This document shows positions 1 to 64,000 of a stretch of DNA of 64,000 bases, in pieces (within the stretch, counting starts at the first letter, position 1; every line of letters starts with the position of its first letter). A program made the translations under genes and the position numbers. The stretch spans positions 1 to 64,000 of the forward strand of contig JABLXW010000002.1 in NCBI GenBank assembly GCA_013177945.1, in the 5' to 3' direction. Source of the DNA: Bacillota bacterium (GTDB lineage Bacteria > Bacillota > DSM-12270 > Thermacetogeniales > Thermacetogeniaceae). The notes under the pieces are model-generated. The model did no database searches. It was given only the letters and a program-made list of their open reading frames with translations, and was not told the DNA's origin.

Positions 1-6
1 TGAAAG

Positions 7-126
<120 letters not shown>

Positions 127-143
127 AGTTTAATCAATTGTTC

Positions 144-172
144 AAAAGGAGTTCGCCAGGAACTCCTTTTGT
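144..172 (+). terminator. Rho-independent terminator after 5S rRNA
   Basis: A perfect 10-bp stem, AAAAGGAGTT and AACTCCTTTT, encloses a 7-base loop. The T-rich 3' arm itself supplies the U tract. It ends the rRNA operon. Confidence 0.85.
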
Positions 173-274
173 CTTCTATCCGGGCCGAAGCTTCTTCGCC
201 CGGTGTTCCAGCCTGCCTTTGCCCCCATGGTCCGGAGACGAAGCGCAGGGGCGCGAAGGTTTGCCCGGCAATGA

Positions 275-302
275 GGGCGAATGGACGCCCGCCTTTTTTT
301 AT
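275..302 (+). terminator. Second terminator-like hairpin
   Basis: GGGCG and CGCCC form a short GC stem around a 6-base loop, followed by GCC and a run of seven T residues. It lies between the rRNA terminator and the debranching enzyme gene, so it may be a back-up terminator for the rRNA operon. Confidence 0.6.
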
Positions 303-336
303 TTTATAATCTATTTGATTAAAGGAGTTGTTGGTC

Positions 337-2298
337 ATGGGGGGAATGGAGTTTACCTTTGGCAAGAGTGAGCTTAACCCCGAAATCGGACCCACAAAGG
401 AATGGCTGCTGACTAACGGTCTCGGGGGTTTTGCTTCTTCCACCATTATCGGACTCAATACACGCCGCTACCACGGACTCCTCATTGCATCCTTAAGGCC
501 GCCGGTGGACCGGCGCCTGCTTGTTGCGAAGCTGGATGAAGATTTATATGTCGAAGATAAAAAGTTTGTTCTGGGCACGAATCAGGTCCATGGTGGCTAC
601 GCCCAGGAGGGGTACAGGCACCTCCAGCGCTTCCAGCGCAATCCCTTCCCCACCTATACGTACCAGATTGGAGATATCTTCATCATTAAAAAAATTTTCA
701 TGATTTACGGCCAGAATACAACGGTAGTTAATTATAAAATTATTAACGAACACGGGAAGAGGGTTGCTTTAAAAATTTTCCCGCTCGTCAACTGCCGGGA
801 CTACCACGGTACGGTCTTTGAAAACGATTGGCCCTTTCGCCAGGAAGTGAGGGATTTCCAGGTTAAAATCGAACCCTTCCCTGGGGCGCCCTCCTTTTAT
901 CTGGCCAGCGATCAGGCTCGTTATGTCAGGGAAAGTTCCTGGTACAAGGGGATGTATTACGCCGTCGAGGAGTACCGCGGTCTTCCCTGTCTTGAGGACC
1001 ACTACATTCCGGGTTATTTCGTAATTCATACTCAATCTTCCGAGGACTTCTCAGTGGTTCTTTCTACAGAGGAGGTGTTTTCTTTTAATTACGCCGCTCT
1101 GGAAGCCGGGGAAAGGGAGCGCCTGGAGTCTCTTCTGGATGTCGCGGGGTACCAGGATGAATTTGCCCAGCAGCTGGTTCTTGCAGCCGATGCCTTTCTT
1201 GTCAGGAGAAAGACCACAGGAAAGCGGACCATTATTGCCGGATACCCCTGGTTCAGCGACTGGGGGCGGGATGCCATGATTGCCCTGCCCGGCCTGACTT
1301 TATGCACAAAGCGCTTTCAAGAAGCGCGGGAAATTCTTGCAACATTTGCGGCCTACGAGAAGGATGGGCTCATCCCCAATATGTTTCCCGATGCGGGGGA
1401 AGAGCCTTTATACAACACCGTAGATGCTCCTTTATGGTACTTCTTTGCGGTTCAAAAGTTTCTCGCCTATACCGCGGACTACGGATTTATCAGAGAGCAA
1501 ATCTTTCCCACACTGAAAAAAATCATAGAAAGCTACCGTGCGGGAACAAAATTCGGGATCAAGATGGACCGGGACGGCTTGATTGCGGCGAAATGCCCCG
1601 GTGTGCAGCTTACCTGGATGGACGCCAAGGTTGGGGACTGGGTGGTGACGCCCAGGGAAGGAAAACCCGTTGAGGTGAATGCCCTCTGGTATAACGCGCT
1701 CCGCTTTATGGGACAGCTCGCAGCAGTTTTTGGTGAACGGGATGAATACAGTGAACTGGCGGAAAAGGTCCGCGCGAGTTTCCGGAGCAGTTTTTGGAAT
1801 GAGGTTGAACGCTGCCTTTATGATGTCATCGACGGGGAAATAAAAGATGCCCGGATCCGCCCCAATCAGGTGATTGCCGTAAGCCTTCCTTTCAGTCCTC
1901 TCACGCGTGCCGAGGCCCGGGCAGTGGTCTCACGAGTTTGGGAGGAGTTGTATGCCGTTTACGGGCTGCGCAGCCTCTCTCCGTATGATCCCGAGTTTAA
2001 AGGCCGCTACGGGGGAGGCCAGGTCGAGCGGGATGCGGCTTACCATCAGGGCACGGTCTGGAGCTGGTTTCTCGGGCATTTTATCACCGCTTACCGGAAG
2101 GTTCATGACTATTCTCCCGAAAGCCTCGAGGTTGCTCGCTTGTTTCTGGCACCCATTAAGGATCACCTCCGGGACCACGGGATTGGAACGGTTTCCGAGA
2201 TCTTTGACGGTTCTCCGCCTTTCACCCCGCGAGGCTGTTTTGCTCAGGCCTGGGGGGTGGCGGAAGTGCTGAGGTGTTATCTTGAGGATTTGCAGTAA
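337..2298 (+). CDS. Glycogen debranching enzyme (amylo-alpha-1,6-glucosidase family)
   Basis: This 653-aa protein has the architecture of bacterial/archaeal glycogen debranching enzymes: an N-terminal GDE_N domain (about residues 10-230, with GLGGFASST and NTRRYHGLL near the start) and a C-terminal GDE_C (alpha/alpha)6 barrel (about 270-640). The barrel carries GYPWFSDWGRDAMI, LIPNMFP, and the C-terminal HQGTVWSW and FDG motifs. It should hydrolyse alpha-1,6 branch points in glycogen in the cytoplasm. The ATG at 337 is chosen because AAAGGAG at 321-327 sits 9 bases upstream; a TTG at 328 would abut that site. No glycogen gene is adjacent, but a branching-enzyme fusion lies at 52029. Confidence 0.92.
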   Translation: MGGMEFTFGKSELNPEIGPTKEWLLTNGLGGFASSTIIGLNTRRYHGLLIASLRPPVDRRLLVAKLDEDLYVEDKKFVLGTNQVHGGYAQEGYRHLQRFQRNPFPTYTYQIGDIFIIKKIFMIYGQNTTVVNYKIINEHGKRVALKIFPLVNCRDYHGTVFENDWPFRQEVRDFQVKIEPFPGAPSFYLASDQARYVRESSWYKGMYYAVEEYRGLPCLEDHYIPGYFVIHTQSSEDFSVVLSTEEVFSFNYAALEAGERERLESLLDVAGYQDEFAQQLVLAADAFLVRRKTTGKRTIIAGYPWFSDWGRDAMIALPGLTLCTKRFQEAREILATFAAYEKDGLIPNMFPDAGEEPLYNTVDAPLWYFFAVQKFLAYTADYGFIREQIFPTLKKIIESYRAGTKFGIKMDRDGLIAAKCPGVQLTWMDAKVGDWVVTPREGKPVEVNALWYNALRFMGQLAAVFGERDEYSELAEKVRASFRSSFWNEVERCLYDVIDGEIKDARIRPNQVIAVSLPFSPLTRAEARAVVSRVWEELYAVYGLRSLSPYDPEFKGRYGGGQVERDAAYHQGTVWSWFLGHFITAYRKVHDYSPESLEVARLFLAPIKDHLRDHGIGTVSEIFDGSPPFTPRGCFAQAWGVAEVLRCYLEDLQ

Positions 2299-2379
2299 AA
2301 AAACGGGGCCGGGCAGGAATTCGCGGTTTCTTTGTTTAAGTTTAATCCTCGATAAAGACGCGAGACTGGGGGGTGCGGG

Positions 2380-2901
2380 ATGGCGGAAAAGGCTTTTGTA
2401 GTTATTGATATGCTCAACGATTTTGTGCAGGAGCAGGGGGCCCTGTACGTAGGCGAGGCGGGGCGCCGGATTATCCCTGTGATCGCGCGGGAACTGGCGA
2501 AGGCGCGGGAGGAGGGGTGGCCGGTGATTTATGTCTGCGACCAGCACCGGGAGGGGGATGCCGAGTTTGAAATGTTTCCTCCCCACTGCCTTGCCGGTTC
2601 TGAAGGCGGCAAGGTCTGCGCTGAGCTTGCGCCCCAGGCGGGGGACCTGGTGGTTCCCAAGCGCAGGTACAGCGGTTTTTATGGGACTGATTTAGACCTT
2701 TATCTGCGGGAAAGGAAAATCGAAGAGCTGGTTCTGGTTGGGGTTTGTACGAACATTTGCGTTTTATATACTGCTGCCGAGGCGCGGATGCGGAACTACA
2801 AAGTAACCGTTCTTAAAGAAGGTGTTGCATCCTTCGATGAAAAGGCCCACCATTTTGCCTTACAAGAAATGGAGAGAACCCTCGGGGTAAGGGTTATTTA
2901 A
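2380..2901 (+). CDS. Isochorismatase-family cysteine hydrolase, probable nicotinamidase
   Basis: This 173-aa protein is a cysteine hydrolase of the isochorismatase/nicotinamidase superfamily. The catalytic triad is visible as Asp9 (VVIDMLNDF), a Lys in VPKRRYSGF, and Cys in LVGVCTNICV, which also holds the cis-peptide region. CDQH in the N-terminal half could hold a metal ligand. Size and motifs fit nicotinamidase, which converts nicotinamide to nicotinate. nadE (6554) and a nicotinate phosphoribosyltransferase (33629) in the same window support NAD salvage, but the substrate cannot be fixed from sequence alone. The start is an ATG preceded by GGGGGGTGCGGG. Confidence 0.85.
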   Translation: MAEKAFVVIDMLNDFVQEQGALYVGEAGRRIIPVIARELAKAREEGWPVIYVCDQHREGDAEFEMFPPHCLAGSEGGKVCAELAPQAGDLVVPKRRYSGFYGTDLDLYLRERKIEELVLVGVCTNICVLYTAAEARMRNYKVTVLKEGVASFDEKAHHFALQEMERTLGVRVI

Positions 2902-2920
2902 AGAGGCGAGGAGGCTTATC

Positions 2921-3346
2921 ATGAAAATTGCCGTAATTGACGGTCAGGGGGGCGGGATTGGAAAACACATTACCGAAAAAATCAGGAGGGAATTCGGGGC
3001 GGAGGTAGAAATAATAGCACTGGGGACAAACAGCGCCGCTACCACTTTGATGCTGAGGGCCGGTGCAAACGAGGGTGCAACCGGGGAAAACGCCGTCGTC
3101 CAGACCGTCTCTGAAGTCGATGTTATTGTAGGGTCTCTTTCCATTCTTGTTGCCCACGCCATGCTGGGAGAAGTGACGCCGCGCATGGCTGAAGCGATCG
3201 GGCAAAGCAAGGCATTGAAGATTTTGCTGCCAATCGGGAGAAACCGGGTTGAAATCATCGGTGTCAAGCAGGAACCGCTGCCGCATTATGTGGAGCAACT
3301 GGTTCAGCATCTCAAGAGTATCAAGGAGGCCAGGCAAGATGTGTGA
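2921..3346 (+). CDS. DUF3842 family protein
   Basis: This 141-aa protein matches DUF3842, a family of small Rossmann-like proteins of unknown function found in anaerobic Firmicutes. The N-terminus MKIAVIDGQGGGIG resembles a dinucleotide-binding glycine loop, and the conserved TNSAATTLMLRAGA and GENAV segments follow. A good RBS (GAGGCGAGGAGG) precedes the ATG. The 3' end overlaps the start of the CooT-like gene by 8 bases, which indicates translational coupling and a shared role, possibly in metal or redox-enzyme maturation. That role is inferred from context only. Confidence 0.8.
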   Translation: MKIAVIDGQGGGIGKHITEKIRREFGAEVEIIALGTNSAATTLMLRAGANEGATGENAVVQTVSEVDVIVGSLSILVAHAMLGEVTPRMAEAIGQSKALKILLPIGRNRVEIIGVKQEPLPHYVEQLVQHLKSIKEARQDV

Positions 3347-3533
3347 AGCGAATGCCTATGTTTTGAAAAATGGTCAGGAGGAACTGGTATTTGAGAGGGT
3401 TGACCGTGTTTTACCGCACGAAAGGGGGCTTCTGCTGCAGGACATTTTCGGCCGCCAGCTGATTCTCGAAGCGCGGATCAAGGAGCTTGCTCTGGTAGAT
3501 CACAAGATTATTTTGGAAAGGATTGAGAAATAG
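3339..3533 (+). CDS. CooT-family nickel-binding protein
   Basis: This 64-aa protein begins MCEANAYV, the N-terminus of the CooT family, whose Cys2 is a nickel ligand in Rhodospirillum rubrum CooT, a protein tied to carbon monoxide dehydrogenase maturation. The rest is a small beta-rich domain (ERVDRVLPHERGLLLQDIFG, then IKELALVDHKIILE). The ATG at 3339 lies inside the end of the DUF3842 gene and is preceded by AAGGAGG at 3323-3329. No CODH gene is visible in the window, so its client enzyme is unknown. Confidence 0.8.
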   Translation: MCEANAYVLKNGQEELVFERVDRVLPHERGLLLQDIFGRQLILEARIKELALVDHKIILERIEK

Positions 3534-3592
3534 CTTAAAGGGAACGGGTCCGGAAGGGAGAATTAATTTTTACATGGGAGGTGGATAAGTCC

Positions 3593-3802
3593 ATGTTTGG
3601 TTTACTGCCGAGTGTCGGGCCGTGGGAAATTATTGCGATTCTTGCGATTGTGCTGATCATCTTTGGACCCGGCAAGCTGCCGGAGGTGGGGAAATCCCTG
3701 GGGAAGACGATCAGAGAGTTTCGCAAGGCTACAACAGAGGTAAAAGACAACCAGGAGGAGGTTATCAAGGAGCCGCAAACCAGCCCAAATCCGAACAAGT
3801 AG
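3593..3802 (+). CDS. tatA: Twin-arginine translocase subunit TatA/E
   Basis: This 69-aa protein has one N-terminal transmembrane helix (about residues 8-26, [16 protein letters not shown]), the FGPGKLPE hinge and an amphipathic helix ([16 protein letters not shown]), then a charged tail. This is the standard TatA layout. TatA forms the pore of the Tat system, which exports folded proteins. The ATG at 3593 is preferred because GGGAGGTGG at 3577-3585 is well spaced; a GTG at 3581 lies within that site. No tatC is adjacent. Confidence 0.9.
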
Positions 3803-3824
3803 ATTTTTTTGGTGCAATTGCTTC

Positions 3825-3853
3825 TTGACAACCCTGCTTCTGTGTGTTATCGT
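3825..3853 (+). promoter_or_regulatory. Sigma-A-type promoter of the homocysteine operon
   Basis: TTGACA at 3825-3830 and TATCGT at 3848-3853 are separated by 17 bp. The pair lies about 37 bases before the SAM riboswitch, the expected place for the operon promoter. Confidence 0.7.
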
Positions 3854-3890
3854 AGGCGTTGGCAACCGGTCAATTGAATAAAGAAGCATT

Positions 3891-4005
3891 CTCTTATCAA
3901 GAGTGGTGGAGGGACGGGCCCAATGAAACCCGGCAACCGGTCCCGGAATAACGGCGGGACGGCGGTGCCAATTCCTGCAGAATGTCAAGTTCTGGGAGAT
4001 AAGAG
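3891..4005 (+). promoter_or_regulatory. SAM-I (S-box) riboswitch aptamer
   Basis: The P1 arms CTCTTATC and GATAAGAG enclose the conserved S-box core: AGAGTGGTGGAGGGAC, GGCCCAATGAAACCCGGCAACC, and GGTGCCAATTCCTGCAG. S-box RNAs bind S-adenosylmethionine and shut off methionine and cysteine genes when it is abundant. The aptamer is followed at once by an intrinsic terminator and then by the homocysteine-synthesis genes, so control is by transcription attenuation. Confidence 0.95.
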
Positions 4006-4024
4006 GGGCGGAATAATTTGCAGT

Positions 4025-4057
4025 AAAACCTCTTCTCTCGGAAGAGGTTTTATTTTT
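4025..4057 (+). terminator. Riboswitch-controlled intrinsic terminator
   Basis: AAAACCTCTTC and GAAGAGGTTTT form a long hairpin around a short TCTCG loop, followed by TATTTTT. It is the expression platform of the S-box: it should form when SAM is bound. Confidence 0.9.
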
Positions 4058-4100
4058 GCATTTGGCAGGCAGGAGAAACTGCAGGGAGGTGCTTGCAAAG

Positions 4101-5309
4101 TTGGCTTTTGAAAAAACGTACGAAGAAATTAATGCCAGAATCAAGCGAGGGGAAGCCGTTGTTGTTACGGCAGAAGAGATTATCGACCTTGTGGCGGAAA
4201 AGGGTGTGAAGAAAGCGGCCCGGGAGGTTGATGTGGTCACTACCGGAACCTTCGGAACCATGTGTTCCAGCGGCGTCTTTTTGAACTTCGGCCATCCTGC
4301 TCCTCGCCTCAAGATGAAGAAAATTTATTTAAACGGGGTCCCCGCCTACGGAGGGATTGCCGCCGTTGATGCATACCTGGGCGCCACCGAACTCCCGGAG
4401 GGCGATCCCGAAAACCGCGTTTACCCGGGTCGCTTCCTTTACGGGGGAGGCCATGTCATCGAAGACCTGGTTGCCGGGAAACCCGTAAAGCTGGAGGCTC
4501 TGGGCTACGGAACGGACTGCTACCCGCGGCGCCGCATCGAAACCTGGATCACCCTGGCAGATCTGAACGAGGCCATCCTCTTCAACCCCCGGAATGCCTA
4601 TCAGAATTACAATGTGGCCGTTAATTTATCCAGCCGCACCATCTACACTTATATGGGAGTGCTCAAACCGAATTTGGGGAATGCCAGTTATTCCTCGGCG
4701 GGGCAGCTCAGCCCCCTTTTAAACGACCCTTATTATAAAACGATCGGGATCGGAACGAAAATCTTTCTCGGCGGGGGAGTTGGTTATGTTGCCTGGCATG
4801 GAACCCAGCACAACCCGGGCGTTCCCAGGGGCGAGAACGGCGTTCCCCTAACAGGCGCCGGGACCCTGGCCGTGATCGGCGACCTCAAGCAGATGAGCCC
4901 TCTGTGGCTCCGGGGGACCAGCATCCTTGGTTACGGCACAAGCCTGGCGGTGGGAATCGGGATTCCGATTCCAATTTTAAGCGAAGAAATTCTTCTCTAT
5001 ACAACCGTTAAGGATGAGGACATTTTTGCTCCTGTTGTGGACTACAGTTCCGCGTACCCGAACAATACCGGGGAAGTGCTCGGGAGCGTAAGCTACGCCC
5101 AGCTCAAATCCGGCCGCATTGTGATCAACGGCAGGGAAGTGCCGACTACTCCTCTTTCCAGCTATTTTAAGGCGCGGGAAATCGCCCGGATTTTAAAAGA
5201 ATGGATCAGGAGCGGGCGGTTCCTGCTCACCGAACCTGTCCAGCTGCTGCCCGGGGTGGAGGCGGGGATCACGATTAAAGGTTTGAAAGAAAAAAAGAAT
5301 AACGGTTGA
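4101..5309 (+). CDS. Homocysteine biosynthesis protein (DUF39/HcyBio family)
   Basis: This 402-aa protein belongs to DUF39 (HcyBio), shown in Methanosarcina to take part in making homocysteine from aspartate semialdehyde and sulfide. Typical segments are KTYEEINARIKRGEAVVVTAEE at the N-terminus, TTGTFGTMCSSG with a conserved Cys, GGGVGYVAWHGTQHNPG, and SPLWLRGTSILGYG. The TTG at 4101 is chosen because GCAGGGAGG at 4081-4089 is correctly spaced and upstream in-frame starts fall in the riboswitch terminator. The gene is first in an S-box operon and overlaps the next gene's RBS. The S-box independently supports a methionine-pathway role. Confidence 0.9.
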   Translation: MAFEKTYEEINARIKRGEAVVVTAEEIIDLVAEKGVKKAAREVDVVTTGTFGTMCSSGVFLNFGHPAPRLKMKKIYLNGVPAYGGIAAVDAYLGATELPEGDPENRVYPGRFLYGGGHVIEDLVAGKPVKLEALGYGTDCYPRRRIETWITLADLNEAILFNPRNAYQNYNVAVNLSSRTIYTYMGVLKPNLGNASYSSAGQLSPLLNDPYYKTIGIGTKIFLGGGVGYVAWHGTQHNPGVPRGENGVPLTGAGTLAVIGDLKQMSPLWLRGTSILGYGTSLAVGIGIPIPILSEEILLYTTVKDEDIFAPVVDYSSAYPNNTGEVLGSVSYAQLKSGRIVINGREVPTTPLSSYFKAREIARILKEWIRSGRFLLTEPVQLLPGVEAGITIKGLKEKKNNG

Positions 5310-5323
5310 GGAGGGTTTTTGTT

Positions 5324-5731
5324 TTGGTTGTCGAAAAAAAAGTGCTGCGGTTTTCTTCGGCGATTGTGGACCAGCCGATCATCTACCGTCTGGTGAAAGA
5401 CTACGACCTTGTGATTAACATCCTCAAGGCCGATATCAACCCGCACAAGGAAGGGTATGTAGTTCTGGAGCTCAGCGGCGATTCCGAAAACTACAACCGG
5501 GGCCTGGAATATTTAAGGAACCTGGGGGTGGAAATCGAGCCTTTAAGCGGAACCATTGCCTGGAACCCTGAGCGCTGTTTGCAGTGCGGGGCCTGCACCT
5601 CTTTTTGCCCGACCGGTGCTCTTTACCTGACCCGTCCGGAGATGGAGGTTCATTTTGACGGCTCGAGGTGCATTGTATGTGAAAGCTGTTTGGATGTTTG
5701 CATGGCCCGGGCTGTAGAAGTGCGTTTTTAA
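5324..5731 (+). CDS. NIL-domain plus 2[4Fe-4S] ferredoxin, homocysteine synthesis partner
   Basis: This 135-aa protein has an N-terminal NIL domain (about residues 5-75), also found in methionine ABC importers, and a C-terminal ferredoxin domain with two clusters: CLQCGACTSFCP and CIVCESCLDVC. The same pairing of NIL-ferredoxin with DUF39 is known from anaerobes and methanogens, where it works in sulfide-dependent homocysteine formation, probably as electron donor or sulfur carrier. The TTG at 5324 follows GAGGAGGG at 5308-5315 by 8 bases; that site overlaps the stop of the DUF39 gene. Confidence 0.88.
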   Translation: MVVEKKVLRFSSAIVDQPIIYRLVKDYDLVINILKADINPHKEGYVVLELSGDSENYNRGLEYLRNLGVEIEPLSGTIAWNPERCLQCGACTSFCPTGALYLTRPEMEVHFDGSRCIVCESCLDVCMARAVEVRF

Positions 5732-5751
5732 TATGCTTGCAGAGGTCGGAG

Positions 5752-6498
5752 ATGGAGTATCTGGAAAGAACTTACCGAAACCGGGTCAGGGGGAGGGGCC
5801 TGGTTTCTTTTCATGTTTGTTCTAAGGAATCTGACTTGCTGATCAGCGTTGACCGGGCCAGCTTCGTTCCTGAACTGCCGGGGGTTGCCCTTTCTCTGCT
5901 CAACGAATGCCGGCGCGAACTGGAGGAGTTTCTGCTCCGGGACCCCGAATTCGGCCGGGCTCTTGAGCCCTATCCCGTGAGTCCGAAGGCTCCCCGGCTT
6001 GCAAGGATGATGGCCGCTGCCGCAGCCCGGGCCGGAGTGGGCCCGATGGCTGCCGTTGCCGGAGCAATTGCGGAGGTGGTCGGCCGGAGGCTCCTTCGCT
6101 ATGTGGAGGAAGTGATCGTGGAAAACGGGGGGGATATTTTTTTAAAGGCCCTCTCTCCCAGAACGGTGGGAATTTTTGCGGGTGCCTCTCCCCTTTCGGA
6201 AAGGGTTGGGCTGCTCGTCCGGCCTTCCCCCGGCTTTTATGGAATCTGCACCTCTTCCGGGACGGTGGGGCCCTCCTTGAGTTTTGGGCGCGCCGATGCT
6301 GCGGTTGTGGTGGGTTCGACAGCGGCCCTGGCAGATGCCGTGGCCACCGCCCTGGGCAACAGGGTTCAAACCGCGGCTGATTTTCCGGCTGCCCTTAACT
6401 TTGCCTGTCAGATCCGGGGGGTCCTGGGTGCGGTGGTAATTCAGGGAGACAAACTCGGTGCACTGGGGAAGATCGAACTGGTTCCCCTCTCTGGTTGA
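5752..6498 (+). CDS. UPF0280 family protein (COG2122, ApbE-like fold), sulfide assimilation
   Basis: This 248-aa protein matches UPF0280/COG2122, related to the ApbE flavin-transferase fold. Visible segments include KAPRLARMMAAAAARAGVGPMAAVAGAIAE, ENGGDIFL, and the C-terminal TSSGTVGPSLSFGRADA, DAVATALGN region. A Methanosarcina member (MA1715) is linked to efficient sulfide assimilation into homocysteine, which fits its place as third gene in the S-box operon. The ATG at 5752 follows AGAGG at 5741-5745; an in-frame start upstream would overlap the ferredoxin gene. Exact chemistry is unknown. Confidence 0.85.
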   Translation: MEYLERTYRNRVRGRGLVSFHVCSKESDLLISVDRASFVPELPGVALSLLNECRRELEEFLLRDPEFGRALEPYPVSPKAPRLARMMAAAAARAGVGPMAAVAGAIAEVVGRRLLRYVEEVIVENGGDIFLKALSPRTVGIFAGASPLSERVGLLVRPSPGFYGICTSSGTVGPSLSFGRADAAVVVGSTAALADAVATALGNRVQTAADFPAALNFACQIRGVLGAVVIQGDKLGALGKIELVPLSG

Positions 6499-6553
6499 GG
6501 AAAATTGCATGGAATATTAAGTTCTGTTAAAATTTTTTGGGGGGTCGGATTGG

Positions 6554-7300
6554 ATGCGGGAGCAGTTTAAGGAGGCAGAGCTGGCCCGATTGCTGGTGGA
6601 CTGGCTCCGAAAAAAGGGAGAGGAAGCCGGAGCTGCCGGGGTGGTTTTCGGCTTGAGCGGCGGTCTTGACTCTGCGGTGGTCGGGGCCTTGTGCAGGAGG
6701 GCCTATCCCGATACCTCGCTGGCACTCATCCTGCCCTGCCACAGCAACCCCCGGGACCTGCAGGATGCCGAACTCGTCGCGCAAACCTTTCAGTTGAAGA
6801 AAAAGGTGATTCCTTTGGATCCCGTTTACGATTGCTTGCTGGCGAATCTGGATCCCCCTCCAGGTGAAGCCCAAACCGGCTTCTGCCGGATGGCCCTTGC
6901 CAACCTGAAGCCCCGCCTGCGCATGCTGGTCTTGTATTACTACGCAAATCTGAATAATTATCTTGTGGTGGGAACCGGCAACAGGAGCGAGCTTGCGGTG
7001 GGGTATTTCACGAAGTACGGAGATGGGGGAGTCGATCTTCTTCCCCTGGGCAATCTCGTGAAAAGTCAGGTCAGGGCGCTGGCTTCTTACCTTGGTGTGC
7101 CGGAGCGGATCATTTTAAAGCCGCCCAGCGCCGGATTGTGGGAAAATCAAACGGACGAAGGGGAAATGGGAATTTCCTACGCTCTGCTCGACCGTTATCT
7201 TTTAGAGGGTGAAGCACCTCCAGAAGCAAAAGAAAAAATCGAAGAAATGAAGCGGCGCAGCGAACATAAAAGGAGGCTCCCGCCTGTTCCCCCTTTTTAA
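6554..7300 (+). CDS. nadE: NH3-dependent NAD+ synthetase
   Basis: This 248-aa protein is an ATP-pyrophosphatase-fold NAD synthetase, which amidates nicotinate adenine dinucleotide to NAD. The PP-loop FGLSGGLDSAVVGA lies near residue 38, followed by the NadE segments GTGNRSELAVGYFTKYGDGGVDLLPLGNL and PSAGLWENQTDEGEMG. It lacks a glutaminase domain, so ammonia is the likely nitrogen source. The ATG is preceded by a G-rich stretch (TTTGGGGGGTCGG). It follows the homocysteine operon by 55 bases with no clear terminator. Confidence 0.95.
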   Translation: MREQFKEAELARLLVDWLRKKGEEAGAAGVVFGLSGGLDSAVVGALCRRAYPDTSLALILPCHSNPRDLQDAELVAQTFQLKKKVIPLDPVYDCLLANLDPPPGEAQTGFCRMALANLKPRLRMLVLYYYANLNNYLVVGTGNRSELAVGYFTKYGDGGVDLLPLGNLVKSQVRALASYLGVPERIILKPPSAGLWENQTDEGEMGISYALLDRYLLEGEAPPEAKEKIEEMKRRSEHKRRLPPVPPF

Positions 7301-7324
7301 AAACTTGCTTTGCGAGGTGATCTC

Positions 7325-8083
7325 ATGGCCGGTCACTCCAAATGGGCCAACATTAAGCACCGGAAGGCAAAGGTCGACGCGCAGCGGGGGCGCCTCTTTA
7401 CGAAGCTGGGGCGCGCCATCGTTGCCGCGGCCCGGCAGGGAGGCGGAGATCCCAACGTGAATCAGGCTCTGAAGCTCGCGATTGCCCGGGCGCGGGAAAT
7501 GAACATGCCGATGGAAAACATCAACCGGGCGATTATGCGGGCGACAGGGGAGATGGAAGGGGAAAGCTACGAAGAAGTTACCTATGAAGGGTACGCTCCA
7601 GGTGGCGTTGCCCTCCTCCTGAAGATTTTGACCGACAACCGCAACCGGACGGCCTCGGAGATCCGCCACCTCTTCTCCAGGCACGGCGGAAGCCTGGGAG
7701 AAACAGGCTGCGTGGCATGGATGTTTGAGATGAAGGGTTTCCTGGTTATCCCGAAAGAGAACATTCCCGGGGACGAAGAGGAGCTGATGCTCTTTTTGAT
7801 CGAGGCGGGTGCCGAAGATGTGAAAGAAGAGGGAAGCACCATCGAAGTGGTGACTGCACCCCAGGATTTGGAAAAGATGAAGGCTGTTCTCACCGAGCGG
7901 GGAGTGAAGTTTTCACTTGCTGAAGTGACGATGGTGCCCAAAACAACGGTTCCGATTACCGATCCCGAGACCGCGGAAAAGGTCCTGAAGCTGATGGATG
8001 TGCTGGAGGACCATGACGATGTGCAGCACGTTTATGCGAATTTCGATATTCCGGAAGAGCTTATGGACCGGTTAGAGCAGTAA
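7325..8083 (+). CDS. YebC/PmpR family regulatory protein
   Basis: This 252-aa protein is a full-length YebC/PmpR family member, starting MAGHSKWANIKHRKAKVDAQRG and continuing with the family segments NMPMENINRAI, YEGYAPGGVALLL, TDNRNRTASEIRH and DDVQHVYANFDIP. Members act as DNA-binding transcription factors or as translation factors for hard-to-translate mRNAs. The ATG at 7325 has GCGAGGTGA at 7312-7320. In many Clostridia yebC is followed by a BofC-like gene and then ruvCAB; the BofC-like gene is present here but ruvCAB is not. Confidence 0.95.
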   Translation: MAGHSKWANIKHRKAKVDAQRGRLFTKLGRAIVAAARQGGGDPNVNQALKLAIARAREMNMPMENINRAIMRATGEMEGESYEEVTYEGYAPGGVALLLKILTDNRNRTASEIRHLFSRHGGSLGETGCVAWMFEMKGFLVIPKENIPGDEEELMLFLIEAGAEDVKEEGSTIEVVTAPQDLEKMKAVLTERGVKFSLAEVTMVPKTTVPITDPETAEKVLKLMDVLEDHDDVQHVYANFDIPEELMDRLEQ

Positions 8084-8161
8084 AAATTTAAAAAATTCAT
8101 ACATAATTACCGGCCTGCTGGAAATATTTATGAGTAAAACCATCTCGTGAGGGCTGATGCG

Positions 8162-8689
8162 ATGTCGAGTAAAGGGTATCGGGTTCTTTTATACGGATTT
8201 ATCCTTGTTGCAGTGGCCGGTAGTTTGCGCCTCCTGCAAGAGCAGGTAACCCTGCGGCGCCCCCTTGCTCCTGAAACGAAAATATCTGCCAGAACCGCTT
8301 ATGCTTTGTGCCGCCACGAGGTAGAGTTCCCTGCCGTTCTGCCAGGAAAGAAGGGGCTGGCTCTTATCGATTTGCAGCAGGTGTATCCCCCCAGGGAGGG
8401 GTGGCGTTCAAAGTTTACCGGAGGCGGTCTGGTTTTTACCCGAACGAAGCAGGGGCTCTGCCCGGTCTGCCGGAAAAAGACCCACCTGGGAGAAAAAGGG
8501 GGGTTTCTGGCGGTTATTCAGGGGCCTGCCGGGGTCAACGGAGGGGTTGTCAGGGTTACAAAAATCAGAATTTCAACCCTGCCTCCGGAGTTCCAGAAGA
8601 GGGCCCGGGCAGGGAGGCTTGATCTACCGAATGAAGAGGCCTTGCTCCAGATTCTGGACAGCCTTGACGAAGGTGCGGGCAATGCCTGA
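8162..8689 (+). CDS. Membrane-anchored BofC-like C-terminal domain protein
   Basis: This 175-aa protein has an N-terminal membrane anchor (about residues 5-22, RVLLYGFILVAVAGSL), a middle region with CPVCRKK, and a C-terminal segment (GFLAVIQGPAGVNGG to LPNEEALLQILDSLDE) resembling the BofC C-terminal domain that follows yebC in several Clostridia. BofC of Bacillus controls a sporulation signalling protease, but this protein lacks clear similarity over the rest, so a sporulation role is only an inference. The ATG at 8162 follows GTGAGGG at 8147-8153; a GTG at 8147 is the alternative. A terminator follows. Confidence 0.65.
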   Translation: MSSKGYRVLLYGFILVAVAGSLRLLQEQVTLRRPLAPETKISARTAYALCRHEVEFPAVLPGKKGLALIDLQQVYPPREGWRSKFTGGGLVFTRTKQGLCPVCRKKTHLGEKGGFLAVIQGPAGVNGGVVRVTKIRISTLPPEFQKRARAGRLDLPNEEALLQILDSLDEGAGNA

Positions 8690-8716
8690 GCAATGCTGAA
8701 AGAGCCACTTTCTTTT

Positions 8717-8745
8717 CCACCAGGATTTCCCTGGTGGTTTTTGCT
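8717..8745 (+). terminator. Terminator after the BofC-like gene
   Basis: CCACCAGG and CCTGGTGG pair over a 5-base loop, followed by TTTTTGCTTTTT. It marks the end of the core-gene operon and the left edge of the defence island. Confidence 0.85.
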
Positions 8746-9244
8746 TTTTGCGGCCGGAGAAGAAAATTTGCTCCTTTGATAGGGAAGATTCATTGCCCTC
8801 ATGCCTGGTCTCCGTAAAGTTCTTAAGGTGATATTCCCGGACGGCCTCTATTTTCCTATTTCCTTTTCGAGATTCCGGCGAGTATATTCTCCTTGTATTT
8901 AGCGCTTGGCGGTGTGACTGATTAACGATGAGGAGGCTTTGATTGTTGAAGGAAAATTGGCGGAGTTTGCCGAATTTCTACAAAGTTTACAGGTGACGCG
9001 TGCCACGGAGGATAGCGTTGATATCGAAACTGATCCAACTGGCCTATGGAGAAGATGGGCGGATGTTGGGAAACTTGAGAGTTTGTAGGAGTTGCCCCTG
9101 CCGCTCACAGCGGGACCACGAAGGATGAAAAAGGATGAAAAAGGTATTTCGTTACCCTTCATCTTTGGAATGGATTGTGGCGAAGGCGAAGGGACGAATG
9201 TAAAATTCTACAAGGAATGAGGGTTGAAGGGATGGTTTTAAAAG
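8746..9244. other. Intergenic region at the left boundary of the BREX island
   Basis: This stretch of about 500 bases has no long gene. It contains one short ORF (8939-9088), a tandem exact duplication of AGGATGAAAA at 9121-9140, and a weak TATATT box at 8883-8888. I see no inverted terminal repeats, integrase, or tRNA that would mark an integration site. It probably carries the leader and promoter of the defence genes. Confidence 0.5.
8939..9088 (+). CDS. Possible 49-aa ORF upstream of the BREX genes
   Basis: A TTG at 8939 opens a 49-aa frame (begins MIVEGKLAEFAEF, ends WADVGKLESL). GAGGAGG at 8930-8936 lies only 2 bases upstream, too close for an ideal RBS. The product is acidic, with an amphipathic N-terminal half. 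I do not recognise it. It could be a small island protein or the remnant of a longer gene; codon choice looks normal but the evidence is thin. Confidence 0.3.
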   Translation: MIVEGKLAEFAEFLQSLQVTRATEDSVDIETDPTGLWRRWADVGKLESL

Positions 9245-9706
9245 ATGGCAACCCGCAGTTACCGGGATACAGCGTCTTTCGGCAAGCGGCAGGAGTACGT
9301 GGTGATTGCGGAACTCCTGCGCCGGGGATTCGACGTCTACCAGACGCTTGTTGACGACCAGGGCATAGATTGTGTAATCCGCCGCGAGAAGAATGGTATA
9401 CCGGACTACTTGGAAATCCAGGTTAAGGCGCGGTCGAAGGATTGTAACCCGAAAAACGCGGGCCGGTTTGTCCCGTTAGACATCCCGGCCCCCCGCCCTA
9501 ACTATTTTTTCATTTTCTATTCCGAACAGGCCAACGCCTTTTGGGTTGTGCCGTCTATAGAGCTCGTAAAAGTCGCGCGGCAAAATAAAACCGGCCGAAA
9601 TAAAGGCCGCTACAGCATCAACTTTTGTAATATCAGAGCGGATGGTACCGTGGTTCCCCGGCCAGTATTCGATTGCTACAAGAACCGGTTTGACTTGCTC
9701 AAATAA
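9245..9706 (+). CDS. Putative PD-(D/E)XK nuclease-like protein (DUF4365-like)
   Basis: This 153-aa protein has the layout of small restriction-endonuclease-fold proteins: an N-terminal helix (FGKRQEYVVIAELLRRGFDVY), then Asp in DDQGIDCVIRR and the YLEIQVKAR strand, giving a D...ExQxK catalytic pattern like DUF4365 proteins. The C-terminal half is beta-rich (FFIFYSEQANAFWVVPS). It lies 34 bases before brxA in the same direction and is probably part of the same transcript. It may be an accessory nuclease or DNA-binding component of the BREX island; its role is inferred from fold and place. Confidence 0.65.
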   Translation: MATRSYRDTASFGKRQEYVVIAELLRRGFDVYQTLVDDQGIDCVIRREKNGIPDYLEIQVKARSKDCNPKNAGRFVPLDIPAPRPNYFFIFYSEQANAFWVVPSIELVKVARQNKTGRNKGRYSINFCNIRADGTVVPRPVFDCYKNRFDLLK

Positions 9707-9740
9707 CGTTCATATGAGACACCTTTAATCCAGGAGATGG

Positions 9741-10559
9741 GTGCAGTTGAAGAGCGATCACTTATCAGTACGATACTGTAATTCACCCTTTAGGGATACT
9801 TTACCTCATTATTCCGCGCGACATACGTCAGCCGGGGCTCTTGTTAAAGAAGCTCACCTGGTTTTCAAAGCCCTCAGCCAAGGGATGTCGATACCACAAG
9901 TGAGGACCGCGGTGTTAAACGGGAGTCTCATACCCAAGAAATCCTTCGAAACACGCCGGACGATTTGGCGGGCCTTGCACCGCCGCTATTTTGCTAATAT
10001 GCCGCCGTGGGTTGTTACGGAACTTGCAAAAGCGGCTGCGGCAGGCAATCCTTCGACACCCCGCTTTTTGTCCCTGCTCTACCTTCACTTTGCACTGCGT
10101 GACCGGCTCACTTTTGATTTTGTTACCGGCCCACTTTGGGATAAGTGGTACAATGGGTTAACCCACGTAAATCGTGGGGAGGTTTTAATTTTTCTAGATG
10201 CGGCAGGAGAGAAATATCCGGAAATTAAGCGGTGGCGCGAGAGCAGCCGAAATAAAGTAGCGTCAAACGTTCTTTCCTCCCTGAGAGATTTTGGGTTGCT
10301 CCGGGGGGTGCAACAGAAGCACATTCAAAAGCCACCGGTTCCTATCGAAACGGCTTACCATTTGTTCTTAATCCTGACCGCCGAAGGTTTGAAAGGCCGT
10401 ACCGTTCTGGAGGCACCGGCGTGGAAGCTTTTTCTTTGGAGCGAAAGCGATGTCGGTGTTGCCTTCCTTGAGCTCTCCCAACAAGGGCGGCTTCGCTATG
10501 AGCGCGCAGGCCAGACTGTAATACTTGAAGCCAAAGAATTTCCGGTGGATTGGCGGTGA
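9741..10559 (+). CDS. brxA: BREX protein BrxA (DUF1819)
   Basis: This 272-aa protein fits the DUF1819/BrxA family, although that family is often labelled a putative inner membrane protein and this sequence has no clear membrane segment. Recognisable parts are the N-terminal YSARHTSAGALVKEAHLVFKAL, the WRALHRRYF region, and the FGLLRG segment before the C-terminal helices. BrxA is a small DNA-binding protein in type 1 BREX phage defence. CAGGAG at 9731-9736 precedes the GTG at 9741; a TTG at 9747 is an alternative start. It opens the BREX gene order. Confidence 0.82.
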   Translation: MQLKSDHLSVRYCNSPFRDTLPHYSARHTSAGALVKEAHLVFKALSQGMSIPQVRTAVLNGSLIPKKSFETRRTIWRALHRRYFANMPPWVVTELAKAAAAGNPSTPRFLSLLYLHFALRDRLTFDFVTGPLWDKWYNGLTHVNRGEVLIFLDAAGEKYPEIKRWRESSRNKVASNVLSSLRDFGLLRGVQQKHIQKPPVPIETAYHLFLILTAEGLKGRTVLEAPAWKLFLWSESDVGVAFLELSQQGRLRYERAGQTVILEAKEFPVDWR

Positions 10560-10563
10560 AAGC

Positions 10564-11127
10564 TTGATCGACTGGTCCTGGAAGTTGCGGGAGGCATTGG
10601 AACGCATTCGCTCTCATTATGATAACATCGGGCGGAAAACGGGGGCACCTTTTTTGGTAATCGTCTATCCGCCGGAAGCTGAGTTAGCTGTCTTAAGGGA
10701 ATGGCGGGGGCTTTCCGGGACGTTGCAACCGGATTTCGAAGTTAGAAGTGTTGATCTGCTTGCAGTAACTATGGCCGTTGTCGAGGGTCTCGGCGTTCAA
10801 AATATTGTTGCGGCTATTGAGGACCCTATGCCGGGCGCCGATCCGGAAGCTGAACTGGGACGGATGTGGGTGACCGCAGCAGTTTCGGCAGTAAGGGAAG
10901 CGAGCCGCGCGCCGGCCTCCGGGAAATTGGTTATCAGTCTCGAAAGGTTGGCTGCGCTTTACCCCGCTAGTGGCCCGCGGGCGGTAATGCAGGCGTTATG
11001 GGAAAGCGGGCAAAGTACTTTGGACGGGCCCGTGGTGGTCCTCGTGCCGGGGACGTTGAGGGAGGCGCGAACCTACTCGTTTCTAAACAGGCGCGACGAG
11101 TTTATGTACCGGGGTGACATTCTTTAG
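10564..11127 (+). CDS. brxB: BREX protein BrxB (DUF1788)
   Basis: This 187-aa protein resembles BrxB: the segments FLVIVYPPEAELAVLREW, LVISLERLAALYPASGPRAVM and GPVVVLVPGTLREARTYSFLNRRDEF follow the family pattern in order and spacing. BrxB is required for type 1 BREX but its biochemical activity is not settled. The start is uncertain: TTG at 10564 avoids overlap with brxA, whereas an ATG at 10525 would overlap it by 35 bases. It stands between brxA and brxC, the expected position. Confidence 0.8.
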   Translation: MIDWSWKLREALERIRSHYDNIGRKTGAPFLVIVYPPEAELAVLREWRGLSGTLQPDFEVRSVDLLAVTMAVVEGLGVQNIVAAIEDPMPGADPEAELGRMWVTAAVSAVREASRAPASGKLVISLERLAALYPASGPRAVMQALWESGQSTLDGPVVVLVPGTLREARTYSFLNRRDEFMYRGDIL

Positions 11128-11152
11128 TTGATAAATAGGGGCGGGTGGCAGG

Positions 11153-14100
11153 ATGCTGATTAAGGACATTTTTCAAACAAGGGTTGAAGAGAAAATTGAC
11201 CCGGTTATCAAAGTCAGTGAGGTCCAAAACGAAGATAAGCTTGCTTACGAAATTGGGAGTTACGTCGTTACGCCTGCTATCGAACGGTACATAGATGACT
11301 TTTTGGAACACTATACAGATACCTTCTATACTGCCACTACGGAAATCGGTGTTTGGATCTCGGGCTACTTCGGCTCTGGTAAGTCATACCTGGCGAAGAT
11401 TCTAGCCTTACTTGTAGAAAACAGAACCCTTGTGGGACACTCTGCGGCCCAGCGCTTCGAAGCCCGTATTCCGCCGGGTGCGCCGCGCCGGGATTCTATC
11501 CTGCGGAGCCTGGCCCGCCTTGAGCGGTGCTCCTCCCGGGTGTTGGCCTTCAATATTAATACGCTGGCTGATAGCAAAGCCACGCCCCTTCCACGGCTGC
11601 TGCTTTCCCAGTATTACCTTTCCAAAGGGTATAGTTCCAATCTGGTTTACGCCCGGGTAATAGAGGCAGAACTGGACAAACGCGGCCAATTGAGCGAGTT
11701 GCACACGGCCGTGGAAAGGCGGGTGGGGAAGCCCTGGCCGGAGGTTCAGCAGAACCTTAACTTTTACGCCAGGCACCTCTATGCTGCTGCCTGCGAGGTG
11801 GCGCCCGACGTTTTTACCTGCCCGGAGGATGTATTACAGGCTTTGAAAAATGCCGAGAAGGGCGAACTTTACAACGTTCAGTTTTTTGTTCGCACGATTC
11901 TTGAGGATCTTGCGATTACAGAGAAGGCCACAGGAAAGCCTTGCCGTCTGGTGTTGGTGCTGGATGAATCCGGTCAATGGATTGAAGACGACGCTGGGCG
12001 GTTGGCCCAGCTTCAGGCGTTCGTGGAAGAAGCGGCTGAAAAGGGGCAGGGTCGCATCTGGGTTCTCGTTACCACCCATGAAGATATGGCTTCGGTGTAC
12101 GCAAATGCCCGCGCTCTACAGGCGGATATGAAAAAGATGGAGGGCCGCTTCCGGTTTAAATTTGTCCTGACTACCGAGAACATAGAACTCGTACTCGAAG
12201 ACCGGCTTTTGAGGAAAAACCTCCCCGGGCGGGAAGCTTTGGTAGAAGTCTACAACAGTGCTCCCGGCATTATCCGGGACCTGGGCCAATTGCGGATGGA
12301 AGGCAGGCTAATGCCCGAGTGTACCTTAGAAAAATTCGTGGATACCTATCCGTTCTTCCCCTATCAGACCCACCTCATTCCGGAAGTGGTGAAGAGCCTT
12401 CGTACTCAGGGCGGGCGGGGCGAGCAGTTATCTGGTTCTACCCGGACGCTGATCGCTATCACTCAGGATATCCTGCGCACCGGTCGTGGGCGATACCTTG
12501 AAGCTCCGGTGGGACGGGTGGTTTCTTTTGACGAGGTTTATGCCAATCTCGAGGCGGCCGAAATCAACCCCGAGGTCCGGCGGGAGATCCAGCTGATCAC
12601 CACCGACGTTCCGGGGGCCACCCTTCTGACCCGGCGCGTCGCAGAGGTGCTCTACCTTCTTTCAGGCATTACCTATTTACCACGAACTATCGATAACCTG
12701 GCCCGGCTACTCGCTGAATCGGTGGATGACGATATCGCTGCGATTGCGGCGCGGATAAGGCCGGAACTCGAGCGACTCCAGAAGGCAAAAATGGTGGCGC
12801 GCATTGGGGAGGAGTACGAGTTTCTCACCGGCGTTCGCCGCACTTTTGAAGATGAGGTGGCCGCAACGGCCGCGGAACTAAGGCAACCGGACCGGGAGGC
12901 AGGACTCAGGGATTTCGCCACCACCGATGTTCTGGGCTTTGCCACGGTTCCCTATAAAGGTGCCGAGTTTCCTGTGCGGATAACTTTCGACGGTACGCCC
13001 GTAACCAGGGAAGGTTTTGTTGAGGTCCGCGTTGTTTCGCCGCTGGCTGCTCTGGGAGGCATTAAGGTTATTGATCTCGAAGACCAGAGCCTTCGCCCGG
13101 AGGAACAGCAGACGATCTTTATCCTGTGTGACCGTATTCCGGGGTTCGACCAGGACCTCAACCGGTATATCGCGATGCGCGAGGTTATTAAAAACTGGAA
13201 GGGCGATCCGCACAAATCCGATGAAGCACATAGGCTCGCCTCAGACCGGGAGTCCAACGACCTGGAGAAGCTGCGCCGGAGGGTCCAGGACGGCATCCGG
13301 GAGGGGCTGCGACACGCAAGGGTTGTCTTCCGCGGGTCGAGCCGCGCCCTCAACCCCAAGCCGGGCCAGACACCGGGAGAGGCGATTCGCGAGGAATTGG
13401 CTTTGTACTGGCCAACCCTTTACCCGCAATACGACCGGGTGCCGGTCCGGGTCAACCAGGAACAAAAAGCTATTCTTGAAGTTCTTAGCGGCACGAAAAC
13501 GCCCGGTCAAGACATCCGCAACCTCAAGCTCTATGATCAGTCTGGGCAACTCGACCTCCATTGCCCTTTGGTTGATGCCATCAGGCTTTATCTGGCCAAG
13601 CGTCAGAGTACAAAGCAACGAACTCTCGGGAAAGACCTGATTAGTGAGTTTGTTCAGCCGCCCTACGGGTGGGACGGCAACGCAGTCCGCATCGGGGTAG
13701 CCGCGCTGGTACGGGCGGGTGCGGTAAGAATCCTCAGTAATAAGAAGCCGTATACCAACCCAGCCGACCCCGAACTGCAGGATCTTCTGCGGGTTAGCCG
13801 TAACTTTGACAAATGCGAGCTTATTCTGGAGGAAACGGAAGTAGACCCCGATGTGCTGATGGCGGTGCGAACGCTTCTAATCAAGCTTGCCGGCGTCCGT
13901 AAGATTGATGAAACTCCCGCGGCCCTGCACCAGGCGATGGAGCAATTCGGCAGGCAGCTACGATCCCAGGCCGAACGGGTTTTACTCTGGGCGGAGCCGG
14001 CAGGATTTCCCCTGCCAGATGAGTTTAAAAGAGGGGTCGAGGCCATAATCGAAATTTTAGGCCTCGGCAACCCGGTTCACCGTGTCAACGAGATCTTTGC

Positions 14101-14779
14101 CCGGTCGGCAGTTCTCGAGTCAGGCGTTATAGCTATACAGAAACTCGCCACCTTCCAGCAAAAATGGGGCAAGGTCTTCAGTGAGACCAAGGACCTTGCC
14201 GATCAACTCCAGGCAATTGAACACCGCCTGCCGGACACGGGCGTTTTGCGATCCTTCGTCGAGAACTTTATGACCGCGCGGAAAAAGGCTTCCTTTGCCG
14301 AACCCGAGATCTGGAAGGTGATCCAGGACGCGAAGGCTGCTGCCGCGCTGGAGCTTTCCTCTCTTCTTGCCGGGTGGCGTGAAGAGGCGCGGGGAGAGAT
14401 TGAGGCGGCGCTCGTGCGGCTGCCCGAGGAAATTGCGGCCAGGTGCCTTCCCGCAGAGCTGGTGGGGGATCTCAGGCAGCCGCTGGACGAATTTCTGGCG
14501 GCGCTTGATGGAGAAAAGAACCCGGTCCGCGTGGCGGCTTTGCCCGAGCGGGCCCGCCAGTTAATTGCCGAAGCAGGGAGAAGGCTCGATCAAGAAGCAG
14601 GGAAACGGGCAACGGCGCTTGGCGGGACTCCACAGAAGCCGGTCCGGAAAGTACGGGTGGCGGAGGTGGCCGGGATTAGCCGGGTTCGCACCGCAGCAGA
14701 GTGGGCGGCAGCCTTGAAGCGGCTGGATGACCACGTGCGGAAACTCCTTGACGAGGGCAGCGAGGTGGAGTTCTCCTGA
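11153..14779 (+). CDS. brxC: BREX P-loop ATPase BrxC
   Basis: This 1208-aa protein is BrxC, the large ATPase of BREX systems. The Walker A motif GYFGSGKS is at residues 71-78 after the family-typical TEIGVWISG lead, and a Walker B-like strand (RLVLVLDESGQW) lies near residue 265. The long C-terminal part is helical. BrxC is needed for both host methylation and phage exclusion in type 1 BREX. The ATG at 11153 follows GGGGCGGGTGGCAGG. Its stop codon overlaps the ATG of pglX by one base, so the two are tightly coupled. Confidence 0.92.
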   Translation: MLIKDIFQTRVEEKIDPVIKVSEVQNEDKLAYEIGSYVVTPAIERYIDDFLEHYTDTFYTATTEIGVWISGYFGSGKSYLAKILALLVENRTLVGHSAAQRFEARIPPGAPRRDSILRSLARLERCSSRVLAFNINTLADSKATPLPRLLLSQYYLSKGYSSNLVYARVIEAELDKRGQLSELHTAVERRVGKPWPEVQQNLNFYARHLYAAACEVAPDVFTCPEDVLQALKNAEKGELYNVQFFVRTILEDLAITEKATGKPCRLVLVLDESGQWIEDDAGRLAQLQAFVEEAAEKGQGRIWVLVTTHEDMASVYANARALQADMKKMEGRFRFKFVLTTENIELVLEDRLLRKNLPGREALVEVYNSAPGIIRDLGQLRMEGRLMPECTLEKFVDTYPFFPYQTHLIPEVVKSLRTQGGRGEQLSGSTRTLIAITQDILRTGRGRYLEAPVGRVVSFDEVYANLEAAEINPEVRREIQLITTDVPGATLLTRRVAEVLYLLSGITYLPRTIDNLARLLAESVDDDIAAIAARIRPELERLQKAKMVARIGEEYEFLTGVRRTFEDEVAATAAELRQPDREAGLRDFATTDVLGFATVPYKGAEFPVRITFDGTPVTREGFVEVRVVSPLAALGGIKVIDLEDQSLRPEEQQTIFILCDRIPGFDQDLNRYIAMREVIKNWKGDPHKSDEAHRLASDRESNDLEKLRRRVQDGIREGLRHARVVFRGSSRALNPKPGQTPGEAIREELALYWPTLYPQYDRVPVRVNQEQKAILEVLSGTKTPGQDIRNLKLYDQSGQLDLHCPLVDAIRLYLAKRQSTKQRTLGKDLISEFVQPPYGWDGNAVRIGVAALVRAGAVRILSNKKPYTNPADPELQDLLRVSRNFDKCELILEETEVDPDVLMAVRTLLIKLAGVRKIDETPAALHQAMEQFGRQLRSQAERVLLWAEPAGFPLPDEFKRGVEAIIEILGLGNPVHRVNEIFARSAVLESGVIAIQKLATFQQKWGKVFSETKDLADQLQAIEHRLPDTGVLRSFVENFMTARKKASFAEPEIWKVIQDAKAAAALELSSLLAGWREEARGEIEAALVRLPEEIAARCLPAELVGDLRQPLDEFLAALDGEKNPVRVAALPERARQLIAEAGRRLDQEAGKRATALGGTPQKPVRKVRVAEVAGISRVRTAAEWAAALKRLDDHVRKLLDEGSEVEFS

Positions 14780-17700
14780 TGGATCCGAACCTGAAAAAGA
14801 CGCTCCGCGCAATCACGCTGGAGATAAGGCACATTCTCGAAGGATATTTCAACGGGCGCGGGGAATGGCAGCCTGGCGACCTTGAGCGGCGCCTGGCCGC
14901 AATCGGCATCAGGAAGGACCGGCCGCCTGCTCCGGCTGCCGGGCTTTCTCACCTCACGCCGGAGGATAAGGAAGCGCGCCGGGTGGTGGAGGCCTATGTT
15001 GCGGCCAAGGCAGAAGCCGGCGTTTCCCAGGCGCGCGTCGTGGAAGAGTTCCTGCGCGAGTCAGCCTATACCTGGGCCAACCGGCTCCTGGCCCTTCGTT
15101 GTCTCGAAGCCCGGGGAATAATTGACGAAGTGGTTCTGCAAAAGAAGGAATACGGCGGGCGCTCGCTTGAACACTACCGCCTGGTGCGCCGGGCCCCCGA
15201 GCGGTGCGCCGGGGAAGACGAGGGGCTTTATGCCGTCTTGTTTGACGCCTTTGCACGCCTGGCAGAAGAGTTGCCACTGCTCTTTGACCCGGCGGCGCCC
15301 GGGGTGGCTTTGCGCCCATCGGTTGCCGCCCTCCGACGCTGCCTTGCCCTCTTGTCGGGGACGGAGACGGTGCGGGGTTGCGAGCCTGCGGTGGAAGAAA
15401 TCTTCACCGCGCCGGACGCCTTAGGCTGGGCCTACCAGTACTGGAATACCGAAGAAAAGGACCGGATTTTTGAAACCCTTCGCACCCGAAAAGGATTTAA
15501 GATCGAAGGCGCCGACATCATTCTGGTTACCCAGCTTTACACCGAGCCCTATATGGTTAAATTCTTAGTTCAGAACTCGCTCGGTGCCCTCTGGATGGGG
15601 ATGTACCCAAATTCGCGGCTTTATGAAAAGTGGCCTTATTACGTAAAGGAGGCCGACCGGGCTGCGGTTACCAGGAAGCCGATACGGGAGATCACCTTTC
15701 TGGATCCGGCGGTAGGAAGCGGCCACTTCCTGCTCGAAGCCTTCGATCTTTTCTATGCGATGTACCTGGAAGAAGGGGAGATTACGGAGCCGGCGGCCAT
15801 TTGCGCTTCCATCCTCGAGAACAACCTCTACGGCATAGACATTGACGAGCGGGCCGTCCAGATCGCGGCGCTGGCCCTTTATATGAAGGCCAAAGAGAAA
15901 GCGCCGGACTTTGCCCCCCGGCGGGTGAACCTGGTGGCCACCAACATCCGGCTGCCGAAAGGAGAACAGTACCTGGAGGAGTTCCTTGGTACGCTGGAAC
16001 GGGGTTCTGTTATCCTTGAATTCCGGTCTGCATTTGAGAGCATCTTCCGGGCGCTAAGCAGCGCTGCCGAACTCGGAACGCTCGTTCAGATCGAAGAGCA
16101 GTTTGCCGAAGCCCTCGACGCGATCCGCCGGGAGCACGAAAAAGCAATCGGCAGGCCTCCGGGCAGCCTGCGGCATGACCCCTGGTGGCAGAAGTTACAC
16201 GCGGATGCCCTCGGACGTTTTCGCGCGTATATAGAGAAGGAGATCATCGCTGACGACCTCTCTGCCCGCTTCTTCGGTGCAGCAGCCGCCAAAGGGCTGA
16301 CCCTTTTCGATCTTCTCTCCCGCCGCTATGACGTGGTGGCAACCAATCCTCCCTATATGGGGAGCAAGAACATGGGGCCGTTGCTCAAGGAGTATCTACA
16401 GAAAAACTACGCGCCCGGCAAGCGCGACCTCTACGCCGCCTTCATCCTCCGCTGCCTGCAACTGGCTGCTGAAGGCGGCCGGGTGGCCATGGTCACCCAG
16501 CAGTCCTGGATGTTCCTGCGCTCCTTTGCCGACTTACGGGCCTTGGACGATGAGAAGCTGAAGAAGGGGCCAAAAGGCGATTTCCCGGGTCTTTTGCGCG
16601 CCACCACCATCGAGACGCTGGCGCATCTGGGTGAACACGCCTTTGATGATAGTTCGGCGGCAGGTGCATTTGTTGTGCTTTTTGTTCTTGCCAAAACCCC
16701 GCCTGCGCCGGAGCACCGCCTCACAGCCTTCCGCCTGGTGGGACCGAAGAGCGCGGCGGAGAAGGACGAGTTGCTGCAAACAGGGACAGCGGGGCAAGGA
16801 GACGTCAGTAGAACGAAACAAAGCGGCTTCTTGGCAATACCAAATACCCCCATAGTCTTTTGGTTAGGGGAGAGAATTTTTCAAATTTTGAAAGCAAGGC
16901 CTTTAATAGAAGATGTAGCTGAGGTAAAACAAGGCTTAGCCACAGCCGACGACAACAGATTTTTACGCTACTTTTGGGAGTGTCCATCTTGCAATGCTCA
17001 TAGATGGTTTCCTTTCTGCAAAGGGGGAGGTTTTTCTAAATGGTTTGGGCTTAATCTATTTTCCATCCGATGGGATTATGGTGGTTCTGTACTTCGTAAC
17101 GTAAAAAGTGCGGTCATTCGCAATCCCGAATACTACTTTCGTCAGGGTTATACATATACAGGCACTGCTCGTGGTTCTTTTGCCTTACGTTATATTGATG
17201 GTAATGCAATCTTTGGTCATAGAGGACCGATGATATTTGTTATTGATAATATCCATGAAAATACTATATTCTGTATCGGCAACTCGCGTGTAGTGACTTA
17301 TTTGCTTCGAGCTATTAGTCCTTCTCTTTGCTTTGAAGTTAGTCAAGTAAATAGGGTACCAATTCTTTTTTCTATCTCTAATGATTGGGGAATTTCACAG
17401 TTTTGCCTTAATATGAAACAGAAGATAGTTTCTCTATCACTCTGCGAACGAAGTTTTAGTCAACCAGATACCTACCTCTACGGGGACTGTAGATCATGTT
17501 TTGGAAGTTTTAAAATGTATCTGTCTGATTTTGAAAGGTATCTAGGTGCAGTTTCTTCTTTGCTTCATACTGCCGAAGGCTTGAACGAACTTTATGTAAT
17601 GAAGCTGTACGATGTTTTTACTGACAACTCCTTGCAGTCCATTCTCGCCGAAACCGGTACTCCCGCCGGTTGGTTTCCGCTAATCGCCGGTTACGATGCC

Positions 17701-19455
17701 CTGCCGGAGTTGCCGGAGGGTCTGCCGGAGATTCCGCCGGAAGTGATCGAATACCTTAAAAACCACGAGCGCCGCACACTGACGCCGGAGGAACTGACAG
17801 ACTTGAAGCGGCGGTTGCGGGCGCTTTACGAAGCCGGGCCGGGCGCTAAAGTGGAGGAAGAAGAACCCTTTGATGACGACGAAGCTGTTAGCGAAGACAA
17901 TGAAGACGAGGAAAACAAGGTTGTCCTGGGCGCCCGCATCCCCATTCCCACCGAAACGTTCCTGGAAGAACTCTCCGTCAAGCTGGAGATCCACCCGATT
18001 TCGGTATATTGGCTCCTGAAGGAATTGCGGGAAAAAGAAGGCGTGGTTTGCCTCCCGGAGTTGCGCCGCTACACCACGGATTACTTCACGGTGATGATCC
18101 TGCGTCTTTTGGGCCACCGCTGGCCGAAGCAAATCGAGGCCGGGGAGCCGGTGCCGGAGTGGGCCGAGCCAGACGGCATCATTCCGCTCACCGAAGGCGC
18201 GGGTAAGCCCACGCTCATCGAACGGGTGCGAGAGCGGATCGCTGCCGACTTTGGGGAAGAACGCGTCTCGGCCATCGAGCGGGAATTCGCGGAGATTATG
18301 GGTAAGCCCTTAGAAGAATGGCTGGCTAAAGACTTCTTTAAGCACCACACCTCCCAGTTCAAGAAGCGCCCCATCGCCTGGCAGATTGAAAGCCGGCCCA
18401 ACAACAACGAAAAAGTGATGCGCAGCAGGCGCAAAGGACTTTCTCTCAACCGTACCCCGGCCTTTTCCTGCCTGGTTTACTACCACGCACTCGGTGCCGA
18501 TCTCCTCCCTAAGCTCTGCAGCCAGTACGTCGGCCCCTTGCGCCTGCGCCTCGAAACGGAGCTCCACAACCTGGAGCGGGTGGAGAGGCGGACGCCCGAC
18601 CAGGAGGGACGGCGACTTCTCTTGGAACGCCAGATCGAAGAGCTGAAGGCTTTCGAGCAAAAGCTGCAGGCGGTCGCGGCAGAAGGTTTCACTACCCCTT
18701 CGCTCAGCCGGGTAGTTACGGATGACGCCCTTCAATCTTTGACCCGCGCCTACCTTGCGCGGGCATCGGAGGCAGCCGGGGCAGTGCTGCCGGAATGGAA
18801 GGAAGAGGCGCGCGCGATCAGCAGCGAACTGGCAGAGCCGCTGGAGGAGGCAATAACCTGCCTTGCGTACCACTGCGCAAAAGTGGCGCCTCAGATGAAA
18901 GTGAACCCGTCGGATCCACTGCCTGATGCAAACGCCTTAAGAGAAACGGTATTTAAGGAACGGGAGAGAATCATTAAGGATGCCCTGGCGCTGGCCTATA
19001 CCGCTTGGGAGAAAGCGTTCAAACAATGGAAGACCCAGCGGCGTAAAGAGGCTAAGGAAGCGGGATTGAAGCCGCCCCGCTTTGATGACCAGGACCGTCT
19101 AGCCGCCCGACTGGCGCGTAAGATGACCGGTTGGCTACCGCCTGACCTGGACACCTGGCGAGAGTGGGGGCTCTCCCTGCCGATTTACGATGAGTTCTGC
19201 CGCCTGACCGAACACGCTACCACCCCGGCGGCACCGGCTGAATTCTTGGCGCAGGAGCGGCGCTACGCCCCGGATATTAACGACGGTGTACGGGTGAATA
19301 TCGCACCGCTGCAGAAAGCCGGGTTGCTGGCATCGGAGGTCCTGCCCGCCAAAGACCAGGACAAGGCCATCGCCGACCGCGCTGTCTGGCGGGCCGACGA
19401 ACGCCGCTGGTGCCGCGAAGGCAAACTTCCCCGCCCCGGCTGGTGGCCGGTATAA
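14779..19455 (+). CDS. pglX: BREX adenine-specific DNA methyltransferase PglX
   Basis: This 1558-aa protein is a PglX methyltransferase. The SAM-binding motif I (DPAVGSGHFLLEAF) is near residue 308 and the catalytic motif IV TNPPYMG near residue 522, both typical of N6-adenine enzymes. PglX marks host DNA at a non-palindromic site so that BREX spares it. The target-recognition part, about residues 685-955 (bases 16830-17640), is AT-rich and unlike both flanks. An acidic linker (EEEEPFDDDEAVSEDNEDEEN) follows near residue 1032. The C-terminal third (about 1150-1558) has PglX-type helical regions. It is intact, with no frameshift. Confidence 0.92.
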   Translation: MDPNLKKTLRAITLEIRHILEGYFNGRGEWQPGDLERRLAAIGIRKDRPPAPAAGLSHLTPEDKEARRVVEAYVAAKAEAGVSQARVVEEFLRESAYTWANRLLALRCLEARGIIDEVVLQKKEYGGRSLEHYRLVRRAPERCAGEDEGLYAVLFDAFARLAEELPLLFDPAAPGVALRPSVAALRRCLALLSGTETVRGCEPAVEEIFTAPDALGWAYQYWNTEEKDRIFETLRTRKGFKIEGADIILVTQLYTEPYMVKFLVQNSLGALWMGMYPNSRLYEKWPYYVKEADRAAVTRKPIREITFLDPAVGSGHFLLEAFDLFYAMYLEEGEITEPAAICASILENNLYGIDIDERAVQIAALALYMKAKEKAPDFAPRRVNLVATNIRLPKGEQYLEEFLGTLERGSVILEFRSAFESIFRALSSAAELGTLVQIEEQFAEALDAIRREHEKAIGRPPGSLRHDPWWQKLHADALGRFRAYIEKEIIADDLSARFFGAAAAKGLTLFDLLSRRYDVVATNPPYMGSKNMGPLLKEYLQKNYAPGKRDLYAAFILRCLQLAAEGGRVAMVTQQSWMFLRSFADLRALDDEKLKKGPKGDFPGLLRATTIETLAHLGEHAFDDSSAAGAFVVLFVLAKTPPAPEHRLTAFRLVGPKSAAEKDELLQTGTAGQGDVSRTKQSGFLAIPNTPIVFWLGERIFQILKARPLIEDVAEVKQGLATADDNRFLRYFWECPSCNAHRWFPFCKGGGFSKWFGLNLFSIRWDYGGSVLRNVKSAVIRNPEYYFRQGYTYTGTARGSFALRYIDGNAIFGHRGPMIFVIDNIHENTIFCIGNSRVVTYLLRAISPSLCFEVSQVNRVPILFSISNDWGISQFCLNMKQKIVSLSLCERSFSQPDTYLYGDCRSCFGSFKMYLSDFERYLGAVSSLLHTAEGLNELYVMKLYDVFTDNSLQSILAETGTPAGWFPLIAGYDALPELPEGLPEIPPEVIEYLKNHERRTLTPEELTDLKRRLRALYEAGPGAKVEEEEPFDDDEAVSEDNEDEENKVVLGARIPIPTETFLEELSVKLEIHPISVYWLLKELREKEGVVCLPELRRYTTDYFTVMILRLLGHRWPKQIEAGEPVPEWAEPDGIIPLTEGAGKPTLIERVRERIAADFGEERVSAIEREFAEIMGKPLEEWLAKDFFKHHTSQFKKRPIAWQIESRPNNNEKVMRSRRKGLSLNRTPAFSCLVYYHALGADLLPKLCSQYVGPLRLRLETELHNLERVERRTPDQEGRRLLLERQIEELKAFEQKLQAVAAEGFTTPSLSRVVTDDALQSLTRAYLARASEAAGAVLPEWKEEARAISSELAEPLEEAITCLAYHCAKVAPQMKVNPSDPLPDANALRETVFKERERIIKDALALAYTAWEKAFKQWKTQRRKEAKEAGLKPPRFDDQDRLAARLARKMTGWLPPDLDTWREWGLSLPIYDEFCRLTEHATTPAAPAEFLAQERRYAPDINDGVRVNIAPLQKAGLLASEVLPAKDQDKAIADRAVWRADERRWCREGKLPRPGWWPV
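16830..17640. other. AT-rich specificity segment inside pglX
   Basis: Two hand-counted 60-base lines in this segment (16861 and 17281) give about 35-40% G+C, while the lines on either side within the same gene are near 60%. The encoded stretch follows the catalytic domain and contains Cys/Trp/Tyr-rich peptide (for example CPSCNAHRWFPFC), where the target-recognition domain of PglX is expected. The reading frame is continuous through both edges, so it looks like a swapped cassette. Confidence 0.7.
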
Positions 19456-19474
19456 AAAAAAGGGAGGTAGTATT

Positions 19475-22297
19475 ATGGGTTCCTACTCAAGTGATTATCG
19501 CGGTGCACGCTTTTATAAGTGTGACCTGCATATGCATACGCCTGTAGATCTATCACATTGGTCAAGTCCGCCTTTGGAATCATTTAAGGATGAGCAGGAG
19601 GCTGCTGAGGTCTATATTAAATGCTGTTACGAAGCCGGATTAGAAGTGATAGGAATCACGGATCACAATTTTGCGTCGAAGAATTTTATCCCTTTGCTAT
19701 ATAAAGCGATTGAAAAGCTTAAGCCTGAGTTCGGCTACAAAATAACTGTTTTTCCAGGCTTCGAATTCATGGCTGACGTGGGCAGAGGGTGCCACATACT
19801 TGTACTTATGTCGCCGGACTGCGATCTTGACACCATCGATCATTTGCTTACCCAATGCGGTGTTCCTTATCCGCGATTTGACGGCCATAGGCCTCATGCA
19901 TCGACTAAGCGATTACCCGAAATTTTGGAGATCATACAGCGCAAAGCTGATAATGGTCAACTGCAGGGTATTGTGATTTGCCCTCATTCCCAAAGCGATG
20001 CAGGTATTTTCGATAATGATAGAATTGCTGATTGGCTGCAACGGGAGGAGTTCATAAATCCAGAGCTTCTGTGCATAGAGGTTCCGAGACCTCCTTCGGA
20101 AATGTCCAGCGGCTGGCAGCGGTTACTTCGTGCGGGGACAGATTGTGATCCGGCATGGAGAAGGACGCGCCCAATAGCATGCATTATGTCATCTGATGCT
20201 AAAGGATTACAAGTAAGTGATTGTGCCGAAAACTATATTGGGTACCGATATACGTGGATTAAAATGAGTAACCCCTCAATAGAAGCTCTCCGGCAGGCTT
20301 TCTTAGACCACGGGTCGCGTATTCAGTTCGGGCCTACACGTCCTGAAGACCAGTATACTCATCCGAAGGTCCGCCGGATCATCGTTCGCGGGGCAAAGTT
20401 TTTGGGGGATCAGGAGGTCGAGTTCAGTCATAACCTTAATACCTTGATTGGTGGCCGTGGCAGCGGCAAATCTACTTTGATCGAATATCTAAGGATCGCT
20501 CTGAATAAAGGTGAGCCAACTGGTGAAGAAGCAAAAAAGAACTTTGAGAAACTTCGGGAAACCATTACAGATGACACCCTTATCCGTATCTCTTTGGAAA
20601 AAGACGGTCAGGAGTGGATACTTGAATCAAAAGGAGGCAATCTTCCCGAGGTCGCCGAGGGTTCACCTGTTCCCGATATAGCCAGATTCTTTCCAGTACG
20701 TATTTTCAGTCAGCGGGAAATCTATTCAATTTCTGAGGATCGCTTCGCTCGCACCCAACTGATTGATGAACATGAACTTGCCCGATCTGAGTTGAGCAAA
20801 CTTAAGCGAGAGGCCGAGGAGATTGTTACTGAAATTAGGCAGCTTAGTCAGCAAATTGTGTCTCAACTTGCCATAGAGGAGCAAGAGAGGATACTCAAAA
20901 CTGAACTTCTCGAATTACAGGTTCGCCTAGAAAGTCTTAAGAAACTGGAGGAGCCTCTTGCTCAATGGAAGGGTTTCCTTGTTGAGGAAAAATTGTTCGA
21001 AGAAATCAAGACACATACATCGGATGTTACAAATGTACTTCGGCAGGCTTCAGAACAGATAGCAACAGTTGCCCAGGCTATCAGCAGTGATTTGCCAGAA
21101 ACTCCTAACAAGGACTTGGTTGGTAACATAGTTAGAGATGTTAGTTTGCATATCGAAAAATTACACAGTTCCGTTGGTAGTGTACTTAAAGATTTCGAAA
21201 GTAACATTAATGCCATTTTGTACGGCCAGTCGGTACAGGAGTGGAGAAAAAAATACGAAGCTGCCCAGATGGGGTACAATGAGTTGCGGCAACAACTGAC
21301 TGAGTTTGGGGCAGACCCGGACCAGTATCTGAATTACCAGAAGGAACTCCGGGAGAAGGAAGACGAACTAAAAAGTCTTCAGAAACGGCTCGAAGAAGTA
21401 AAAAGTGCGCGTGACCGATTGGAGAAGAAGATTGCTGAGCTTCAGGAGATATGGAAGAAAGAAACGGAAATACGTATTAATGTTGCCAAACAGCTAATGG
21501 GAAAAGTACCAAAAACCCGCAACAACCAGCCGTTTGTCACAATTGTAATCGAGCCTTTCGGCGATGATAGAGCGTTTCTTGAAAAGATGAAGCCTTTTCT
21601 GAAAGATCGCCGTAGAATTAGCGATGAAGAGTGGGACGGGTTCGTCTGGGAAGTATTCAGGGCGAGTCGAACTGCCGATTCTCCTAAACTACCTACAGAA
21701 ATACTGCGTTCCTGGGTTGAGGCGCTTCGGGAAGGGAAGGAAGTTCCGGGATGCCCTTGGAGTAGCCGGGATCGCAAAGTACAGGCGCTTCTAGAATGGA
21801 TGAATCATGAGACTCTTACCAACCTCAGGATGGAGCGGATACCCGACAGGGTCCGAATAAAGCTATATCGCCAGGATGGTTCTGAGGTTGGTGAATTAGA
21901 GGAAGGTCTGTCGGTTGGACAACGGTGTACAGCTATTCTGGCGCTTCTTTTGGCGGCGGATAATGTGCCGGCGATTATCGACCAACCTGAGGACGATTTA
22001 GATAACGAATTTGTTTACCGGGAACTTGTTCCCATGCTAAGGGAACTCTCCGGTAAGAATTCAGGTGGAGCTACAGTTAGTAGAAGCCAGCGTCAGATCA
22101 TCGTGGCAACTCATAACGCCAACATACCTGTTAATGCTGATGCCGAATTAATTATTGCCCTCGAAGCACGTAATAATCGTGGAATAATTAGGGCACTTGG
22201 AGCGTTGGATCAGGTGTCAGTAAGTGACGCTGTAAAGGAAATTATGGAAGGCAGCGAAGATGCCTTTCGGAAGCGGTTTGAAAAATATGGGTTCTAG
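19475..22297 (+). CDS. PHP-domain/ABC-type ATPase (TrlF-like) embedded in the BREX operon
   Basis: This 940-aa protein joins an N-terminal PHP phosphoesterase domain (residues 14-290) to an SMC/RecF-like ATPase. PHP metal ligands are visible: H19xH21, D63-H64, E97, H107, H171 and D241, although the last motif reads SDAK instead of the usual SDAH. Walker A GGRGSGKS is at 326-333, coiled coil runs about 430-690, then the ABC signature (LSVGQR, about 810), Walker B with IIDQPEDDLD (about 833) and H-loop ATHNAN (about 876). It resembles TrlF-family ATPases. GGGAGG precedes the ATG. Its G+C is lower than the surrounding BREX genes. A DNA- or nucleotide-targeting effector role is inferred. Confidence 0.8.
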   Translation: MGSYSSDYRGARFYKCDLHMHTPVDLSHWSSPPLESFKDEQEAAEVYIKCCYEAGLEVIGITDHNFASKNFIPLLYKAIEKLKPEFGYKITVFPGFEFMADVGRGCHILVLMSPDCDLDTIDHLLTQCGVPYPRFDGHRPHASTKRLPEILEIIQRKADNGQLQGIVICPHSQSDAGIFDNDRIADWLQREEFINPELLCIEVPRPPSEMSSGWQRLLRAGTDCDPAWRRTRPIACIMSSDAKGLQVSDCAENYIGYRYTWIKMSNPSIEALRQAFLDHGSRIQFGPTRPEDQYTHPKVRRIIVRGAKFLGDQEVEFSHNLNTLIGGRGSGKSTLIEYLRIALNKGEPTGEEAKKNFEKLRETITDDTLIRISLEKDGQEWILESKGGNLPEVAEGSPVPDIARFFPVRIFSQREIYSISEDRFARTQLIDEHELARSELSKLKREAEEIVTEIRQLSQQIVSQLAIEEQERILKTELLELQVRLESLKKLEEPLAQWKGFLVEEKLFEEIKTHTSDVTNVLRQASEQIATVAQAISSDLPETPNKDLVGNIVRDVSLHIEKLHSSVGSVLKDFESNINAILYGQSVQEWRKKYEAAQMGYNELRQQLTEFGADPDQYLNYQKELREKEDELKSLQKRLEEVKSARDRLEKKIAELQEIWKKETEIRINVAKQLMGKVPKTRNNQPFVTIVIEPFGDDRAFLEKMKPFLKDRRRISDEEWDGFVWEVFRASRTADSPKLPTEILRSWVEALREGKEVPGCPWSSRDRKVQALLEWMNHETLTNLRMERIPDRVRIKLYRQDGSEVGELEEGLSVGQRCTAILALLLAADNVPAIIDQPEDDLDNEFVYRELVPMLRELSGKNSGGATVSRSQRQIIVATHNANIPVNADAELIIALEARNNRGIIRALGALDQVSVSDAVKEIMEGSEDAFRKRFEKYGF

Positions 22298-22318
22298 AAT
22301 TAATCAGGGGTGTTCCCA

Positions 22319-24823
22319 GTGACAGCAGCTCTAACGTTCCGTGAGTGGCTCCGCAGCGAGATTATGCGGGTGTTGAATAAAAAGGTTACTCCGCCGCCCT
22401 TTGTTATCTGGTGCGACCCCCAGAGGGAGTGGCGGGAATTGCTTGTAGCGGCTGCCGAGGGTACCTTTGAGCTCTGGGCGGACGAAGAGCACGAACTTAT
22501 CATCCGCGGCCGGTTCTACACCGAGCCAAGAGTGCCGCGGGTGGTATGGCTGCCCAAGAGCCGGGGAGAGGTTACTTACTTCGAAGTTTTTGCTCTTGAG
22601 GCCACCGAAATACGCGAGATAAGCCTGCTTAGCGCTTTAGCGGAATTCGGGGTAGAGATACCCCGAGATCAGGAGACAGGCATACGTTCCTTTTTACCCG
22701 CTCACGTAAGAGAGTGGGTGGACATGCCTCTTCTACACTGGAAGGAGAACCTATCCAGCAGCGGGGTTAAAGAAACTCTGGTGGACGACGACCTCGTACT
22801 AAAGGTGTTAGCCCATTATGGGGCTCCCTTTGACGATTTCCTTGACGGTTATCGTTACCCCGTATTTGTGCGCCGCGTGCAGGAGGACTTCGGCTTGCCT
22901 GCTCCAACAGAAGATGCCGATAGTTGGAGGATTCGGGCTGTGGCGCGGCTTCTTTGTACGGAAGCGGCGCATCGGGTACCGGCAAGCCCACCGGGGGAAG
23001 ATGACCGGATAATTGAAGCCGGGCCTGCCCGGGAGCGGGCGCTAAAACTCCTGGAACGCTGGCGGAACCATGTCGAGTATATGGATTCCTTCGAGGAGAT
23101 ATCGATTAAGGCCGATGGGACAACATCGCTTGCCTACTGGGCCGAGCGGTTGAGCCTTTCTCCCGGACCACTGTCGTCTCACGCTGTGGAAGAAACGCTT
23201 TTCCGAAGAGAAATAAATCTTCTTGCTTCGAAAGAAGATTTTCAGGAACTGGCGCAGTATTTGGAGGAGAAACTCCCTTACTATCTTGCCCATGCGGAAT
23301 CATTCTGGAGCAGCCGGGCTAAGCGCAAAGTGGGATGGGCCGAGCTTGCGGTTTTGGCAAAGACGGCCAGCCTGCTTTTAGAACAGTCGAATATCGAGAA
23401 GGAATGGCAAACACCAGGGGACGCCGTGAACTGGTACAAGACCGTTGGCTGGCAGGTTGATCAAGCGGGAGAGGTTTTATTCAGGGAAGCGTCGGACTTC
23501 GACGGCGGGCTCGTATCCGTCCGGGACCGGTTGCGCCGGGCATACCTCCGTCACCTGGATCGTGTAGGGACCGCCTTTTCGGAGCTTCTTGCCCGGCACG
23601 GCGACGCCGGATTTGGCTTACCTTATGCCGGCGAGCTTCTCCTTCCTCTCCTTCAACAGAAGGATCCGACGGCGGTTGTGGTACTCGATGCCTTGCGGTA
23701 TGATCTGGGTTGTGCTTTGGCTGCGGCGCTCAATCGCGGCGAGCCGGCACTACGGGCGGAGGTTCTACCGGCACGCGCACCGGTACCTTCAATTACCGCA
23801 CTCGGAATGCCTTTTGCCCTTCCGGTAAACCCCAAGCTTATTCACATCAGCATCGAGCCTGGAAAGGCACCGATTCCCTGGAAGGTTACCGTTAATGGTT
23901 TTGAAGGGGACCTCACGATTGCTGAAAAACGCCATGACTGGTTGCGTGCTAACTTTAAACTTAAAGAAAAAGCTTTTCTTACTATGTCGCAGGTTTTTAA
24001 CCCTGAACCGCCTGGACCGAAGGAGGTCGGCCGCCTCGTCTTTGTCTTCGGGGACAGTTTTGATACGGAAGGCCATGAAGGGCGCTTACAGACCTTTGGG
24101 GTAGAGGAGTACGTTGAACGATACGCAAGAGCCATCCGACGGTTGCGTTCTATCGGTTTTAATACGGTGATTATCGTGACAGACCATGGCTTCTTTCACT
24201 GGGAGCCGGAGAAGGACGAAATAGAGAGTAAACCTACGGGGGAGGCTCTCTGGACTTCCCGCCGGGCAGTCGTAGGATATGGTCTTAGACATTCGTCTGC
24301 CGTCCGGCTGCCGGTGCCAGGGAGCGATCTTGAATGCCTGGTTCCCCGGAGTATAAATGCCTTCAAGACTTATGGAGGGCTGGGTTTCTTCCACGGGGGC
24401 GCCACCCTGCAGGAACTCATTATCCCTGTTGTTATTGTACGATGGCCGAAGAAGGGCAAGAAAGTAGCGGCTGTTCTTAAATCCGTTGCCGAAGTCACCT
24501 CGCTTGCACCGCGTTTTACTGTATCGCCCGGCGGTGTGGAGTACCACCGCAATCTGTTCGGTGAACCGGATTCAAATCTGCTTGCTCGCCGAGTAATGGT
24601 CAAAATTGTGGACCCTGGCAGTGGCAAGGTTCTTTTCAAGGCCGAAACTGTCTGTACTTTAGAACCTGGTGGAGAGGCACAGGTTGTAGAATTAAGACCG
24701 GTAGGGGGGGCGACGGCGGCTTTTGGTTCAAAAGTGTATGTCCAGGTAATAGACGCCGATGATGAAGAAATCCTCGATCAACATGAGGTGGTATTGAAAG
24801 TAGAAATGGATGAGTGGCTATAG
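22319..24823 (+). CDS. pglZ: BREX alkaline-phosphatase-like protein PglZ
   Basis: This 834-aa protein is PglZ. The alkaline-phosphatase-fold metal-binding motifs are seen as VVVLDALRYDLG (about residue 456) and IIVTDHGFFHWE (about 621), preceded by a helical N-terminal half and followed by a beta-rich C-terminal domain. PglZ is essential in BREX and acts on phosphoester or nuclease substrates in a metal-dependent way. GTG at 22319 follows AGGGG at 22306-22310 by 8 bases; a GTG at 22310 is the alternative. It is separated from the PHP-ATPase by about 20 bases. Confidence 0.9.
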   Translation: MTAALTFREWLRSEIMRVLNKKVTPPPFVIWCDPQREWRELLVAAAEGTFELWADEEHELIIRGRFYTEPRVPRVVWLPKSRGEVTYFEVFALEATEIREISLLSALAEFGVEIPRDQETGIRSFLPAHVREWVDMPLLHWKENLSSSGVKETLVDDDLVLKVLAHYGAPFDDFLDGYRYPVFVRRVQEDFGLPAPTEDADSWRIRAVARLLCTEAAHRVPASPPGEDDRIIEAGPARERALKLLERWRNHVEYMDSFEEISIKADGTTSLAYWAERLSLSPGPLSSHAVEETLFRREINLLASKEDFQELAQYLEEKLPYYLAHAESFWSSRAKRKVGWAELAVLAKTASLLLEQSNIEKEWQTPGDAVNWYKTVGWQVDQAGEVLFREASDFDGGLVSVRDRLRRAYLRHLDRVGTAFSELLARHGDAGFGLPYAGELLLPLLQQKDPTAVVVLDALRYDLGCALAAALNRGEPALRAEVLPARAPVPSITALGMPFALPVNPKLIHISIEPGKAPIPWKVTVNGFEGDLTIAEKRHDWLRANFKLKEKAFLTMSQVFNPEPPGPKEVGRLVFVFGDSFDTEGHEGRLQTFGVEEYVERYARAIRRLRSIGFNTVIIVTDHGFFHWEPEKDEIESKPTGEALWTSRRAVVGYGLRHSSAVRLPVPGSDLECLVPRSINAFKTYGGLGFFHGGATLQELIIPVVIVRWPKKGKKVAAVLKSVAEVTSLAPRFTVSPGGVEYHRNLFGEPDSNLLARRVMVKIVDPGSGKVLFKAETVCTLEPGGEAQVVELRPVGGATAAFGSKVYVQVIDADDEEILDQHEVVLKVEMDEWL

Positions 24824-24836
24824 GGGAGAGGTTAAG

Positions 24837-26900
24837 ATGATTCCGGATCAGATTGACCTGAAACTGGCCGGTGCTTTTGCCGGACGTGTTGTACGCAAGG
24901 ACCTGGTAAGAAAACTTAAGGTAGGCTTTAACGTCCCCGTTTATGTATTGGAATATCTCTTAGGAAAATACTGCTCTTCAACCGATGAAAAAGAAATTAA
25001 AGCCGGGTTGCAACATGTGAAGAGCGCTATCTCCGAACGCATTGTGCGGGGTGACCAGGTGGAACTGGTTAAGTCACGGCTGCAACGGCAGGGATCTTTA
25101 AAGCTCATAGATCTCGTAACAGTCACTTTTGACGAAAAAGATCAAGCAGGGAAATACTGGGCGCGTCTTGCCACATGCGGTTTAGACTGGATCCACATTG
25201 ACGCTGATGTAGTCCACCGGCACGAGCGGCTCTTAACCGGCGGTATTTGGTGTAACGTGGAGCTGGTTTACGACGATTCGATTGTTCACCGGGGAGTGAC
25301 TCGTCCATTTGTTTTGCAACGCTTAGCGCCGATTCAGGTTGCCAGTGCTAACTTTGAGGAGTTCGTGGAAGGACGCACTCAGTTTTCGCGCGACGAATGG
25401 ATTGATGTCCTGCTGCGAACAATGGGATATGAGCCGACTCATCCAGACTTTACTCACCGACGAAAGCTGCTTTTTCTTCTTCGTCTCGTGCCGATGGTCG
25501 AAAAGAACTATAACCTGATCGAGTTGGGGCCCCGGGGGACCGGAAAGTCGTATGTTTATCGCGAGATTTCCCCGTATGTTATCTTATTGAGCGGCGGACA
25601 GGGAACTGTTCCCGATCTTTTCGGGTGGAAAGGTCGCAAGGATAAGCCCGGGCTGGTGATTAAGTATGATGCTGTCGCTTTTGATGAGGTGGCGGGCTCG
25701 AACTTCCGCTCAGATAGTGATAAGCAAATGTACAAGGGTTATATGGAGCAGGGCTCATTTTCGCGGGGTGACGATAAAGGCACTCTTTCTGCAGACGCCG
25801 GCATTATCTTTAACGGTAATCTCGACGGCGATGTGGAAACAACGGCCAGAGTCTCTCATCTCTTCGTGGCACTACCGGAAGCCATCCGGAATGATATGGC
25901 CTTTCATGACCGGTGGCATGCTTATCTCCCGGGTTGGGAAATGCCTAAGATGCAGCCCGATTATTTTACTACTCATTTAGGCTTTGTTGCTGATTACATC
26001 GCCGAAATCTTCCATAACGAATTACGTCGGCGAAACTACACCGATCTTTATGACCGCTGGTTCCGTCTGGGCAGCCATGTAGAGGAACGCGACCGGAAGG
26101 CCATAGTGCGGACAGTGTCGGGCTTGATCAAACTACTCCATCCGGATGGCCGGTGCGAAAAGCAAGAATTGGAGGAATACCTGGCTTTCGCCATCGAGCA
26201 CCGCCGGCGTGTGAAGGAGCAACTCAAGCGAATGGGCGGCATCGAGTACGCAAAGGTAAACCTTTCTTACATTGATAAAGAGACAGGTCAGGAGACCTTT
26301 GTTGCCTGTAAGGAATTGAGTTCCGGCCAGATGATTCCCGAAGGCCCCCTGGCACCGGGAGACGTATTTACTGTTGGCTTTGATCCTGATGAGGGCCGGT
26401 ATTCTCTCTACCGGATCCAGGTTTCGGCTACACCAGGCCCCAACCGGTTTCTTGTTATGGGGAATACTTCTCGGTCCATCAAAGAGTCGGCCCGGATGGC
26501 TTATGATTATCTGCGGGCGAATATTACCAAAATTGGTATTGACCGTGACCTGTCGAGTTATGACATTAATATCCAGGTTATGAGCCTGATGCAAGGCAAA
26601 GATGCCCGCGACCTCGGTGTTGCCTTTTACGTAGCCCTCATCTCAGCCATCCTCGGACGCCCTATTGCTGCCCAACTTGTAGTGTTAGGACAGATGAGCA
26701 TCCACGGGGTGCTCAGCCGCGTGGAAGGACTCGCTGACAAGCTTCGCATCGCTATGGATGCCGGTGCCCAGCGGGTGATTATCCCTACGGAAAACCGGCG
26801 GGACTTTGCTGAACTGCCAGTAGAAGTGATTGACAAGCTGCAGATAGATTTTTACAGCGAGCCGAACCAGGCTGTGTTCAAGGCTTTAGCGGATGTGTAA
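24837..26900 (+). CDS. brxL: BREX AAA+ protein BrxL (Lon-like)
   Basis: This 687-aa protein is BrxL, an AAA+ ATPase that acts as the restriction factor of type 1 BREX. Walker A GPRGTGKS is near residue 231 and Walker B VAFDEVAG near 282. The C-terminal part resembles the Lon protease domain (ILGRPIAAQLVVLGQMSIHG, RVIIPTENRRDF), but where Lon has the catalytic Ser of GPSAG this protein has KDARD, and where Lon has the catalytic Lys of GGLKEK it has EGLADK, so proteolysis looks unlikely. GGGGAGAGG precedes the ATG. This is the last gene of the island. Confidence 0.92.
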   Translation: MIPDQIDLKLAGAFAGRVVRKDLVRKLKVGFNVPVYVLEYLLGKYCSSTDEKEIKAGLQHVKSAISERIVRGDQVELVKSRLQRQGSLKLIDLVTVTFDEKDQAGKYWARLATCGLDWIHIDADVVHRHERLLTGGIWCNVELVYDDSIVHRGVTRPFVLQRLAPIQVASANFEEFVEGRTQFSRDEWIDVLLRTMGYEPTHPDFTHRRKLLFLLRLVPMVEKNYNLIELGPRGTGKSYVYREISPYVILLSGGQGTVPDLFGWKGRKDKPGLVIKYDAVAFDEVAGSNFRSDSDKQMYKGYMEQGSFSRGDDKGTLSADAGIIFNGNLDGDVETTARVSHLFVALPEAIRNDMAFHDRWHAYLPGWEMPKMQPDYFTTHLGFVADYIAEIFHNELRRRNYTDLYDRWFRLGSHVEERDRKAIVRTVSGLIKLLHPDGRCEKQELEEYLAFAIEHRRRVKEQLKRMGGIEYAKVNLSYIDKETGQETFVACKELSSGQMIPEGPLAPGDVFTVGFDPDEGRYSLYRIQVSATPGPNRFLVMGNTSRSIKESARMAYDYLRANITKIGIDRDLSSYDINIQVMSLMQGKDARDLGVAFYVALISAILGRPIAAQLVVLGQMSIHGVLSRVEGLADKLRIAMDAGAQRVIIPTENRRDFAELPVEVIDKLQIDFYSEPNQAVFKALADV

Positions 26901-26914
26901 GTCTATGTTAACGT

Positions 26915-26941
26915 TTGCACCCAGCGAAAGTCTGATATAAT
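26915..26941 (+). promoter_or_regulatory. Promoter of the capA-like/polA operon
   Basis: TTTGCAC around 26914-26920 and a consensus TATAAT at 26936-26941 lie 15-16 bp apart, about 32 bases before the capA-like gene. It restarts transcription after the BREX island. Confidence 0.6.
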
Positions 26942-26973
26942 TAGCTTGTGATCCTTTTTTCGCGAGGGATAGA

Positions 26974-28161
26974 ATGGAGCAGCATCCCCTTCCCGGCCCT
27001 GCCCGGGCGAAGCCCGTTCTTTTTGCTGCAGGATTTTTGCTTGTTCTATATGCCCTTGCGGTTCTCCTTGCCTGGAGCCTGGGCCGGGGGTTCTGGTTGC
27101 CGCTGGCCGTTCACTTTAAGAATGAACTTTCCGCATCTCCAGCCCTGACCCTGGTGGCAAGCGGCGATGTCATGCTCGGCCGCCGCGTTGCCGGAGCAAT
27201 GGAGGAGAAGGGGATGTTCTATCCCTTTGCCCGGGTTGCACACCTGCTCCAGGGTGGCGATCTCACCTTTGGCAACCTCGAGTCCCCCCTTTCCCGGCAG
27301 GGTACACCCCTGCCCGGAAAAGGGATCTGGTTTCGCGGCGACCCTGGCGCTGCAGTTGCCCTGAAAGCGGCCGGTTACGATGTTTTGAGCGTCGCGAACA
27401 ACCACACCCTTGATTACGATGATCCGGCTTTTCTTGAGACCCTCGCGGTTTTGAGAAGAGCAGGAATCGACCCTGTGGGCGGAGGGAAGAACAGCATTGA
27501 AGCCGCGCAGCCGGTTTTCAAGGAAGCTAACGGGTATAAAGTGGCGTTTCTGGCCGCCACAGAGATGGCAGACATCTTCTGGAGCTGGGAGAACCCCCGC
27601 ACCCTGGAGGCAACGCAGGAAAGACCCGGAGTTGCTGCACTTGAAGCTCGCCGGCTGGAGAACACCATCCGGTCCCTCGAGGGGCGGGCGGATCTTGTTG
27701 TTGTCTCCCTTCACTGGGGAACGGAATACTCCGACTACCCGACCCCGGCCCAGCGGGAGATTGCCCACCGCCTCGTGGATGCCGGCGCCGATTTGATTAT
27801 CGGCCACCATCCCCACTGCCTGCAGGGGGTGGAGTTGTACCGGGGTTCCTTGATTGCTTACAGTCTGGGCAACTTCGTTTACGACCGGCAGCGCCGCCCC
27901 AAGTGCCAGGAAGGGCTTCTTTTAAGGGTGCGCTACCGGGGCCCCTGGCTCCGGGAGGCTTTGGTCTACCCGGTTCTGATTCAAAACGAACAGCCGCGTC
28001 CCGCTGCAGGGGATGCCGCCGGCCGGATTTTGCAGCGGACTGCTGCTTTAACAAAGAAACTGGGGACTTCCCTGGAGATCGCCGATCAGGTTGGAATTGT
28101 GAGCGCAAACTTGAATACCGGAAAGGGAGCATCTCGAGATGAAAAAACTGGTAATTCTTGA
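26974..28161 (+). CDS. CapA family protein (metallophosphatase-like)
   Basis: This 395-aa protein has an N-terminal transmembrane anchor (about residues 15-35, VLFAAGFLLVLYALAVLLAW) and an extracellular CapA domain with ASGDVMLGRR, GNLESPLS, SVANNHTLDY, SLHWGTEY, DLIIGHHPHCLQG and YSLGNFVYD. CapA proteins belong to the calcineurin-like phosphoesterase superfamily and serve in poly-gamma-glutamate export or in wall and spore functions. No capB or capC is present, so capsule synthesis is not implied. GAGGG at 26963-26967 precedes the ATG. Its end overlaps the polA start by 23 bases. Confidence 0.88.
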   Translation: MEQHPLPGPARAKPVLFAAGFLLVLYALAVLLAWSLGRGFWLPLAVHFKNELSASPALTLVASGDVMLGRRVAGAMEEKGMFYPFARVAHLLQGGDLTFGNLESPLSRQGTPLPGKGIWFRGDPGAAVALKAAGYDVLSVANNHTLDYDDPAFLETLAVLRRAGIDPVGGGKNSIEAAQPVFKEANGYKVAFLAATEMADIFWSWENPRTLEATQERPGVAALEARRLENTIRSLEGRADLVVVSLHWGTEYSDYPTPAQREIAHRLVDAGADLIIGHHPHCLQGVELYRGSLIAYSLGNFVYDRQRRPKCQEGLLLRVRYRGPWLREALVYPVLIQNEQPRPAAGDAAGRILQRTAALTKKLGTSLEIADQVGIVSANLNTGKGASRDEKTGNS

Positions 28162-30799
28162 TGGGAACAGCCTCGCCCACCGCGCCTTTTACGCCCTTCC
28201 TCTCCTCACCACGACGACCGGCCTCTACACCAACGCCGTTTACGGCTTCACCAACATGCTGCAAAAAGTCGTCCGCCTGGAAGAGCCGGACTATCTGGCG
28301 GTCGCTTTTGATAAAGGAAGGGTTACCTTCAGACATCAGGATTTCGAGGCGTACAAGGCGCACCGGAAGGGAACCCCTGAGGAGCTCCGTCCTCAGTTTC
28401 CCCTGATCAAGAAAATCCTGCGCGCCTTCCGGATCCCGATTCTCGAGATAGAAGGGTATGAAGCCGATGACCTGATCGGTGCGGTTGTCAGGGCCGCTGA
28501 AGCCGAGGGGATTGAAACCCTGATTGTCACGGGGGACCGGGACATGCTCCAGCTGGTTACCGAAAAGACGACAACCCTGATTACCCGGAAAGGGATCAGC
28601 GAGCTGGAGCGCTTTACGAAGGAAGGGGTCAGGGCGCGCTACGGGGTGGAACCGGAGCAAATCCCCGACTTGAAAGGGCTGGTGGGGGACCCCAGTGACA
28701 ATATTCCCGGCGTTCCCGGAATTGGGGAAAAGACGGCGGTGAAGCTCCTTCAGAAATTCGGGAGCATTGAGAACTGCCTCAACCACCTTGAGGAGCTTCC
28801 CAAAAAGATCGGGGCGCTCTTGAAAGATTACGGGGACCAGGCGATCTTAAGCAAAAAGCTTGCCACGATCGACCCGAATGTTCCCATCAAGGTCAGCTTT
28901 TCTGATCTCGCCGTTTGCCGGCCGGATTACGAAGAACTGATTGCTGCTTTTCAGGAACTGGAGTTCAAAACGCTGTTGAAAAACCTGCAGCCGGAACTGC
29001 CGGCCCTTGACACGGCTGCCTGCCCCGGGGCGGCGTCGAGCCGGATCATTGAAGGGCCGCAGGACCTGCTTCCGCTGGTTGAGGAGATCAAAAGGGCGGG
29101 GCGGGTTGCCGTCAGTACGGATCGGGGCTCCCTCCCGCCGCTGAGGGCGCCTTTGACGCGCCTGGGATTGGCCTGGGGGGAGGAGGCGGGCGCGACGGTG
29201 GAACTCCCCCGGGATCCCGCCTTACGGAAGGAGATGCTTTCCTGCCTGGGCGGTCTCCTCGCGGACCCCGCCTGCACCAAGTTGTGCCACGACGCCAAGG
29301 CCGAGACGGTGATCTGGGCGCGCCATTCAATCGCCATCCGGGGGATTGCCGGAGATACAATGCTTGCCGCTTATTTACTGAATCCCGCCTCCTCCAACCC
29401 GACCCTTGAGGAGATTTCCCTGAAATACCTCAATCAGGTTTTGGCTTTTTCCGATTCCGATCCGGCAACCCCGGGCCGGAGGGCTTTGGCCGTTTACAAC
29501 TTGTGGCCGGCGCTGGAGGCGGAGCTGCACGCAGCCGAACTTCTTCCCCTCTTTCGCGACCTCGAGCTGCCTTTGTCCGGCGTTTTGGCCCGCATGGAAC
29601 TGGCAGGGGTCAAGCTGGACGTAAATCAACTCGAGGAGATGTCGCGGGAGTTTGGCCGCCAGCTGGATGCTTTAACTGAAGAAATCTACGATCTGGCAGG
29701 TGAGAGCTTCAACATCAACTCACCCCGGCAGCTGGGACAGATCCTTTTTGAAAAGCTGAAACTCCCGGTAATGAAGAAAACGAAGACGGGATACAGCACC
29801 GATGCTGCTGTTCTGGAGGAGCTGGCGCTCTACCACGAAATAGCTGCGAAGCTCCTGGAGTACCGCCAGTTGATGAAGCTCAAGTCCACTTACATTGACG
29901 GGCTGCGGAGTTTAATCAGCCTGGAAACGGGGAAGGTTCATACGACCTTCAACCAGACAATCACCGCGACGGGGAGGTTGAGCAGTACGGAGCCGAATCT
30001 CCAGAACATCCCCATTAAAATGGAGCTGGGCCGCAAGATCAGGCGCGCCTTTGTTCCTTCGGTCCCCGGCTGGTTGATCCTGGCTGCCGATTATTCCCAG
30101 ATTGAATTGAGGATTCTCGCCCACATGTCCCGGGATGAAAATTTGCTTGATGCTTTCCGGCGCGGGGAGGACATTCATACCAGGACGGCTGCCGAGGTTT
30201 TCGGAGTCTCCCCCGAACTGGTTACCCCGGACCTGCGCCGGAGGGCAAAGGGGGTTAATTTTGGAATTGTCTACGGGATTACGGATTTCGGTCTGGCCCG
30301 GGACATCGGGGTGAGCAGGGAGGAGGCCCACGCCTATATTGAGAACTATTTTCGCCAGCACCCCGGCGTGAAGCGGTTTATCCAGGAGACCATCGCCCGG
30401 GCAAGGGAAAGGGGCTATGTCAGCACCCTGTTGAAGAGGCGCCGTTTTCTCCCGGATCTTTTGAGCAGCAACCGGGCGGTGCGTGCCTTTGGGGAGAGAA
30501 CGGCGATCAATACCCCGATTCAGGGGAGCGCTGCCGATATCATCAAGCTGGCCATGCTCCGCATCGATCGCGCCATTCAGGAGAAGGGCCTGCAGGCCCG
30601 GATGCTCCTTCAGGTGCATGACGAGCTTGTCTTCGAACTGCCCCCCGAAGAGATCCCGGTCCTCGTTTCTTTAGTGCGCGAGGGGATGGAGAAGGCGATG
30701 GAACTCCTGGTTCCGCTGGAGGTGGAGATCAAAATCGGCCCCAACTGGTACGATTTAGTAAAAGTGGAGGAGTACGATGCCCGAACTGCCAGAAGTTGA
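28139..30799 (+). CDS. polA: DNA polymerase I
   Basis: This 886-aa protein is full-length PolA. Residues 1-300 form the 5'-3' flap exonuclease (MKKLVILDGNSLAHRAFYAL, EADDLIG, TGDRDMLQL). Residues 300-480 are a 3'-5' exonuclease-like domain that seems inactive, because the Asp-x-Glu of motif I is replaced (VAVSTDRG). Residues 480-886 are the polymerase, with motif A DYSQIELRILAH, the O-helix KGVNFGIVYG and motif C QVHDELVFE. It fills repair gaps and removes Okazaki primers. The ATG lies within capA and has AAAGGGAGC upstream; the 3' end overlaps mutM by 23 bases. Confidence 0.97.
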   Translation: MKKLVILDGNSLAHRAFYALPLLTTTTGLYTNAVYGFTNMLQKVVRLEEPDYLAVAFDKGRVTFRHQDFEAYKAHRKGTPEELRPQFPLIKKILRAFRIPILEIEGYEADDLIGAVVRAAEAEGIETLIVTGDRDMLQLVTEKTTTLITRKGISELERFTKEGVRARYGVEPEQIPDLKGLVGDPSDNIPGVPGIGEKTAVKLLQKFGSIENCLNHLEELPKKIGALLKDYGDQAILSKKLATIDPNVPIKVSFSDLAVCRPDYEELIAAFQELEFKTLLKNLQPELPALDTAACPGAASSRIIEGPQDLLPLVEEIKRAGRVAVSTDRGSLPPLRAPLTRLGLAWGEEAGATVELPRDPALRKEMLSCLGGLLADPACTKLCHDAKAETVIWARHSIAIRGIAGDTMLAAYLLNPASSNPTLEEISLKYLNQVLAFSDSDPATPGRRALAVYNLWPALEAELHAAELLPLFRDLELPLSGVLARMELAGVKLDVNQLEEMSREFGRQLDALTEEIYDLAGESFNINSPRQLGQILFEKLKLPVMKKTKTGYSTDAAVLEELALYHEIAAKLLEYRQLMKLKSTYIDGLRSLISLETGKVHTTFNQTITATGRLSSTEPNLQNIPIKMELGRKIRRAFVPSVPGWLILAADYSQIELRILAHMSRDENLLDAFRRGEDIHTRTAAEVFGVSPELVTPDLRRRAKGVNFGIVYGITDFGLARDIGVSREEAHAYIENYFRQHPGVKRFIQETIARARERGYVSTLLKRRRFLPDLLSSNRAVRAFGERTAINTPIQGSAADIIKLAMLRIDRAIQEKGLQARMLLQVHDELVFELPPEEIPVLVSLVREGMEKAMELLVPLEVEIKIGPNWYDLVKVEEYDARTARS

Positions 30800-31601
30800 A
30801 ACGATTATTTTGTCTCTCAGGCCAAAGGTCGCGGGAAGGCGCATCGACCGGGTGGAAATATTTCTGGAAAAGGTCGTTAAAGAGCCGGACCCCGAACGGT
30901 TCAAAAGGGAAGTTGCGGGAAGGGTGATTGCAGGCATCAAAAGGCGCGGAAAATATCTGCTTTTTCAGCTGGAAGGGGGCCTGGTGCTTGTGGTCCACCT
31001 CCGGCTGACAGGGCAGCTTGTTTATGCTTTGCCCCAGGCGCCCCGGGACAGGCACACCCACGTGCTCTTTTATCTGGATAATGGCGCCGAACTCCGTTTT
31101 CAGGATTTACGCCAGTTTGGGACGATGCACCTCATACCCGGAGACCGGCTGAACAGGTTTCGCCCGCTGCTCAGCCTGGGCCCCGACGCCCTGGACCCTG
31201 CCCTGACAAGGGGCCTTTTTAAAAGGCGCATGATGGGAAGAAAGGGCCAGATTAAAAAGCTTTTGCTGGATCAAACCTTTGTCGCGGGAATCGGCAATAT
31301 TTATGCGGACGAGATTCTCTGGCAGGCGCGGATCCATCCGGAAAGGGCAGTGGATACTTTGAGCTCCTGGGAACGGGGGAAGCTTTACCAGGTAATGCGG
31401 GAAGTTTTAACGCGGGCCATCGAACACCGGGGGACAACCCTCCGGGATTATGTTGATGGGGAAGGACAGCCGGGCGGCTACCAGGCCCTGCTCGCCGTCC
31501 ACGGCAGAGAAAACGAGCCCTGCCCTGCGTGCAGGAGCCCGATCGTTCGGGTGAAAAACGGCGGGCGGAGTTCTTATTTTTGTCCTAACTGCCAGAAATA
31601 G
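30777..31601 (+). CDS. mutM: Formamidopyrimidine-DNA glycosylase
   Basis: This 274-aa protein starts MPELPEVETI, giving the catalytic N-terminal Pro and Glu of Fpg/MutM after Met removal. The Lys in RRGKYLLF, the H2TH region (VAGIGNIYADEILWQARIHP) and the C-terminal zinc finger (CPAC...CPNC, residues 252-272) are all present. It removes 8-oxoguanine and ring-opened purines. The order polA-mutM-ytaF-coaE is conserved in Bacilli and Clostridia. The RBS GGAGGAG lies inside the end of polA. Confidence 0.96.
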   Translation: MPELPEVETIILSLRPKVAGRRIDRVEIFLEKVVKEPDPERFKREVAGRVIAGIKRRGKYLLFQLEGGLVLVVHLRLTGQLVYALPQAPRDRHTHVLFYLDNGAELRFQDLRQFGTMHLIPGDRLNRFRPLLSLGPDALDPALTRGLFKRRMMGRKGQIKKLLLDQTFVAGIGNIYADEILWQARIHPERAVDTLSSWERGKLYQVMREVLTRAIEHRGTTLRDYVDGEGQPGGYQALLAVHGRENEPCPACRSPIVRVKNGGRSSYFCPNCQK

Positions 31602-31624
31602 GATAAGGGCCGGGACAAACACTT

Positions 31625-31666
31625 CCTTCACCCCTGCATAATAACCTGTTAAAGTGGGGGTGAAGG
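31625..31666 (+). promoter_or_regulatory. Hairpin overlapping the ytaF ribosome binding site
   Basis: CCTTCACCCC (31625-31634) and GGGGTGAAGG (31657-31666) form a perfect 10-bp stem around a 22-base loop. The 3' arm includes the GAAGG part of the probable ytaF RBS and ends 6 bases before its ATG, so folding would limit initiation. No T tract follows, so it is not a standard terminator. Confidence 0.45.
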
Positions 31667-31672
31667 TAAGGT

Positions 31673-32320
31673 ATGAATCTGGGAGCCCTCCTCTTTTTTG
31701 CCTTTGCCTTGAGTCTGGATGCTTTCAGCGCCGGTGTAGCCTACGGTTTGCGCCAGATCAGGATTTCCTTCGGCTCTCACCTGGTTTTCGGCCTTGCCTC
31801 AATGCTTACGGTGGGCCTCTCCATGCTTTGCGGGGATCTGGTGGCGCGTTTTCTGCCGGTAATCTGGGGGGAAAGATTGGGAGGGGCGCTCCTCTTCGGA
31901 ATCGGCTTGTGGTGGTACCTGCGGGGAAAAAGGGAGAAGAGAGAGGCTGGACGGCAGGACGAGCATCCCAAAACCGTGGCCCGGCTCCGGTTTGCCTCTC
32001 TTACGGTGCTCGTTCAGATTCTTGAAGAGCCGGCCTGCGCGGACCTTGATGCCTCAGGAACCCTGAGTACGGCGGAATCCCTTTTTCTGGGCTTTGCCCT
32101 TTCCCTGGATGCGCTGGGCGCTGGTTTTGGGGCAGCCCTTGCCGGTCTTAACGGTTGGCTCGCAGTCTGCCTGGTTGGCTTTTTTCAGCAGCTGTTTCTT
32201 CTCCTGGGCATCTGGGTTGGATGCTCACCCTCTCTCGCGTGGCTGCGGGCGCAGGGTTCTCTCCTGGCAAGCATTGTTTTGTGTCTCCTGGGGCTGGTCA
32301 GGTTTTTGCAGGCAGGTTGA
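31673..32320 (+). CDS. ytaF: Sporulation membrane protein YtaF (MntP-like)
   Basis: This 215-aa protein has about six transmembrane helices in two repeats, each beginning with a FALSLDAFSAGVAYG or FALSLDALGAGFGAA motif, the internal duplication that YtaF shares with the manganese exporter MntP. The conserved Asp residues in these helices are likely metal-contact positions. A short charged cytoplasmic loop (KREKREAGRQDEH) separates the halves. Position between mutM and coaE matches Bacillus ytaF, a sporulation-related gene. Transport of Mn2+ or another cation is an inference from family. Confidence 0.88.
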   Translation: MNLGALLFFAFALSLDAFSAGVAYGLRQIRISFGSHLVFGLASMLTVGLSMLCGDLVARFLPVIWGERLGGALLFGIGLWWYLRGKREKREAGRQDEHPKTVARLRFASLTVLVQILEEPACADLDASGTLSTAESLFLGFALSLDALGAGFGAALAGLNGWLAVCLVGFFQQLFLLLGIWVGCSPSLAWLRAQGSLLASIVLCLLGLVRFLQAG

Positions 32321-32339
32321 AGTTAAGGGAGGTTCACCT

Positions 32340-32942
32340 TTGCGGGTAATCGGACTCACAGGAGGCATTGCGAGCGGCAAAAGCCTCGTCAGCCGGCTGC
32401 TTCGGGAACTGGGAGCACTGGTTATAGATGCCGACCAGATTGCGCGGGAGGTGGTGGAGCCCGGGAAGCCGGCCTATCATTCGATTCTCCGGGAATTCGG
32501 AAATCAGGTTTTGAATCCCGACGGTTCCTTAAACAGGCAGGCCCTGGGCCGGCTTGTTTTTTCTGATCCCCGAAAACTGGAGAGGCTGAACCAGATCACT
32601 CATCCTCTGATTATTGCAGAAATCCAGAAACTTTTAAAAAGCTACCGCCTTCTCTTTCCTGAAAAAGCCGTTGTTCTGGATGCTCCCCTCCTTTACGAGG
32701 CAGGGCTGGAGAGCATTGTGGATGAAGTTTGGGTTGTCTATGTGGATTATCCGACCCAGCTCCAGCGCCTCATGGAAAGGGATGGATTAACCAGGGAAGA
32801 GGCGCGCCGGAGGATTGAAGCCCAGCTTCCTCTTGAGGAAAAGGTGAAGCGGGCCGACCGGGTGATCGATAACAGGGGTACGCCGGAGGAGACGGCGCTC
32901 CAGGTAAGAAAATTTTGGAATGAAATTGCGAAGTCCCAATAA
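32340..32942 (+). CDS. coaE: Dephospho-CoA kinase
   Basis: This 200-aa protein is CoaE, which phosphorylates the ribose of dephospho-CoA in the last step of coenzyme A synthesis. The P-loop GLTGGIASGKS is at residues 5-15, followed by DADQIAREVV, THPLI, and APLLYEAGLE. The TTG at 32340 is chosen because AAGGGAGG at 32325-32332 is 7 bases upstream and the residue after Met starts the usual RVIGLTGG strand. Any earlier start would run into ytaF. Confidence 0.95.
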   Translation: MRVIGLTGGIASGKSLVSRLLRELGALVIDADQIAREVVEPGKPAYHSILREFGNQVLNPDGSLNRQALGRLVFSDPRKLERLNQITHPLIIAEIQKLLKSYRLLFPEKAVVLDAPLLYEAGLESIVDEVWVVYVDYPTQLQRLMERDGLTREEARRRIEAQLPLEEKVKRADRVIDNRGTPEETALQVRKFWNEIAKSQ

Positions 32943-32978
32943 GATTAAAATTAGAGCCGAATCAGAGATGTGGAGTTG

Positions 32979-33572
32979 ATGCAATTGGTCATAGTCAACC
33001 TCCGGCACCTCCGCTGGTATTTTCTGATTGTGCTGGTTATCATCAGCGTTCTTTATTTTCTTCAGGCAAAATGGTTCTGGAAACTCTTCTACCCCTGGCC
33101 CTACCGCCGGGAAATTACGGCAGCAGCATCCCGTCATCAACTTGATCCGCACCTTCTTGCCGCTTTGATCCGGGTGGAGAGCAGATTTGATCCGCATGCC
33201 CAATCAGATGTTGGGGCGCGGGGTTTGATGCAGGTGATGCCGAAAACCGCGCTCTGGGTGGCCCGCCAGATCGGCCTGGAGGATTTCCATCCCGACCTCC
33301 TCTACCAGCCCGAAGTTAATTTGCTGATCGGAAGCTGGTACCTGGCCCATTTGTTTCAAGAGTTTCAGGGAAATCTCAACGCTGCTCTTGCTGCCTACAA
33401 TGCAGGGAGAGGAAATGTGAGGGCATGGCTGGAAACGGGCCAGTGGAAGGGGACCGCGGCCGATCTCCGGCGGATCCCTTTTCCCGAAACCCAGGTTTAC
33501 CTCAGGTCCGTGCTGCGGGATTACGAAATATATAAATACTTGTACGGCGAGGAAAACTTAAAAGGATCTTAA
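32979..33572 (+). CDS. Membrane-anchored lytic transglycosylase (SLT family)
   Basis: This 197-aa protein has one N-terminal transmembrane helix (about residues 10-28, YFLIVLVIISVLYFL) and a C-terminal soluble lytic transglycosylase domain. The catalytic Glu lies in ALIRVESRFDP, followed by GLMQVMPKTA and AALAAYNAGRGNV. It cleaves peptidoglycan between MurNAc and GlcNAc on the outer side of the membrane. The start is ATG 32979, or GTG 32970 with three more residues; neither has a well-spaced RBS. Confidence 0.92.
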   Translation: MQLVIVNLRHLRWYFLIVLVIISVLYFLQAKWFWKLFYPWPYRREITAAASRHQLDPHLLAALIRVESRFDPHAQSDVGARGLMQVMPKTALWVARQIGLEDFHPDLLYQPEVNLLIGSWYLAHLFQEFQGNLNAALAAYNAGRGNVRAWLETGQWKGTAADLRRIPFPETQVYLRSVLRDYEIYKYLYGEENLKGS

Positions 33573-33628
33573 GCGATGTTGGCGAATTTTACTTGGAACA
33601 GGCTAGAGAAAGGGGTTTCAGGAGCAAA

Positions 33629-34669
33629 ATGGAAGGTTTTTTGGTGGATTCCCTTGCCCAGGTGGCAAAAATAAAAAAGGACCCCAAACGAAAATTCTAC
33701 TCTGCAACCCCGGAGGAAATTCTGGTCGGGGCAACGGCCGATATCTATTTTGTGCGCACTTATGAAATACTGAATCGTCTGGGGCTGCTCGATACTCCCG
33801 TCATGGCCGAGATCTTTTGCCGCCGCGCAGGGGTTTTTGCGGGCAGCGAAGAGGTGCTGGGGCTTTTAGAAGGGAGACAGGTCAGCGTCTGGGCGCTTCC
33901 GGAGGGGAGTCCGATGGAGCAGAAGGAGGTTGTCATGCGAATTCGGGGTCCCTACCGGGAATTCGGATTATACGAGACGGCAATCCTCGGTTTTCTTGCA
34001 AGCTCTTCGGGCTGGGCGACGGCAGCACGGGAGGTGAAGGAGGCGGCCGGAGCAAAGCAGGTGCTGTGCTTCGGCGCGCGCCACCTTCACCCTGCGGTGG
34101 CGCCTGTCATGGAAAGGGCGGCCCTGATCGGGGGGTGCGATGGCGCAAGTTGCATTCTGGCCGCAAAGCTGGCCGGCCGGGAACCGCAGGGGACGATGCC
34201 GCACGCCATGATTTTGATTGTAGGGGATACCGTGGAGGCGGCGCTGGCCTACCACCGGTTTATGCCTCCGGATGCCCCGCGTACTGTTCTTGTTGATACT
34301 TTTAAAGATGAAGCCGAGGAGTCATTGAGGGTTGCCCAGGCGCTGGGCAGGAGTTTGACCGGAGTCCGCCTGGATACACCTGGCGAGCGGGGCGGAGTTA
34401 CGCCGGAACTTGTGAAAGAAGTGCGGGCGCGCCTGGACCAGGCAGGCTTCAACCACGTTCGCATTTTTGTTTCCGGGGGCCTTAATCCCGACCGGATCCG
34501 GATCCTGAGTGAAGCAGGGGCCGATGCCTTCGGGGTGGGGAGTTATATTTCAGGTGCGCCGCCGATTGATATGACCCTGGACCTGAAAGAGGTGAACGGG
34601 AAACCCTTGACAAAACGGGGAAGGATTCCCGGTGAAACTCCCAACCCCCGCCTGGTGCAGATAAAATAG
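33629..34669 (+). CDS. Nicotinate phosphoribosyltransferase
   Basis: This 346-aa protein belongs to the short nicotinate phosphoribosyltransferase group. It joins nicotinate to PRPP to give NaMN in the Preiss-Handler route to NAD. Visible family features include SATPEEILVGATADIYFVRTYEIL at the N-terminus, the GARHLHP region, GVRLDTPGERGG, and the phosphate-binding IFVSGGLNPDRI followed by AFGVGSYIS. ATG 33629 follows AGGAG at 33620-33624. Together with the nicotinamidase-like hydrolase at 2380 and NadE at 6554 it covers most of nicotinamide salvage. Confidence 0.92.
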   Translation: MEGFLVDSLAQVAKIKKDPKRKFYSATPEEILVGATADIYFVRTYEILNRLGLLDTPVMAEIFCRRAGVFAGSEEVLGLLEGRQVSVWALPEGSPMEQKEVVMRIRGPYREFGLYETAILGFLASSSGWATAAREVKEAAGAKQVLCFGARHLHPAVAPVMERAALIGGCDGASCILAAKLAGREPQGTMPHAMILIVGDTVEAALAYHRFMPPDAPRTVLVDTFKDEAEESLRVAQALGRSLTGVRLDTPGERGGVTPELVKEVRARLDQAGFNHVRIFVSGGLNPDRIRILSEAGADAFGVGSYISGAPPIDMTLDLKEVNGKPLTKRGRIPGETPNPRLVQIK

Positions 34670-34702
34670 AGGCATAGAGAGGAGAGCTCCTTTCATATAA
34701 AT

Positions 34703-34719
34703 ATACCAGGTACTGGTAT
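34703..34719. repeat. Perfect 17-bp palindrome upstream of the peptide-binding protein gene
   Basis: ATACCAG and CTGGTAT flank a 3-base centre. It lies 19 bases before the GTG start of the next gene, near an AT-rich stretch (CATATAAATATA) that could hold a -10 box. It may be an operator for a dimeric repressor; no regulator gene is adjacent. Confidence 0.4.
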
Positions 34720-34737
34720 TTATGGAGGGGGCTTTCC

Positions 34738-36384
34738 GTGGGGAAGGGAATGCGCTTCTGGGCAAGCTTTGTTGTTGTCTTTTGCCTCACTGCTACCCTG
34801 GTTTGCCTGCTCTTCAAAGCAGTGGGAAGGGAAGGGAAGGTCTTTGTGCAGATCGCCAGGAATCCGGCTTCTCTCGATCCCGCCCTGATGTCCCGTTCTG
34901 AGGAGAGGTTGGTCGGGGCCGCCCTTTACGAGGGTTTGGCGCAATACAACGCTGCGCAGCGGAGATATGAGGGCGTCCTGGCCGAAAAGTGGGAGGTTGC
35001 CCAAAAAGGGCGAATCTACACCTTTTTTTTGCGGAAGGGTTTGCGTTTTCACAACGGGCTCCCGGTTACGGCCGGGGATGTCAAGTTCAGCTGGGAAAGA
35101 CTCCTGGAGAGTGATAATTGCACTGGCTATGGGTATTTGCTTCAAAATGTAATAGGGGCCGAGGAAAAGTTGAGAGGCATCACCCGCGGGGTAAAGGGTT
35201 TGGAAGTGCTTGATACCTATACCCTCCGGGTGTTTTTGAAAGAGCCTGATTGGACCTTTCCTGCCGTTGTGAGCAGTCCTGCCCTGGCAGTTGTGAGCCA
35301 AAAGGCTGTTCAGAAATCCGGGCCGGCTTACGGCAGCCCCGGCTCCCAAGTGGTGGGGACGGGCCCCTTTTATCTGGCAAGCTGGGGGCCGGGGAGAATT
35401 GAACTCCGCAGGAACCGGCGGTATTTCGGAAAAAAACCCAAGGCTGCTGCTCTGCAGTTTCTCGTGATGGAAAAACCCCATGATGTGAAACGCTACTTTG
35501 AGGCCGGGAGGCTGGATGTTTTAGCAGGGGTTCCCCCCCAGCTTGCTCTTGCTTTAGAAGCGGAAAAGGTTCAAAAGAGCAAGCCCGGTTTTGCGATTGT
35601 AAAAAAGCCGGTGCTGGCCCTTTATTTTTTGGGGTTTAATTCAGAGCAGGATCCTTTTGGGAAAAACCGGGATTTGCGTCTGGCAATTGACCGCGCCCTT
35701 GACAAGAATGGGATTACCAGGGAATTGCTGGGGGCGGGAGGAAGGGCATTAAAAGGATTTTTACCCCCGGAGCTTTTATTCTCTGAACGGGATGCAAGCA
35801 GAGAAGGGGTTGCGGGGAAGGTAGAAGCCCTGCGGCTTTTGGCCAGGGCGGGCTTTCCCTGCGGTTCGCGTCTTCCTCCGCTGGTTTTTGCCTACAATGA
35901 GAGCCCCGGCCACGAATTTCTGGCGCGCTTCCTGCAGGAGCAGCTGGGCCAGGTTGGAATCGATCTTCAGATAAGAAAAATTCCCTGGCAGAAGTTCCAG
36001 AACGATTTGCGCAAGGGAATTTATCCTTTTTTCCGGTTGGGTTGGGAGGCCGATTACCCCGAGGCGGGGAACATTCTTTATTACAATTTTGCCAGCACGG
36101 AAATAGGCAGGAATAATTACACCAGGTACCGAAACGAGACGCTTGATGCCCTTTTACGCGAGGCCCGCGGAGAGCAAGACCCCGAGCGGCGCGCCGGGCT
36201 TTACCGCAAGGCGGAAGAAATTATTCTGGCCGAGGCCCCGGTTGTCCCCCTTTTCCAGCGGGTTGCTGTCTTTGTTTACAGGAGAGAACTCCAGGGTTTC
36301 AGCGTGGACCCTTTGGGCAGGATAGATTTCAGCCGCCTCTGGAAAACCGATTCGCGCCTTTACACATTTCGGAGAAAGGATTAA
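34738..36384 (+). CDS. Peptide/nickel ABC transporter substrate-binding protein (SBP_bac_5)
   Basis: This 548-aa protein is an extracytoplasmic solute-binding protein of the DppA/OppA family. It has an N-terminal hydrophobic segment (about residues 7-26) and the SBP_bac_5 pattern NPASLDPALMSRSEE, YEGL, LRKGLRFHNGLPVTAGDVKFSWER. The only Cys in the hydrophobic region sits in TLVC, which is a poor lipobox, so it may stay membrane-anchored instead of being lipid-modified. No permease or ATPase gene is nearby, so the partner transporter and the ligand are unknown. GGAGGGG precedes the GTG start. Confidence 0.88.
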   Translation: MGKGMRFWASFVVVFCLTATLVCLLFKAVGREGKVFVQIARNPASLDPALMSRSEERLVGAALYEGLAQYNAAQRRYEGVLAEKWEVAQKGRIYTFFLRKGLRFHNGLPVTAGDVKFSWERLLESDNCTGYGYLLQNVIGAEEKLRGITRGVKGLEVLDTYTLRVFLKEPDWTFPAVVSSPALAVVSQKAVQKSGPAYGSPGSQVVGTGPFYLASWGPGRIELRRNRRYFGKKPKAAALQFLVMEKPHDVKRYFEAGRLDVLAGVPPQLALALEAEKVQKSKPGFAIVKKPVLALYFLGFNSEQDPFGKNRDLRLAIDRALDKNGITRELLGAGGRALKGFLPPELLFSERDASREGVAGKVEALRLLARAGFPCGSRLPPLVFAYNESPGHEFLARFLQEQLGQVGIDLQIRKIPWQKFQNDLRKGIYPFFRLGWEADYPEAGNILYYNFASTEIGRNNYTRYRNETLDALLREARGEQDPERRAGLYRKAEEIILAEAPVVPLFQRVAVFVYRRELQGFSVDPLGRIDFSRLWKTDSRLYTFRRKD

Positions 36385-36417
36385 AATAAAGAATGAAGAA
36401 GAAGGGAGTGGCTGCAG

Positions 36418-36648
36418 GTGCCGACCTATGAGTTTATTTGCCGGAGTTGCGGCAACCACTTTTCTCTGTTCACCACAATTGCCGGGCGTGCAAAGGCATG
36501 CTGCCCGTCCTGTGAAGGCCGTGATTTACAGCAGGTTTTTAAGGGTGCGATGTTCCTCAAGGGAGGATCCGGCGGAAGCGAGAGCAGCGGTTCCTCCGGC
36601 GGTGGCGGCTGCACCCGGACGAGTTGCAGCGGCTGTCCCGGTTGCTGA
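36418..36648 (+). CDS. FmdB-family zinc ribbon protein
   Basis: This 76-aa protein has the FmdB zinc ribbon MPTYEFICRSCGNHF...CCPSCEGRDLQQVF and then a Gly/Ser-rich linker ending in a Cys cluster (CTRTSCSGCPGC). FmdB-type proteins were first seen beside formamidase genes as putative regulators; their function here is unknown. The start is GTG 36418 with GAAGGGAG upstream. The Gly/Ser linker and Cys tail are common in Clostridial members. Confidence 0.85.
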   Translation: MPTYEFICRSCGNHFSLFTTIAGRAKACCPSCEGRDLQQVFKGAMFLKGGSGGSESSGSSGGGGCTRTSCSGCPGC

Positions 36649-36689
36649 TTGAAAACAGCGCCCTTTTCTGATCTCGCAACTATGGTTTA

Positions 36690-36718
36690 TTGACAAAGAG
36701 GCAGATTGATTTTATAAT
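36690..36718 (+). promoter_or_regulatory. Consensus promoter of tRNA-Leu
   Basis: A perfect TTGACA (36690-36695) and TATAAT (36713-36718) are 17 bp apart, 19 bases before the tRNA gene. This is the strongest promoter match in the window. Confidence 0.9.
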
Positions 36719-36737
36719 ATCAACTGGAACTAAGCGT

Positions 36738-36820
36738 GTCGGAGTGGCGGAATTGGCAGACGCGCACGTTTGAGGGGCGTGTGGGCAACCGTGCGGGTTC
36801 AAGTCCCGCCTCCGACACCA
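36738..36820 (+). tRNA. tRNA-Leu (anticodon GAG)
   Basis: The acceptor arms GTCGGAG and CTCCGAC pair fully and CCA is encoded. The anticodon stem CACGT/GCGTG encloses the loop TTGAGGG, giving anticodon GAG (Leu). The T arm GCGGGTTCAAGTCCCGC is standard, and the extra arm between GCGTG and the T arm is of the long class II type expected for tRNA-Leu. Confidence 0.95.
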
Positions 36821-37167
36821 TCTTTAGACGCACGGAGGTTTATCCTCATAACAACCTCTACTCGATTGTCAGGGTAGAGGTTAATTGTTTCTATGTACCT
36901 TTCGATAATCTGCTTCAAGTTGTGTGGCTCCACCTCATCCAAAATTTAAAGATTCCCCGGACTGAATTAAGGTACTTAAATGAACATTTTGCTTAGCATA
37001 TTGCTTGATATAGTTCACAGGCTCACCTGCTTATCCATGTAAAATAGTGTTGAAAATTGTCATAATGCCCTAAATTAAAGCCGAAACCTGCTGCGGTTAA
37101 AAGTAGCAGGTTACTTATTCGTCGTTTCGATCCTCACCCGGCTGAAAACCGCGGGTACAAATAAAAT
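36821..37167. other. Intergenic stretch with two hairpins
   Basis: No gene is supported in these 347 bases. A 9-bp hairpin (AACCTCTAC at 36853-36861 with GTAGAGGTT at 36874-36882, then AATTGTTTC) may terminate tRNA-Leu. A second hairpin, AACCTGCT (37085-37092) with AGCAGGTT (37105-37112), could end the minus-strand toxin-antitoxin transcript. The sequence between is AT-rich and featureless to my eye. Confidence 0.5.
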
Positions 37168-37449
37168 TTATTTTTTGTAAACATCTCCGCGGGGCCCTAT
37201 GGCCTCAATAATTATTAATCGTTCTTCGATTTTTACGTTATAAATAATCCGTATGTCACCAAGGCGGTACCTGTACTTTTGGCTAAAGCCGCGCAATGGC
37301 TTAATGTTTGGCCCGCGTATAGGGTTGGCGCAAATTGTCTCAATTGCAGTCGCAATGCGTTTCTGGATGGACCTGTCGGCACGTTTAAGATAGCTGCGAG
37401 GCTGGGCTAATAGCTGGACTTTATAGGTCGAGTTCTCGCTTGAGTTCAT
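37168..37449 (-). CDS. RelE/ParE-family toxin
   Basis: This 93-aa protein fits the RelE/ParE toxin fold: YKVQLLAQPRSYLKRAD, then IATAIETICANP, then the strand set KPLRGFSQKYRYRLGDIRIIYNV and a C-terminal IEAIGPRGDVYKK. RelE-type toxins cut mRNA on ribosomes, and ParE-type inhibit gyrase; I cannot tell which from sequence. The ATG at 37449 overlaps the antitoxin gene by 29 bases, a usual arrangement for such pairs. The antitoxin gene lies upstream on the same strand. Confidence 0.85.
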   Translation of the reverse strand: MNSSENSTYKVQLLAQPRSYLKRADRSIQKRIATAIETICANPIRGPNIKPLRGFSQKYRYRLGDIRIIYNVKIEERLIIIEAIGPRGDVYKK

Positions 37450-37798
37450 CCCAGCTAAGGCCGCCTTCCTGATATTGCCCCTCACTCAAGGTTGCTCTCT
37501 CGCTTTCCGGCCAGTCCAGGTAAATGCAGTCGCGACATACGGGGCAAATGAATTCGTCATGCCAGGTTTCGCTTTCCTCCGCATTTGGATTATCCAGTAG
37601 ATCAGCCAGCACCAGAGGCGTGCCGCATACGGGACAAAATGGGTCAATGTAAAATGGTTTGTTGCCAGGGCGCGGTTTGGCTGCGCTTTCTGGTTGTCCG
37701 CTTTTTACCAGCCTTTCCAGATACCTTTTGGCCCTTGCTATGTTTTGTTCCGGAAGCCTGTCAACCAGGCGGTGGAGCTCTTCCTTGGGCAAGCTCAT
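37421..37798 (-). CDS. Probable antitoxin with an inserted zinc-ribbon domain
   Basis: This 125-aa protein precedes and overlaps a RelE/ParE toxin. Its N-terminal helical part (KEELHRLVDRLPEQNIARAKRYLERL) and C-terminal tail (GLSWDELKRELDL) match the two ends of short toxin-neutralising antitoxins. Between them is a zinc-ribbon-like insert with CPVCGTP and CPVCRDC, unusual in antitoxins. It should bind the toxin through the C-terminal tail and repress its own promoter. GGAAGGGTG lies before the ATG at 37798. Antitoxin function is inferred from position and ends. Confidence 0.7.
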   Translation of the reverse strand: MSLPKEELHRLVDRLPEQNIARAKRYLERLVKSGQPESAAKPRPGNKPFYIDPFCPVCGTPLVLADLLDNPNAEESETWHDEFICPVCRDCIYLDWPESERATLSEGQYQEGGLSWDELKRELDL

Positions 37799-37827
37799 CA
37801 AAAATCACCCTTCCTGGAGTGTACTTA

Positions 37828-38034
37828 CTACTTGGCCTCTTTGCACTGCTTGCCTCTCCGCCTCTTTAGGCCGTTAATGAAAATGGCTAAGTCCATGATA
37901 TCTAGTTTCCCGTCCTGATTTAGATCAGGGCGGGGTGTCGCGATGCCACCAAGAGGGGGTAGAGGGGTCAGGTTGGGTATGGTTGCCGGAAGGCTCATTG
38001 CCAAGAAGGTAATCAGCAGAAACATTAAAAACAT
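37828..38034 (-). CDS. Small exported protein with a single dockerin-like repeat
   Basis: This 68-aa protein has a hydrophobic N-terminus that looks like a signal peptide or anchor (about residues 1-20), a Pro-rich linker (PNLTPLPPLGG) and one calcium-binding loop of dockerin type I (DLNQDGKLDIMDLAIFINGL). Dockerins normally have two such repeats and sit on cellulosomal enzymes; here there is one and no enzyme. It may be a decayed remnant or a small calcium-binding protein. The RBS is weak, so the start is uncertain. Confidence 0.5.
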   Translation of the reverse strand: MFLMFLLITFLAMSLPATIPNLTPLPPLGGIATPRPDLNQDGKLDIMDLAIFINGLKRRRGKQCKEAK

Positions 38035-38314
38035 CGGCTAATTTTTTAATTTACCCTCACTAAGCTGTTTGCTGATTTTAGTGTATCCATATTCGGCAAA
38101 AATAGCAATGAGCAAATAGGTGAAAACATAGATCATTCTCCTTCTGGAGGAGGAATATCTGGAGGCAATTGCTGTCGTATTTTACCAGGATGTGCCAGGA
38201 TGTGTTCACTGATGCACCTTTTGGTGTGGCGCAGCGGGGGTCTCCGCCGCGCTGCCTGCGGGGAGGAGAAAGATGCCTTTTAAGGAGCAAGAAGGGAAAA
38301 GGCATTTACAAAAA

Positions 38315-38611
38315 TCAGCGGGTGGGGGCAGCGGTGGTGCGGGGCTCACCGGCAGGAGGGTTCTTTCTGTCGTGCCGAAAGATCGCGATTGCCGCGTCGG
38401 GGCAGACGGTTTGACAGGTGCCGCAGACAATGCAGCCGGTCATGCGGGGCTCGACGGTCGGAGAGCCGTTAAAAGCCAGTTCTTTAGACCACTCGATTAC
38501 CTTCGTGGGGCATTTTTCGATGCACAGCCCGCAGCCTTTGCATAATTCAGGAAAAACGGCAAAGATTCCCCGGTCGTTTTCGTAGATGTTGGGCTTCCAC
38601 CTGGGTTCCAT
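38315..38611 (-). CDS. 2[4Fe-4S] ferredoxin-type protein
   Basis: This 98-aa protein has two iron-sulfur motifs, CKGCGLCIEKCP (residues 24-35) and CIVCGTCQTVCP (about 60-71), with an N-terminal extension (MEPRWKPNIYENDRGIFAVFPE) and a Pro/Arg-rich tail. Such proteins carry electrons for 2-oxoacid oxidoreductases and other anaerobic enzymes; the partner enzyme is not in the window. AAAGGAG lies upstream of the ATG. The next gene downstream on the minus strand begins after a 280-base gap. Confidence 0.88.
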   Translation of the reverse strand: MEPRWKPNIYENDRGIFAVFPELCKGCGLCIEKCPTKVIEWSKELAFNGSPTVEPRMTGCIVCGTCQTVCPDAAIAIFRHDRKNPPAGEPRTTAAPTR

Positions 38612-38682
38612 TTCGAAAGAAGTCTCCTTTAAGGTTTTTGCAAGATTCTTTACTATTTTCCCACCCGTTCCGGTTCGATATG

Positions 38683-39222
38683 CTATTTTTTAAAACTGTT
38701 CTTGAAGAGGTTATTTTTGCGTTTGGACAGGCCTCGCGGGGGAACCGCATCGGGGTCGAAGGAGTTGCAGGCGGAGCTGCTGGCTAAAATCCAGTTGACG
38801 ATTAGCCGCGCCTTTTCCAGCACTTCGTCTGCGAAATCGCGGTCGTAAACGCTTCTCACCAGGGTGTAGTGGGGATTTAAAAAGGCAAGTGCATCATGAA
38901 CCTCGGCGGGAAGGTTGGGAAAAACTTTTTTCGCGAGCACCAGAAGGTTGTTTTCGCTTGGAATCGTTTCCCCCAGTAAACCAGGATAGTTTGCCTTTAG
39001 GAGCTTTTCGAGGGCCTGCCGGATGAGCAGGGTGGCCTGATCGTACTGGCTTTTTTGGTACATTTCCAGTGCCATGTTCCAATCTTTCTGAGCATCCCTC
39101 AGGCAGTAAGAAGCCTCTCCCTTTTTGGGGCGGGGTTTGCGTTTTCCAAAGGGCCAGAAGAGATCCGCAGGGCTCAGAAGATCGAAAAGACCCGGAACCC
39201 TTTTTATTTTTTCCTCTCCCAT
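38683..39222 (-). CDS. HEPN domain-containing protein
   Basis: This 179-aa protein carries a HEPN-type helical bundle (about residues 40-150): AQKDWNMALEMYQKSQYDQATLLIRQALEKLLKANYPGL, followed by LAFLNPHYTLVRSVYD, the counterpart of the usual LSxxYxxxRYPD segment. HEPN proteins are often nucleotidyltransferase partners or RNases in toxin-antitoxin and defence systems, but the RNase RxxxxH motif is not obvious. The C-terminal tail is Lys-rich. ATG 39222 follows AAGGGGGGTG. No MNT nucleotidyltransferase is adjacent. Confidence 0.8.
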   Translation of the reverse strand: MGEEKIKRVPGLFDLLSPADLFWPFGKRKPRPKKGEASYCLRDAQKDWNMALEMYQKSQYDQATLLIRQALEKLLKANYPGLLGETIPSENNLLVLAKKVFPNLPAEVHDALAFLNPHYTLVRSVYDRDFADEVLEKARLIVNWILASSSACNSFDPDAVPPRGLSKRKNNLFKNSFKK

Positions 39223-39363
39223 TTTTGCACCCCCCTTCATTTTCCTTTAATTTCATTTTAGACCCGGGAGTTTCCCGCGTCAACGCGACGGTGCTTTAAA
39301 AGGCAGGGTTCGGCGCGGAAAAGCGAGGAAGAGCAAAATGGTTATTTTTTTTCCTTCGAATTG

Positions 39364-39372
39364 TGGTATACT
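39364..39372 (+). promoter_or_regulatory. Extended -10 promoter of gltX
   Basis: TGG directly precedes TATACT at 39367-39372, making an extended -10 element. A good -35 hexamer is lacking. It lies about 40 bases before the gltX ATG. Confidence 0.45.
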
Positions 39373-39413
39373 TTCAAAGAACGGGCCATCTTCTACATCC
39401 AGGAGGGATAACC

Positions 39414-40883
39414 ATGAACGAGATCCGGGTGCGTTTTGCCCCAAGTCCCACAGGAAGCCTGCACATCGGAGGTGCCCGGACTGCTCTTTTCAATTGGCTT
39501 TACGCCCGTGGCAATGGAGGCCGTTTCATCATTCGAATTGATGATACAGACCTCTCTCGCTCCACCTCGGAATCCGCGCGGGAGATTATTTCTGCCCTCA
39601 GGTGGCTGGGGCTTGACTGGGACGAGGGGCCGGAGGTAGGAGGCCCCTACGGACCCTATTTCCAATCTGAACGGCTGAATTTATACAACGAGGCGGCGCA
39701 GCATTTACTGGAGCGGGGGTTGGCCTATTACTGCTACTGCACCCCTGAGGAGCTTGCGGCGCGCCGGCAGCAGGCCTTAAAGGAAGGAAGAGCACCCCGT
39801 TACGATGGCCGCTGCCGGGAGCTGTCGCGCGAGGACCGCATCAGAATGGAAAAAGAGGGGCGCCGTCCTGTAGTCAGGCTCCGGATTCCCGATACCGGGT
39901 CGACAGTGGTGCATGACCTGATCTGGGGGGACGTTTCTTTTGCCCACGAGGTCCTTGATGATTTTATCATCATGAAGTCCAACGGGATTCCCACGTACAA
40001 TTTTGCAACTGTTGTTGACGACATCGGGATGAAAATCACCCACGTGCTCCGGGCAGAAGAGCATCTTTCCAATACGCCGCGCCAGATTTTGGTCTTTCAG
40101 GCACTGGAACAAACCCCCCCTGCTTTTGCCCATCTTCCCATGATTTTGGCCCCCGACCGGACCAAACTGAGCAAGCGGCACGGCGCAACTTCCGTAGAAG
40201 AGTTTCGGGAGCAGGGATACCTTCCCGAGGCCCTGCTGAACTATCTTGCCCTGCTGGGTTGGTCGCCGGAGGGAGAAGTCGAACTTCTCTCTCTAACCGA
40301 ACTGGTCAGCCAGTTTTCCCTCGCGCGGGTAGGGAAGACGGCAGCGATTTACGATATCAAAAAGCTCACCTGGATGAACGGGCATTATTTAAATGAAATG
40401 GATTTGGAGCGAGTCGTAGAACTGGCGATTCCGTTTTTGCGGCGGAAGAAACTGGTCCCTGAAGACATTTCTGAGGAACTCTATCAATACATTTTCAAAG
40501 TAGTCGGGGCCGTCCGGACGCGGGTCAAAACCCTGGAGGAGGTGGCCGAGGCCTCAGAGTACTTCTTTACCGACGATTTTTCATATGAGGAGAAGGGCGT
40601 CAGGAAGTATTTTCAGAAGCCCGGTGTGGCGGAGCTTCTGGAGACTGCCGGACGGCGGCTCGCGCAGCTCGATTCCTTTGATCTGCAGAGCGTTGAGGAA
40701 GCCTACCGGAGTCTGAGCGCGGAACTCGGTGTTGGGACGGGGGAGATCATCCACCCGACGCGGCTTGCCCTTTCAGGGCGGACGATGGGGCCCGGCCTCT
40801 TCGACATCATGGTAATTTTAGGAAGGGAAAAAACCCTGCAGAGGCTTGCCCGGGCCGTCGCGTTCATAAAAAGCCAGAAGTAG
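39414..40883 (+). CDS. gltX: Glutamyl-tRNA synthetase
   Basis: This 489-aa protein is a class I glutamyl-tRNA synthetase. The HIGH-type motif is in FAPSPTGSLHIGG (residues 8-20) and the KMSKS-type motif is KLSKRHG (about residue 252). It charges tRNA-Glu and, in species without glutaminyl-tRNA synthetase, also mischarges tRNA-Gln for later amidation. tRNA-Gln and tRNA-Glu genes follow directly. ATG 39414 has AGGAGGG at 39401-39407. The length and domains are standard. Confidence 0.97.
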   Translation: MNEIRVRFAPSPTGSLHIGGARTALFNWLYARGNGGRFIIRIDDTDLSRSTSESAREIISALRWLGLDWDEGPEVGGPYGPYFQSERLNLYNEAAQHLLERGLAYYCYCTPEELAARRQQALKEGRAPRYDGRCRELSREDRIRMEKEGRRPVVRLRIPDTGSTVVHDLIWGDVSFAHEVLDDFIIMKSNGIPTYNFATVVDDIGMKITHVLRAEEHLSNTPRQILVFQALEQTPPAFAHLPMILAPDRTKLSKRHGATSVEEFREQGYLPEALLNYLALLGWSPEGEVELLSLTELVSQFSLARVGKTAAIYDIKKLTWMNGHYLNEMDLERVVELAIPFLRRKKLVPEDISEELYQYIFKVVGAVRTRVKTLEEVAEASEYFFTDDFSYEEKGVRKYFQKPGVAELLETAGRRLAQLDSFDLQSVEEAYRSLSAELGVGTGEIIHPTRLALSGRTMGPGLFDIMVILGREKTLQRLARAVAFIKSQK

Positions 40884-40919
40884 CTCACGAGAGGGGCGTA
40901 AGACCTCTGCCGATGGTGC

Positions 40920-40948
40920 TTGACGGAGGAGAGTTGGTCTATTATACT
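40920..40948 (+). promoter_or_regulatory. Promoter of the tRNA-Gln/tRNA-Glu pair
   Basis: TTGACG (40920-40925) and TATACT (40943-40948) are 17 bp apart and stand 17 bases before tRNA-Gln. Confidence 0.8.
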
Positions 40949-40965
40949 TAAAAGTGAGAGTGAGT

Positions 40966-41039
40966 TGCGGGATGGTGTAGCGGTAGCACAGGTGACTCTG
41001 GATCATCTAGCCCAGGTTCGAATCCTGGTCCCGCAGCCA
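40966..41039 (+). tRNA. tRNA-Gln (anticodon CTG)
   Basis: The acceptor arms TGCGGGA and TCCCGCA pair fully, with discriminator G and encoded CCA. The anticodon loop CTCTGGA carries CTG (Gln, codon CAG). The T arm CCAGGTTCGAATCCTGG is standard. Confidence 0.95.
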
Positions 41040-41045
41040 ATCTGT

Positions 41046-41121
41046 GGCCCTATCGTCTAGCGGTCGAGGACACCACCCTCTCAAGGTGGAGACACGGGTT
41101 CGAGTCCCGTTAGGGCTACCA
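41046..41121 (+). tRNA. tRNA-Glu (anticodon CTC)
   Basis: GGCCCTA and TAGGGCT form the acceptor stem with one G-T pair, and CCA is encoded. The anticodon stem CCACC/GGTGG encloses CTCTCAA, giving anticodon CTC (Glu, codon GAG). The T arm ACGGGTTCGAGTCCCGT is standard. Confidence 0.95.
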
Positions 41122-41145
41122 GAAAAGAAAATATTTTAAGGTTCT

Positions 41146-41168
41146 GCCGCCTGACCGGCGGCTTTTTT
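41146..41168 (+). terminator. Terminator of the tRNA pair
   Basis: GCCGCC and GGCGGC form a 6-bp GC stem around TGACC, followed by six T residues. Confidence 0.9.
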
Positions 41169-41230
41169 GCACCTTGCGAATCAGAACGGGCAGGAGGCTG
41201 TTTTAAATCCTTAAACGGGAGTCATGCTTT

Positions 41231-42127
41231 TTGCTTCGAGCCTTTTTCGTTATTTTTACAGTTGCCCTCAGCTTCGCTTTTCCGGTCGCCTATGCCGGGG
41301 AAGGGAGTGTTTCCCGTCCGGCTTTTCTTACCCTGCACGATCCCGGCCGGAGGGTTTTAGTCATTGCTCCCCATCCTGATGACGAAACCTTTGCGGCCGG
41401 CGGAGTGATCCAGAGAGCGGTTAAAAATCACAGCGCCGTTAGAGTTGTAATTGTTACCAATGGGAGCAGTTTTGTCCGGGCCGCCCAGCTGTTAACCAAA
41501 AAAACGAAATTGGATCCCGCTGATTTTTTGTATTTGGGAAGAGTGCGGCAGAAAGAATCCCTCGAAGCCCTCAAAATACTTGGTGTCAAGAGAAGCCAGG
41601 TTAGCTTTCTCGGGTACCCCGACCGGGCTCTTTCCGGTTTCTGGATTCAGGCTGGAGGGGATGGAGAGAAGCTGGCTGCCGATCTGTGGGGTTTGTTTGA
41701 AGATTTTAAGCCAACGGATGTCTATTACCCTTTTGCGGGGGATGAACATCCCGACCACCGGGCGGTAAGCACTTTTGTAAAATATGTTCTTCTTTCTCAC
41801 CCCTGGCCGGTGCGGGAGCATCAGTACCTGATCCACTACCAGAAAAACAGGTGGCCGCCCTTTTCTGGATTATCCCGTTTTGTTGCCCTGACACCCCCGT
41901 CTGATCTCCAGAAAAAGGGTTTGATTTGGGAGGTATTTCCGCTGAGGCAGGAGGAGATCAGGAGAAAAGCCCTGGCGATAAACAAGTACCCCACCCAGCT
42001 CCGGGCCGTTCGGGGCCGGTATCTTACCTTTATCCGAACCAACGAACTTTTCGTTGTTCCCGCTCCGGGCTGCCCGGTAAACATCCCCGGGCCCCGGTTC
42101 AGCGCCGGGTGTCGGGAAAAAATTTAA
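41231..42127 (+). CDS. Exported PIG-L family deacetylase
   Basis: This 298-aa protein begins with a signal peptide (about residues 1-23, ending AYAGE) and has a PIG-L/LmbE deacetylase domain. The zinc-binding APHPDDETFAAGG motif is near residue 47, and a second motif GDEHPDHRAV near residue 176. PIG-L enzymes remove acetyl groups from N-acetylglucosamine-containing molecules; an extracellular member may act on wall sugars. The TTG at 41231 follows GGGAG at 41218-41222. The 3' end overlaps that of the rhomboid gene on the other strand by 29 bases. Confidence 0.88.
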   Translation: MLRAFFVIFTVALSFAFPVAYAGEGSVSRPAFLTLHDPGRRVLVIAPHPDDETFAAGGVIQRAVKNHSAVRVVIVTNGSSFVRAAQLLTKKTKLDPADFLYLGRVRQKESLEALKILGVKRSQVSFLGYPDRALSGFWIQAGGDGEKLAADLWGLFEDFKPTDVYYPFAGDEHPDHRAVSTFVKYVLLSHPWPVREHQYLIHYQKNRWPPFSGLSRFVALTPPSDLQKKGLIWEVFPLRQEEIRRKALAINKYPTQLRAVRGRYLTFIRTNELFVVPAPGCPVNIPGPRFSAGCREKI

Positions 42128-42767
42128 TTAATACCGCTCCGGCAAGAAACCCGCCGACATGGGCCCACCAGGCGACCGGGTTTGCGTTTAGGCCGGCTGC
42201 ACTGAAGCCGTTCAGAAGTTGAATAATGAACCAGAAGAGGAGAAAGAAGAGAGCAGGCACCTCGATGATTGTGATAAAGAAGAAAAGGGGAACAAGGGTC
42301 AGGATCCGGGCGTGGGGGAAGGTGAGAAAATACGCGCCCAGGACCCCGGCAATTGCCCCGCTTGCGCCGATGATGGGGACCTGAGAACCGGGATTGGCAA
42401 TAATGTGGGCGATGCTGCCGAGCATCCCCACCAGGAGGTAGAAAACAAGGTAAGGGAGGTGCCCCAGCCGATCTTCGACATTATCTCCAAAAACCCACAG
42501 GTACAGCATATTTCCGATGATGTGGAGCCAGTTGCCGTGGAGAAACATGGCCGTTATGAAGGGGAGGACGAGCGGTAAAAGAGGGGCCCCTGCAGACAAA
42601 AGGGCCTCCACTCTTGCGGGAATAACTCCGTAAGCGTAAAAGAAGCGGTTGAGTTCCGGCTCGGCAAGAGTAATTTCTTTAAAAAAAACCAGGATATTTA
42701 AAGCTATGAGAGCCACGTTCACGTATGGAAAACGCCGGGAGCGGGTGCTGTCGCGCAGAGGGATCAT
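42099..42767 (-). CDS. Rhomboid-family intramembrane serine protease
   Basis: This 222-aa protein has six or seven hydrophobic segments. The catalytic Ser lies in PIIGASGAIAGVLGAY and the catalytic His in WWAHVGGFLAGA; the HGNWLHIIGNMLYLW segment of loop 1/TM2 also fits the family. Rhomboids cut transmembrane substrates inside the membrane. The ATG at 42767 has AAAGGAGG upstream on the minus strand. Its substrate is unknown. It converges on the PIG-L gene and is separated from mnmG by a divergent promoter region. Confidence 0.92.
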   Translation of the reverse strand: MIPLRDSTRSRRFPYVNVALIALNILVFFKEITLAEPELNRFFYAYGVIPARVEALLSAGAPLLPLVLPFITAMFLHGNWLHIIGNMLYLWVFGDNVEDRLGHLPYLVFYLLVGMLGSIAHIIANPGSQVPIIGASGAIAGVLGAYFLTFPHARILTLVPLFFFITIIEVPALFFLLFWFIIQLLNGFSAAGLNANPVAWWAHVGGFLAGAVLIKFFPDTRR

Positions 42768-42912
42768 GCTAGGCCTCCTTTGCCTGGTTAGATTTTAATA
42801 TAAATTTGAGGTTTTGGGTACCCCTAAACTTCAGCTTACCCCTTCAAAAGACGGGAGATGTCTGGTGCTTCTTTCCTGAAAAAAGGAGTTTTGCCTTCCC
42901 CCGGGAGATTGT

Positions 42913-42941
42913 TTGTTGGGTGTTTCTGGTGGTGTTATAAT
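42913..42941 (+). promoter_or_regulatory. Promoter of mnmG
   Basis: TTGTTG (42913-42918) and a consensus TATAAT (42936-42941) are 17 bp apart, 37 bases before the chosen start of mnmG. Confidence 0.75.
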
Positions 42942-42978
42942 CAAAACAGATAAGGCCAGCAGGAGAGTGGATGGTTTC

Positions 42979-44874
42979 ATGCCTGAAGAATACGCGGCAG
43001 GAAATTATGATGTGGTTGTCGTAGGGGCAGGCCACGCCGGTTGCGAAGCGGCTCTGGCTGCCGCAAGGATGGGGTGTCAGGTCCTTTTGCTTACCTTGAA
43101 TTTGGACTACGTTGCCCTGATGCCCTGCAATCCTGCGGTTGGGGGGCCCGGAAAGGCCCATCTGGTGCGCGAGGTTGATGCTCTGGGCGGGGAGATGGGG
43201 GTGAATACCGACAAGACCTACCTCCAGATGCGCATGCTCAATACCGCAAAGGGGCCTGCGGTGCGGGCTTTGCGCGCCCAGGTGGACAAAAAGGCATACC
43301 AGCGCGAAATGCTCAAAACCCTGCTCAGGGAGCCGAACCTGGATTTGAAGCAGGGGGTTGCCGAGAGGATCCTGGTGTCAGGCGACCGCGTCCTGGGAGT
43401 TGTCACACAGACAGGGGCCCGGTATACAGCCCGCGCGGTTGTGTTGACAACGGGTACGTATCTGAGGGGAAGAATTATCATCGGCGATGTCACGTACCCG
43501 GGCGGCCCCAACGGACAACTGGCGCCGGGAGAACTCGCGGCATCGCTGCGGGATCTCGGTTTTGAACTGGTGCGTTTCAAAACAGGAACCCCGCCGCGGG
43601 TAGACAGAAAGAGTGTTGATTTTTCTAAAATGGTCATTCAACCCGGGGATGATGAGCCCCTTTGCTTCTCTTATCTCTCGAAAAGGGAGAAGCGCCCCCA
43701 GTTGCCCTGCTGGTTGACCCACAGCAACGAACGGACCCACGCGATAGTGCGTGCAAACCTGCACCGGGCACCGCTTTTTTCGGGGATTATTGAGGGGGTT
43801 GGGCCGCGTTACTGCCCTTCCTTTGAGGATAAGGTGGTCCGGTTTCCGGAGCGCAGGGGCCACCAGGTCTTTCTCGAGCCGGAAGGGTGGGACACTGATG
43901 AGATGTATGTCCAGGGGATGAATACAAGCCTCCCGGAGGATGTCCAGCTTGCGGTTCTGAGGACGATGCCAGGCCTGGAAAATGTTGAAATCATGCGGGT
44001 CGGTTATGCCATTGAGTACGACTGCTTGATTCCCGCTCAGCTGGAGCCTACCCTGCAGACCAAAAGCATTAAGGGTCTCTTTACGGCTGGCCAGCTGAAT
44101 GGAACCTCGGGATATGAGGAGGCGGCTGCCCAGGGAATTGTTGCGGGAATCAACGCCGCCCTTTACGTTCAGGAAAAAGAGCCCCTGGTTTTGAAGCGTT
44201 CGGAGGCTTATATCGGCGTCCTGATCGATGACCTTGTCACCAAGGGAATTCGGGAGCCCTACCGGATTTTAACCTCCCGCGCCGAGTACAGGCTGCTCTT
44301 GAGGCAGGATAACGCGGACCTGCGCCTCACGGAGCTCGGGCGCAGGGTTGGACTTGTTTCCGATGAACGCTACCGCGTTTTTCTCGAAAAGGTGCGGTTG
44401 CTGGAACGGGAGAGGGCCTGGCTGGAGCAGACCAGCATTAGACCTGCGCCGGAGGTGCAGGAGTACCTGGCCGGGAAAGGAAGCGCTCCTCTCAAGGGTG
44501 GGGTCACGCTGAAAGAACTCCTGAAGCGGCCAGAGCTGAGCTACCGGGATTTAATTTTATTAAGTGGAGAGGAAAAAGAAGTTCCTCCAGAAATTGCCGA
44601 ACAACTGGAGATTCAGGTCAGGTTTGCCGGTTATCTGGAGAAGCAGGAGGCCCATGTGGCGCGCCTGGAGAAAATGGAGAACAGGCGGCTGCCGGATGAT
44701 TTCGATTACACTCAGATGCGGGGTCTTTCCCGCGAGGCAAGGGATAAGTTGGCCCAGGTGAGACCGCGCACGCTGGGACAGGCCTCCCGCATCCCCGGTG
44801 TCACCCCGGCAGATATTTCCGTATTGCTGGTTTACCTTGAAAAGCGGCGCCGGAGCGGTTCCGAAAAGGTTTGA
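42979..44874 (+). CDS. mnmG: tRNA uridine-5-carboxymethylaminomethyl(34) synthesis enzyme MnmG
   Basis: This 631-aa protein is MnmG (GidA), an FAD enzyme that works with MnmE to modify U34 of tRNAs. The FAD-binding [17 protein letters not shown] is at residues 14-30, followed by [24 protein letters not shown], the family stretch with AINTK-like [11 protein letters not shown], and the C-terminal [18 protein letters not shown] 42979 is chosen; an in-frame GTG at 42967 overlaps the AGGAG element at 42961-42965. No mnmE is adjacent. MnmA, which thiolates the same base, is at 62343. Confidence 0.96.
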
Positions 44875-45001
44875 CAAATGAGAAGTATTATCATAAAATA
44901 AAGCCGGTGCAAGTTGAAAGTGCGAAAAATATATTCTTTTTTTTCGGTTGTGATTGATAAACGTTCTCAATTGGCTTGGGAAAAAGAGGGTGAAGACCGG
45001 A

Positions 45002-45607
45002 ATGGAATGCTGCCGGGAGCGCTCGTGCCAGAGGCGGGGAGGTTGGCGGTGGCGCTGGAGAAAGCGGAAACACGGAAGAGAAGAGCACGGCACTAAAAAA
45101 ATTGTTTTAGTCGGCGCTCCCAACGTCGGGAAAAGCATGCTTTTCCACCGTCTCACCGGAGCCTACGTGACAATTTCGAATTACCCGGGCACAACGGTGG
45201 AGATCTTCCGGGGGCGCGGCACTTTTGGAGGGGAGACCTTCGAAGTCATTGACACCCCGGGGATGTACTCCCTCCTTCCGGTAACCGGGGAGGAGCGGGT
45301 AACACGTGCCCTTTTATTTGCCGAACACCCCGAAGTGATCATTCATGTAATCGATGCCAAAAACCTGGAAAGAATGCTTCCCCTGACCCTCCAGCTGCTG
45401 GAGGCAGAACTGCCGGTAATGCTTGTAATTAACATGATCGATGAAGCTGAAGCGCTGGGAATCAAAATCGATTTCGCCCAACTTGAAGAAGATCTGGGTG
45501 TCCCTGTTGTGGCTACTGCAGCTGGCAGGGGGCAGGGGATCGAGCTGCTCCGCAGGAGAATCGCCGAATACATTGCAAAACATGGCTTAAGAGAGAGGGT
45601 GGTTTAG
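45002..45607 (+). CDS. FeoB small GTPase domain protein (split FeoB, N-terminal part)
   Basis: This 201-aa protein is the cytoplasmic G domain of FeoB as a free polypeptide. G1 GAPNVGKS, G2 in NYPGTTVE, G3 DTPGMYSL and G4 NMID are present. The N-terminus MECCRERSC holds three Cys residues and is followed by an Arg/Trp-rich patch. ATG 45002 follows GAGGGTG at 44986-44992. Its stop codon overlaps the GTG of the membrane part, so the two halves are made together. It drives ferrous iron uptake. Confidence 0.85.
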   Translation: MECCRERSCQRRGGWRWRWRKRKHGREEHGTKKIVLVGAPNVGKSMLFHRLTGAYVTISNYPGTTVEIFRGRGTFGGETFEVIDTPGMYSLLPVTGEERVTRALLFAEHPEVIIHVIDAKNLERMLPLTLQLLEAELPVMLVINMIDEAEALGIKIDFAQLEEDLGVPVVATAAGRGQGIELLRRRIAEYIAKHGLRERVV

Positions 45608-47055
45608 TGGCTGCCCGGGTCCTTGCCCTCTATGATGAAGCCGTTGAGGGCGCGCTTCAGCGCATCATTCCTTTACTTAAAGGGCGTTACCACCTGTCAA
45701 AGAGGTCGGTTGCCCTCCTGCTTTTGCAGGGAGATCCTGAGATTGCCTGGTTGGTGGAGAAACAGGAGGAGGCAGCCGAAAAGATCAAGGGCATTGTGGC
45801 CGAAACGCAAGCTCAATATACGTGCCCTTTAAGTTACCACCTGGCCCTGGCGCTTCAGAACCGGGCAGAAGAGCTTGCAAGGCGCTCCTTTCATGTCGCT
45901 GCCGGAAAGCAGCAGGATCGGCAGGAATGGTTGAACAAATTTTTAATTAACGCCTGGACGGGGGTTCCCGTTCTCCTGGTTGTGCTCTATTTCGGCCTTT
46001 ATAAATTCGTGGGCCAGTTCGGTGCGGGTACGCTGGTCGGATTTCTCGAAGGAACGGTTTTTGAACAGCACATCAATCCCTGGGTTGACAGCCTCGTTGT
46101 TGCCTTTATCCCCTGGCCGGAACTCCGCGCTTTGCTTGCCCAGGATTACGGAGTCATCACCCTGGGGCTGCGTTACGCCATTGCCCTCATCCTGCCCATT
46201 GTATCCACCTTCTTCTTTTTCTTTGCCTTCATTGAGGACAGCGGTTATCTCCCCCGGCTCGCCCTGCTGGTGGACCGCATTTTCAAACCGCTCGGTCTCA
46301 CCGGTCGCGCGGTTATTCCCATGGTCCTGGGTTTTGGCTGTGACACCATGGCCACCATTGTCACGCGGACTTTGGAGACGGTCCGGGAACGGGTCATCTC
46401 TACACTTTTGCTGGCCCTGGCGGTTCCCTGTTCCGCCCAACTCGGAGTAATCCTGGCGATTTTGGCCGGGCGACCCCACGCCTTGCTCCTGTGGGCCGTT
46501 TTGGTTTTCCTCGCTTTCCTGCTTGTGGGCTATCTGGCGGCAAAAATATTGCCGGGCGAGGAGCCCAGCTTTTACATGGAGCTTCCTCCTTTGCGGTGGC
46601 CGCAGCTGGGAAATGTTCTGAGAAAAACCTGGACGCGCCTGCAGTGGTATTTTCTTGAGGTGCTCCCAATGTTCATTTTCGTGAGTGTCCTGATCTGGCT
46701 GGGCAATCTTGCAGGCCTTTTTCCGCTCCTGATTCGCGCCTTAAGCCTTCCCGTCCGCTGGCTGGGGCTTCCTCCCGAGGCGGCCCAGGTCTTTTTATTC
46801 GGCTTTTTCCGGAGAGATTACGGGGCGGCCGGCCTCTACGACATCTACCAGGCTGGCTTGCTTGACGGGGTGCAGCTGGTTACAGCGGCTGTAACCCTTA
46901 CCCTTTTTGTTCCTTGCATTGCCCAGTTCTTAGTCATGGCCAGGGAACGGGGATGGAAAACCGCCCTGGCCATCGCCCTGTTTATTTTCCCCTTTGCCTT
47001 TCTGGTAGGATTCCTCCTCCATTACTTTCTGGTTAGTCTGGGGGTTCGGCTGTGA
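45607..47055 (+). CDS. FeoB membrane domain protein (split FeoB, C-terminal part)
   Basis: This 482-aa protein has an N-terminal helical cytoplasmic part (residues 1-115) like the FeoB GDI domain, and then the multi-helix FeoB transporter. The two Cys-containing gate motifs are visible: GFGCDTMATIVTRTLE and LALAVPCSAQLGVILA. It should move Fe2+ across the membrane, powered or gated by the separate GTPase. The GTG at 45607 overlaps the stop of that GTPase. The three genes that follow overlap or nearly overlap, so the set is one operon. Confidence 0.88.
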   Translation: MAARVLALYDEAVEGALQRIIPLLKGRYHLSKRSVALLLLQGDPEIAWLVEKQEEAAEKIKGIVAETQAQYTCPLSYHLALALQNRAEELARRSFHVAAGKQQDRQEWLNKFLINAWTGVPVLLVVLYFGLYKFVGQFGAGTLVGFLEGTVFEQHINPWVDSLVVAFIPWPELRALLAQDYGVITLGLRYAIALILPIVSTFFFFFAFIEDSGYLPRLALLVDRIFKPLGLTGRAVIPMVLGFGCDTMATIVTRTLETVRERVISTLLLALAVPCSAQLGVILAILAGRPHALLLWAVLVFLAFLLVGYLAAKILPGEEPSFYMELPPLRWPQLGNVLRKTWTRLQWYFLEVLPMFIFVSVLIWLGNLAGLFPLLIRALSLPVRWLGLPPEAAQVFLFGFFRRDYGAAGLYDIYQAGLLDGVQLVTAAVTLTLFVPCIAQFLVMARERGWKTALAIALFIFPFAFLVGFLLHYFLVSLGVRL

Positions 47056-47252
47056 TGGGAGAAAGGCTGGTCTGCAGTTGCTGCGGTTTCAAGTTTACCC
47101 GGGCCGGCGGGGAGCGGGTTTGCGAGGGGTGCCCCTTTGCAGGATGGTGTGGCCGCGTCAGGTGCCCCCGCTGCGGTTTTGAGGTTGCCCTTCCCCGCTG
47201 GCGCCAGCAAAACCAGAAAAAGGGGGGTTTCTGGAAATGGCTGTTCCGGTAG
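47055..47252 (+). CDS. Small zinc-ribbon protein in the feo operon
   Basis: This 65-aa protein has three Cys pairs: CSCC, CEGC and CPRC, plus a further Cys in FAGWCGRV, then a basic Trp-rich tail (WKWLFR). It could bind zinc or an iron-sulfur cluster. It lies between FeoB and FeoA, overlapping both, where a FeoC-like regulator might be expected, but I see no winged-helix pattern. Its function is unknown. The ATG overlaps the stop of the FeoB membrane part. Confidence 0.75.
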   Translation: MGERLVCSCCGFKFTRAGGERVCEGCPFAGWCGRVRCPRCGFEVALPRWRQQNQKKGGFWKWLFR

Positions 47253-47506
47253 ATCGCCTCTCCGATCTTCCCTCCCTGGCCGACCTTGCGGTGGGTGAGG
47301 AGGCGCGGGTGGTAGAGATTGACTATCGGGATGCCCAGCAGCTTCGCAGGCTGCTGGTGTTGGGAATTTTGCCGGGCGCAAGGGTTGTTTTACTCCAGCG
47401 TTTTCCTGTTTATGTGCTTCAGGTTGGCTGGACGAAGATCGCCCTCGACCGGCGCCTCGCCCGGGCGGTCTGGGTTTCCCGGAGCCCCCGTGACCTCTAC
47501 AGCTGA
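47237..47506 (+). CDS. feoA: FeoA domain protein
   Basis: This 89-aa protein has the SH3-like FeoA fold: LADLAVGEEARVVEID, LRRLLVLGILPGARVVLLQRFP, and the C-terminal beta strands VLQVGWTKIALDRRLARAVWV. FeoA binds FeoB and supports ferrous iron uptake. It overlaps the preceding zinc-ribbon gene by 16 bases and its 3' end overlaps the convergent VWA gene by 10 bases. It stands at the end of the feo operon, whereas it is often first. Confidence 0.88.
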   Translation: MAVPVDRLSDLPSLADLAVGEEARVVEIDYRDAQQLRRLLVLGILPGARVVLLQRFPVYVLQVGWTKIALDRRLARAVWVSRSPRDLYS

Positions 47507-49227
47507 GCGTGGGATTTTTTCTCTTTCAGGACGATCTCGATCAGGGTAGCCTGGTCCTCCAGGTTTTCCACAATATAAACATTGCCCCGCGCCTGGCGGG
47601 CAAGTTCCTCTAAAAATTCCCGGTTCGGTGCCACACCAATACAGATCAATTTGGCCCGCGCCTCCGGAAGCATTTGGGCCGCTTTCAGGGCATCCTGCTG
47701 GGGGTTGAGGGTCCATTTTCCAAATGTGGGGATGCCGTCGGTAATCAGGACAAGCAGAGGGTTGCGCACATGGCGGTTTTTAACCAGCCTGAGGGCCTCG
47801 ACCAGCCCGTCGGCGAGCGGTGTCATTCCCTGGGGATGGATCGAGCGGAGGCCCAGCTTCAGGCGTGTGTAGTTTCTCGTAAAGGGAACAACCACCCGCG
47901 CCTGCCGCTGCTGAAAAACAACCACCGCCACCTTATCCCGCGTCGTGAGCAGAAGGTGCTCCGCAAGGTGCCAGACCGCTTTCATTTTCGGCCCCGCCAT
48001 GCTTGCACTTCCGTCAATGACCAGGCAGATGTCAACCGGTTTTGACACCTCCTGTTCGTGGACCTTGATGTCCTCCCTGGCAACGGTAAAGGTCTGGCGC
48101 CGTTGGAGCAGTTTGTTCTTTGCCGCCTGGATCAGGGTTTCTGGTACGGCGATGCTGCCCAACCAGGTGTCTTTCATGTGGGTGGTTGTTTTGCTGATGT
48201 AGGTATATTGTTTCTGCCTGCTTTTAAAATGAAAGTTTCGGACTGTCTGGTAGCGGCCGCGCGGAACAGGCACAGATCTGAGGATTTTTCTTAATTGAGA
48301 TTCCAGTTCCTTTTGGTGCTGGAGGATGAACTCCAGCAGCTCTTTTCCCTCCCTGGTTAAGGTATCCGCAAACCATCCCCTCTTGATCAGACCGGCCTCT
48401 GCCAGAGCGATGATTAATTCCCGCAAACTCCCATGCTTGTTGCGGAGGCTGGCAAAGGACTCCTTCCGGCGGAAGAGCCCCGGCTGAAAAGCGCGCAAGA
48501 ATTCGACCGCGTCCTCCGGACTGCTTAAAATTGTGGAAAGGGTGGTTGCAAGGTGCCAGAGCCTGTGCTGCCCCGGTTCGAGCCCGAGGAAGTAACGCGG
48601 CGGCTGCCGGTCCTTTTTCTCCACGTGCAGAATGTTTTCTACCTTCCTGATTTCAACCCCCTGGCGGGTGAGTTCTACTTCAATGGTATCTACGAGGCAG
48701 GGGATGAGGGTGATGTCCTCCGGGGAGAGGCTTTTGAGCAAAAGGTGCACGTGATTCCGAACCTTTCCCCGGCGGGGGAGGGGCTCCTCCGGGAGGGCCA
48801 GCAATTCCAGGAGATTTCCTGCTCCCGCCCCGGTTTCAAGGTAAATTCTCTCCGCGTACAGCTGGATCTGGGCATCCGCCAGGGAGCTTGCTTGGCCTCC
48901 GCGGAAGGCCAGGTAGGCCCGCAGGGTGCGGGCCAGCTCGAGGGAAAGCGGTCGAATTTGGATGCAGGCGGGTTCATGAAAAACATCAACATGAACCGCC
49001 TGATCCGGCTCCGGGAGCCGGGCCAGCACCTGGCCCGCGTCGCGGTTTACAAGAATCCGGATTTCGCCCGGGTCGTGGGGGTTGGGGCGGTGGTCGTAAT
49101 TGCTGATAACCGTGGATTCCCCGAGCCTGAATCCCTGCTTCTTTTTTAAATTTGCAGCAATTTGTGCTCCTAAAGCGTTCAGCTGCTGAGGTGTCAGTTT
49201 TTCCAGAAGAGGAGGTTGATGGGACAT
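47497..49227 (-). CDS. VWA domain protein partnered with a ChlI-like ATPase
   Basis: This 576-aa protein has a helical N-terminal region (residues 1-360) and a C-terminal von Willebrand A domain. The MIDAS motif VIDGSASMAGPK is near residue 403, with the distal residues in GMTPLADG and LITDGIP. MIDAS domains bind Mg2+ and protein partners. It is paired with the AAA+ gene 14 bases upstream, an arrangement like magnesium-chelatase ChlI-ChlD or MoxR-VWA pairs. No tetrapyrrole gene is near, so a chaperone or metal-insertion role is more likely. Confidence 0.85.
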   Translation of the reverse strand: MSHQPPLLEKLTPQQLNALGAQIAANLKKKQGFRLGESTVISNYDHRPNPHDPGEIRILVNRDAGQVLARLPEPDQAVHVDVFHEPACIQIRPLSLELARTLRAYLAFRGGQASSLADAQIQLYAERIYLETGAGAGNLLELLALPEEPLPRRGKVRNHVHLLLKSLSPEDITLIPCLVDTIEVELTRQGVEIRKVENILHVEKKDRQPPRYFLGLEPGQHRLWHLATTLSTILSSPEDAVEFLRAFQPGLFRRKESFASLRNKHGSLRELIIALAEAGLIKRGWFADTLTREGKELLEFILQHQKELESQLRKILRSVPVPRGRYQTVRNFHFKSRQKQYTYISKTTTHMKDTWLGSIAVPETLIQAAKNKLLQRRQTFTVAREDIKVHEQEVSKPVDICLVIDGSASMAGPKMKAVWHLAEHLLLTTRDKVAVVVFQQRQARVVVPFTRNYTRLKLGLRSIHPQGMTPLADGLVEALRLVKNRHVRNPLLVLITDGIPTFGKWTLNPQQDALKAAQMLPEARAKLICIGVAPNREFLEELARQARGNVYIVENLEDQATLIEIVLKEKKSHAQL

Positions 49228-49241
49228 CCAGCTTCCCCTTA

Positions 49242-50504
49242 TCAGAAATCAGACTCTTTTTTAATCAGACCTTTTCCAAGCAGATCCCGAAGCTGGCGGG
49301 CTTTCTGGGGTGGGGCCGCCTCGGAGGTTGAACTTTGACCCCGCTGCAGTTCATCAGAATCCGGCTGTTTTCCCTGATTTCTGTTAAAAAACTGCGTGAA
49401 GCGGGTGTTGTTACCGGTGCTGCTGTTTCCGGCGGGCGCCGTCTTTTTTTCGCTCCCGGCCATCCGGCTGTTTATGGTGTTCATGATTTCTGTAAGCGTC
49501 GCCGGACTTACCCGGTGGTGGAGGGCGAGGGGGAGAACGGCCATAATGTCGCTGATCATCACCTGGTTCCGCCTTCTCAGGGCGCAGTGGAGGAGGGCCG
49601 CCTGCCGGATGGCCTCAAGCGCCCTGAGGCTTTCGATGTTGAAATTGATGTAGATGTTGGCCAGAAAACTGATCAGGTACTCAGGCATTGTGAGTTCACT
49701 CTGAAGGGCAATGCTTTCAAGGTCCTTCTGGATCTTTTCCAGGTGCTTTTTTTCCTGTTGAGAGAGTTCCCGGTCGGCGCCCCGGATGGCTTCATTGGTG
49801 GCCAGAATGTCCATTACCTCTTCAGGGGTGGAGGGTCTTCCGATGGGGATCACCAGATCGAAGCGGTCCGACAGCTGCCTTCTGATTTCGGCAAGAGGCC
49901 CCGGCTCTTCGTCGGGGTTGGAGGCAGCCCAGACGGAGACCAGCACCGGAACTTCTACAACAGGAAGACCTGTTTCTTCGATCTGGACGCGGCCCGGCTT
50001 TGTTCCCATGACATCAAGCAGGACGTCGGTGATTTCCGGGGAGGTGTCGGCAAGGCGGTTGATTTCATCTACGAAGATGATGCCCCGGTGCGCCTGGGGG
50101 ATGATCCCGGGAAGAAGCGCCGCCTCCGGTTTGGAGGGGTTTGTGAGTTTCCCCAGATCGATGCTCCCGGCAACCGTTCCGATTTTCGCCGAATGGGAGA
50201 TTTCCAGAAAAGGCATCGGTATTTGTTCCGTGCCCAGGGACCTGATTTCCTCCGGTGGCAGGTCCTTGTGCTCGGGGCAGTGCGGGCGGTTGGGATCGCA
50301 GTTGTAAAGGCAACCCTTAATCCTGGTGATCATGGGGAGAATTTGTTTTACAGTTCGCATGATCGTGGTTTTTCCCGTTCCCCTCAGCCCCTCGGCATGA
50401 ATGTGCAGCGGTTCTCCCCTTAGGGTAGAGATGAGCGACATTTCCACTGCTAAAAATAGGGCTGTGTTGCCGTTGTGCCGCGTCAGTTGAAGGTAGGTTT
50501 TCAT
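49242..50504 (-). CDS. ChlI/MoxR-like AAA+ ATPase
   Basis: This 420-aa protein is an AAA+ ATPase of the magnesium-chelatase I clade. Walker A GLRGTGKT is at residues 39-46, Walker B GIIFVDEINRL near residue 140, with the pre-sensor inserts typical of that clade and sensor 1 in SVWAASNPDEEPG. A Cys/His cluster GCLYNCDPNRPHCPEH lies just after Walker A. The C-terminal 70 residues are polar and disordered-looking (Ser, Asn, Gln rich). It is likely to remodel a target protein together with the VWA partner. Confidence 0.85.
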   Translation of the reverse strand: MKTYLQLTRHNGNTALFLAVEMSLISTLRGEPLHIHAEGLRGTGKTTIMRTVKQILPMITRIKGCLYNCDPNRPHCPEHKDLPPEEIRSLGTEQIPMPFLEISHSAKIGTVAGSIDLGKLTNPSKPEAALLPGIIPQAHRGIIFVDEINRLADTSPEITDVLLDVMGTKPGRVQIEETGLPVVEVPVLVSVWAASNPDEEPGPLAEIRRQLSDRFDLVIPIGRPSTPEEVMDILATNEAIRGADRELSQQEKKHLEKIQKDLESIALQSELTMPEYLISFLANIYINFNIESLRALEAIRQAALLHCALRRRNQVMISDIMAVLPLALHHRVSPATLTEIMNTINSRMAGSEKKTAPAGNSSTGNNTRFTQFFNRNQGKQPDSDELQRGQSSTSEAAPPQKARQLRDLLGKGLIKKESDF

Positions 50505-50730
50505 TTCATGCTCCTTCCTTTCGCTCCGGATACTTGAGAATCATTTTAACAAGGATCCTTTTAGACTCTCAACCTATGCACCTTCGACATTAAATAAAAA
50601 ATTCCTTCAGTTTCAAAGGAAAGGTTGGAAAACATCGCAAAATTACAAGTACTTGAAGGGTAATAGTTGTAGTTGTGTGACATAAGAAGATCCAGGAGGG
50701 GAGAAACTACTTCCAGGAGGTGGACAGGGC

Positions 50731-50958
50731 ATGGAAAAGGATCAGGGTTTTCGCGGACCCCCCTGGGGCCGGCAGCCGAGTTTGGAGGCCGTGGCGGAAG
50801 AGGTCGGGGTCGATTTTGATGCCTTTCTCGCCTTTCTCAAAAAAGGAGCGACCGATAGCGAGATGGCAGCGGAATTCGGGGTTTCTCCCCGGACGATCCA
50901 TCTTTTGCGAAATCGTTTTGAAAGGTTTGGGATTGATTCGATTATGGGTCAGGACTGA
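50731..50958 (+). CDS. Small helix-turn-helix protein
   Basis: This 75-aa protein has a helix-turn-helix in its C-terminal half (KKGATDSEMAAEFGVSPRTIHLLRNRFERFG) preceded by a helix LEAVAEEVGVDFDAFLAFL. The shape suggests a small sigma-like or recombination-type DNA-binding protein. AGGAGGTGG at 50714-50722 is well spaced for the ATG. It stands alone between divergent promoters and a terminator. I do not recognise a specific family. Confidence 0.65.
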   Translation: MEKDQGFRGPPWGRQPSLEAVAEEVGVDFDAFLAFLKKGATDSEMAAEFGVSPRTIHLLRNRFERFGIDSIMGQD

Positions 50959-51036
50959 CCCGGTGAAACAGAATCTTGCGCATTGGGCATGTTCCCGAGG
51001 TCAATGAGGAAAAGAGAAAAGGCGGAGGTAAGTGAG

Positions 51037-51065
51037 ATCCGGTCGCAGGAAGACCGGATTTTTTT
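51037..51065 (+). terminator. Terminator after the small helix-turn-helix gene
   Basis: ATCCGGTC and GACCGGAT form an 8-bp stem around a 7-base loop, followed by six T residues. Confidence 0.88.
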
Positions 51066-51088
51066 GTTCTGGCCTGTCCAACCTGCGG

Positions 51089-51111
51089 AAATGTTCGAAA
51101 ATTGAACATTT
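51089..51111. repeat. 8-bp inverted repeat in AT-rich DNA
   Basis: AAATGTTC and GAACATTT flank a 7-base centre (GAAAATT). It follows the terminator by 23 bases and lies in an AT-rich region before the next gene, so it may be an operator; GTTC/GAAC arms resemble LexA- or XRE-type boxes but no regulator is assigned. Confidence 0.35.
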
Positions 51112-51301
51112 CTGTGTTTTTGAGGGGAAAATAAAAAGCTTTACCATCTTTGAAAGGAGTATCCAGAAATGGTACACTGAAAATGAAAACTATTTCGAGA
51201 GAGGCCCGGTTTTGCCCGGATTACCGGTTAAATTTTATCGGTTTCAACAGGCATGTTTATTGCAAAGAGAAGGGGGTGAGCACCAAAAGGAGGGGATTGC
51301 G

Positions 51302-51493
51302 GTGGGTGCTGCAGATTTACTCCGCGAGCTTAAGGTTCTCCAGGAAAAGATAGATTCTTTGCGGTACCTGGAATCCGGCGTCGTTTCCAGAGAAGCGGAG
51401 GCTGTATCCCGGAAGCTGGCTCTCCTGATCGAAAACCTTGAGGCTTTTTTCAGGCAAAGGCGCGCGGGGTGGTATATTTACAGCCGGTTGTAG
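51302..51493 (+). CDS. Small coiled protein, possibly Spo0E-like
   Basis: This 63-aa protein is almost all helical: ADLLRELKVLQEKIDSLRYLESGVV, a turn, then EAEAVSRKLALLIENLEAFF and a basic end. The layout of two helices recalls Spo0E-type aspartyl-phosphate phosphatases, but the signature SQxLD reads SRKLA here, so the phosphatase function is doubtful. GTG 51302 follows AAGGAGGGG at 51287-51295; upstream in-frame codons lack an RBS. No clear function. Confidence 0.5.
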   Translation: MGAADLLRELKVLQEKIDSLRYLESGVVSREAEAVSRKLALLIENLEAFFRQRRAGWYIYSRL

Positions 51494-51537
51494 TTTGAAT
51501 TCGGGAGATTGGTGGGAACTGGAAGGAAGGGAATTTC

Positions 51538-52026
51538 TTGGAACACTCACTCGACCATTTTGAGTTGCCCCAGAGTTATGGGGAGAACAGGATGATGTTG
51601 ATGGTGCGGGATCCCTACTGTCTCTTTGTTTATTGGGATCTTGCGCCGGGCCTGCGCTATGTGGTTTCCAGGCACCTGGGATGCGACTGGGAAGACGTCC
51701 CTTTGTTTTTGCAGCTTTTTGAAGCAGGGGGACAGGAGGAGGAACTCTTTCACGTTGGAGATTTTTCCGTAAGCTCTCAAGCCCAGCAATGGTATCTTCA
51801 CAACCTGCTGCCCGATCGCGACTACTGTCTTTGTCTGGCGGTGCGGGGGCCGGAGGGGCGTTTTTACCGGATTCTCCAGTCAAATCGCGTCCATACGCCC
51901 TGGGTCCAGGACCGGGCTGCAAAGAAGCGGCCGGCGCTGGTTTCCTGCGACGGGATGGAGGAAGTTCGGTTTTTTGGTTACGAGAAAGCAGGAGATTTGC
52001 CCGGTTCCGGGGCAGAAAGGAGTTAG
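51538..52026 (+). CDS. DUF4912 domain-containing protein
   Basis: This 162-aa protein carries a DUF4912 domain: MMLMVRDPYCLFVYWDLAPG near residue 20, then FLQLFEAGG and a C-terminal beta-rich half (DYCLCLAVRGPEGRFYRIL). DUF4912 proteins are often beside glycan enzymes and may be sugar- or protein-binding modules. TTG 51538 has GGAAGGAAGGGAA upstream. It is followed 2 bases later by the GH57-GT4 gene, with which it probably forms an operon. Confidence 0.82.
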   Translation: MEHSLDHFELPQSYGENRMMLMVRDPYCLFVYWDLAPGLRYVVSRHLGCDWEDVPLFLQLFEAGGQEEELFHVGDFSVSSQAQQWYLHNLLPDRDYCLCLAVRGPEGRFYRILQSNRVHTPWVQDRAAKKRPALVSCDGMEEVRFFGYEKAGDLPGSGAERS

Positions 52027-52028
52027 AC

Positions 52029-54893
52029 TTGGGATACCTGGCCTTCGTTTTGCATGCGCACCTTCCCTACGTCCGCCATCCTGAACACCCTGCCAGTTTG
52101 GAAGAAAGGTGGCTTTGGGAAGCTTTAACAGAAAGCTATCTTCCGCTTCTCCAGACTTTTTTCGGCCTGGTAAAAAGGGGGATCACCTTCCGGCTCACCG
52201 TTTCTCTTTCACCCCCCTTGATTTCCATGCTGGTGGATCCCCTCCTGCAGGAGCGCTATTTGAAGTATCTGGATCTCTCCCTGGCCCTGGGATGCCGGGA
52301 GATCGAAAGAAACCGGGACTGCGCGGAGTTTCGGCGCCTGGCCGAGTTTTATGTGGAGCGCCTGGAAAAGATCCGAAGGTTCTACCGCGAGGAATGGAAC
52401 TGTAATGTTCTTAACGCTTTTCGTTGCCTGGTTGAGGAGGGTTGTTTGGAGCTGATTACTTCTGCCGCGACCCATGGTTACCTCCCCCTTATGGCAACGG
52501 AGGAGGGGAGAAGGGCCCAGATTGCCGTTGCCCTCGAACTTTTCGCGCAGCACTTCGGTTTCACTCCCGATGGTTTTTGGCTGCCCGAGTGCGGCTATTT
52601 GCCGGGTCTTGACAGGATTTTGGCGGAATACGGCATCAAGTACTTTTTTACCGAAACGCACGGTATTTTAAATGCATCCCCCCGTCCTGCCCACGGCCCC
52701 TATGCGCCGCTGCTGACCCCTGCCGGAGTTGCCGCTTTCGGGCGGGACCCGGAATCTTCCCGGCAGGTCTGGAGTGCCCGCGAAGGCTATCCAGGGGATT
52801 ATAACTACCGGGAATTTTACCGGGATATCGGCTACGATCTTGATTATTCATACCTTGCACCTTACCTGAATACAGATGGGGTCCGGGTGGATACTGGCTT
52901 CAAGTATTACCGGATCACAGGGGAGGGGATGGAAAAAGAGGTTTACGATCCTGAACGGGCGCGGGAAAGGGCATGCGTCCATGCGGGGAACTTTCTCTTT
53001 AACCGGGAGAAGCAGATTGAGTACTTGAAAGAAAAGATGGCCCCCGTAAAACCGATCGTTGTGGCTCCTTATGATGCCGAACTCTTCGGGCACTGGTGGT
53101 TCGAGGGGCCGCTCTGGCTGGAGGAGTTTCTCAGCCGTGTTTCGCTGCAGCAGGTCTTTTCGCTATGTACTCCCGGGGACTATTTGAAGGAGACGCCGGA
53201 GCTTGAGCGGGGGGAAATTCCTCAGTGCAGCTGGGGCCTGCACGGCTACCATGAAGTCTGGTTGAGCCCCGCCAACGACTGGATCTACCGCCATCTCCAC
53301 AGGGCAGAAAACTGCATGGTTGAGCTGGCAAGAAGCTATCCCGGCGCCGCCGGAGTGCGGCGCCGCGCCTTAAATCAGGCGGCGCGGGAGTTGCTCCTCG
53401 CCCAGAGCAGCGACTGGCCCTTCATCATGCACACCCGGACTGCAGTCGGCTATGCGAAGCGGCGCCTGCAGGATCACCTGGGGCGCTTTCAGGTTCTTTA
53501 CCAGCAGTTGAAGAATAATTGTTTGGATGAAGATTTTTTAGCCAGGCTTGAGAGGCTGGATCCGATTTTCCCGCACCTGGATTACAGGGTTTACGGCGGG
53601 CAGACGCTGCCCCGGGCCAGGAGGCAGCCCTCAAGCAAGCCCGGTGCTGTATTGATGTTGAGCTGGGAATATCCTCCCCGGACCGTCGGGGGACTGGGCC
53701 GCCATGTGGACGGATTGAGCCGCGCCCTGGCGGCCCTCGGTTACCCTCTGCACGTCCTTACCCCCTGGGTGCCGGGGAAACCGGAACTGGAGCGGCAGGG
53801 AACTCTCACGATCCACCGCCTGAAGTTCCCCTGCGTTCAGGGAGGAGACCTTCTGGACTGGGTGTTTCAGTTTAATGCTGCCCTTGCCGCCTATGCAGGG
53901 AAGTTAATCCAGGACCACGCGGAAATCGATTTGATTCACGCCCATGACTGGCTGGTGGCCTATGCTGCTGTGGCTTTGAAACAGGTTTACCACCTTCCTC
54001 TCCTTGCAACAATTCATGCCACAGAGCACGGGCGGAACCGCGGGATCTTCACTCCCTTGCAGGAGAGGATCCACCAGCTGGAGTGGGAGCTGACCTTTGA
54101 AGCGTGGCGGGTGATTTGCTGCAGTCAGTACATGCAGGAGGAAATCGAGCATCTGTTTCAGGTGCCCCGGGATAAAATCGATGTAATTCCCAACGGGATT
54201 GAGGAAATTCCTCCACCCCCGGGGCCTGCCCTGCGTCAGGAGCTGCGGGCAAGGTACGCCCCCCAGGGGGAGAAGATCATCTTTTACATAGGTCGTCTCG
54301 TTCCGGAAAAGGGGGTCCAGACCCTTCTGGAAGCCGTACCCCTGGTTGTTTCCTGCTTTCCCGGAACGAAATTTATCATCGCCGGCCAGGGGCCTTACGA
54401 GGAGGACCTCAGGCAGCAGGCAAGGGAGCTGGGCCTGGAAGAACATGTGGTATTTACCGGGTTTCTTGAGGACCGCTTAAGGGACGGCTTCTACCGGGAG
54501 GCTGCCGTTGCGGTTTTCCCAAGCTTTTATGAGCCCTTCGGGATTGTTGCCCTCGAGGCGATGGCTGCCGGGGTGCCGGTGATTGTTTCAGATGTGGGGG
54601 GCTTGCGGGAAATTGTGACCCACGGGGTGGATGGGTGGAAGGTTCCCCCCGGGGATGCGAGGGTGCTTGCCGAAACCATCAGGCAGGTTCTGGGCAACGA
54701 GGAGGGGGCGCGTGCCGTGGCCCTGAGGGGACTCCGGCGGGCAGGAGAATTCCGGTGGCCCGGGATTGCCCGGAAAACGGCAGCAGTTTACCAGCGGATT
54801 CGGAATGAGGCACGGCTGAATCCCTGGGCGCGTCTTTTCAGAAAAGGCAATGCGAGGGAACCCGCCAGAGCCGCGGGCATGGAAAGTGCCTGA
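52029..54893 (+). CDS. GH57 branching-enzyme-like domain fused to a GT4 glycosyltransferase
   Basis: This 954-aa protein joins two enzymes. Residues 1-530 are a GH57 domain (DUF1957 type) with LHAHLPYVRHPE, the catalytic Glu in FWLPECGY and Asp in APYDAELFGHWWFEG, as in alpha-1,4-glucan branching enzymes. Residues 539-935 are a GT4 glycosyltransferase: MLSWEYPPRTVGGLGRH, IYIGRL-like FYIGRLVPEKG and the EX7E motif in FYEPFGIVALEAM. Together they could make and branch an alpha-glucan such as glycogen. TTG 52029 follows GAAAGGAG at 52016-52023. It clusters with DUF4912 and a nucleotidyltransferase. Confidence 0.9.
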   Translation: MGYLAFVLHAHLPYVRHPEHPASLEERWLWEALTESYLPLLQTFFGLVKRGITFRLTVSLSPPLISMLVDPLLQERYLKYLDLSLALGCREIERNRDCAEFRRLAEFYVERLEKIRRFYREEWNCNVLNAFRCLVEEGCLELITSAATHGYLPLMATEEGRRAQIAVALELFAQHFGFTPDGFWLPECGYLPGLDRILAEYGIKYFFTETHGILNASPRPAHGPYAPLLTPAGVAAFGRDPESSRQVWSAREGYPGDYNYREFYRDIGYDLDYSYLAPYLNTDGVRVDTGFKYYRITGEGMEKEVYDPERARERACVHAGNFLFNREKQIEYLKEKMAPVKPIVVAPYDAELFGHWWFEGPLWLEEFLSRVSLQQVFSLCTPGDYLKETPELERGEIPQCSWGLHGYHEVWLSPANDWIYRHLHRAENCMVELARSYPGAAGVRRRALNQAARELLLAQSSDWPFIMHTRTAVGYAKRRLQDHLGRFQVLYQQLKNNCLDEDFLARLERLDPIFPHLDYRVYGGQTLPRARRQPSSKPGAVLMLSWEYPPRTVGGLGRHVDGLSRALAALGYPLHVLTPWVPGKPELERQGTLTIHRLKFPCVQGGDLLDWVFQFNAALAAYAGKLIQDHAEIDLIHAHDWLVAYAAVALKQVYHLPLLATIHATEHGRNRGIFTPLQERIHQLEWELTFEAWRVICCSQYMQEEIEHLFQVPRDKIDVIPNGIEEIPPPPGPALRQELRARYAPQGEKIIFYIGRLVPEKGVQTLLEAVPLVVSCFPGTKFIIAGQGPYEEDLRQQARELGLEEHVVFTGFLEDRLRDGFYREAAVAVFPSFYEPFGIVALEAMAAGVPVIVSDVGGLREIVTHGVDGWKVPPGDARVLAETIRQVLGNEEGARAVALRGLRRAGEFRWPGIARKTAAVYQRIRNEARLNPWARLFRKGNAREPARAAGMESA

Positions 54894-54926
54894 TGGTTGT
54901 TTGAGATTAATACAAGGAGGATTGAT

Positions 54927-56555
54927 GTGAAGGCGGTAATCATGGCCGGGGGGGCAGGGACACGTCTGCGGCCGCTTACCTGCGGGCGCCCCAAGCCTCT
55001 GGTTCCTGTTTTGAATCTGCCGGTAATGGAGTATCTGGTCTCTCTTTTGAAAAGTTCCGGGATTAAAGAAATTGCCGTAACCCTTCAGTATCTGCCGGAG
55101 GCAATTACCTGCTACTTTGGAGACGGTTCCGGCTTCGGGGTGCATTTCAGCTACTTTAAGGAGGGCACTCCCCTTGGCACTGCCGGGGGCGTAAAGAATG
55201 CCGCCTCCTTCCTGGATGAAACCTTTCTCGTCATCAGCGGGGATGCCCTGACGGATCTGGATCTCAGGGAAGCCCTGGCTTTTCATAAAAAAACAGGGGC
55301 ACTGGCCACCATTGTTTTGACCAGAACAAACAATCCCCTGGAGTACGGGCTGGTGATTACGGAAGAAAGCGGGAGGATCCTGAAGTTTGTAGAGAAGCCG
55401 GGGTGGGGCGAGGTTTTCAGCGATACGGTGAACACAGGGATCTACATTCTGGAGCCGGAGGTTTTGGACTACATCCCCGCCGGGATTCCTTTTGATTTCA
55501 GCCGCGATCTCTTTCCCTTTCTGCTCAAGGAGAAAAGGCCCCTGTACGGGTTTATTGCCTCCGGTTACTGGTGCGACATCGGAGACCTGCAGCAGTACCG
55601 TCAGACCAACTTTGATTTTCTGGCGGGCCGGGTTAATCTGCCCGTTCCTTACCCTGCCCGCGAGCCCGGCCTCTGGATCGGTTCCAATGTAGATATCCAC
55701 CCCCGGGCGCAGTTAACACCCCCCCTGCTGATTGGAAATAACTGTTATCTGGGTGCAGATACCAGGCTGGGCCCCGGCGTCGTCCTGGGAGATTATTCCG
55801 TTGTTCAGGCCGGCGCCTCGGTTAAGTACAGCATCCTCTGGCACCATACCTATCTCGACGAAGAGGTGGAGATCCGGGGCGCAATTCTGTGCGATCATGT
55901 CAGGGTCAGGTCAAAGGCGGCCGTCTTCGAAAACGCGGTGGCGGGAAGCAGCGCCCGGCTGGGCCCTAACAGCATTTTGAAGCCGGGCGTGAAAATCTGG
56001 CCGGGAACTGTCGTCGGAGCAGGTCAGATCATCGATTACGCTCTTGCTGGCAAGTGGAAACTAATCCAGCGGAGGGGAGAAGGAAAGGCCCTTGCCCTGC
56101 CTGCAAATGTGGATCTTGCTGCAAGGTTCGGAGGCGCTTACGGCACCTTCCTTCCCTCCGGAGGGAGCGCTGTTCTGGCAAGCGACGGTCACCCTTTGAG
56201 CCAGCTCGTCAAGCGGGTGATTGCGGCAAGCCTCCTCTGTGCCGGCATCAATGTAATCGAACTCGGAACCGTTACTTTTCCCGTAATCCGCTACGGAATT
56301 AAAGTGACGGGGGCCGCTGGCGGGGTGTACCTGGCACATCCTGATCATTTCACCGAAGAGGTTCTGGTCTCCTTCCTCAACGCGCGGGGAGGGGACCTTG
56401 AAGAGACCGACCTCATGAGAATCGAAGAATTAACCTGGCAGGGCGAATTCCGGCGGGTAAACGTCTCGCAGCTGGGTCGGTTTACCTACCTGCCTTACCT
56501 GAAGGAGGCCTGCGAAAAAACCGGGGCAGGGGAAGGCAGGCTCAAGGCTTTATAG
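54927..56555 (+). CDS. Sugar-nucleotidyltransferase with a degenerate, truncated phosphomannomutase domain
   Basis: This 542-aa protein has an N-terminal nucleotidyltransferase (residues 1-230: [23 protein letters not shown]), a left-handed beta-helix region (about 255-380: [21 protein letters not shown]), and a C-terminal stretch (about 395-515) like domain I of phosphomannomutase. The usual phosphoserine loop (TASHNP) reads LAHPDHF here and the later PMM domains are missing; many homologues are near 800 aa. The protein may therefore only make a nucleotide sugar. GTG 54927 follows AGGAGG at 54915-54920. Confidence 0.88.
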
Positions 56556-56581
56556 ATCTGCGGAAAATGGAGGGGAAGCTG

Positions 56582-57262
56582 GTGCATGAGGAGACCTGGA
56601 AGGCATGGGTTTCCTGCTGGCAGGATGAGCGGTTGCTTTCCCTGCTCAGAGAGCTCTTTGGCTATCTGGCCCACGAGATAAACAACCCTTTGACGAGCAT
56701 CCTGGGTTACGCCACCTTGCTCCTCCGGACCTGCAATCCTTGCTGCCTGCAGCGCCAGGAACTGGATTTAATTTGCCAGGAGGCCCTGCGTGCCCGCGCT
56801 GTGGTCTGGGAGTTCTTATCGTTTGTGGAACAGGCCTGGGGTGACCTGCAGACTGTTGACCTTAATGAGCTGCTCCGAAAAACCGTTGAGGAGCTGCGGA
56901 AGCAAATAAATCAAAAGGAAGTCGAGTTTAAAGAGGAATACTGCCAGGACCTGCCTGAAATCGCTGTCAATGCGGTCCAGATGAAGAATGTTTTTCTCTA
57001 CCTTTTGAATCACGCCGTGGAGGCAGTCCCCGGCCGGGGCATGGTGACGGTGGTGACGCGCTTCAAGGAGACCAACCTGGAAATTGAAGTCTTTCACCCC
57101 TTTTTTACGGCAAAAGAGGGGGGCGCCGAATCCGGCCTGGGCCTGACGATCAGCCGCGAGGTAATAAGCCGCCACCGCGGCAGACTGGAATTTTTCAGCG
57201 AGGCGGGGAAAGGGACGAGTTTTCTCATCCGGCTTCCGGTTAATAAGGATGAAATCACATGA
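56582..57262 (+). CDS. Small soluble histidine kinase with an incomplete ATP-binding domain
   Basis: This 226-aa protein has a HisKA domain with the phosphoacceptor His in FGYLAHEINNPLTSILGY, an N box with LLNHAVEAV, an F box HPFFTAKEGG and a G2 box SGLGLTISREV. Between the N and F boxes the DxGxGI (G1) segment and its lid are absent: the strand LEIEV runs straight into HPFFTAKE. ATP binding may be weak or altered. No membrane or sensor domain is present. GGAGGGG before GTG 56582 supports that start; an ATG at 56567 is possible. The next gene is its probable response regulator. Confidence 0.8.
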   Translation: MHEETWKAWVSCWQDERLLSLLRELFGYLAHEINNPLTSILGYATLLLRTCNPCCLQRQELDLICQEALRARAVVWEFLSFVEQAWGDLQTVDLNELLRKTVEELRKQINQKEVEFKEEYCQDLPEIAVNAVQMKNVFLYLLNHAVEAVPGRGMVTVVTRFKETNLEIEVFHPFFTAKEGGAESGLGLTISREVISRHRGRLEFFSEAGKGTSFLIRLPVNKDEIT

Positions 57263-57292
57263 TAATTTTAAAAAAGCTGGAGGTGGCTGCTT

Positions 57293-59035
57293 CTGAGTTC
57301 CCCAAAGGAAAGACTCCTGGTGGTTGATGATGAGCCCCTGATTCTCGACCTCTGTGCCAGGGTTTTGTCCGATGCAGGTTATGAGGTAAGGTGCACGACA
57401 TCCCCACACGAGGCGGTGAATCTTATCCATGAGGAACCCTTTACGGGGCTGATCACGGACATTAAGATGCGGGAGCTTAACGGCTTTGAACTGCTGCGCC
57501 GTGTGCGGGAAGTTTGCGAGTTGCCGGCCGTAATTATGACCGGTTACGCCTCACTTGATACCGCCTTGAAGTCTCTGAGGTTAGGGGCGCAGGAATTTTT
57601 AATGAAGCCTTTCACGCCTGAAGAACTGCTGACAACGGTAAGGAATGCCCTGGCCAAGGGGAAAGAAAAGGCGGAACTCCAGGCCAATTTGAGGGCCTCC
57701 TACGCCTTTTTCGAAAACATCCCCGGCGGCATTGCAATTGTCAATCCTCAGGGCATAATTCTGGAAATCAACCAGGCGTATGCTGAGATACTGGGGATCA
57801 GCCAGGCCGATGCGCTTGGAAAACCGGTCGAAGAGGTGCTTGTCTTTTCCGATTTGAAAGAGATTCTGGCCTCCAGGAAGCGCGGGGCCGGCCGGATGAT
57901 TTCCTTTAAGAACAAAAAGTATTTTCTGAATGAGGGCCCGATCTTCAGCAACGGACAGCTGAACGGGGGTTTCAGCCAGCTGCTCTTCCCTGACGACCGG
58001 GTCACTAAGGCAATGCTTGAGAAACTGCGCGTCCTGGAGGACGAGGTGAACTTCTACCGTGCTCAGGTGATGAGCCATTACCAGGCGCGTTACACCTTTG
58101 CGAGCATTGTGGGAAATGCTCCGCTCTTTCGCGAGGCTGTGGTTCTCGCGCAGAAGGCGGCCGGGACCGATGCTCCCGTCCTGCTCATGGGGGAGAGCGG
58201 GACGGGGAAAGAGTTGTTTGCCCAGGCAATTCACCACGCCAGCCGCTACGGACGGGGGCCCTTCGTTCCGGTGAATTGCGCCACCATTCCGGACAACCTC
58301 CTGGAGTCAGAACTTTTCGGCTACGAAGAAGGGGCATTCACAGGGGCGCGGAAGGGGGGCAAGCCGGGAAAAATTGAACTTGCTGCGGGAGGCACCCTCT
58401 TCCTTGACGAGATCGGCGACCTTTCCCCGGTGTTGCAGGCGAAGCTGCTTCGCTTCCTTGAAGATGGGCAGATCGAGAAGATCGGGGGCGCCAGCTACTA
58501 CCGCGTGAACACCAGGGTGATCGCGGCAACCAACAAGGATCTCCAGGAAATGGTGGCGAAGAAGCTCTTCCGGGAGGACCTCTATTTTCGGTTGAATGTT
58601 TTGCCGATCCGGCTTCCACCCCTGCGGGCGCGGGCGGAGGACATCCCCCTGCTTGTGAATTGTTTCTTCGAAAAGCTCGAGGCGCGTTACCACCGAAAAA
58701 AATCTCTTTCTCCGGAGGCGCTGCGGCTGCTCACCAGCTACAGCTGGCCCGGAAATGTGCGGGAACTCGAAAACGTGGTTGAGCAGCTGTTCAACCGGGT
58801 GGATGGCGAAGTCATCGGCCCGGAGGACCTTCCCGAAGTGATCCGGAATCAAGCCTGGCTGCGCTGGCACCTGAACTCCGACAAGACCCTTGCGCAGGTG
58901 ATCGAAGAGGTAGAAAAGGAGATGATCAGGCAGGCTCTTTCCGCGGCAAACGGAAACAAGGTGAAGGCGGCGCGTAAACTGGGCGTTCCCCGCTCCAGTT
59001 TTTACGAAAAACTGAAGAGATTCAATCTCATTTAG
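57293..59035 (+). CDS. Sigma-54-dependent response regulator (REC-PAS-AAA+-Fis)
   Basis: This 580-aa protein has a receiver domain (phosphoacceptor Asp in GLITDIKM), a PAS domain (about residues 140-240: NIPGGIAIVNPQGIILEINQAY), a sigma-54-activator AAA+ domain (GESGTGKE near 300 and GAFTGA near 347) and a Fis-type helix-turn-helix (KVKAARKLGVPRSSFYEKLKRF). The first receiver strand (RLLVVDDEP) begins before any ATG, GTG or TTG in frame; a CTG at 57293 lies 6 bases after GGAGGTGG at 57279-57286 and fits. A GTG at 57320 would cut that strand. It pairs with the upstream kinase. Confidence 0.85.
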   Translation: MSSPKERLLVVDDEPLILDLCARVLSDAGYEVRCTTSPHEAVNLIHEEPFTGLITDIKMRELNGFELLRRVREVCELPAVIMTGYASLDTALKSLRLGAQEFLMKPFTPEELLTTVRNALAKGKEKAELQANLRASYAFFENIPGGIAIVNPQGIILEINQAYAEILGISQADALGKPVEEVLVFSDLKEILASRKRGAGRMISFKNKKYFLNEGPIFSNGQLNGGFSQLLFPDDRVTKAMLEKLRVLEDEVNFYRAQVMSHYQARYTFASIVGNAPLFREAVVLAQKAAGTDAPVLLMGESGTGKELFAQAIHHASRYGRGPFVPVNCATIPDNLLESELFGYEEGAFTGARKGGKPGKIELAAGGTLFLDEIGDLSPVLQAKLLRFLEDGQIEKIGGASYYRVNTRVIAATNKDLQEMVAKKLFREDLYFRLNVLPIRLPPLRARAEDIPLLVNCFFEKLEARYHRKKSLSPEALRLLTSYSWPGNVRELENVVEQLFNRVDGEVIGPEDLPEVIRNQAWLRWHLNSDKTLAQVIEEVEKEMIRQALSAANGNKVKAARKLGVPRSSFYEKLKRFNLI

Positions 59036-59096
59036 CCCCCTACATAAGAGAGGGAGGACGGGGGAATAGTAAACTAAAAATGAGGTGAGAAGTGTT

Positions 59097-59228
59097 ATGA
59101 GGAATCGCATTACCCGTCCGGAAACCAGTCCACCCGAGATACCCCAACCCGGGACGTTGCCCCTTCATCCCGGGGGCGATCAGCCGGAGATTTTCCCCCC
59201 TGCTTCTCCTCCCGAGGAGGAACGGTAA
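59097..59228 (+). CDS. Small Pro-rich protein, 43 aa
   Basis: ATG 59097 has GAGGTGAG (59082-59089) 7 bases upstream. The 43-residue product (begins MRNRITRPET, ends SPPEEER) is about a quarter Pro and has no hydrophobic segment, so it is probably disordered. It lies 60 bases after the sigma-54 regulator. It could be a real small protein or a chance ORF; the good RBS favours the former. I do not recognise it. Confidence 0.45.
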   Translation: MRNRITRPETSPPEIPQPGTLPLHPGGDQPEIFPPASPPEEER

Positions 59229-59255
59229 TTACCGGGAGGTTTTGCTGAATCTGGC

Positions 59256-59284
59256 TTGACAGACTGGACGAGTCCCATTATATT
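59256..59284 (+). promoter_or_regulatory. Promoter of the thioredoxin gene
   Basis: TTGACA (59256-59261) and TATATT (59279-59284) are 17 bp apart, 46 bases before the trxA ATG. Confidence 0.8.
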
Positions 59285-59330
59285 GAAGGGGAAAGAGTTA
59301 ACGAAAAGCGGTGAAAGGGGACCACGTTGG

Positions 59331-59660
59331 ATGGAGGGGAAAATCGTTACCCTGACAGATGCAAACTTCGAAACGGAGATCAAGAAGGCGACGCTTCCGG
59401 TGCTGGTAGATTTTTGGGCAAGCTGGTGCGGGCCCTGCCAGATGCTGGCGCCGGTCCTGGAGGAACTGGCCGATGAGTTCTCCGGTCGCCTCATGCTGGG
59501 GAAGCTGGATGTAGACGAGAACCGCCGGACTGCAGCCAGCTTTGGCGTGATGAGCATCCCCACCCTGATCCTGTTTCGAAACGGAAGCGAAGTAACAAGA
59601 ATTACAGGGTTCCGGCCCAAAGAAGAATTAAGCCGGTTGATCAGCCAGGCCCTTGCATAA
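59331..59660 (+). CDS. trxA: Thioredoxin
   Basis: This 109-aa protein is a standard thioredoxin. The active site WCGPC lies in [14 protein letters not shown], the cis-Pro in SIPTLILF, and the length is normal. It reduces disulfides in cytoplasmic proteins. ATG 59331 follows GAAAGGGG. It has its own promoter and terminator, so it is a single-gene unit. Confidence 0.96.
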
Positions 59661-59685
59661 ACCTGAACCGAAAACAGTCAAAAAT

Positions 59686-59712
59686 TAAAGAGGGATTTCC
59701 CTCTTTATTATT
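59686..59712 (+). terminator. Terminator of trxA
   Basis: TAAAGAGGGA and TCCCTCTTTA form a 10-bp stem around a 2-base loop, followed by TTATTT. The U tract is short, so strength is uncertain. Confidence 0.7.
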
Positions 59713-59749
59713 TCATTGGATTGAAGTGCGGTTCCAAGAAGGTGGTTTT

Positions 59750-61102
59750 TTGGACCTGTTTGACTACGCCCAGGAAAAGTTCAGGGAGCAGGAGGCTCCC
59801 CTTGCCTACCGGATGCGCCCCCGCACCCTGGAAGAGTTTGTCGGCCAGGAGCACCTGGTTGCGCCCGGGCGCCTGCTCCACCACGCCCTGGCGGAGGACA
59901 ATCTGCCGCCGGCGATTTTTTACGGCCCGCCCGGTACGGGCAAAACCAGCCTGGCGGGAATTATCGCGCGGACCACACGCGCCCATTTTGTGCAGCTGGA
60001 TGCCGGCAATGCCGGGGTGGGGGAGCTCAGAAAAGTGCTGCAGGAGGCCCGGGAAAGATTAAAATTTTACCAGCAGAAAACGGTGCTTTTTCTCGACGAA
60101 ATCCACCGCTTCAATAAAGCCCAGCAGGATGTCCTCCTTTCAGCGGTCGAGCGGGGAGATCTGGTGCTGATCGGAGCAACCACAGAAAATCCTTATTTTA
60201 CCGTGAACGCGCCCCTCCTTTCCCGGATGAGAGTGCTCCCCTTTTATCCTCTTGAATCCGAGCACCTGAGACTGATCCTGGCGCGCGCCCTTTCCGACGA
60301 GGAGCGGGGCCTGGGGAAAATGCAGCTTCGCATTGCTCCGGAGGCGGTGGACTACCTGGTGCAGGCTGCGGAAGGAGACGCCCGAATCCTGCTCAGTGCC
60401 TTAGAAGTTGCGGTAAAGTTTTCAAAACCCGAGGCCGACGGGGCCAGGTTGATCGGGCGGGAAACGGTTGCCGAGGCCGTCCAGAAAAAGGTTGTTCTTT
60501 ACGACCGCGATGGGGACCAGCATTACGATGTGGTTTCGGCCTTTATTAAATCCATGCGGGGGTCCGATCCCGATGCCGTGCTCCACTGGCTGGCGAGAAT
60601 GCTGAAGGCCGGAGAGGACCCCCGTTTCATCGCGCGGCGCATCTTGATTTGCGCCGCCGAGGATGTGGGGCTGGCCGATCCCCTGGCGCTTGTGGTTGCC
60701 GGGGCGGCGGCCCAGGGTCTGGAATATGTGGGGATGCCGGAGGGGGAACTGCTTCTTGCCGAAGCCGCTCTTTACGTTGCCTGCGCCCCCAAAAGCAACC
60801 GCGTCTATGCGGCGCTTTCGAAGGCGCGCCAGGACCTGGAAAAGGGCGAAATAGGAGCCGTTCCCAAACACCTCCGGGATGGCAGTTACCGGGGAGCGAA
60901 AAAGCTCGGGCATGGGGAAGGATACCTCTATCCCCACCACTACCAGGGAAGCTTCGTCCCCCAGCAGTACCTCCCCGACCCCCTGAAAACAAGGAGCTAC
61001 TATGAGCCCTCGGAGCAGGGGCAGGAAAAAGTGATTAAAGCGCGGCTTGAGTCGCTGCGGGAGCTGTCAAAAAAATGGGCTTTAAATAAAAATTTACCTT
61101 GA
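59750..61102 (+). CDS. rarA: Replication-associated recombination protein A (RarA/MgsA)
   Basis: This 450-aa protein is an AAA+ clamp-loader-like ATPase of the RarA/WRNIP1 family. Walker A GPPGTGKT, Walker [11 protein letters not shown], sensor 1 in [13 protein letters not shown], and the C-terminal tetramer domain ([18 protein letters not shown]) are present. It acts at stalled replication forks. The TTG at 59750 matches the family N-terminus [10 protein letters not shown] and follows AAGAAGGTGG; a GTG at 59726 has no RBS. Its stop precedes the cysteine desulfurase start by 17 bases. Confidence 0.95.
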
Positions 61103-61119
61103 AATGGGGAGATGACGAA

Positions 61120-62280
61120 GTGCGGCAGGTTTACCTCGACCACGCGGCCACAACTCCGCTCCATCCCGAAGTGGCAGCAGAAATGAGCCGGGTTCTGGAA
61201 ACCTCTTTTGGCAACCCCTCCAGTGTGCACGCCTTTGGGAGAGAAGCGAAACAATATCTGGAAGAGGCGCGCCGCAAGGTTGCCGAACTGATCGGCGCCG
61301 TTCCCGAGGAGATTATTTTTACAAGCGGAGGAACGGAGGCTGACAACCTTGCAATTTTGGGGACCGTTTATGCCAACCAGCGCCGGGGCAACCACATCAT
61401 CACGTCGGCCATTGAACACCACGCGGTGCTCGATACCTGCAAGTTCCTTGCCCAGAACGGGTTCGAGGTTACCTTCCTCCCGGTTGACCAGAATGGGGTC
61501 GTGAGTCCTGATGATGTTGCCAGAGCAATCCGGAGGGAAACAATTTTAATTTCGATTATGCACGCCAACAACGAGATCGGAACCATCGAGCCGATTGAGG
61601 AAATCGGAGAGATTGCCCGGGAAAAGGAGGTAATTTTTCACACCGATGCCGTCCAGACGGCAGGCCACCTTCCGGTTAATGTGGAAAATTTAAAGGTGGA
61701 TCTCCTCTCAATGGCGGCCCACAAGATGTACGGGCCAAAAGGGGCGGGGGCCCTCTACATCAGGAAGCGAATCCGCCTGACCCCCCTTTTCCACGGGGGC
61801 GGCCAGGAACGAAAAAGGCGGCCGGGAACGGAAAATCTGCCGGGGATCGTCGGTTTTGGGAAAGCCGCGGAAATTGCCGGGCGCGAGCTTTCCGCAACGA
61901 GTGCGAGGGTTCAAAAACTCCGGGATAAATTGATTCAGGGAATCCAAAAGCGGGTTCCTGACGTCAGGCTGAACGGCCACCCCACCCGGCGTTTGCCCAA
62001 TAATGTCAATTTCAGCTTCGCCGGGGTGGAAGGGGAGTCCCTCCTCTTAAGTTTGGATCTAAAGGGAATCGCCGCGTCCACCGGTTCTGCCTGCAGTGCT
62101 GGAGCGCTCCAGGCGTCCCACGTGTTGACGGCAATCGGGCTTCCCCCCGAACTCGCCCGCGGCTCGCTGCGGATGACCGCAGGTCTTGCAAATACCGAGG
62201 AGGATATTGACTATGTGCTTGAGGTACTTCCGGATGTCGTAGCGAAGCTCCGGACGCTGTCCCCACTTGGCCGGAACTAG
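61120..62280 (+). CDS. Cysteine desulfurase (NifS/IscS family)
   Basis: This 386-aa protein is a class V aminotransferase-fold cysteine desulfurase. It starts MRQVYLDHAATTP, has the PLP Lys in SMAAHKMYGPKGAG, and the catalytic Cys in the STGSACSAGALQ loop of IscS-type enzymes. It strips sulfur from cysteine for iron-sulfur clusters and thio-modified tRNA. GTG 61120 follows GGGGAG at 61106-61111. mnmA follows directly, so sulfur delivery to MnmA is likely. There is no nifU or iscU beside it. Confidence 0.95.
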   Translation: MRQVYLDHAATTPLHPEVAAEMSRVLETSFGNPSSVHAFGREAKQYLEEARRKVAELIGAVPEEIIFTSGGTEADNLAILGTVYANQRRGNHIITSAIEHHAVLDTCKFLAQNGFEVTFLPVDQNGVVSPDDVARAIRRETILISIMHANNEIGTIEPIEEIGEIAREKEVIFHTDAVQTAGHLPVNVENLKVDLLSMAAHKMYGPKGAGALYIRKRIRLTPLFHGGGQERKRRPGTENLPGIVGFGKAAEIAGRELSATSARVQKLRDKLIQGIQKRVPDVRLNGHPTRRLPNNVNFSFAGVEGESLLLSLDLKGIAASTGSACSAGALQASHVLTAIGLPPELARGSLRMTAGLANTEEDIDYVLEVLPDVVAKLRTLSPLGRN

Positions 62281-62342
62281 AGAGGCCCGGAGCGGCCGGA
62301 AAGGCTTGCGCGAAAATGAAGAGGTGCGGGGGGCGGAAACCG

Positions 62343-63419
62343 GTGCAGAAAACGGTTTTTGTCGCGATGAGCGGAGGTGTCGACAGTTCGGTAGCCGCTT
62401 TTTTGCTTAAACAAAAGGGGTACCGCGTGATCGGGATCACGATGCAGATCTGGCCGGCCGGGGAGGACCCCGAATACGGGGGTTGCTGTTCCCTGGCAGC
62501 AGTTGAAGACGCCCGGAGAGTGGCGGCGATTCTGGAAATTCCTCACTATGTCTGGAATTTTGCGGATATCTTTGAAAAAAAAGTAATAGATTATTTTTGC
62601 CGGGAGTACCTCAGCGGCCGTACCCCAAACCCCTGCCTGGCCTGCAACCGGGAGATCAAATTCAAGGCCCTGCTGGGCCGCGTGCGCGCCCTCGGTGCCG
62701 ACTTTCTCGCCACCGGTCACTACGCCCGGATTGAGTACAGTTCAGAGAGGGGGCGCTGGATTTTGCGCCGGGGGCTGGACCCCAGAAAGGACCAGAGCTA
62801 CGTCCTGTACATGCTGGAGCAGGATCAAATGCCTCACCTTCTCTTTCCCCTGGGGACGTGCACGAAGGAGGAGGTTCGCCGCATTGCCGGCTCTTCCGGT
62901 CTCCCGGTTGCCGCGAAAAAGGAAAGCCAGGAAATCTGTTTTGTTCCGGATGGTGACTACCGCCGCTTTTTAAAGGAACGGGTTCCGGGGATTAAGCCGG
63001 GGCCCATTTACGATCTGAAAGGAAACCTTGTGGGTTACCATGAGGGGCTTGCCTTTTATACCATCGGGCAGCGGCGCGGCCTGGGTCTTGCCCTGGGCTA
63101 TCCTGCCTATGTTGTGGAAATCGACTTTCCCCGCAACGCCCTGATTGTCGGGAGAAAGGAAGATTTGAAGGCATCTGGTTTGGTTGCGGAGGATGCGAAT
63201 TTTATTGCCATCGAGAGCCTGGAGGCGCCCCGGGAGGCGGAGGTAAAGATCCGTTATACATCGCCGCCTGTTCCGGCAGTAATATCTCCCGGAAAGAACG
63301 GTACGGTTGAGGTGAGATTTGCCCAGCCTCAAAAAGCGGTCACACCTGGCCAGGCTGCTGTTTTCTACGAAGGGGATTTGGTGCTTGGCGGCGGAGTCAT
63401 TGCACGCGCCTCTTTTTGA
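62343..63419 (+). CDS. mnmA: tRNA-specific 2-thiouridylase MnmA
   Basis: This 358-aa protein adds sulfur to C2 of U34 in tRNA-Lys, -Glu and -Gln. The PP-loop AMSGGVDSSVAAFLL is at residues 8-22. The two catalytic Cys lie in NPCLACNREIKF and SQEICFVPDGDY. GTG 62343 gives the usual short N-terminus; an ATG at 62316 would add nine residues. It is coupled with the desulfurase gene and acts on the same wobble base as MnmG. A strong terminator follows. Confidence 0.95.
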   Translation: MQKTVFVAMSGGVDSSVAAFLLKQKGYRVIGITMQIWPAGEDPEYGGCCSLAAVEDARRVAAILEIPHYVWNFADIFEKKVIDYFCREYLSGRTPNPCLACNREIKFKALLGRVRALGADFLATGHYARIEYSSERGRWILRRGLDPRKDQSYVLYMLEQDQMPHLLFPLGTCTKEEVRRIAGSSGLPVAAKKESQEICFVPDGDYRRFLKERVPGIKPGPIYDLKGNLVGYHEGLAFYTIGQRRGLGLALGYPAYVVEIDFPRNALIVGRKEDLKASGLVAEDANFIAIESLEAPREAEVKIRYTSPPVPAVISPGKNGTVEVRFAQPQKAVTPGQAAVFYEGDLVLGGGVIARASF

Positions 63420-63437
63420 CAGAGGCGCATTTTTTTC
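63406..63437 (+). terminator. Terminator after mnmA
   Basis: GCGCCTCT and AGAGGCGC form an 8-bp stem around TTTTGAC, followed by A and a run of seven T residues. The 5' arm lies inside the end of mnmA. Confidence 0.9.
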
Positions 63438-63492
63438 TGAAACTGCGGTAATAATAAAAAAGCGAGGCCAAGGTTTGAAGGAGATGGGGTAG

Positions 63493-64000
63493 TTGCGCAA
63501 GGGCCGGGAGATCATAGGGCTGCCGGTGGTTAACCTTGCTACGGGAAAAGAAATCGGGCATGTTGGCGATCTTGTCTGGTGCCCCGAAACACGAAAGATA
63601 ACCGGCATCATCCTTAATGAGGGAGGAGTGTTATCCCGGCCGCGCCTGATACGTTACCAGGATGTGGTCAATATCGGCAGGGATGCAGTTATCGTTGCGG
63701 GGGAGGCACCGGAGGGGGAGGCAGATCCAGAGACCGGCCTGAGGGTAACCCAGGTAGCAGGCATACCGGTGATCACCGCGCGAGGGGAAAACCTGGGTAC
63801 AATGGAAGACGTGGTGTTCACCATGACTGGAGGAGAGCTTGCGGGCTACGAAATTTCCGCCGGTCTTGTTGATGATTTGATTTCCGGGAGAAGCACCATT
63901 CCCTGGGATGCCGTTGCCACCTGGGGGGAAGAGGCGGTTATTATTAAAGATGTTCCAGGACTAGAGGCCCCGGAGCCGAGGAGGGAAAGCAATGCAGTGT
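63493..64000 (+). CDS. PRC-barrel domain protein, two repeats (cut by window end)
   Basis: The visible 169 residues hold two PRC-barrel domains: the first begins REIIGLPVVNLATGKEIGHVGDLVW and the second begins VAGIPVITARGENLGTMEDVVFT. PRC barrels bind RNA or other proteins and occur in RimM and in photosynthetic and sporulation-linked proteins. TTG 63493 has AAGGAGATGGGG 5-16 bases upstream. The gene runs past base 64000, so its end and any further domains are not seen. It is the next gene after mnmA. Confidence 0.8.
   Translation, partial: MRKGREIIGLPVVNLATGKEIGHVGDLVWCPETRKITGIILNEGGVLSRPRLIRYQDVVNIGRDAVIVAGEAPEGEADPETGLRVTQVAGIPVITARGENLGTMEDVVFTMTGGELAGYEISAGLVDDLISGRSTIPWDAVATWGEEAVIIKDVPGLEAPEPRRESNAV

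Follow-up and report, generated by a model that had tools for sequence, protein, structure and literature searches.

The AT-rich middle of pglX in the window, the 64,000-nucleotide stretch of Bacillota DNA analyzed here, encodes, by alignment and structural modeling, the target-recognition domain (TRD) and first spacer helix of a BREX methyltransferase, and it is highly probable that this part was acquired as a cassette from some other pglX whose history differs. Four independent lines agree on exchange: the composition break within the gene, the decoupling of TRD and flank similarity among 25 relatives, a two-copy locus in Candidatus Chloroploca asiatica (L013), and a set of Escherichia coli alleles. 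The original prediction had proposed a swap between pglX genes, and it holds for location, composition, and type of event; cassette exchange is well supported in relatives, whereas donor and date in this genome can only be inferred.

A composition trough over the recognition domain of pglX

A complete type 1 BREX cluster occupies positions 9741-26900 on the forward strand, with all six genes (brxA, brxB, brxC, pglX, pglZ, and brxL) in that order by PADLOC and Pfam; brxB is the weakest member (Table 1). The low-G+C gene for a Ppl-like ATPase between pglX and pglZ is probably an inserted accessory defense gene. The pglX frame is open throughout, as had been noted, and its product is a PglX/BrxX protein by Pfam, PDB sequence match, and fold match, with a SAM motif and NPPY in an N6-methyltransferase domain followed by a TRD, spacer helices, and a C-terminal domain.

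Low G+C within the gene had been described from two hand-counted lines, and it is seen along the whole segment: 300-base windows from 16800 to 17700 have a G+C content of 0.36-0.43, compared to 0.56-0.65 on either side within pglX, and third-position G+C (GC3) is 0.33 in codons 690-960 compared to 0.70 before and 0.71 after. A maximum-likelihood fit with two breakpoints placed them at codons 686 and 948 (log-likelihood gain 75.6; support ranges 666-700 on the left and 930-950 on the right), with GC3 falling from 0.71 to 0.29. The fitted block, 16834-17622, almost exactly reproduces the 16830-17640 originally proposed.

It could be argued that the low G+C reflects the amino acid composition a TRD requires and not its origin, and PglX TRDs are indeed mostly AT-rich. 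However, G+C at fourfold-degenerate sites (GC4) drops equally, to 0.30 in the segment compared to 0.74 in the flanks, so amino acid composition is not the cause of the trough. Additionally, GC4 reaches 0.75-0.88 in some TRDs. We regard this explanation as refuted, with a negligible probability.

We looked for intragenic troughs of this kind in 1.63 Mb, or ~60%, of the same genome, covering 395 genes with 400 codons or more. The pglX trough ranked first, the next two scoring 40.8 and 38.3, and all three belong to DNA methyltransferases. In the second and third (L125 and L116), the trough lies at what we take, by the known motif order of such enzymes, to be the expected TRD site. AT-rich intragenic troughs of lower rank were also seen in flagellar genes of this genome, namely, flgK (L118:182-1633), fliD (L160:17799-19370), and flgE (L143:10845-12107).

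The composition break coincides with the TRD, the domain to which the segment had been assigned. Residues 89-863 of the window PglX align with residues 78-835 of E. coli BrxX (PDB sequence match), and the AT-rich segment aligns to residues ~647-837, compared to a TRD at 651-837 by cryo-EM and a hinge at 638-675 (PMC11842806). The TRD of Salmonella PglX spans residues 662-849 and is followed by two spacer helices at 850-960 (PMC11341690). An AlphaFold model of residues 600-1330 (mean pLDDT, 73) has a mostly beta TRD up to residue ~845 and then helices at 871-884 and 911-943, and a fold search with this model gave best PDB matches that were all BrxX/PglX (9ewz, 8q56, and 8c45). Alignment, published TRD boundaries, and model thus identify the segment as the TRD plus first spacer helix. 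The changepoints coincide with the hinge and the end of that helix, the second lying about ten codons ahead of a conserved PAGWFPLI turn.

Table 1. Features of the BREX locus, its pglX gene, and related genes
Feature	Position	Strand	Basis or remark
brxA	9741..10559	+	Pfam BrxA, E 4e-24
brxB	10525..11127	+	PADLOC BrxB, E 6e-6
brxC	11153..14779	+	PADLOC BrxC, E 3e-126
pglX (brxX), BREX type 1 adenine methyltransferase and specificity factor, 1558 aa	14779..19455	+	one open frame (1558 codons); PADLOC PglX, E 1e-160; PDB BrxX/PglX, E 1e-77
N-terminal helical region and methyltransferase domain, residues 1-667, GC3 0.70	14779..16779	+	Pfam Eco57I, N6_Mtase; composition
SAM-binding motif I, DPAVGSGHF	15703..15729	+	read from sequence
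Catalytic motif IV NPPY, residues 523-526	16345..16356	+	read from sequence
Methyltransferase/TRD hinge, left joint; in split relatives the M gene ends and the S gene begins here	16780..16833	+	M/S half alignment; E. coli BrxX hinge 638-675 (PMC11842806)
AT-rich cassette: TRD (residues ~686-865) and first long spacer helix (to ~948), GC3 0.29	16834..17622	+	changepoint fit; AlphaFold model; decoupled similarity
Right joint, conserved ETGTPAGWFPLIAGYD, residues 958-973, from which point relatives are similar again	17650..17697	+	alignment; Chloroploca copies switch at same point
C-terminal domain (second spacer helix, C-terminal helices), GC3 ~0.71	17650..19452	+	composition; AlphaFold model
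Ppl-like ATPase gene, GC 0.46	19475..22297	+	PADLOC Ppl, E 4e-58; GC
pglZ	22310..24823	+	PADLOC, Pfam
brxL	24810..26900	+	PADLOC BrxL, E 5e-258
PglXI-like methyltransferase, sharp AT-rich trough just before DPPF motif	L125:7501-10146	-	same genome as window
Type III methyltransferase, sharp AT-rich trough between DPPY and SAM motif	L116:7626-10196	-	same genome as window
Split pglX, L017 and L020			PDC-M28 genes between halves
Split pglX, L023			PDC-M28 gene between halves, probably, by position and size
Split pglX, L022			IrrE-type gene between halves
Split pglX, L031			unidentified frames between halves
pglX, L065 and L069 (two Bacillota genomes)			M and S genes overlap

Two further features of the protein are recorded here. 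Prediction of the methylated motif from TRD residues was set aside, since the residue equivalent to Salmonella position 838 is a cysteine (C851), which the published rules do not cover. Just before the TRD, residues 620-640 (~16636-16698) include a loop, HAFDDSSAAGAF, which occurs in similar form in L003, L041, L015, and L031, and other relatives carry AFxEISGEVVN at this place; the loop may co-vary with the TRD.

TRD exchange among relatives

Conserved flanks around a divergent center, the pattern proposed as a check on exchange, were found across phyla, within E. coli, and within one Chloroploca locus. For 25 relatives from many phyla, we compared pairwise identities of the methyltransferase, TRD, and C-terminal domain by Mantel tests. 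Methyltransferase and C-terminal identities were correlated (rho 0.58, p 0.0005), whereas TRD identity followed neither flank (rho 0.00 with the methyltransferase and -0.01 with the C terminus), and the median TRD identity was 0.30 both for pairs with a methyltransferase identity above 0.6 and for those below 0.45. This decoupling is not due to saturation, because L017 and L023 share 0.92 and 0.80 identity in the two flanks and yet only 0.42 in the TRD.

Two cases place the exchange between close genes, at joints equivalent to those of the window gene. The Chloroploca locus has a full pglX (9986-14332) and, 1.5 kb downstream, a second gene consisting only of a TRD and C-terminal domain (15795-18131). 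The 3' parts of the two copies are 97.3% identical over 1,563 bases and their TRDs are 33% identical, with the switch at PAGFHPLI, the same motif at which the window gene also changes. With such a spare specificity half, a single BREX locus may have two targets. Among nine E. coli pglX alleles, nucleotide identity is 0.93-1.0 along most of each flank and ~0.46-0.50 in the center; the block exchanged here is wider, covering E. coli residues ~520-970, and the left crossover is therefore not fixed. In E. coli ESBL 15 (L098), the annotation gives pglX as frameshifted, with the BREX locus otherwise present. With unrelated TRDs between conserved flanks in close genes of E. coli, Chloroploca, and the L017/L023 pair, exchange of the TRD as a cassette is well supported in the family.

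For the window gene itself, we propose that homologous recombination in conserved sequence, in the methyltransferase/hinge region on one side and the PAGWFPLI/second-helix region on the other, replaced the TRD in this lineage. The incoming TRD would have changed the methylated 6-base motif. In BREX, one PglX both marks self and recognizes unmarked DNA. Since the same protein serves both ends, restriction specificity would have followed the methylation change at once.

The closest TRD we found is ~41% identical (L013S). A donor search covering phages, plasmids, and 398 genomes from this phylum returned only distant PglX proteins, none above ~38% identity across a portion of the TRD; there was no match in viral contigs, and two searched genomes of the same genus had no match to PglX. 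For this genome, the donor and the timing of the exchange are thus matters of inference.

Alternatively, pglX could be a locally switching gene, with silent TRD cassettes and a recombinase, and phase variation of pglX has been reported (PMC11341690). However, the window's genome (a 99.96% complete assembly) has no second TRD copy, partial or otherwise, and positions 8000-28000 have no inverted repeats of note around pglX, which makes local switching extremely unlikely. The hallmark of domain movement, two TRD positions with flanking repeats, is likewise absent from the gene, which has one TRD and no such repeats.

AT bias of TRDs across the family

It had been suggested that the same composition and similarity along the whole gene in close relatives would speak against a recent swap. 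An AT-rich TRD is common to most relatives, and similarity is not uniform along the gene. We compared GC4 of TRDs and flanks in 50 full-length pglX genes, many from metagenome-assembled genomes; the counts treat relatives as independent. TRD GC4 was below that of the flanks in 43 of the 50 (median difference -0.17, Wilcoxon p 2.6e-11). The TRD was AT-richer by more than 0.1 in 33; none was GC-richer by 0.1, or even by more than 0.05. Since AT-rich TRDs are this common, AT-richness alone is a weak mark of a recent event in this lineage.

The one-sided bias is unexpected under random host-to-host exchange, which should yield some GC-richer TRDs; the alternatives are a mostly AT-rich set of donors or an additional drift of TRDs toward AT. 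It raises the question of where TRDs come from, and it also favors a rival explanation in which the window TRD was never imported but evolved rapidly in place, under weak codon selection, drifting to AT equilibrium for lack of partners for GC-raising gene conversion. That TRD GC4 still follows flank GC4 (slope 0.55, r 0.62) fits this explanation as well; the corresponding GC3 regression of C terminus on methyltransferase has a slope of 1.05 and an r of 0.96. Drift in place, however, cannot yield the sharp-edged block replacements beside near-identical flanks in L013 and the E. coli alleles. The spread of TRD composition under GC-rich flanks (>0.6) also speaks against it: in 22 such genes, TRD GC4 is below 0.4 in 12 and matches the flanks in 4, all from GC-rich hosts (L012, L066, L067, and L072). 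Import with later amelioration accounts for such a spread better than a fixed requirement does. We therefore consider drift in place improbable, and import of the cassette remains our preferred explanation.

Split pglX genes and known systems

Several phyla include relatives whose pglX is split at the hinge, with other intact genes, often accessory ones, between the halves except in the two Bacillota genomes whose M and S genes overlap (Table 1). The M gene stops after residue ~667 of the window protein (IGPKSPEEKDRLLRQ), and the S gene starts at ~671-676 (KQSDFLAIPESP). A limited literature search gave no description of this arrangement, and short PglX models already exist in PADLOC. Specialists may find novelty in the measured decoupling of TRD from flanks, in the one-sided AT bias, and in the natural split into M and S genes. 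It is possible, and we offer this only tentatively, that PglX is an enzyme of two parts and that its specificity half travels alone, as a separate HsdS-like gene in several BREX loci and sometimes as a spare, and that an AT-rich cross-phylum pool, independent of host lineage, supplies the TRDs of PglX and of other methyltransferases.

If TRDs do move freely between PglX proteins, one recombination shifts both the self-marking and the attacked motif, and a BREX locus can switch motifs with no stage of attacking its own chromosome. In our test set, TRD similarity was uninformative about the lineage of the remaining enzyme. The recurrent split at the same joint also suggests a cut-and-rejoin point for building hybrid PglX proteins.

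The window protein has the order of methyltransferase, hinge, TRD, spacer helices, and C-terminal domain known from type 1 BREX PglX/BrxX of E. coli HS and Salmonella (PDB 9ewz, 8c45, and 8q56), in which the TRD determines a 6-bp motif (PMC11341690 and PMC11842806). It differs in length (1,558 aa compared to ~1,205-1,225 aa) and is only distantly similar in sequence, a plasmid-borne E. coli PglX being 28% identical over the matched part. A defining activity of PglX/BrxX enzymes is adenine methylation at a non-palindromic 6-bp motif. An earlier study noted that the recognition region of pglX diverges between E. coli HS and Salmonella (PMC9009780).

The proposed event would be an instance of TRD exchange, which is well known in Type I, IIG, and III restriction-modification genes, where divergent TRDs likewise sit between conserved flanks and are swapped by recombination within conserved parts, with a change of specificity (Furuta et al. 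2011, PMC3077401; 2014, PMC3983042). The window gene differs from those in having a single TRD in a BREX methyltransferase, without flanking repeats or movement between TRD1 and TRD2. HsdS of Type I systems has a TRD and paired spacer helices, as PglX does (PMC11341690), and the split relatives resemble separate M and S genes, whereas in the window the TRD and methyltransferase form a single protein. Type IIL enzymes such as MmeI likewise join one TRD to a gamma-class N6-methyltransferase. In these enzymes, a change of TRD alters marking and restriction together. Unlike them, PglX has no nuclease domain and requires the other BREX proteins.

Follow-up and report, generated by a model that had tools for sequence, protein, structure and literature searches.

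The window, by which we mean the whole 64,000-nucleotide stretch of DNA analyzed here, carries a real, rare and new variant of the type II toxin-antitoxin arrangement, in which the antitoxin appears to have kept the ordinary RelB-like ends while a portable zinc-ribbon domain would have replaced the usual acidic linker between them. The antitoxin most likely starts at the ATG at 37798, one codon after the TTG listed by the program. Its N-terminal arm reads KEELHRLVDRLPEQNIARAKRYLERLVK, and the C-terminal arm is, by its position, probably the toxin-binding segment. The two CPVC motifs of the module (residues 55 to 58 and 85 to 88) are spaced as CxxC-x26-CxxC, and one extra cysteine is present at position 91. 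Conservation in 23 of 26 loci, together with selection, rules out that these are chance cysteine pairs, and a sequence error or frameshift fusing two genes is ruled out by the identical layout in eight full-length relatives (in the antitoxin alignment the window protein stands with 10 relatives, of which two are truncated at the C terminus).

Table 1. Features of the toxin-antitoxin locus and its surroundings, in window positions
Feature	Position	Strand	Basis or remark
tRNA-Leu (GAG), island edge	36738..36820	plus	synteny with genome G001 ends here
Relic island holding the pair, about 1.5 kb	36821..38309	.	no match to the same site in the genus-mate G001
RelE/ParE-superfamily toxin (predicted), 93 aa from ATG 37449	37168..37449	minus	PF05016, E 2.8e-8; PHROG 1213, RelE-like, 5.6e-17
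Overlap of antitoxin end and toxin start, 29 nt	37421..37449	minus	both ORFs
Antitoxin-like gene with zinc-ribbon insert, 125 aa	37421..37798, stop included	minus	AGGAAGGG box 9 nt before ATG
C-terminal arm, residues 100-125, ending SWDELKRELDL	37424..37501	minus	putative toxin-binding role, from position
Zinc-ribbon module, residues 36-99 (C55, C58, C85, C88)	37502..37693	minus	profile searches
Recombinant tract, codons 41-78	37565..37678	minus	43% different from G115 vs 7% outside
N-terminal arm, residues 1-35, KEELHRLVDRLPEQ...KRYLERLVK	37694..37798	minus	matches ordinary antitoxins
Xre-type repressor gene remnant, about 40 codons	37928..38050	minus	25/41 identities to the Xre gene next to the G350 copy

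The product of the second gene is, as judged from its sequence, a member of the RelE/ParE superfamily, and to this level the toxin assignment of the preliminary description stands: the PF05016 match scores 34.7 bits against a curated cut-off of 23, the PHROG match is RelE-like, and the protein is similar to PDB entries 2khe ("toxin-like protein") and 1wmi (PHS013), the latter of which we take to be aRelE. Within the superfamily, the protein is probably a RelE-type mRNA interferase. Residues K50, R53, R62, R67, R87 and Y91, judged against the basic residues and C-terminal Arg and Tyr that we presume to be typical of RelE-type toxins, are invariant in all six aligned rows, and the PRG..YK segment aligns with 1wmi. 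TIGR02385 (RelE_StbE) was absent from the NCBIfam matches of the window toxin, and the YoeB/Txe profile match fell below its cut-off (TIGR02116, 17.2 bits against 51.8). The ATG at 37449, inside the antitoxin gene, is most likely the toxin start and is favored over the listed GTG at 37485, since the corresponding Met is aligned in all four full-length relatives and locus L018 has no in-frame upstream start codon. The resulting 29-nt overlap recurs at all four of the other loci whose toxin is intact. Neither window ORF is broken, and the genes are adjacent, overlapping and conserved together, as in type II pairs; we consider that they very probably form such a pair. The toxin ORF is predicted to be toxic. 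With regard to expression, autoregulation lacks sequence support, since no sigma-70-like promoter was found in 37000-38100 and the island showed a single inverted repeat (38011-38077), more than 200 nt ahead of the antitoxin start. A terminator-like hairpin pattern (37806-37821, minus strand) overlaps the ribosome-binding box of the antitoxin; three terminator-like sites were found in 37000-38100, against 1.5 expected.

When the whole antitoxin was searched against 149 related genomes, full-length copies were found in four of them, including the window's own, and nine further rows matched only or mainly the N-terminal arm; two weak ribbon-only rows (L011 and L012, E 0.005-0.008) were left uncounted. 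Two ordinary antitoxins, L010 (88 residues) and L014 (85), are encoded directly before RelE/ParE toxins; their two arms resemble those of the window antitoxin and enclose an acidic linker. Five others (L007, L008, L009, L013 and L016) have the N-terminal arm in common with the window antitoxin and carry other ends, with no toxin evident next to them, and exclusion of the long proteins L015 and L017 reduced the N-arm rows from nine to seven. N-arm-like sequence (e.g., KNELHQLVDALPEEK) heads the proteins L002, L015 and L017, of about 540 residues and by eye of the PAS/GGDEF kind. As to RelB-like antitoxin profiles, the window protein had no NCBIfam match. Its relatives L010 and L047 score 15.3 and 14.0 bits against NF048017, for which 50 are needed, and L014 does not match it, indicating that profile libraries cover this family poorly. 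The AlphaFold model, built from a two-row alignment (mean pLDDT 47.7), was too poor to use.

A search of 149 related genomes with the toxin yielded 12 loci, three of which carry the ribbon antitoxin. The ribbon was not found at the nine others (1.6-3.3 kb of sequence per locus) or at the seven short N-arm loci, within flanks no longer than about 1.5 kb, a few of which stop short at contig ends. The preliminary description had proposed an antitoxin with the usual two ends and a four-cysteine insert between them: the same arms indeed occur in L010 and L014, and the insert proved to be a module conserved in 23 of 26 loci. The search for homologues that it called for returned 13 antitoxin-lineage loci among those 26, and the possibility it raised, that the ribbon is common in this antitoxin family, does not agree with the 16 related loci checked, where no ribbon was found. 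Its remark that no common RelE/ParE partner has this layout fits the same loci, although a zinc antitoxin, MqsA, of a different layout, is known for the RelE-fold toxin MqsR (PMC2791442). A literature search mainly covering non-subscription papers returned no earlier description of the ribbon module or of the layout.

The ribbon itself is a conserved domain of about 64 residues. A seven-row profile, window row included, was run over 398 genomes drawn from the phylum and matched 10 of them at E < 1e-20, six of which lie beyond the profile's own rows (G225, G350, G317, G216, G309 and G312, E 6.2e-21 or better); 7 of the 17 matched genomes, at E 3.5e-5 to 9.2e-4 only, were left uncounted (e.g., L036, by eye a Nudix protein). 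With a 13-row profile, the module was found in 12 of 113 genomes of one class, 3 of 22 of another, 2 of 20 of the window's own class and 3 of 82 of a further class, in genome sets that overlap and with profiles that contain some of the genomes found. Three more records came from a proteobacterial MAG (L019), Paenibacillus cellulosilyticus (L020) and an Alicyclobacillus curvatus plasmid (L021); L018, from a Syntrophomonadaceae MAG, proved by its length and sequence to be the G094 contig. The total is 26 loci. Half of them (13) belong to the antitoxin lineage, with four cysteines in 12 and the second half only in the G445 copy. Fic proteins with an N-terminal ribbon account for three, free-standing small ORFs for five (G309, G312, G574, G529 and L021), and other or decayed forms for the remaining five (G454, L019, L020, G450 and G485). 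The G450 ribbon precedes a methyltransferase and has lost one cysteine, and the second cysteine pair of L019 is C-x4-C. All four cysteines are kept in 23 of the 26 loci, a count that the cysteine-bearing profile favors. Residues other than cysteine (RP.NKPFYIDP, W.DE and DWPE) are also conserved across the unrelated host proteins.

The module found in antitoxins, Fic proteins and free-standing proteins is portable, to go by these sequences, and very probably binds zinc. In Pfam, the zinc-family matches of the scanned ribbon proteins all stayed below their cut-offs (best matches of 18.1 bits against 26.3 for the window protein, 22.8 against 27 for L031 and 22.2 against 26 for L020), and NCBIfam and PADLOC, run on the window protein only, gave none above theirs. 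The PDB gave no convincing ribbon match (best E 0.051); among PHROGs, the window protein reached 0.026 at best, and L020 reached 1e-4, with an unnamed family. A phage origin was considered and dropped: the phage collection had no match, and viral contigs gave four weak ones (30-35%) and had nothing matching the toxin. In two genomes that belong to one genus (L031/L099 and L100), a free-standing ribbon of about 70 residues lies between genes that by eye resemble pfkA and the pyruvate kinase gene, and since the ribbon also stands alone in such a place, its basic job may be unrelated to toxins.

The three Fic proteins (G216, G426 and G424) carry the same ribbon as the window antitoxin, at a terminus and on an enzyme of another fold, whereas in the antitoxin it is inserted. 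All three contain HPFxDGNGR and SxxIEGN, which we take as Fic-identifying motifs; PF02661 matches the G216 protein, and the other two are 80-81% identical to it. Each Fic locus (L029, L058 and L059) adjoins a gene that by eye encodes a tyrosine recombinase-like protein, 78-81% identical to that of L029, which suggests a second mobile setting. Elsewhere, the ribbon neighbors other toxin-antitoxin genes, not being fused to them: HicA and/or HicB are encoded separately beside it in L021, L026 and L055, a HicB-like gene with no HicA match adjoins it in L060, and in L030 its neighbors are a PF14076 (DUF4258) gene and an MqsA-like gene (18.1 bits, below the cut-off of 30).

Sequence comparisons within the antitoxin lineage show purifying selection on the N-terminal arm, the ribbon and the toxin in most of the pairs compared. 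Silent change exceeds replacement change in these three regions in nearly every pair; among window pairs, dN/dS is 0.08-0.20 for the module in six of seven (the nonsaturated ones) and 0.13-0.17 for the toxin. One N-arm pair has a dN/dS of 0.98, and several module pairs are saturated. No clear purifying selection was seen on the C-terminal arm (dN/dS from 0 to 2.1), which is short and lies partly in the overlap.

Over the first two-thirds of the module, the window antitoxin gene is a mosaic produced by recombination. Nucleotide identity to G115 is 0.91 in the N-terminal arm, 0.92 in the C-terminal arm and 0.88 in the toxin, and 0.73 in the module. Within codons 41-78 the window shares more with L018 (identity 0.75) than with G115 (0.57); just before the tract, the values are 0.85 and 0.92, respectively, and just after it 0.76 and 0.97. 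Because the nearest relative switches from G115 to L018 there, this tract has another history than its flanks. In a scan of eight pairs with 300 codon permutations each (values per pair, without correction), the contrast was reached by 0 of 300 permutations for window-G115, window-G001, window-G317 and L018-G115, by 2 for G115-G317, 14 for window-L018, 18 for G115-G490 and 155 for G115-G423. In the ribbon tree, in which 1 of 15 inner branches is starred, 10 antitoxin rows fall on one side of a branch (support 86/81, 90% of bootstrap trees). Since all antitoxin rows lie on that side, the data are most simply explained by a single capture, after which lineage members swapped the module among themselves. 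The portability of the module and its exchange by recombination also imply that the ribbon is probably not specific to neutralizing this toxin.

The window pair is the leftover of a mobile island that inserted behind tRNA-Leu and has since decayed. It lies between tRNA-Leu and a gene that by eye is ferredoxin-like. The G001 flanks are collinear with the window at 73-77% identity; homology stops at the tRNA end and resumes at 38310. At the same tRNA-Leu site, G001 has other DNA and no pair; its own ribbon antitoxin is encoded on a different contig, beside a toxin truncated at residue 23. The site is likely an integration hotspot. By eye, a short piece at the G001 site (L097, ~2497-2966) is tyrosine-integrase-like. 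A dockerin gene at 37828-38034 (PF00404, 17.9 bits against a cut-off of 22.9) was considered and dropped, as the same stretch in another frame is the decayed Xre repressor gene. A HEPN-domain gene (PF05168) at 38686-39240 has a match in 13 of 20 family genomes, including the window's own. In G350 and G423, the antitoxin (with the toxin in G423 contig 17) is followed by a gene for an ImmA/IrrE-type peptidase, matched by PF06114 in G350, and by a gene that by eye is serine recombinase-like; in G225, a frameshift interrupts the antitoxin, and HicBA stands where the toxin would be. The setting as a whole points to mobile-island cargo. ImmA/IrrE-like peptidase genes lie near 5 of the 13 lineage loci, broken in two of the five and absent from the window, in flanks ranging from a 1.7-kb contig end up to the whole window.

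Decay within the lineage is one-sided. The toxin is intact at five of the 13 loci (window, G094, G115, G490 and G423 contig 17), always beside an intact antitoxin; it is broken at four (G001, G317, G425 and G445), and was not found at three (G225, G350 and G423 contig 26); the remaining locus, G423 contig 51, lies at a contig end. The three G423 copies are near-identical and not independent. An intact antitoxin accompanies a broken or absent toxin at four loci (G001, G317, G425 and G350), and an intact toxin with a broken antitoxin occurs at none of the 13. This four-to-zero bias points the way one would expect of a second gene that does harm by itself; with such small numbers, it is no more than suggestive.

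Precedent for zinc in an antitoxin comes from MqsRA, which like the window pair joins a four-cysteine zinc domain to the antitoxin of a RelE-fold toxin. The MqsA zinc domain is N-terminal (Cys 3, 6, 37 and 40), binds the toxin and is followed by a helix-turn-helix domain (PMC2791442), whereas the window ribbon is central. Membership of the MqsA family was ruled out: the cysteines are central, and neither PF15731 nor a helix-turn-helix matched the window protein at E up to 10. The RelBE/ParDE-like systems, by comparison, have the same toxin family (PF05016), gene order and antitoxin ends as the window pair, and differ in the acidic linker that L010 and L014 carry at the place of the four-cysteine module. 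Zinc-free MqsA is degraded by ClpXP, and oxidation of its cysteines has been proposed to block zinc binding and so permit this degradation, according to PMC10846083, citing others. Control of the window antitoxin by zinc or redox state is plausible by analogy.

As the best explanation, we tentatively favor a type II pair from a relic island in which the ribbon replaced the linker and made antitoxin stability dependent on zinc or redox state, thereby freeing the toxin; that the ribbon plays a regulatory zinc or redox role we hold, equally tentatively, to be possible. The replacement would most simply have occurred once, in the ancestor of a small lineage. The N-terminal helical arm would probably serve dimerization and operator contact, and the C-terminal SWDELKRELDL segment would probably block the toxin. 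Loaded with zinc, the ribbon would act as a folded spacer, ordering the antitoxin and making it less prone to proteolysis; once zinc is lost or the four cysteines are oxidized, it would unfold, the antitoxin would be degraded and the toxin set free. Homology, gene order and overlap, conservation and selection, the recombinant mosaic and the relic setting were observed in the sequences; the roles of the two arms, zinc binding, toxicity and the switch are what we infer.

A somewhat less probable account is that of an ordinary type II pair whose ribbon is a structural spacer, constitutively loaded with zinc, that holds the arms apart and senses nothing. The structural, noncatalytic zinc of MqsA (PMC2791442) fits this account, as does the exchange of the ribbon tract with no matching change in its flanks, which is expected of an interchangeable spacer. 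Yet the non-cysteine residues conserved across unrelated hosts suggest a specific surface, beyond the needs of a spacer. Those residues, and the presence of the same module on unrelated kinds of protein and as free-standing ribbons of about 70 residues, would suit a ribbon that binds an outside partner (a protease, a chaperone or a nucleic acid), the same across its host proteins, to which the antitoxin would be delivered. We regard this as unlikely, however, as ribbon loci have no constant neighbor gene, the ImmA/IrrE-like peptidase being near only 5 of the 13 lineage loci. That the window pair is an inactive relic kept by chance seems very improbable: although the Xre neighbor is a remnant and toxins are broken or missing at 7 of the 13 lineage loci, both window ORFs are intact and the low toxin dN/dS in window pairs speaks against it.

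A broader reading concerns the peptidase neighbors. Oxidative treatment of Deinococcus increases free zinc and stimulates IrrE, a peptidase that depends on zinc; this zinc was proposed to come from cysteine sites that release it, although deletion of a candidate small CXXC protein, DdrS, made no difference (PMC7907104). By analogy, a ribbon gene adjoining an ImmA/IrrE gene, as at 5 of the 13 lineage loci, the window excluded, would fit this picture. The ribbon could then be a portable zinc/thiol switch captured independently by several unrelated systems (the RelE-type antitoxin, Fic proteins, genes beside HicAB and DUF4258/MqsA-like pairs), with zinc from the oxidized ribbon helping to activate the adjoining peptidase. 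We consider this reading improbable. If it were true, one redox event would free both a toxin and a mobile element.

How the toxins of chromosomal toxin-antitoxin pairs are released is a matter of continuing debate. An antitoxin whose metal-binding insert is separable, together with checked relatives that do without it, offers a natural with/without comparison for control by metal or redox state. In the libraries searched the module is unnamed, and since it occurs on unrelated proteins, its ligand would explain several proteins at once. As the module standing alone and on unrelated proteins hints, zinc or oxidation could contribute to the timing of toxin release.
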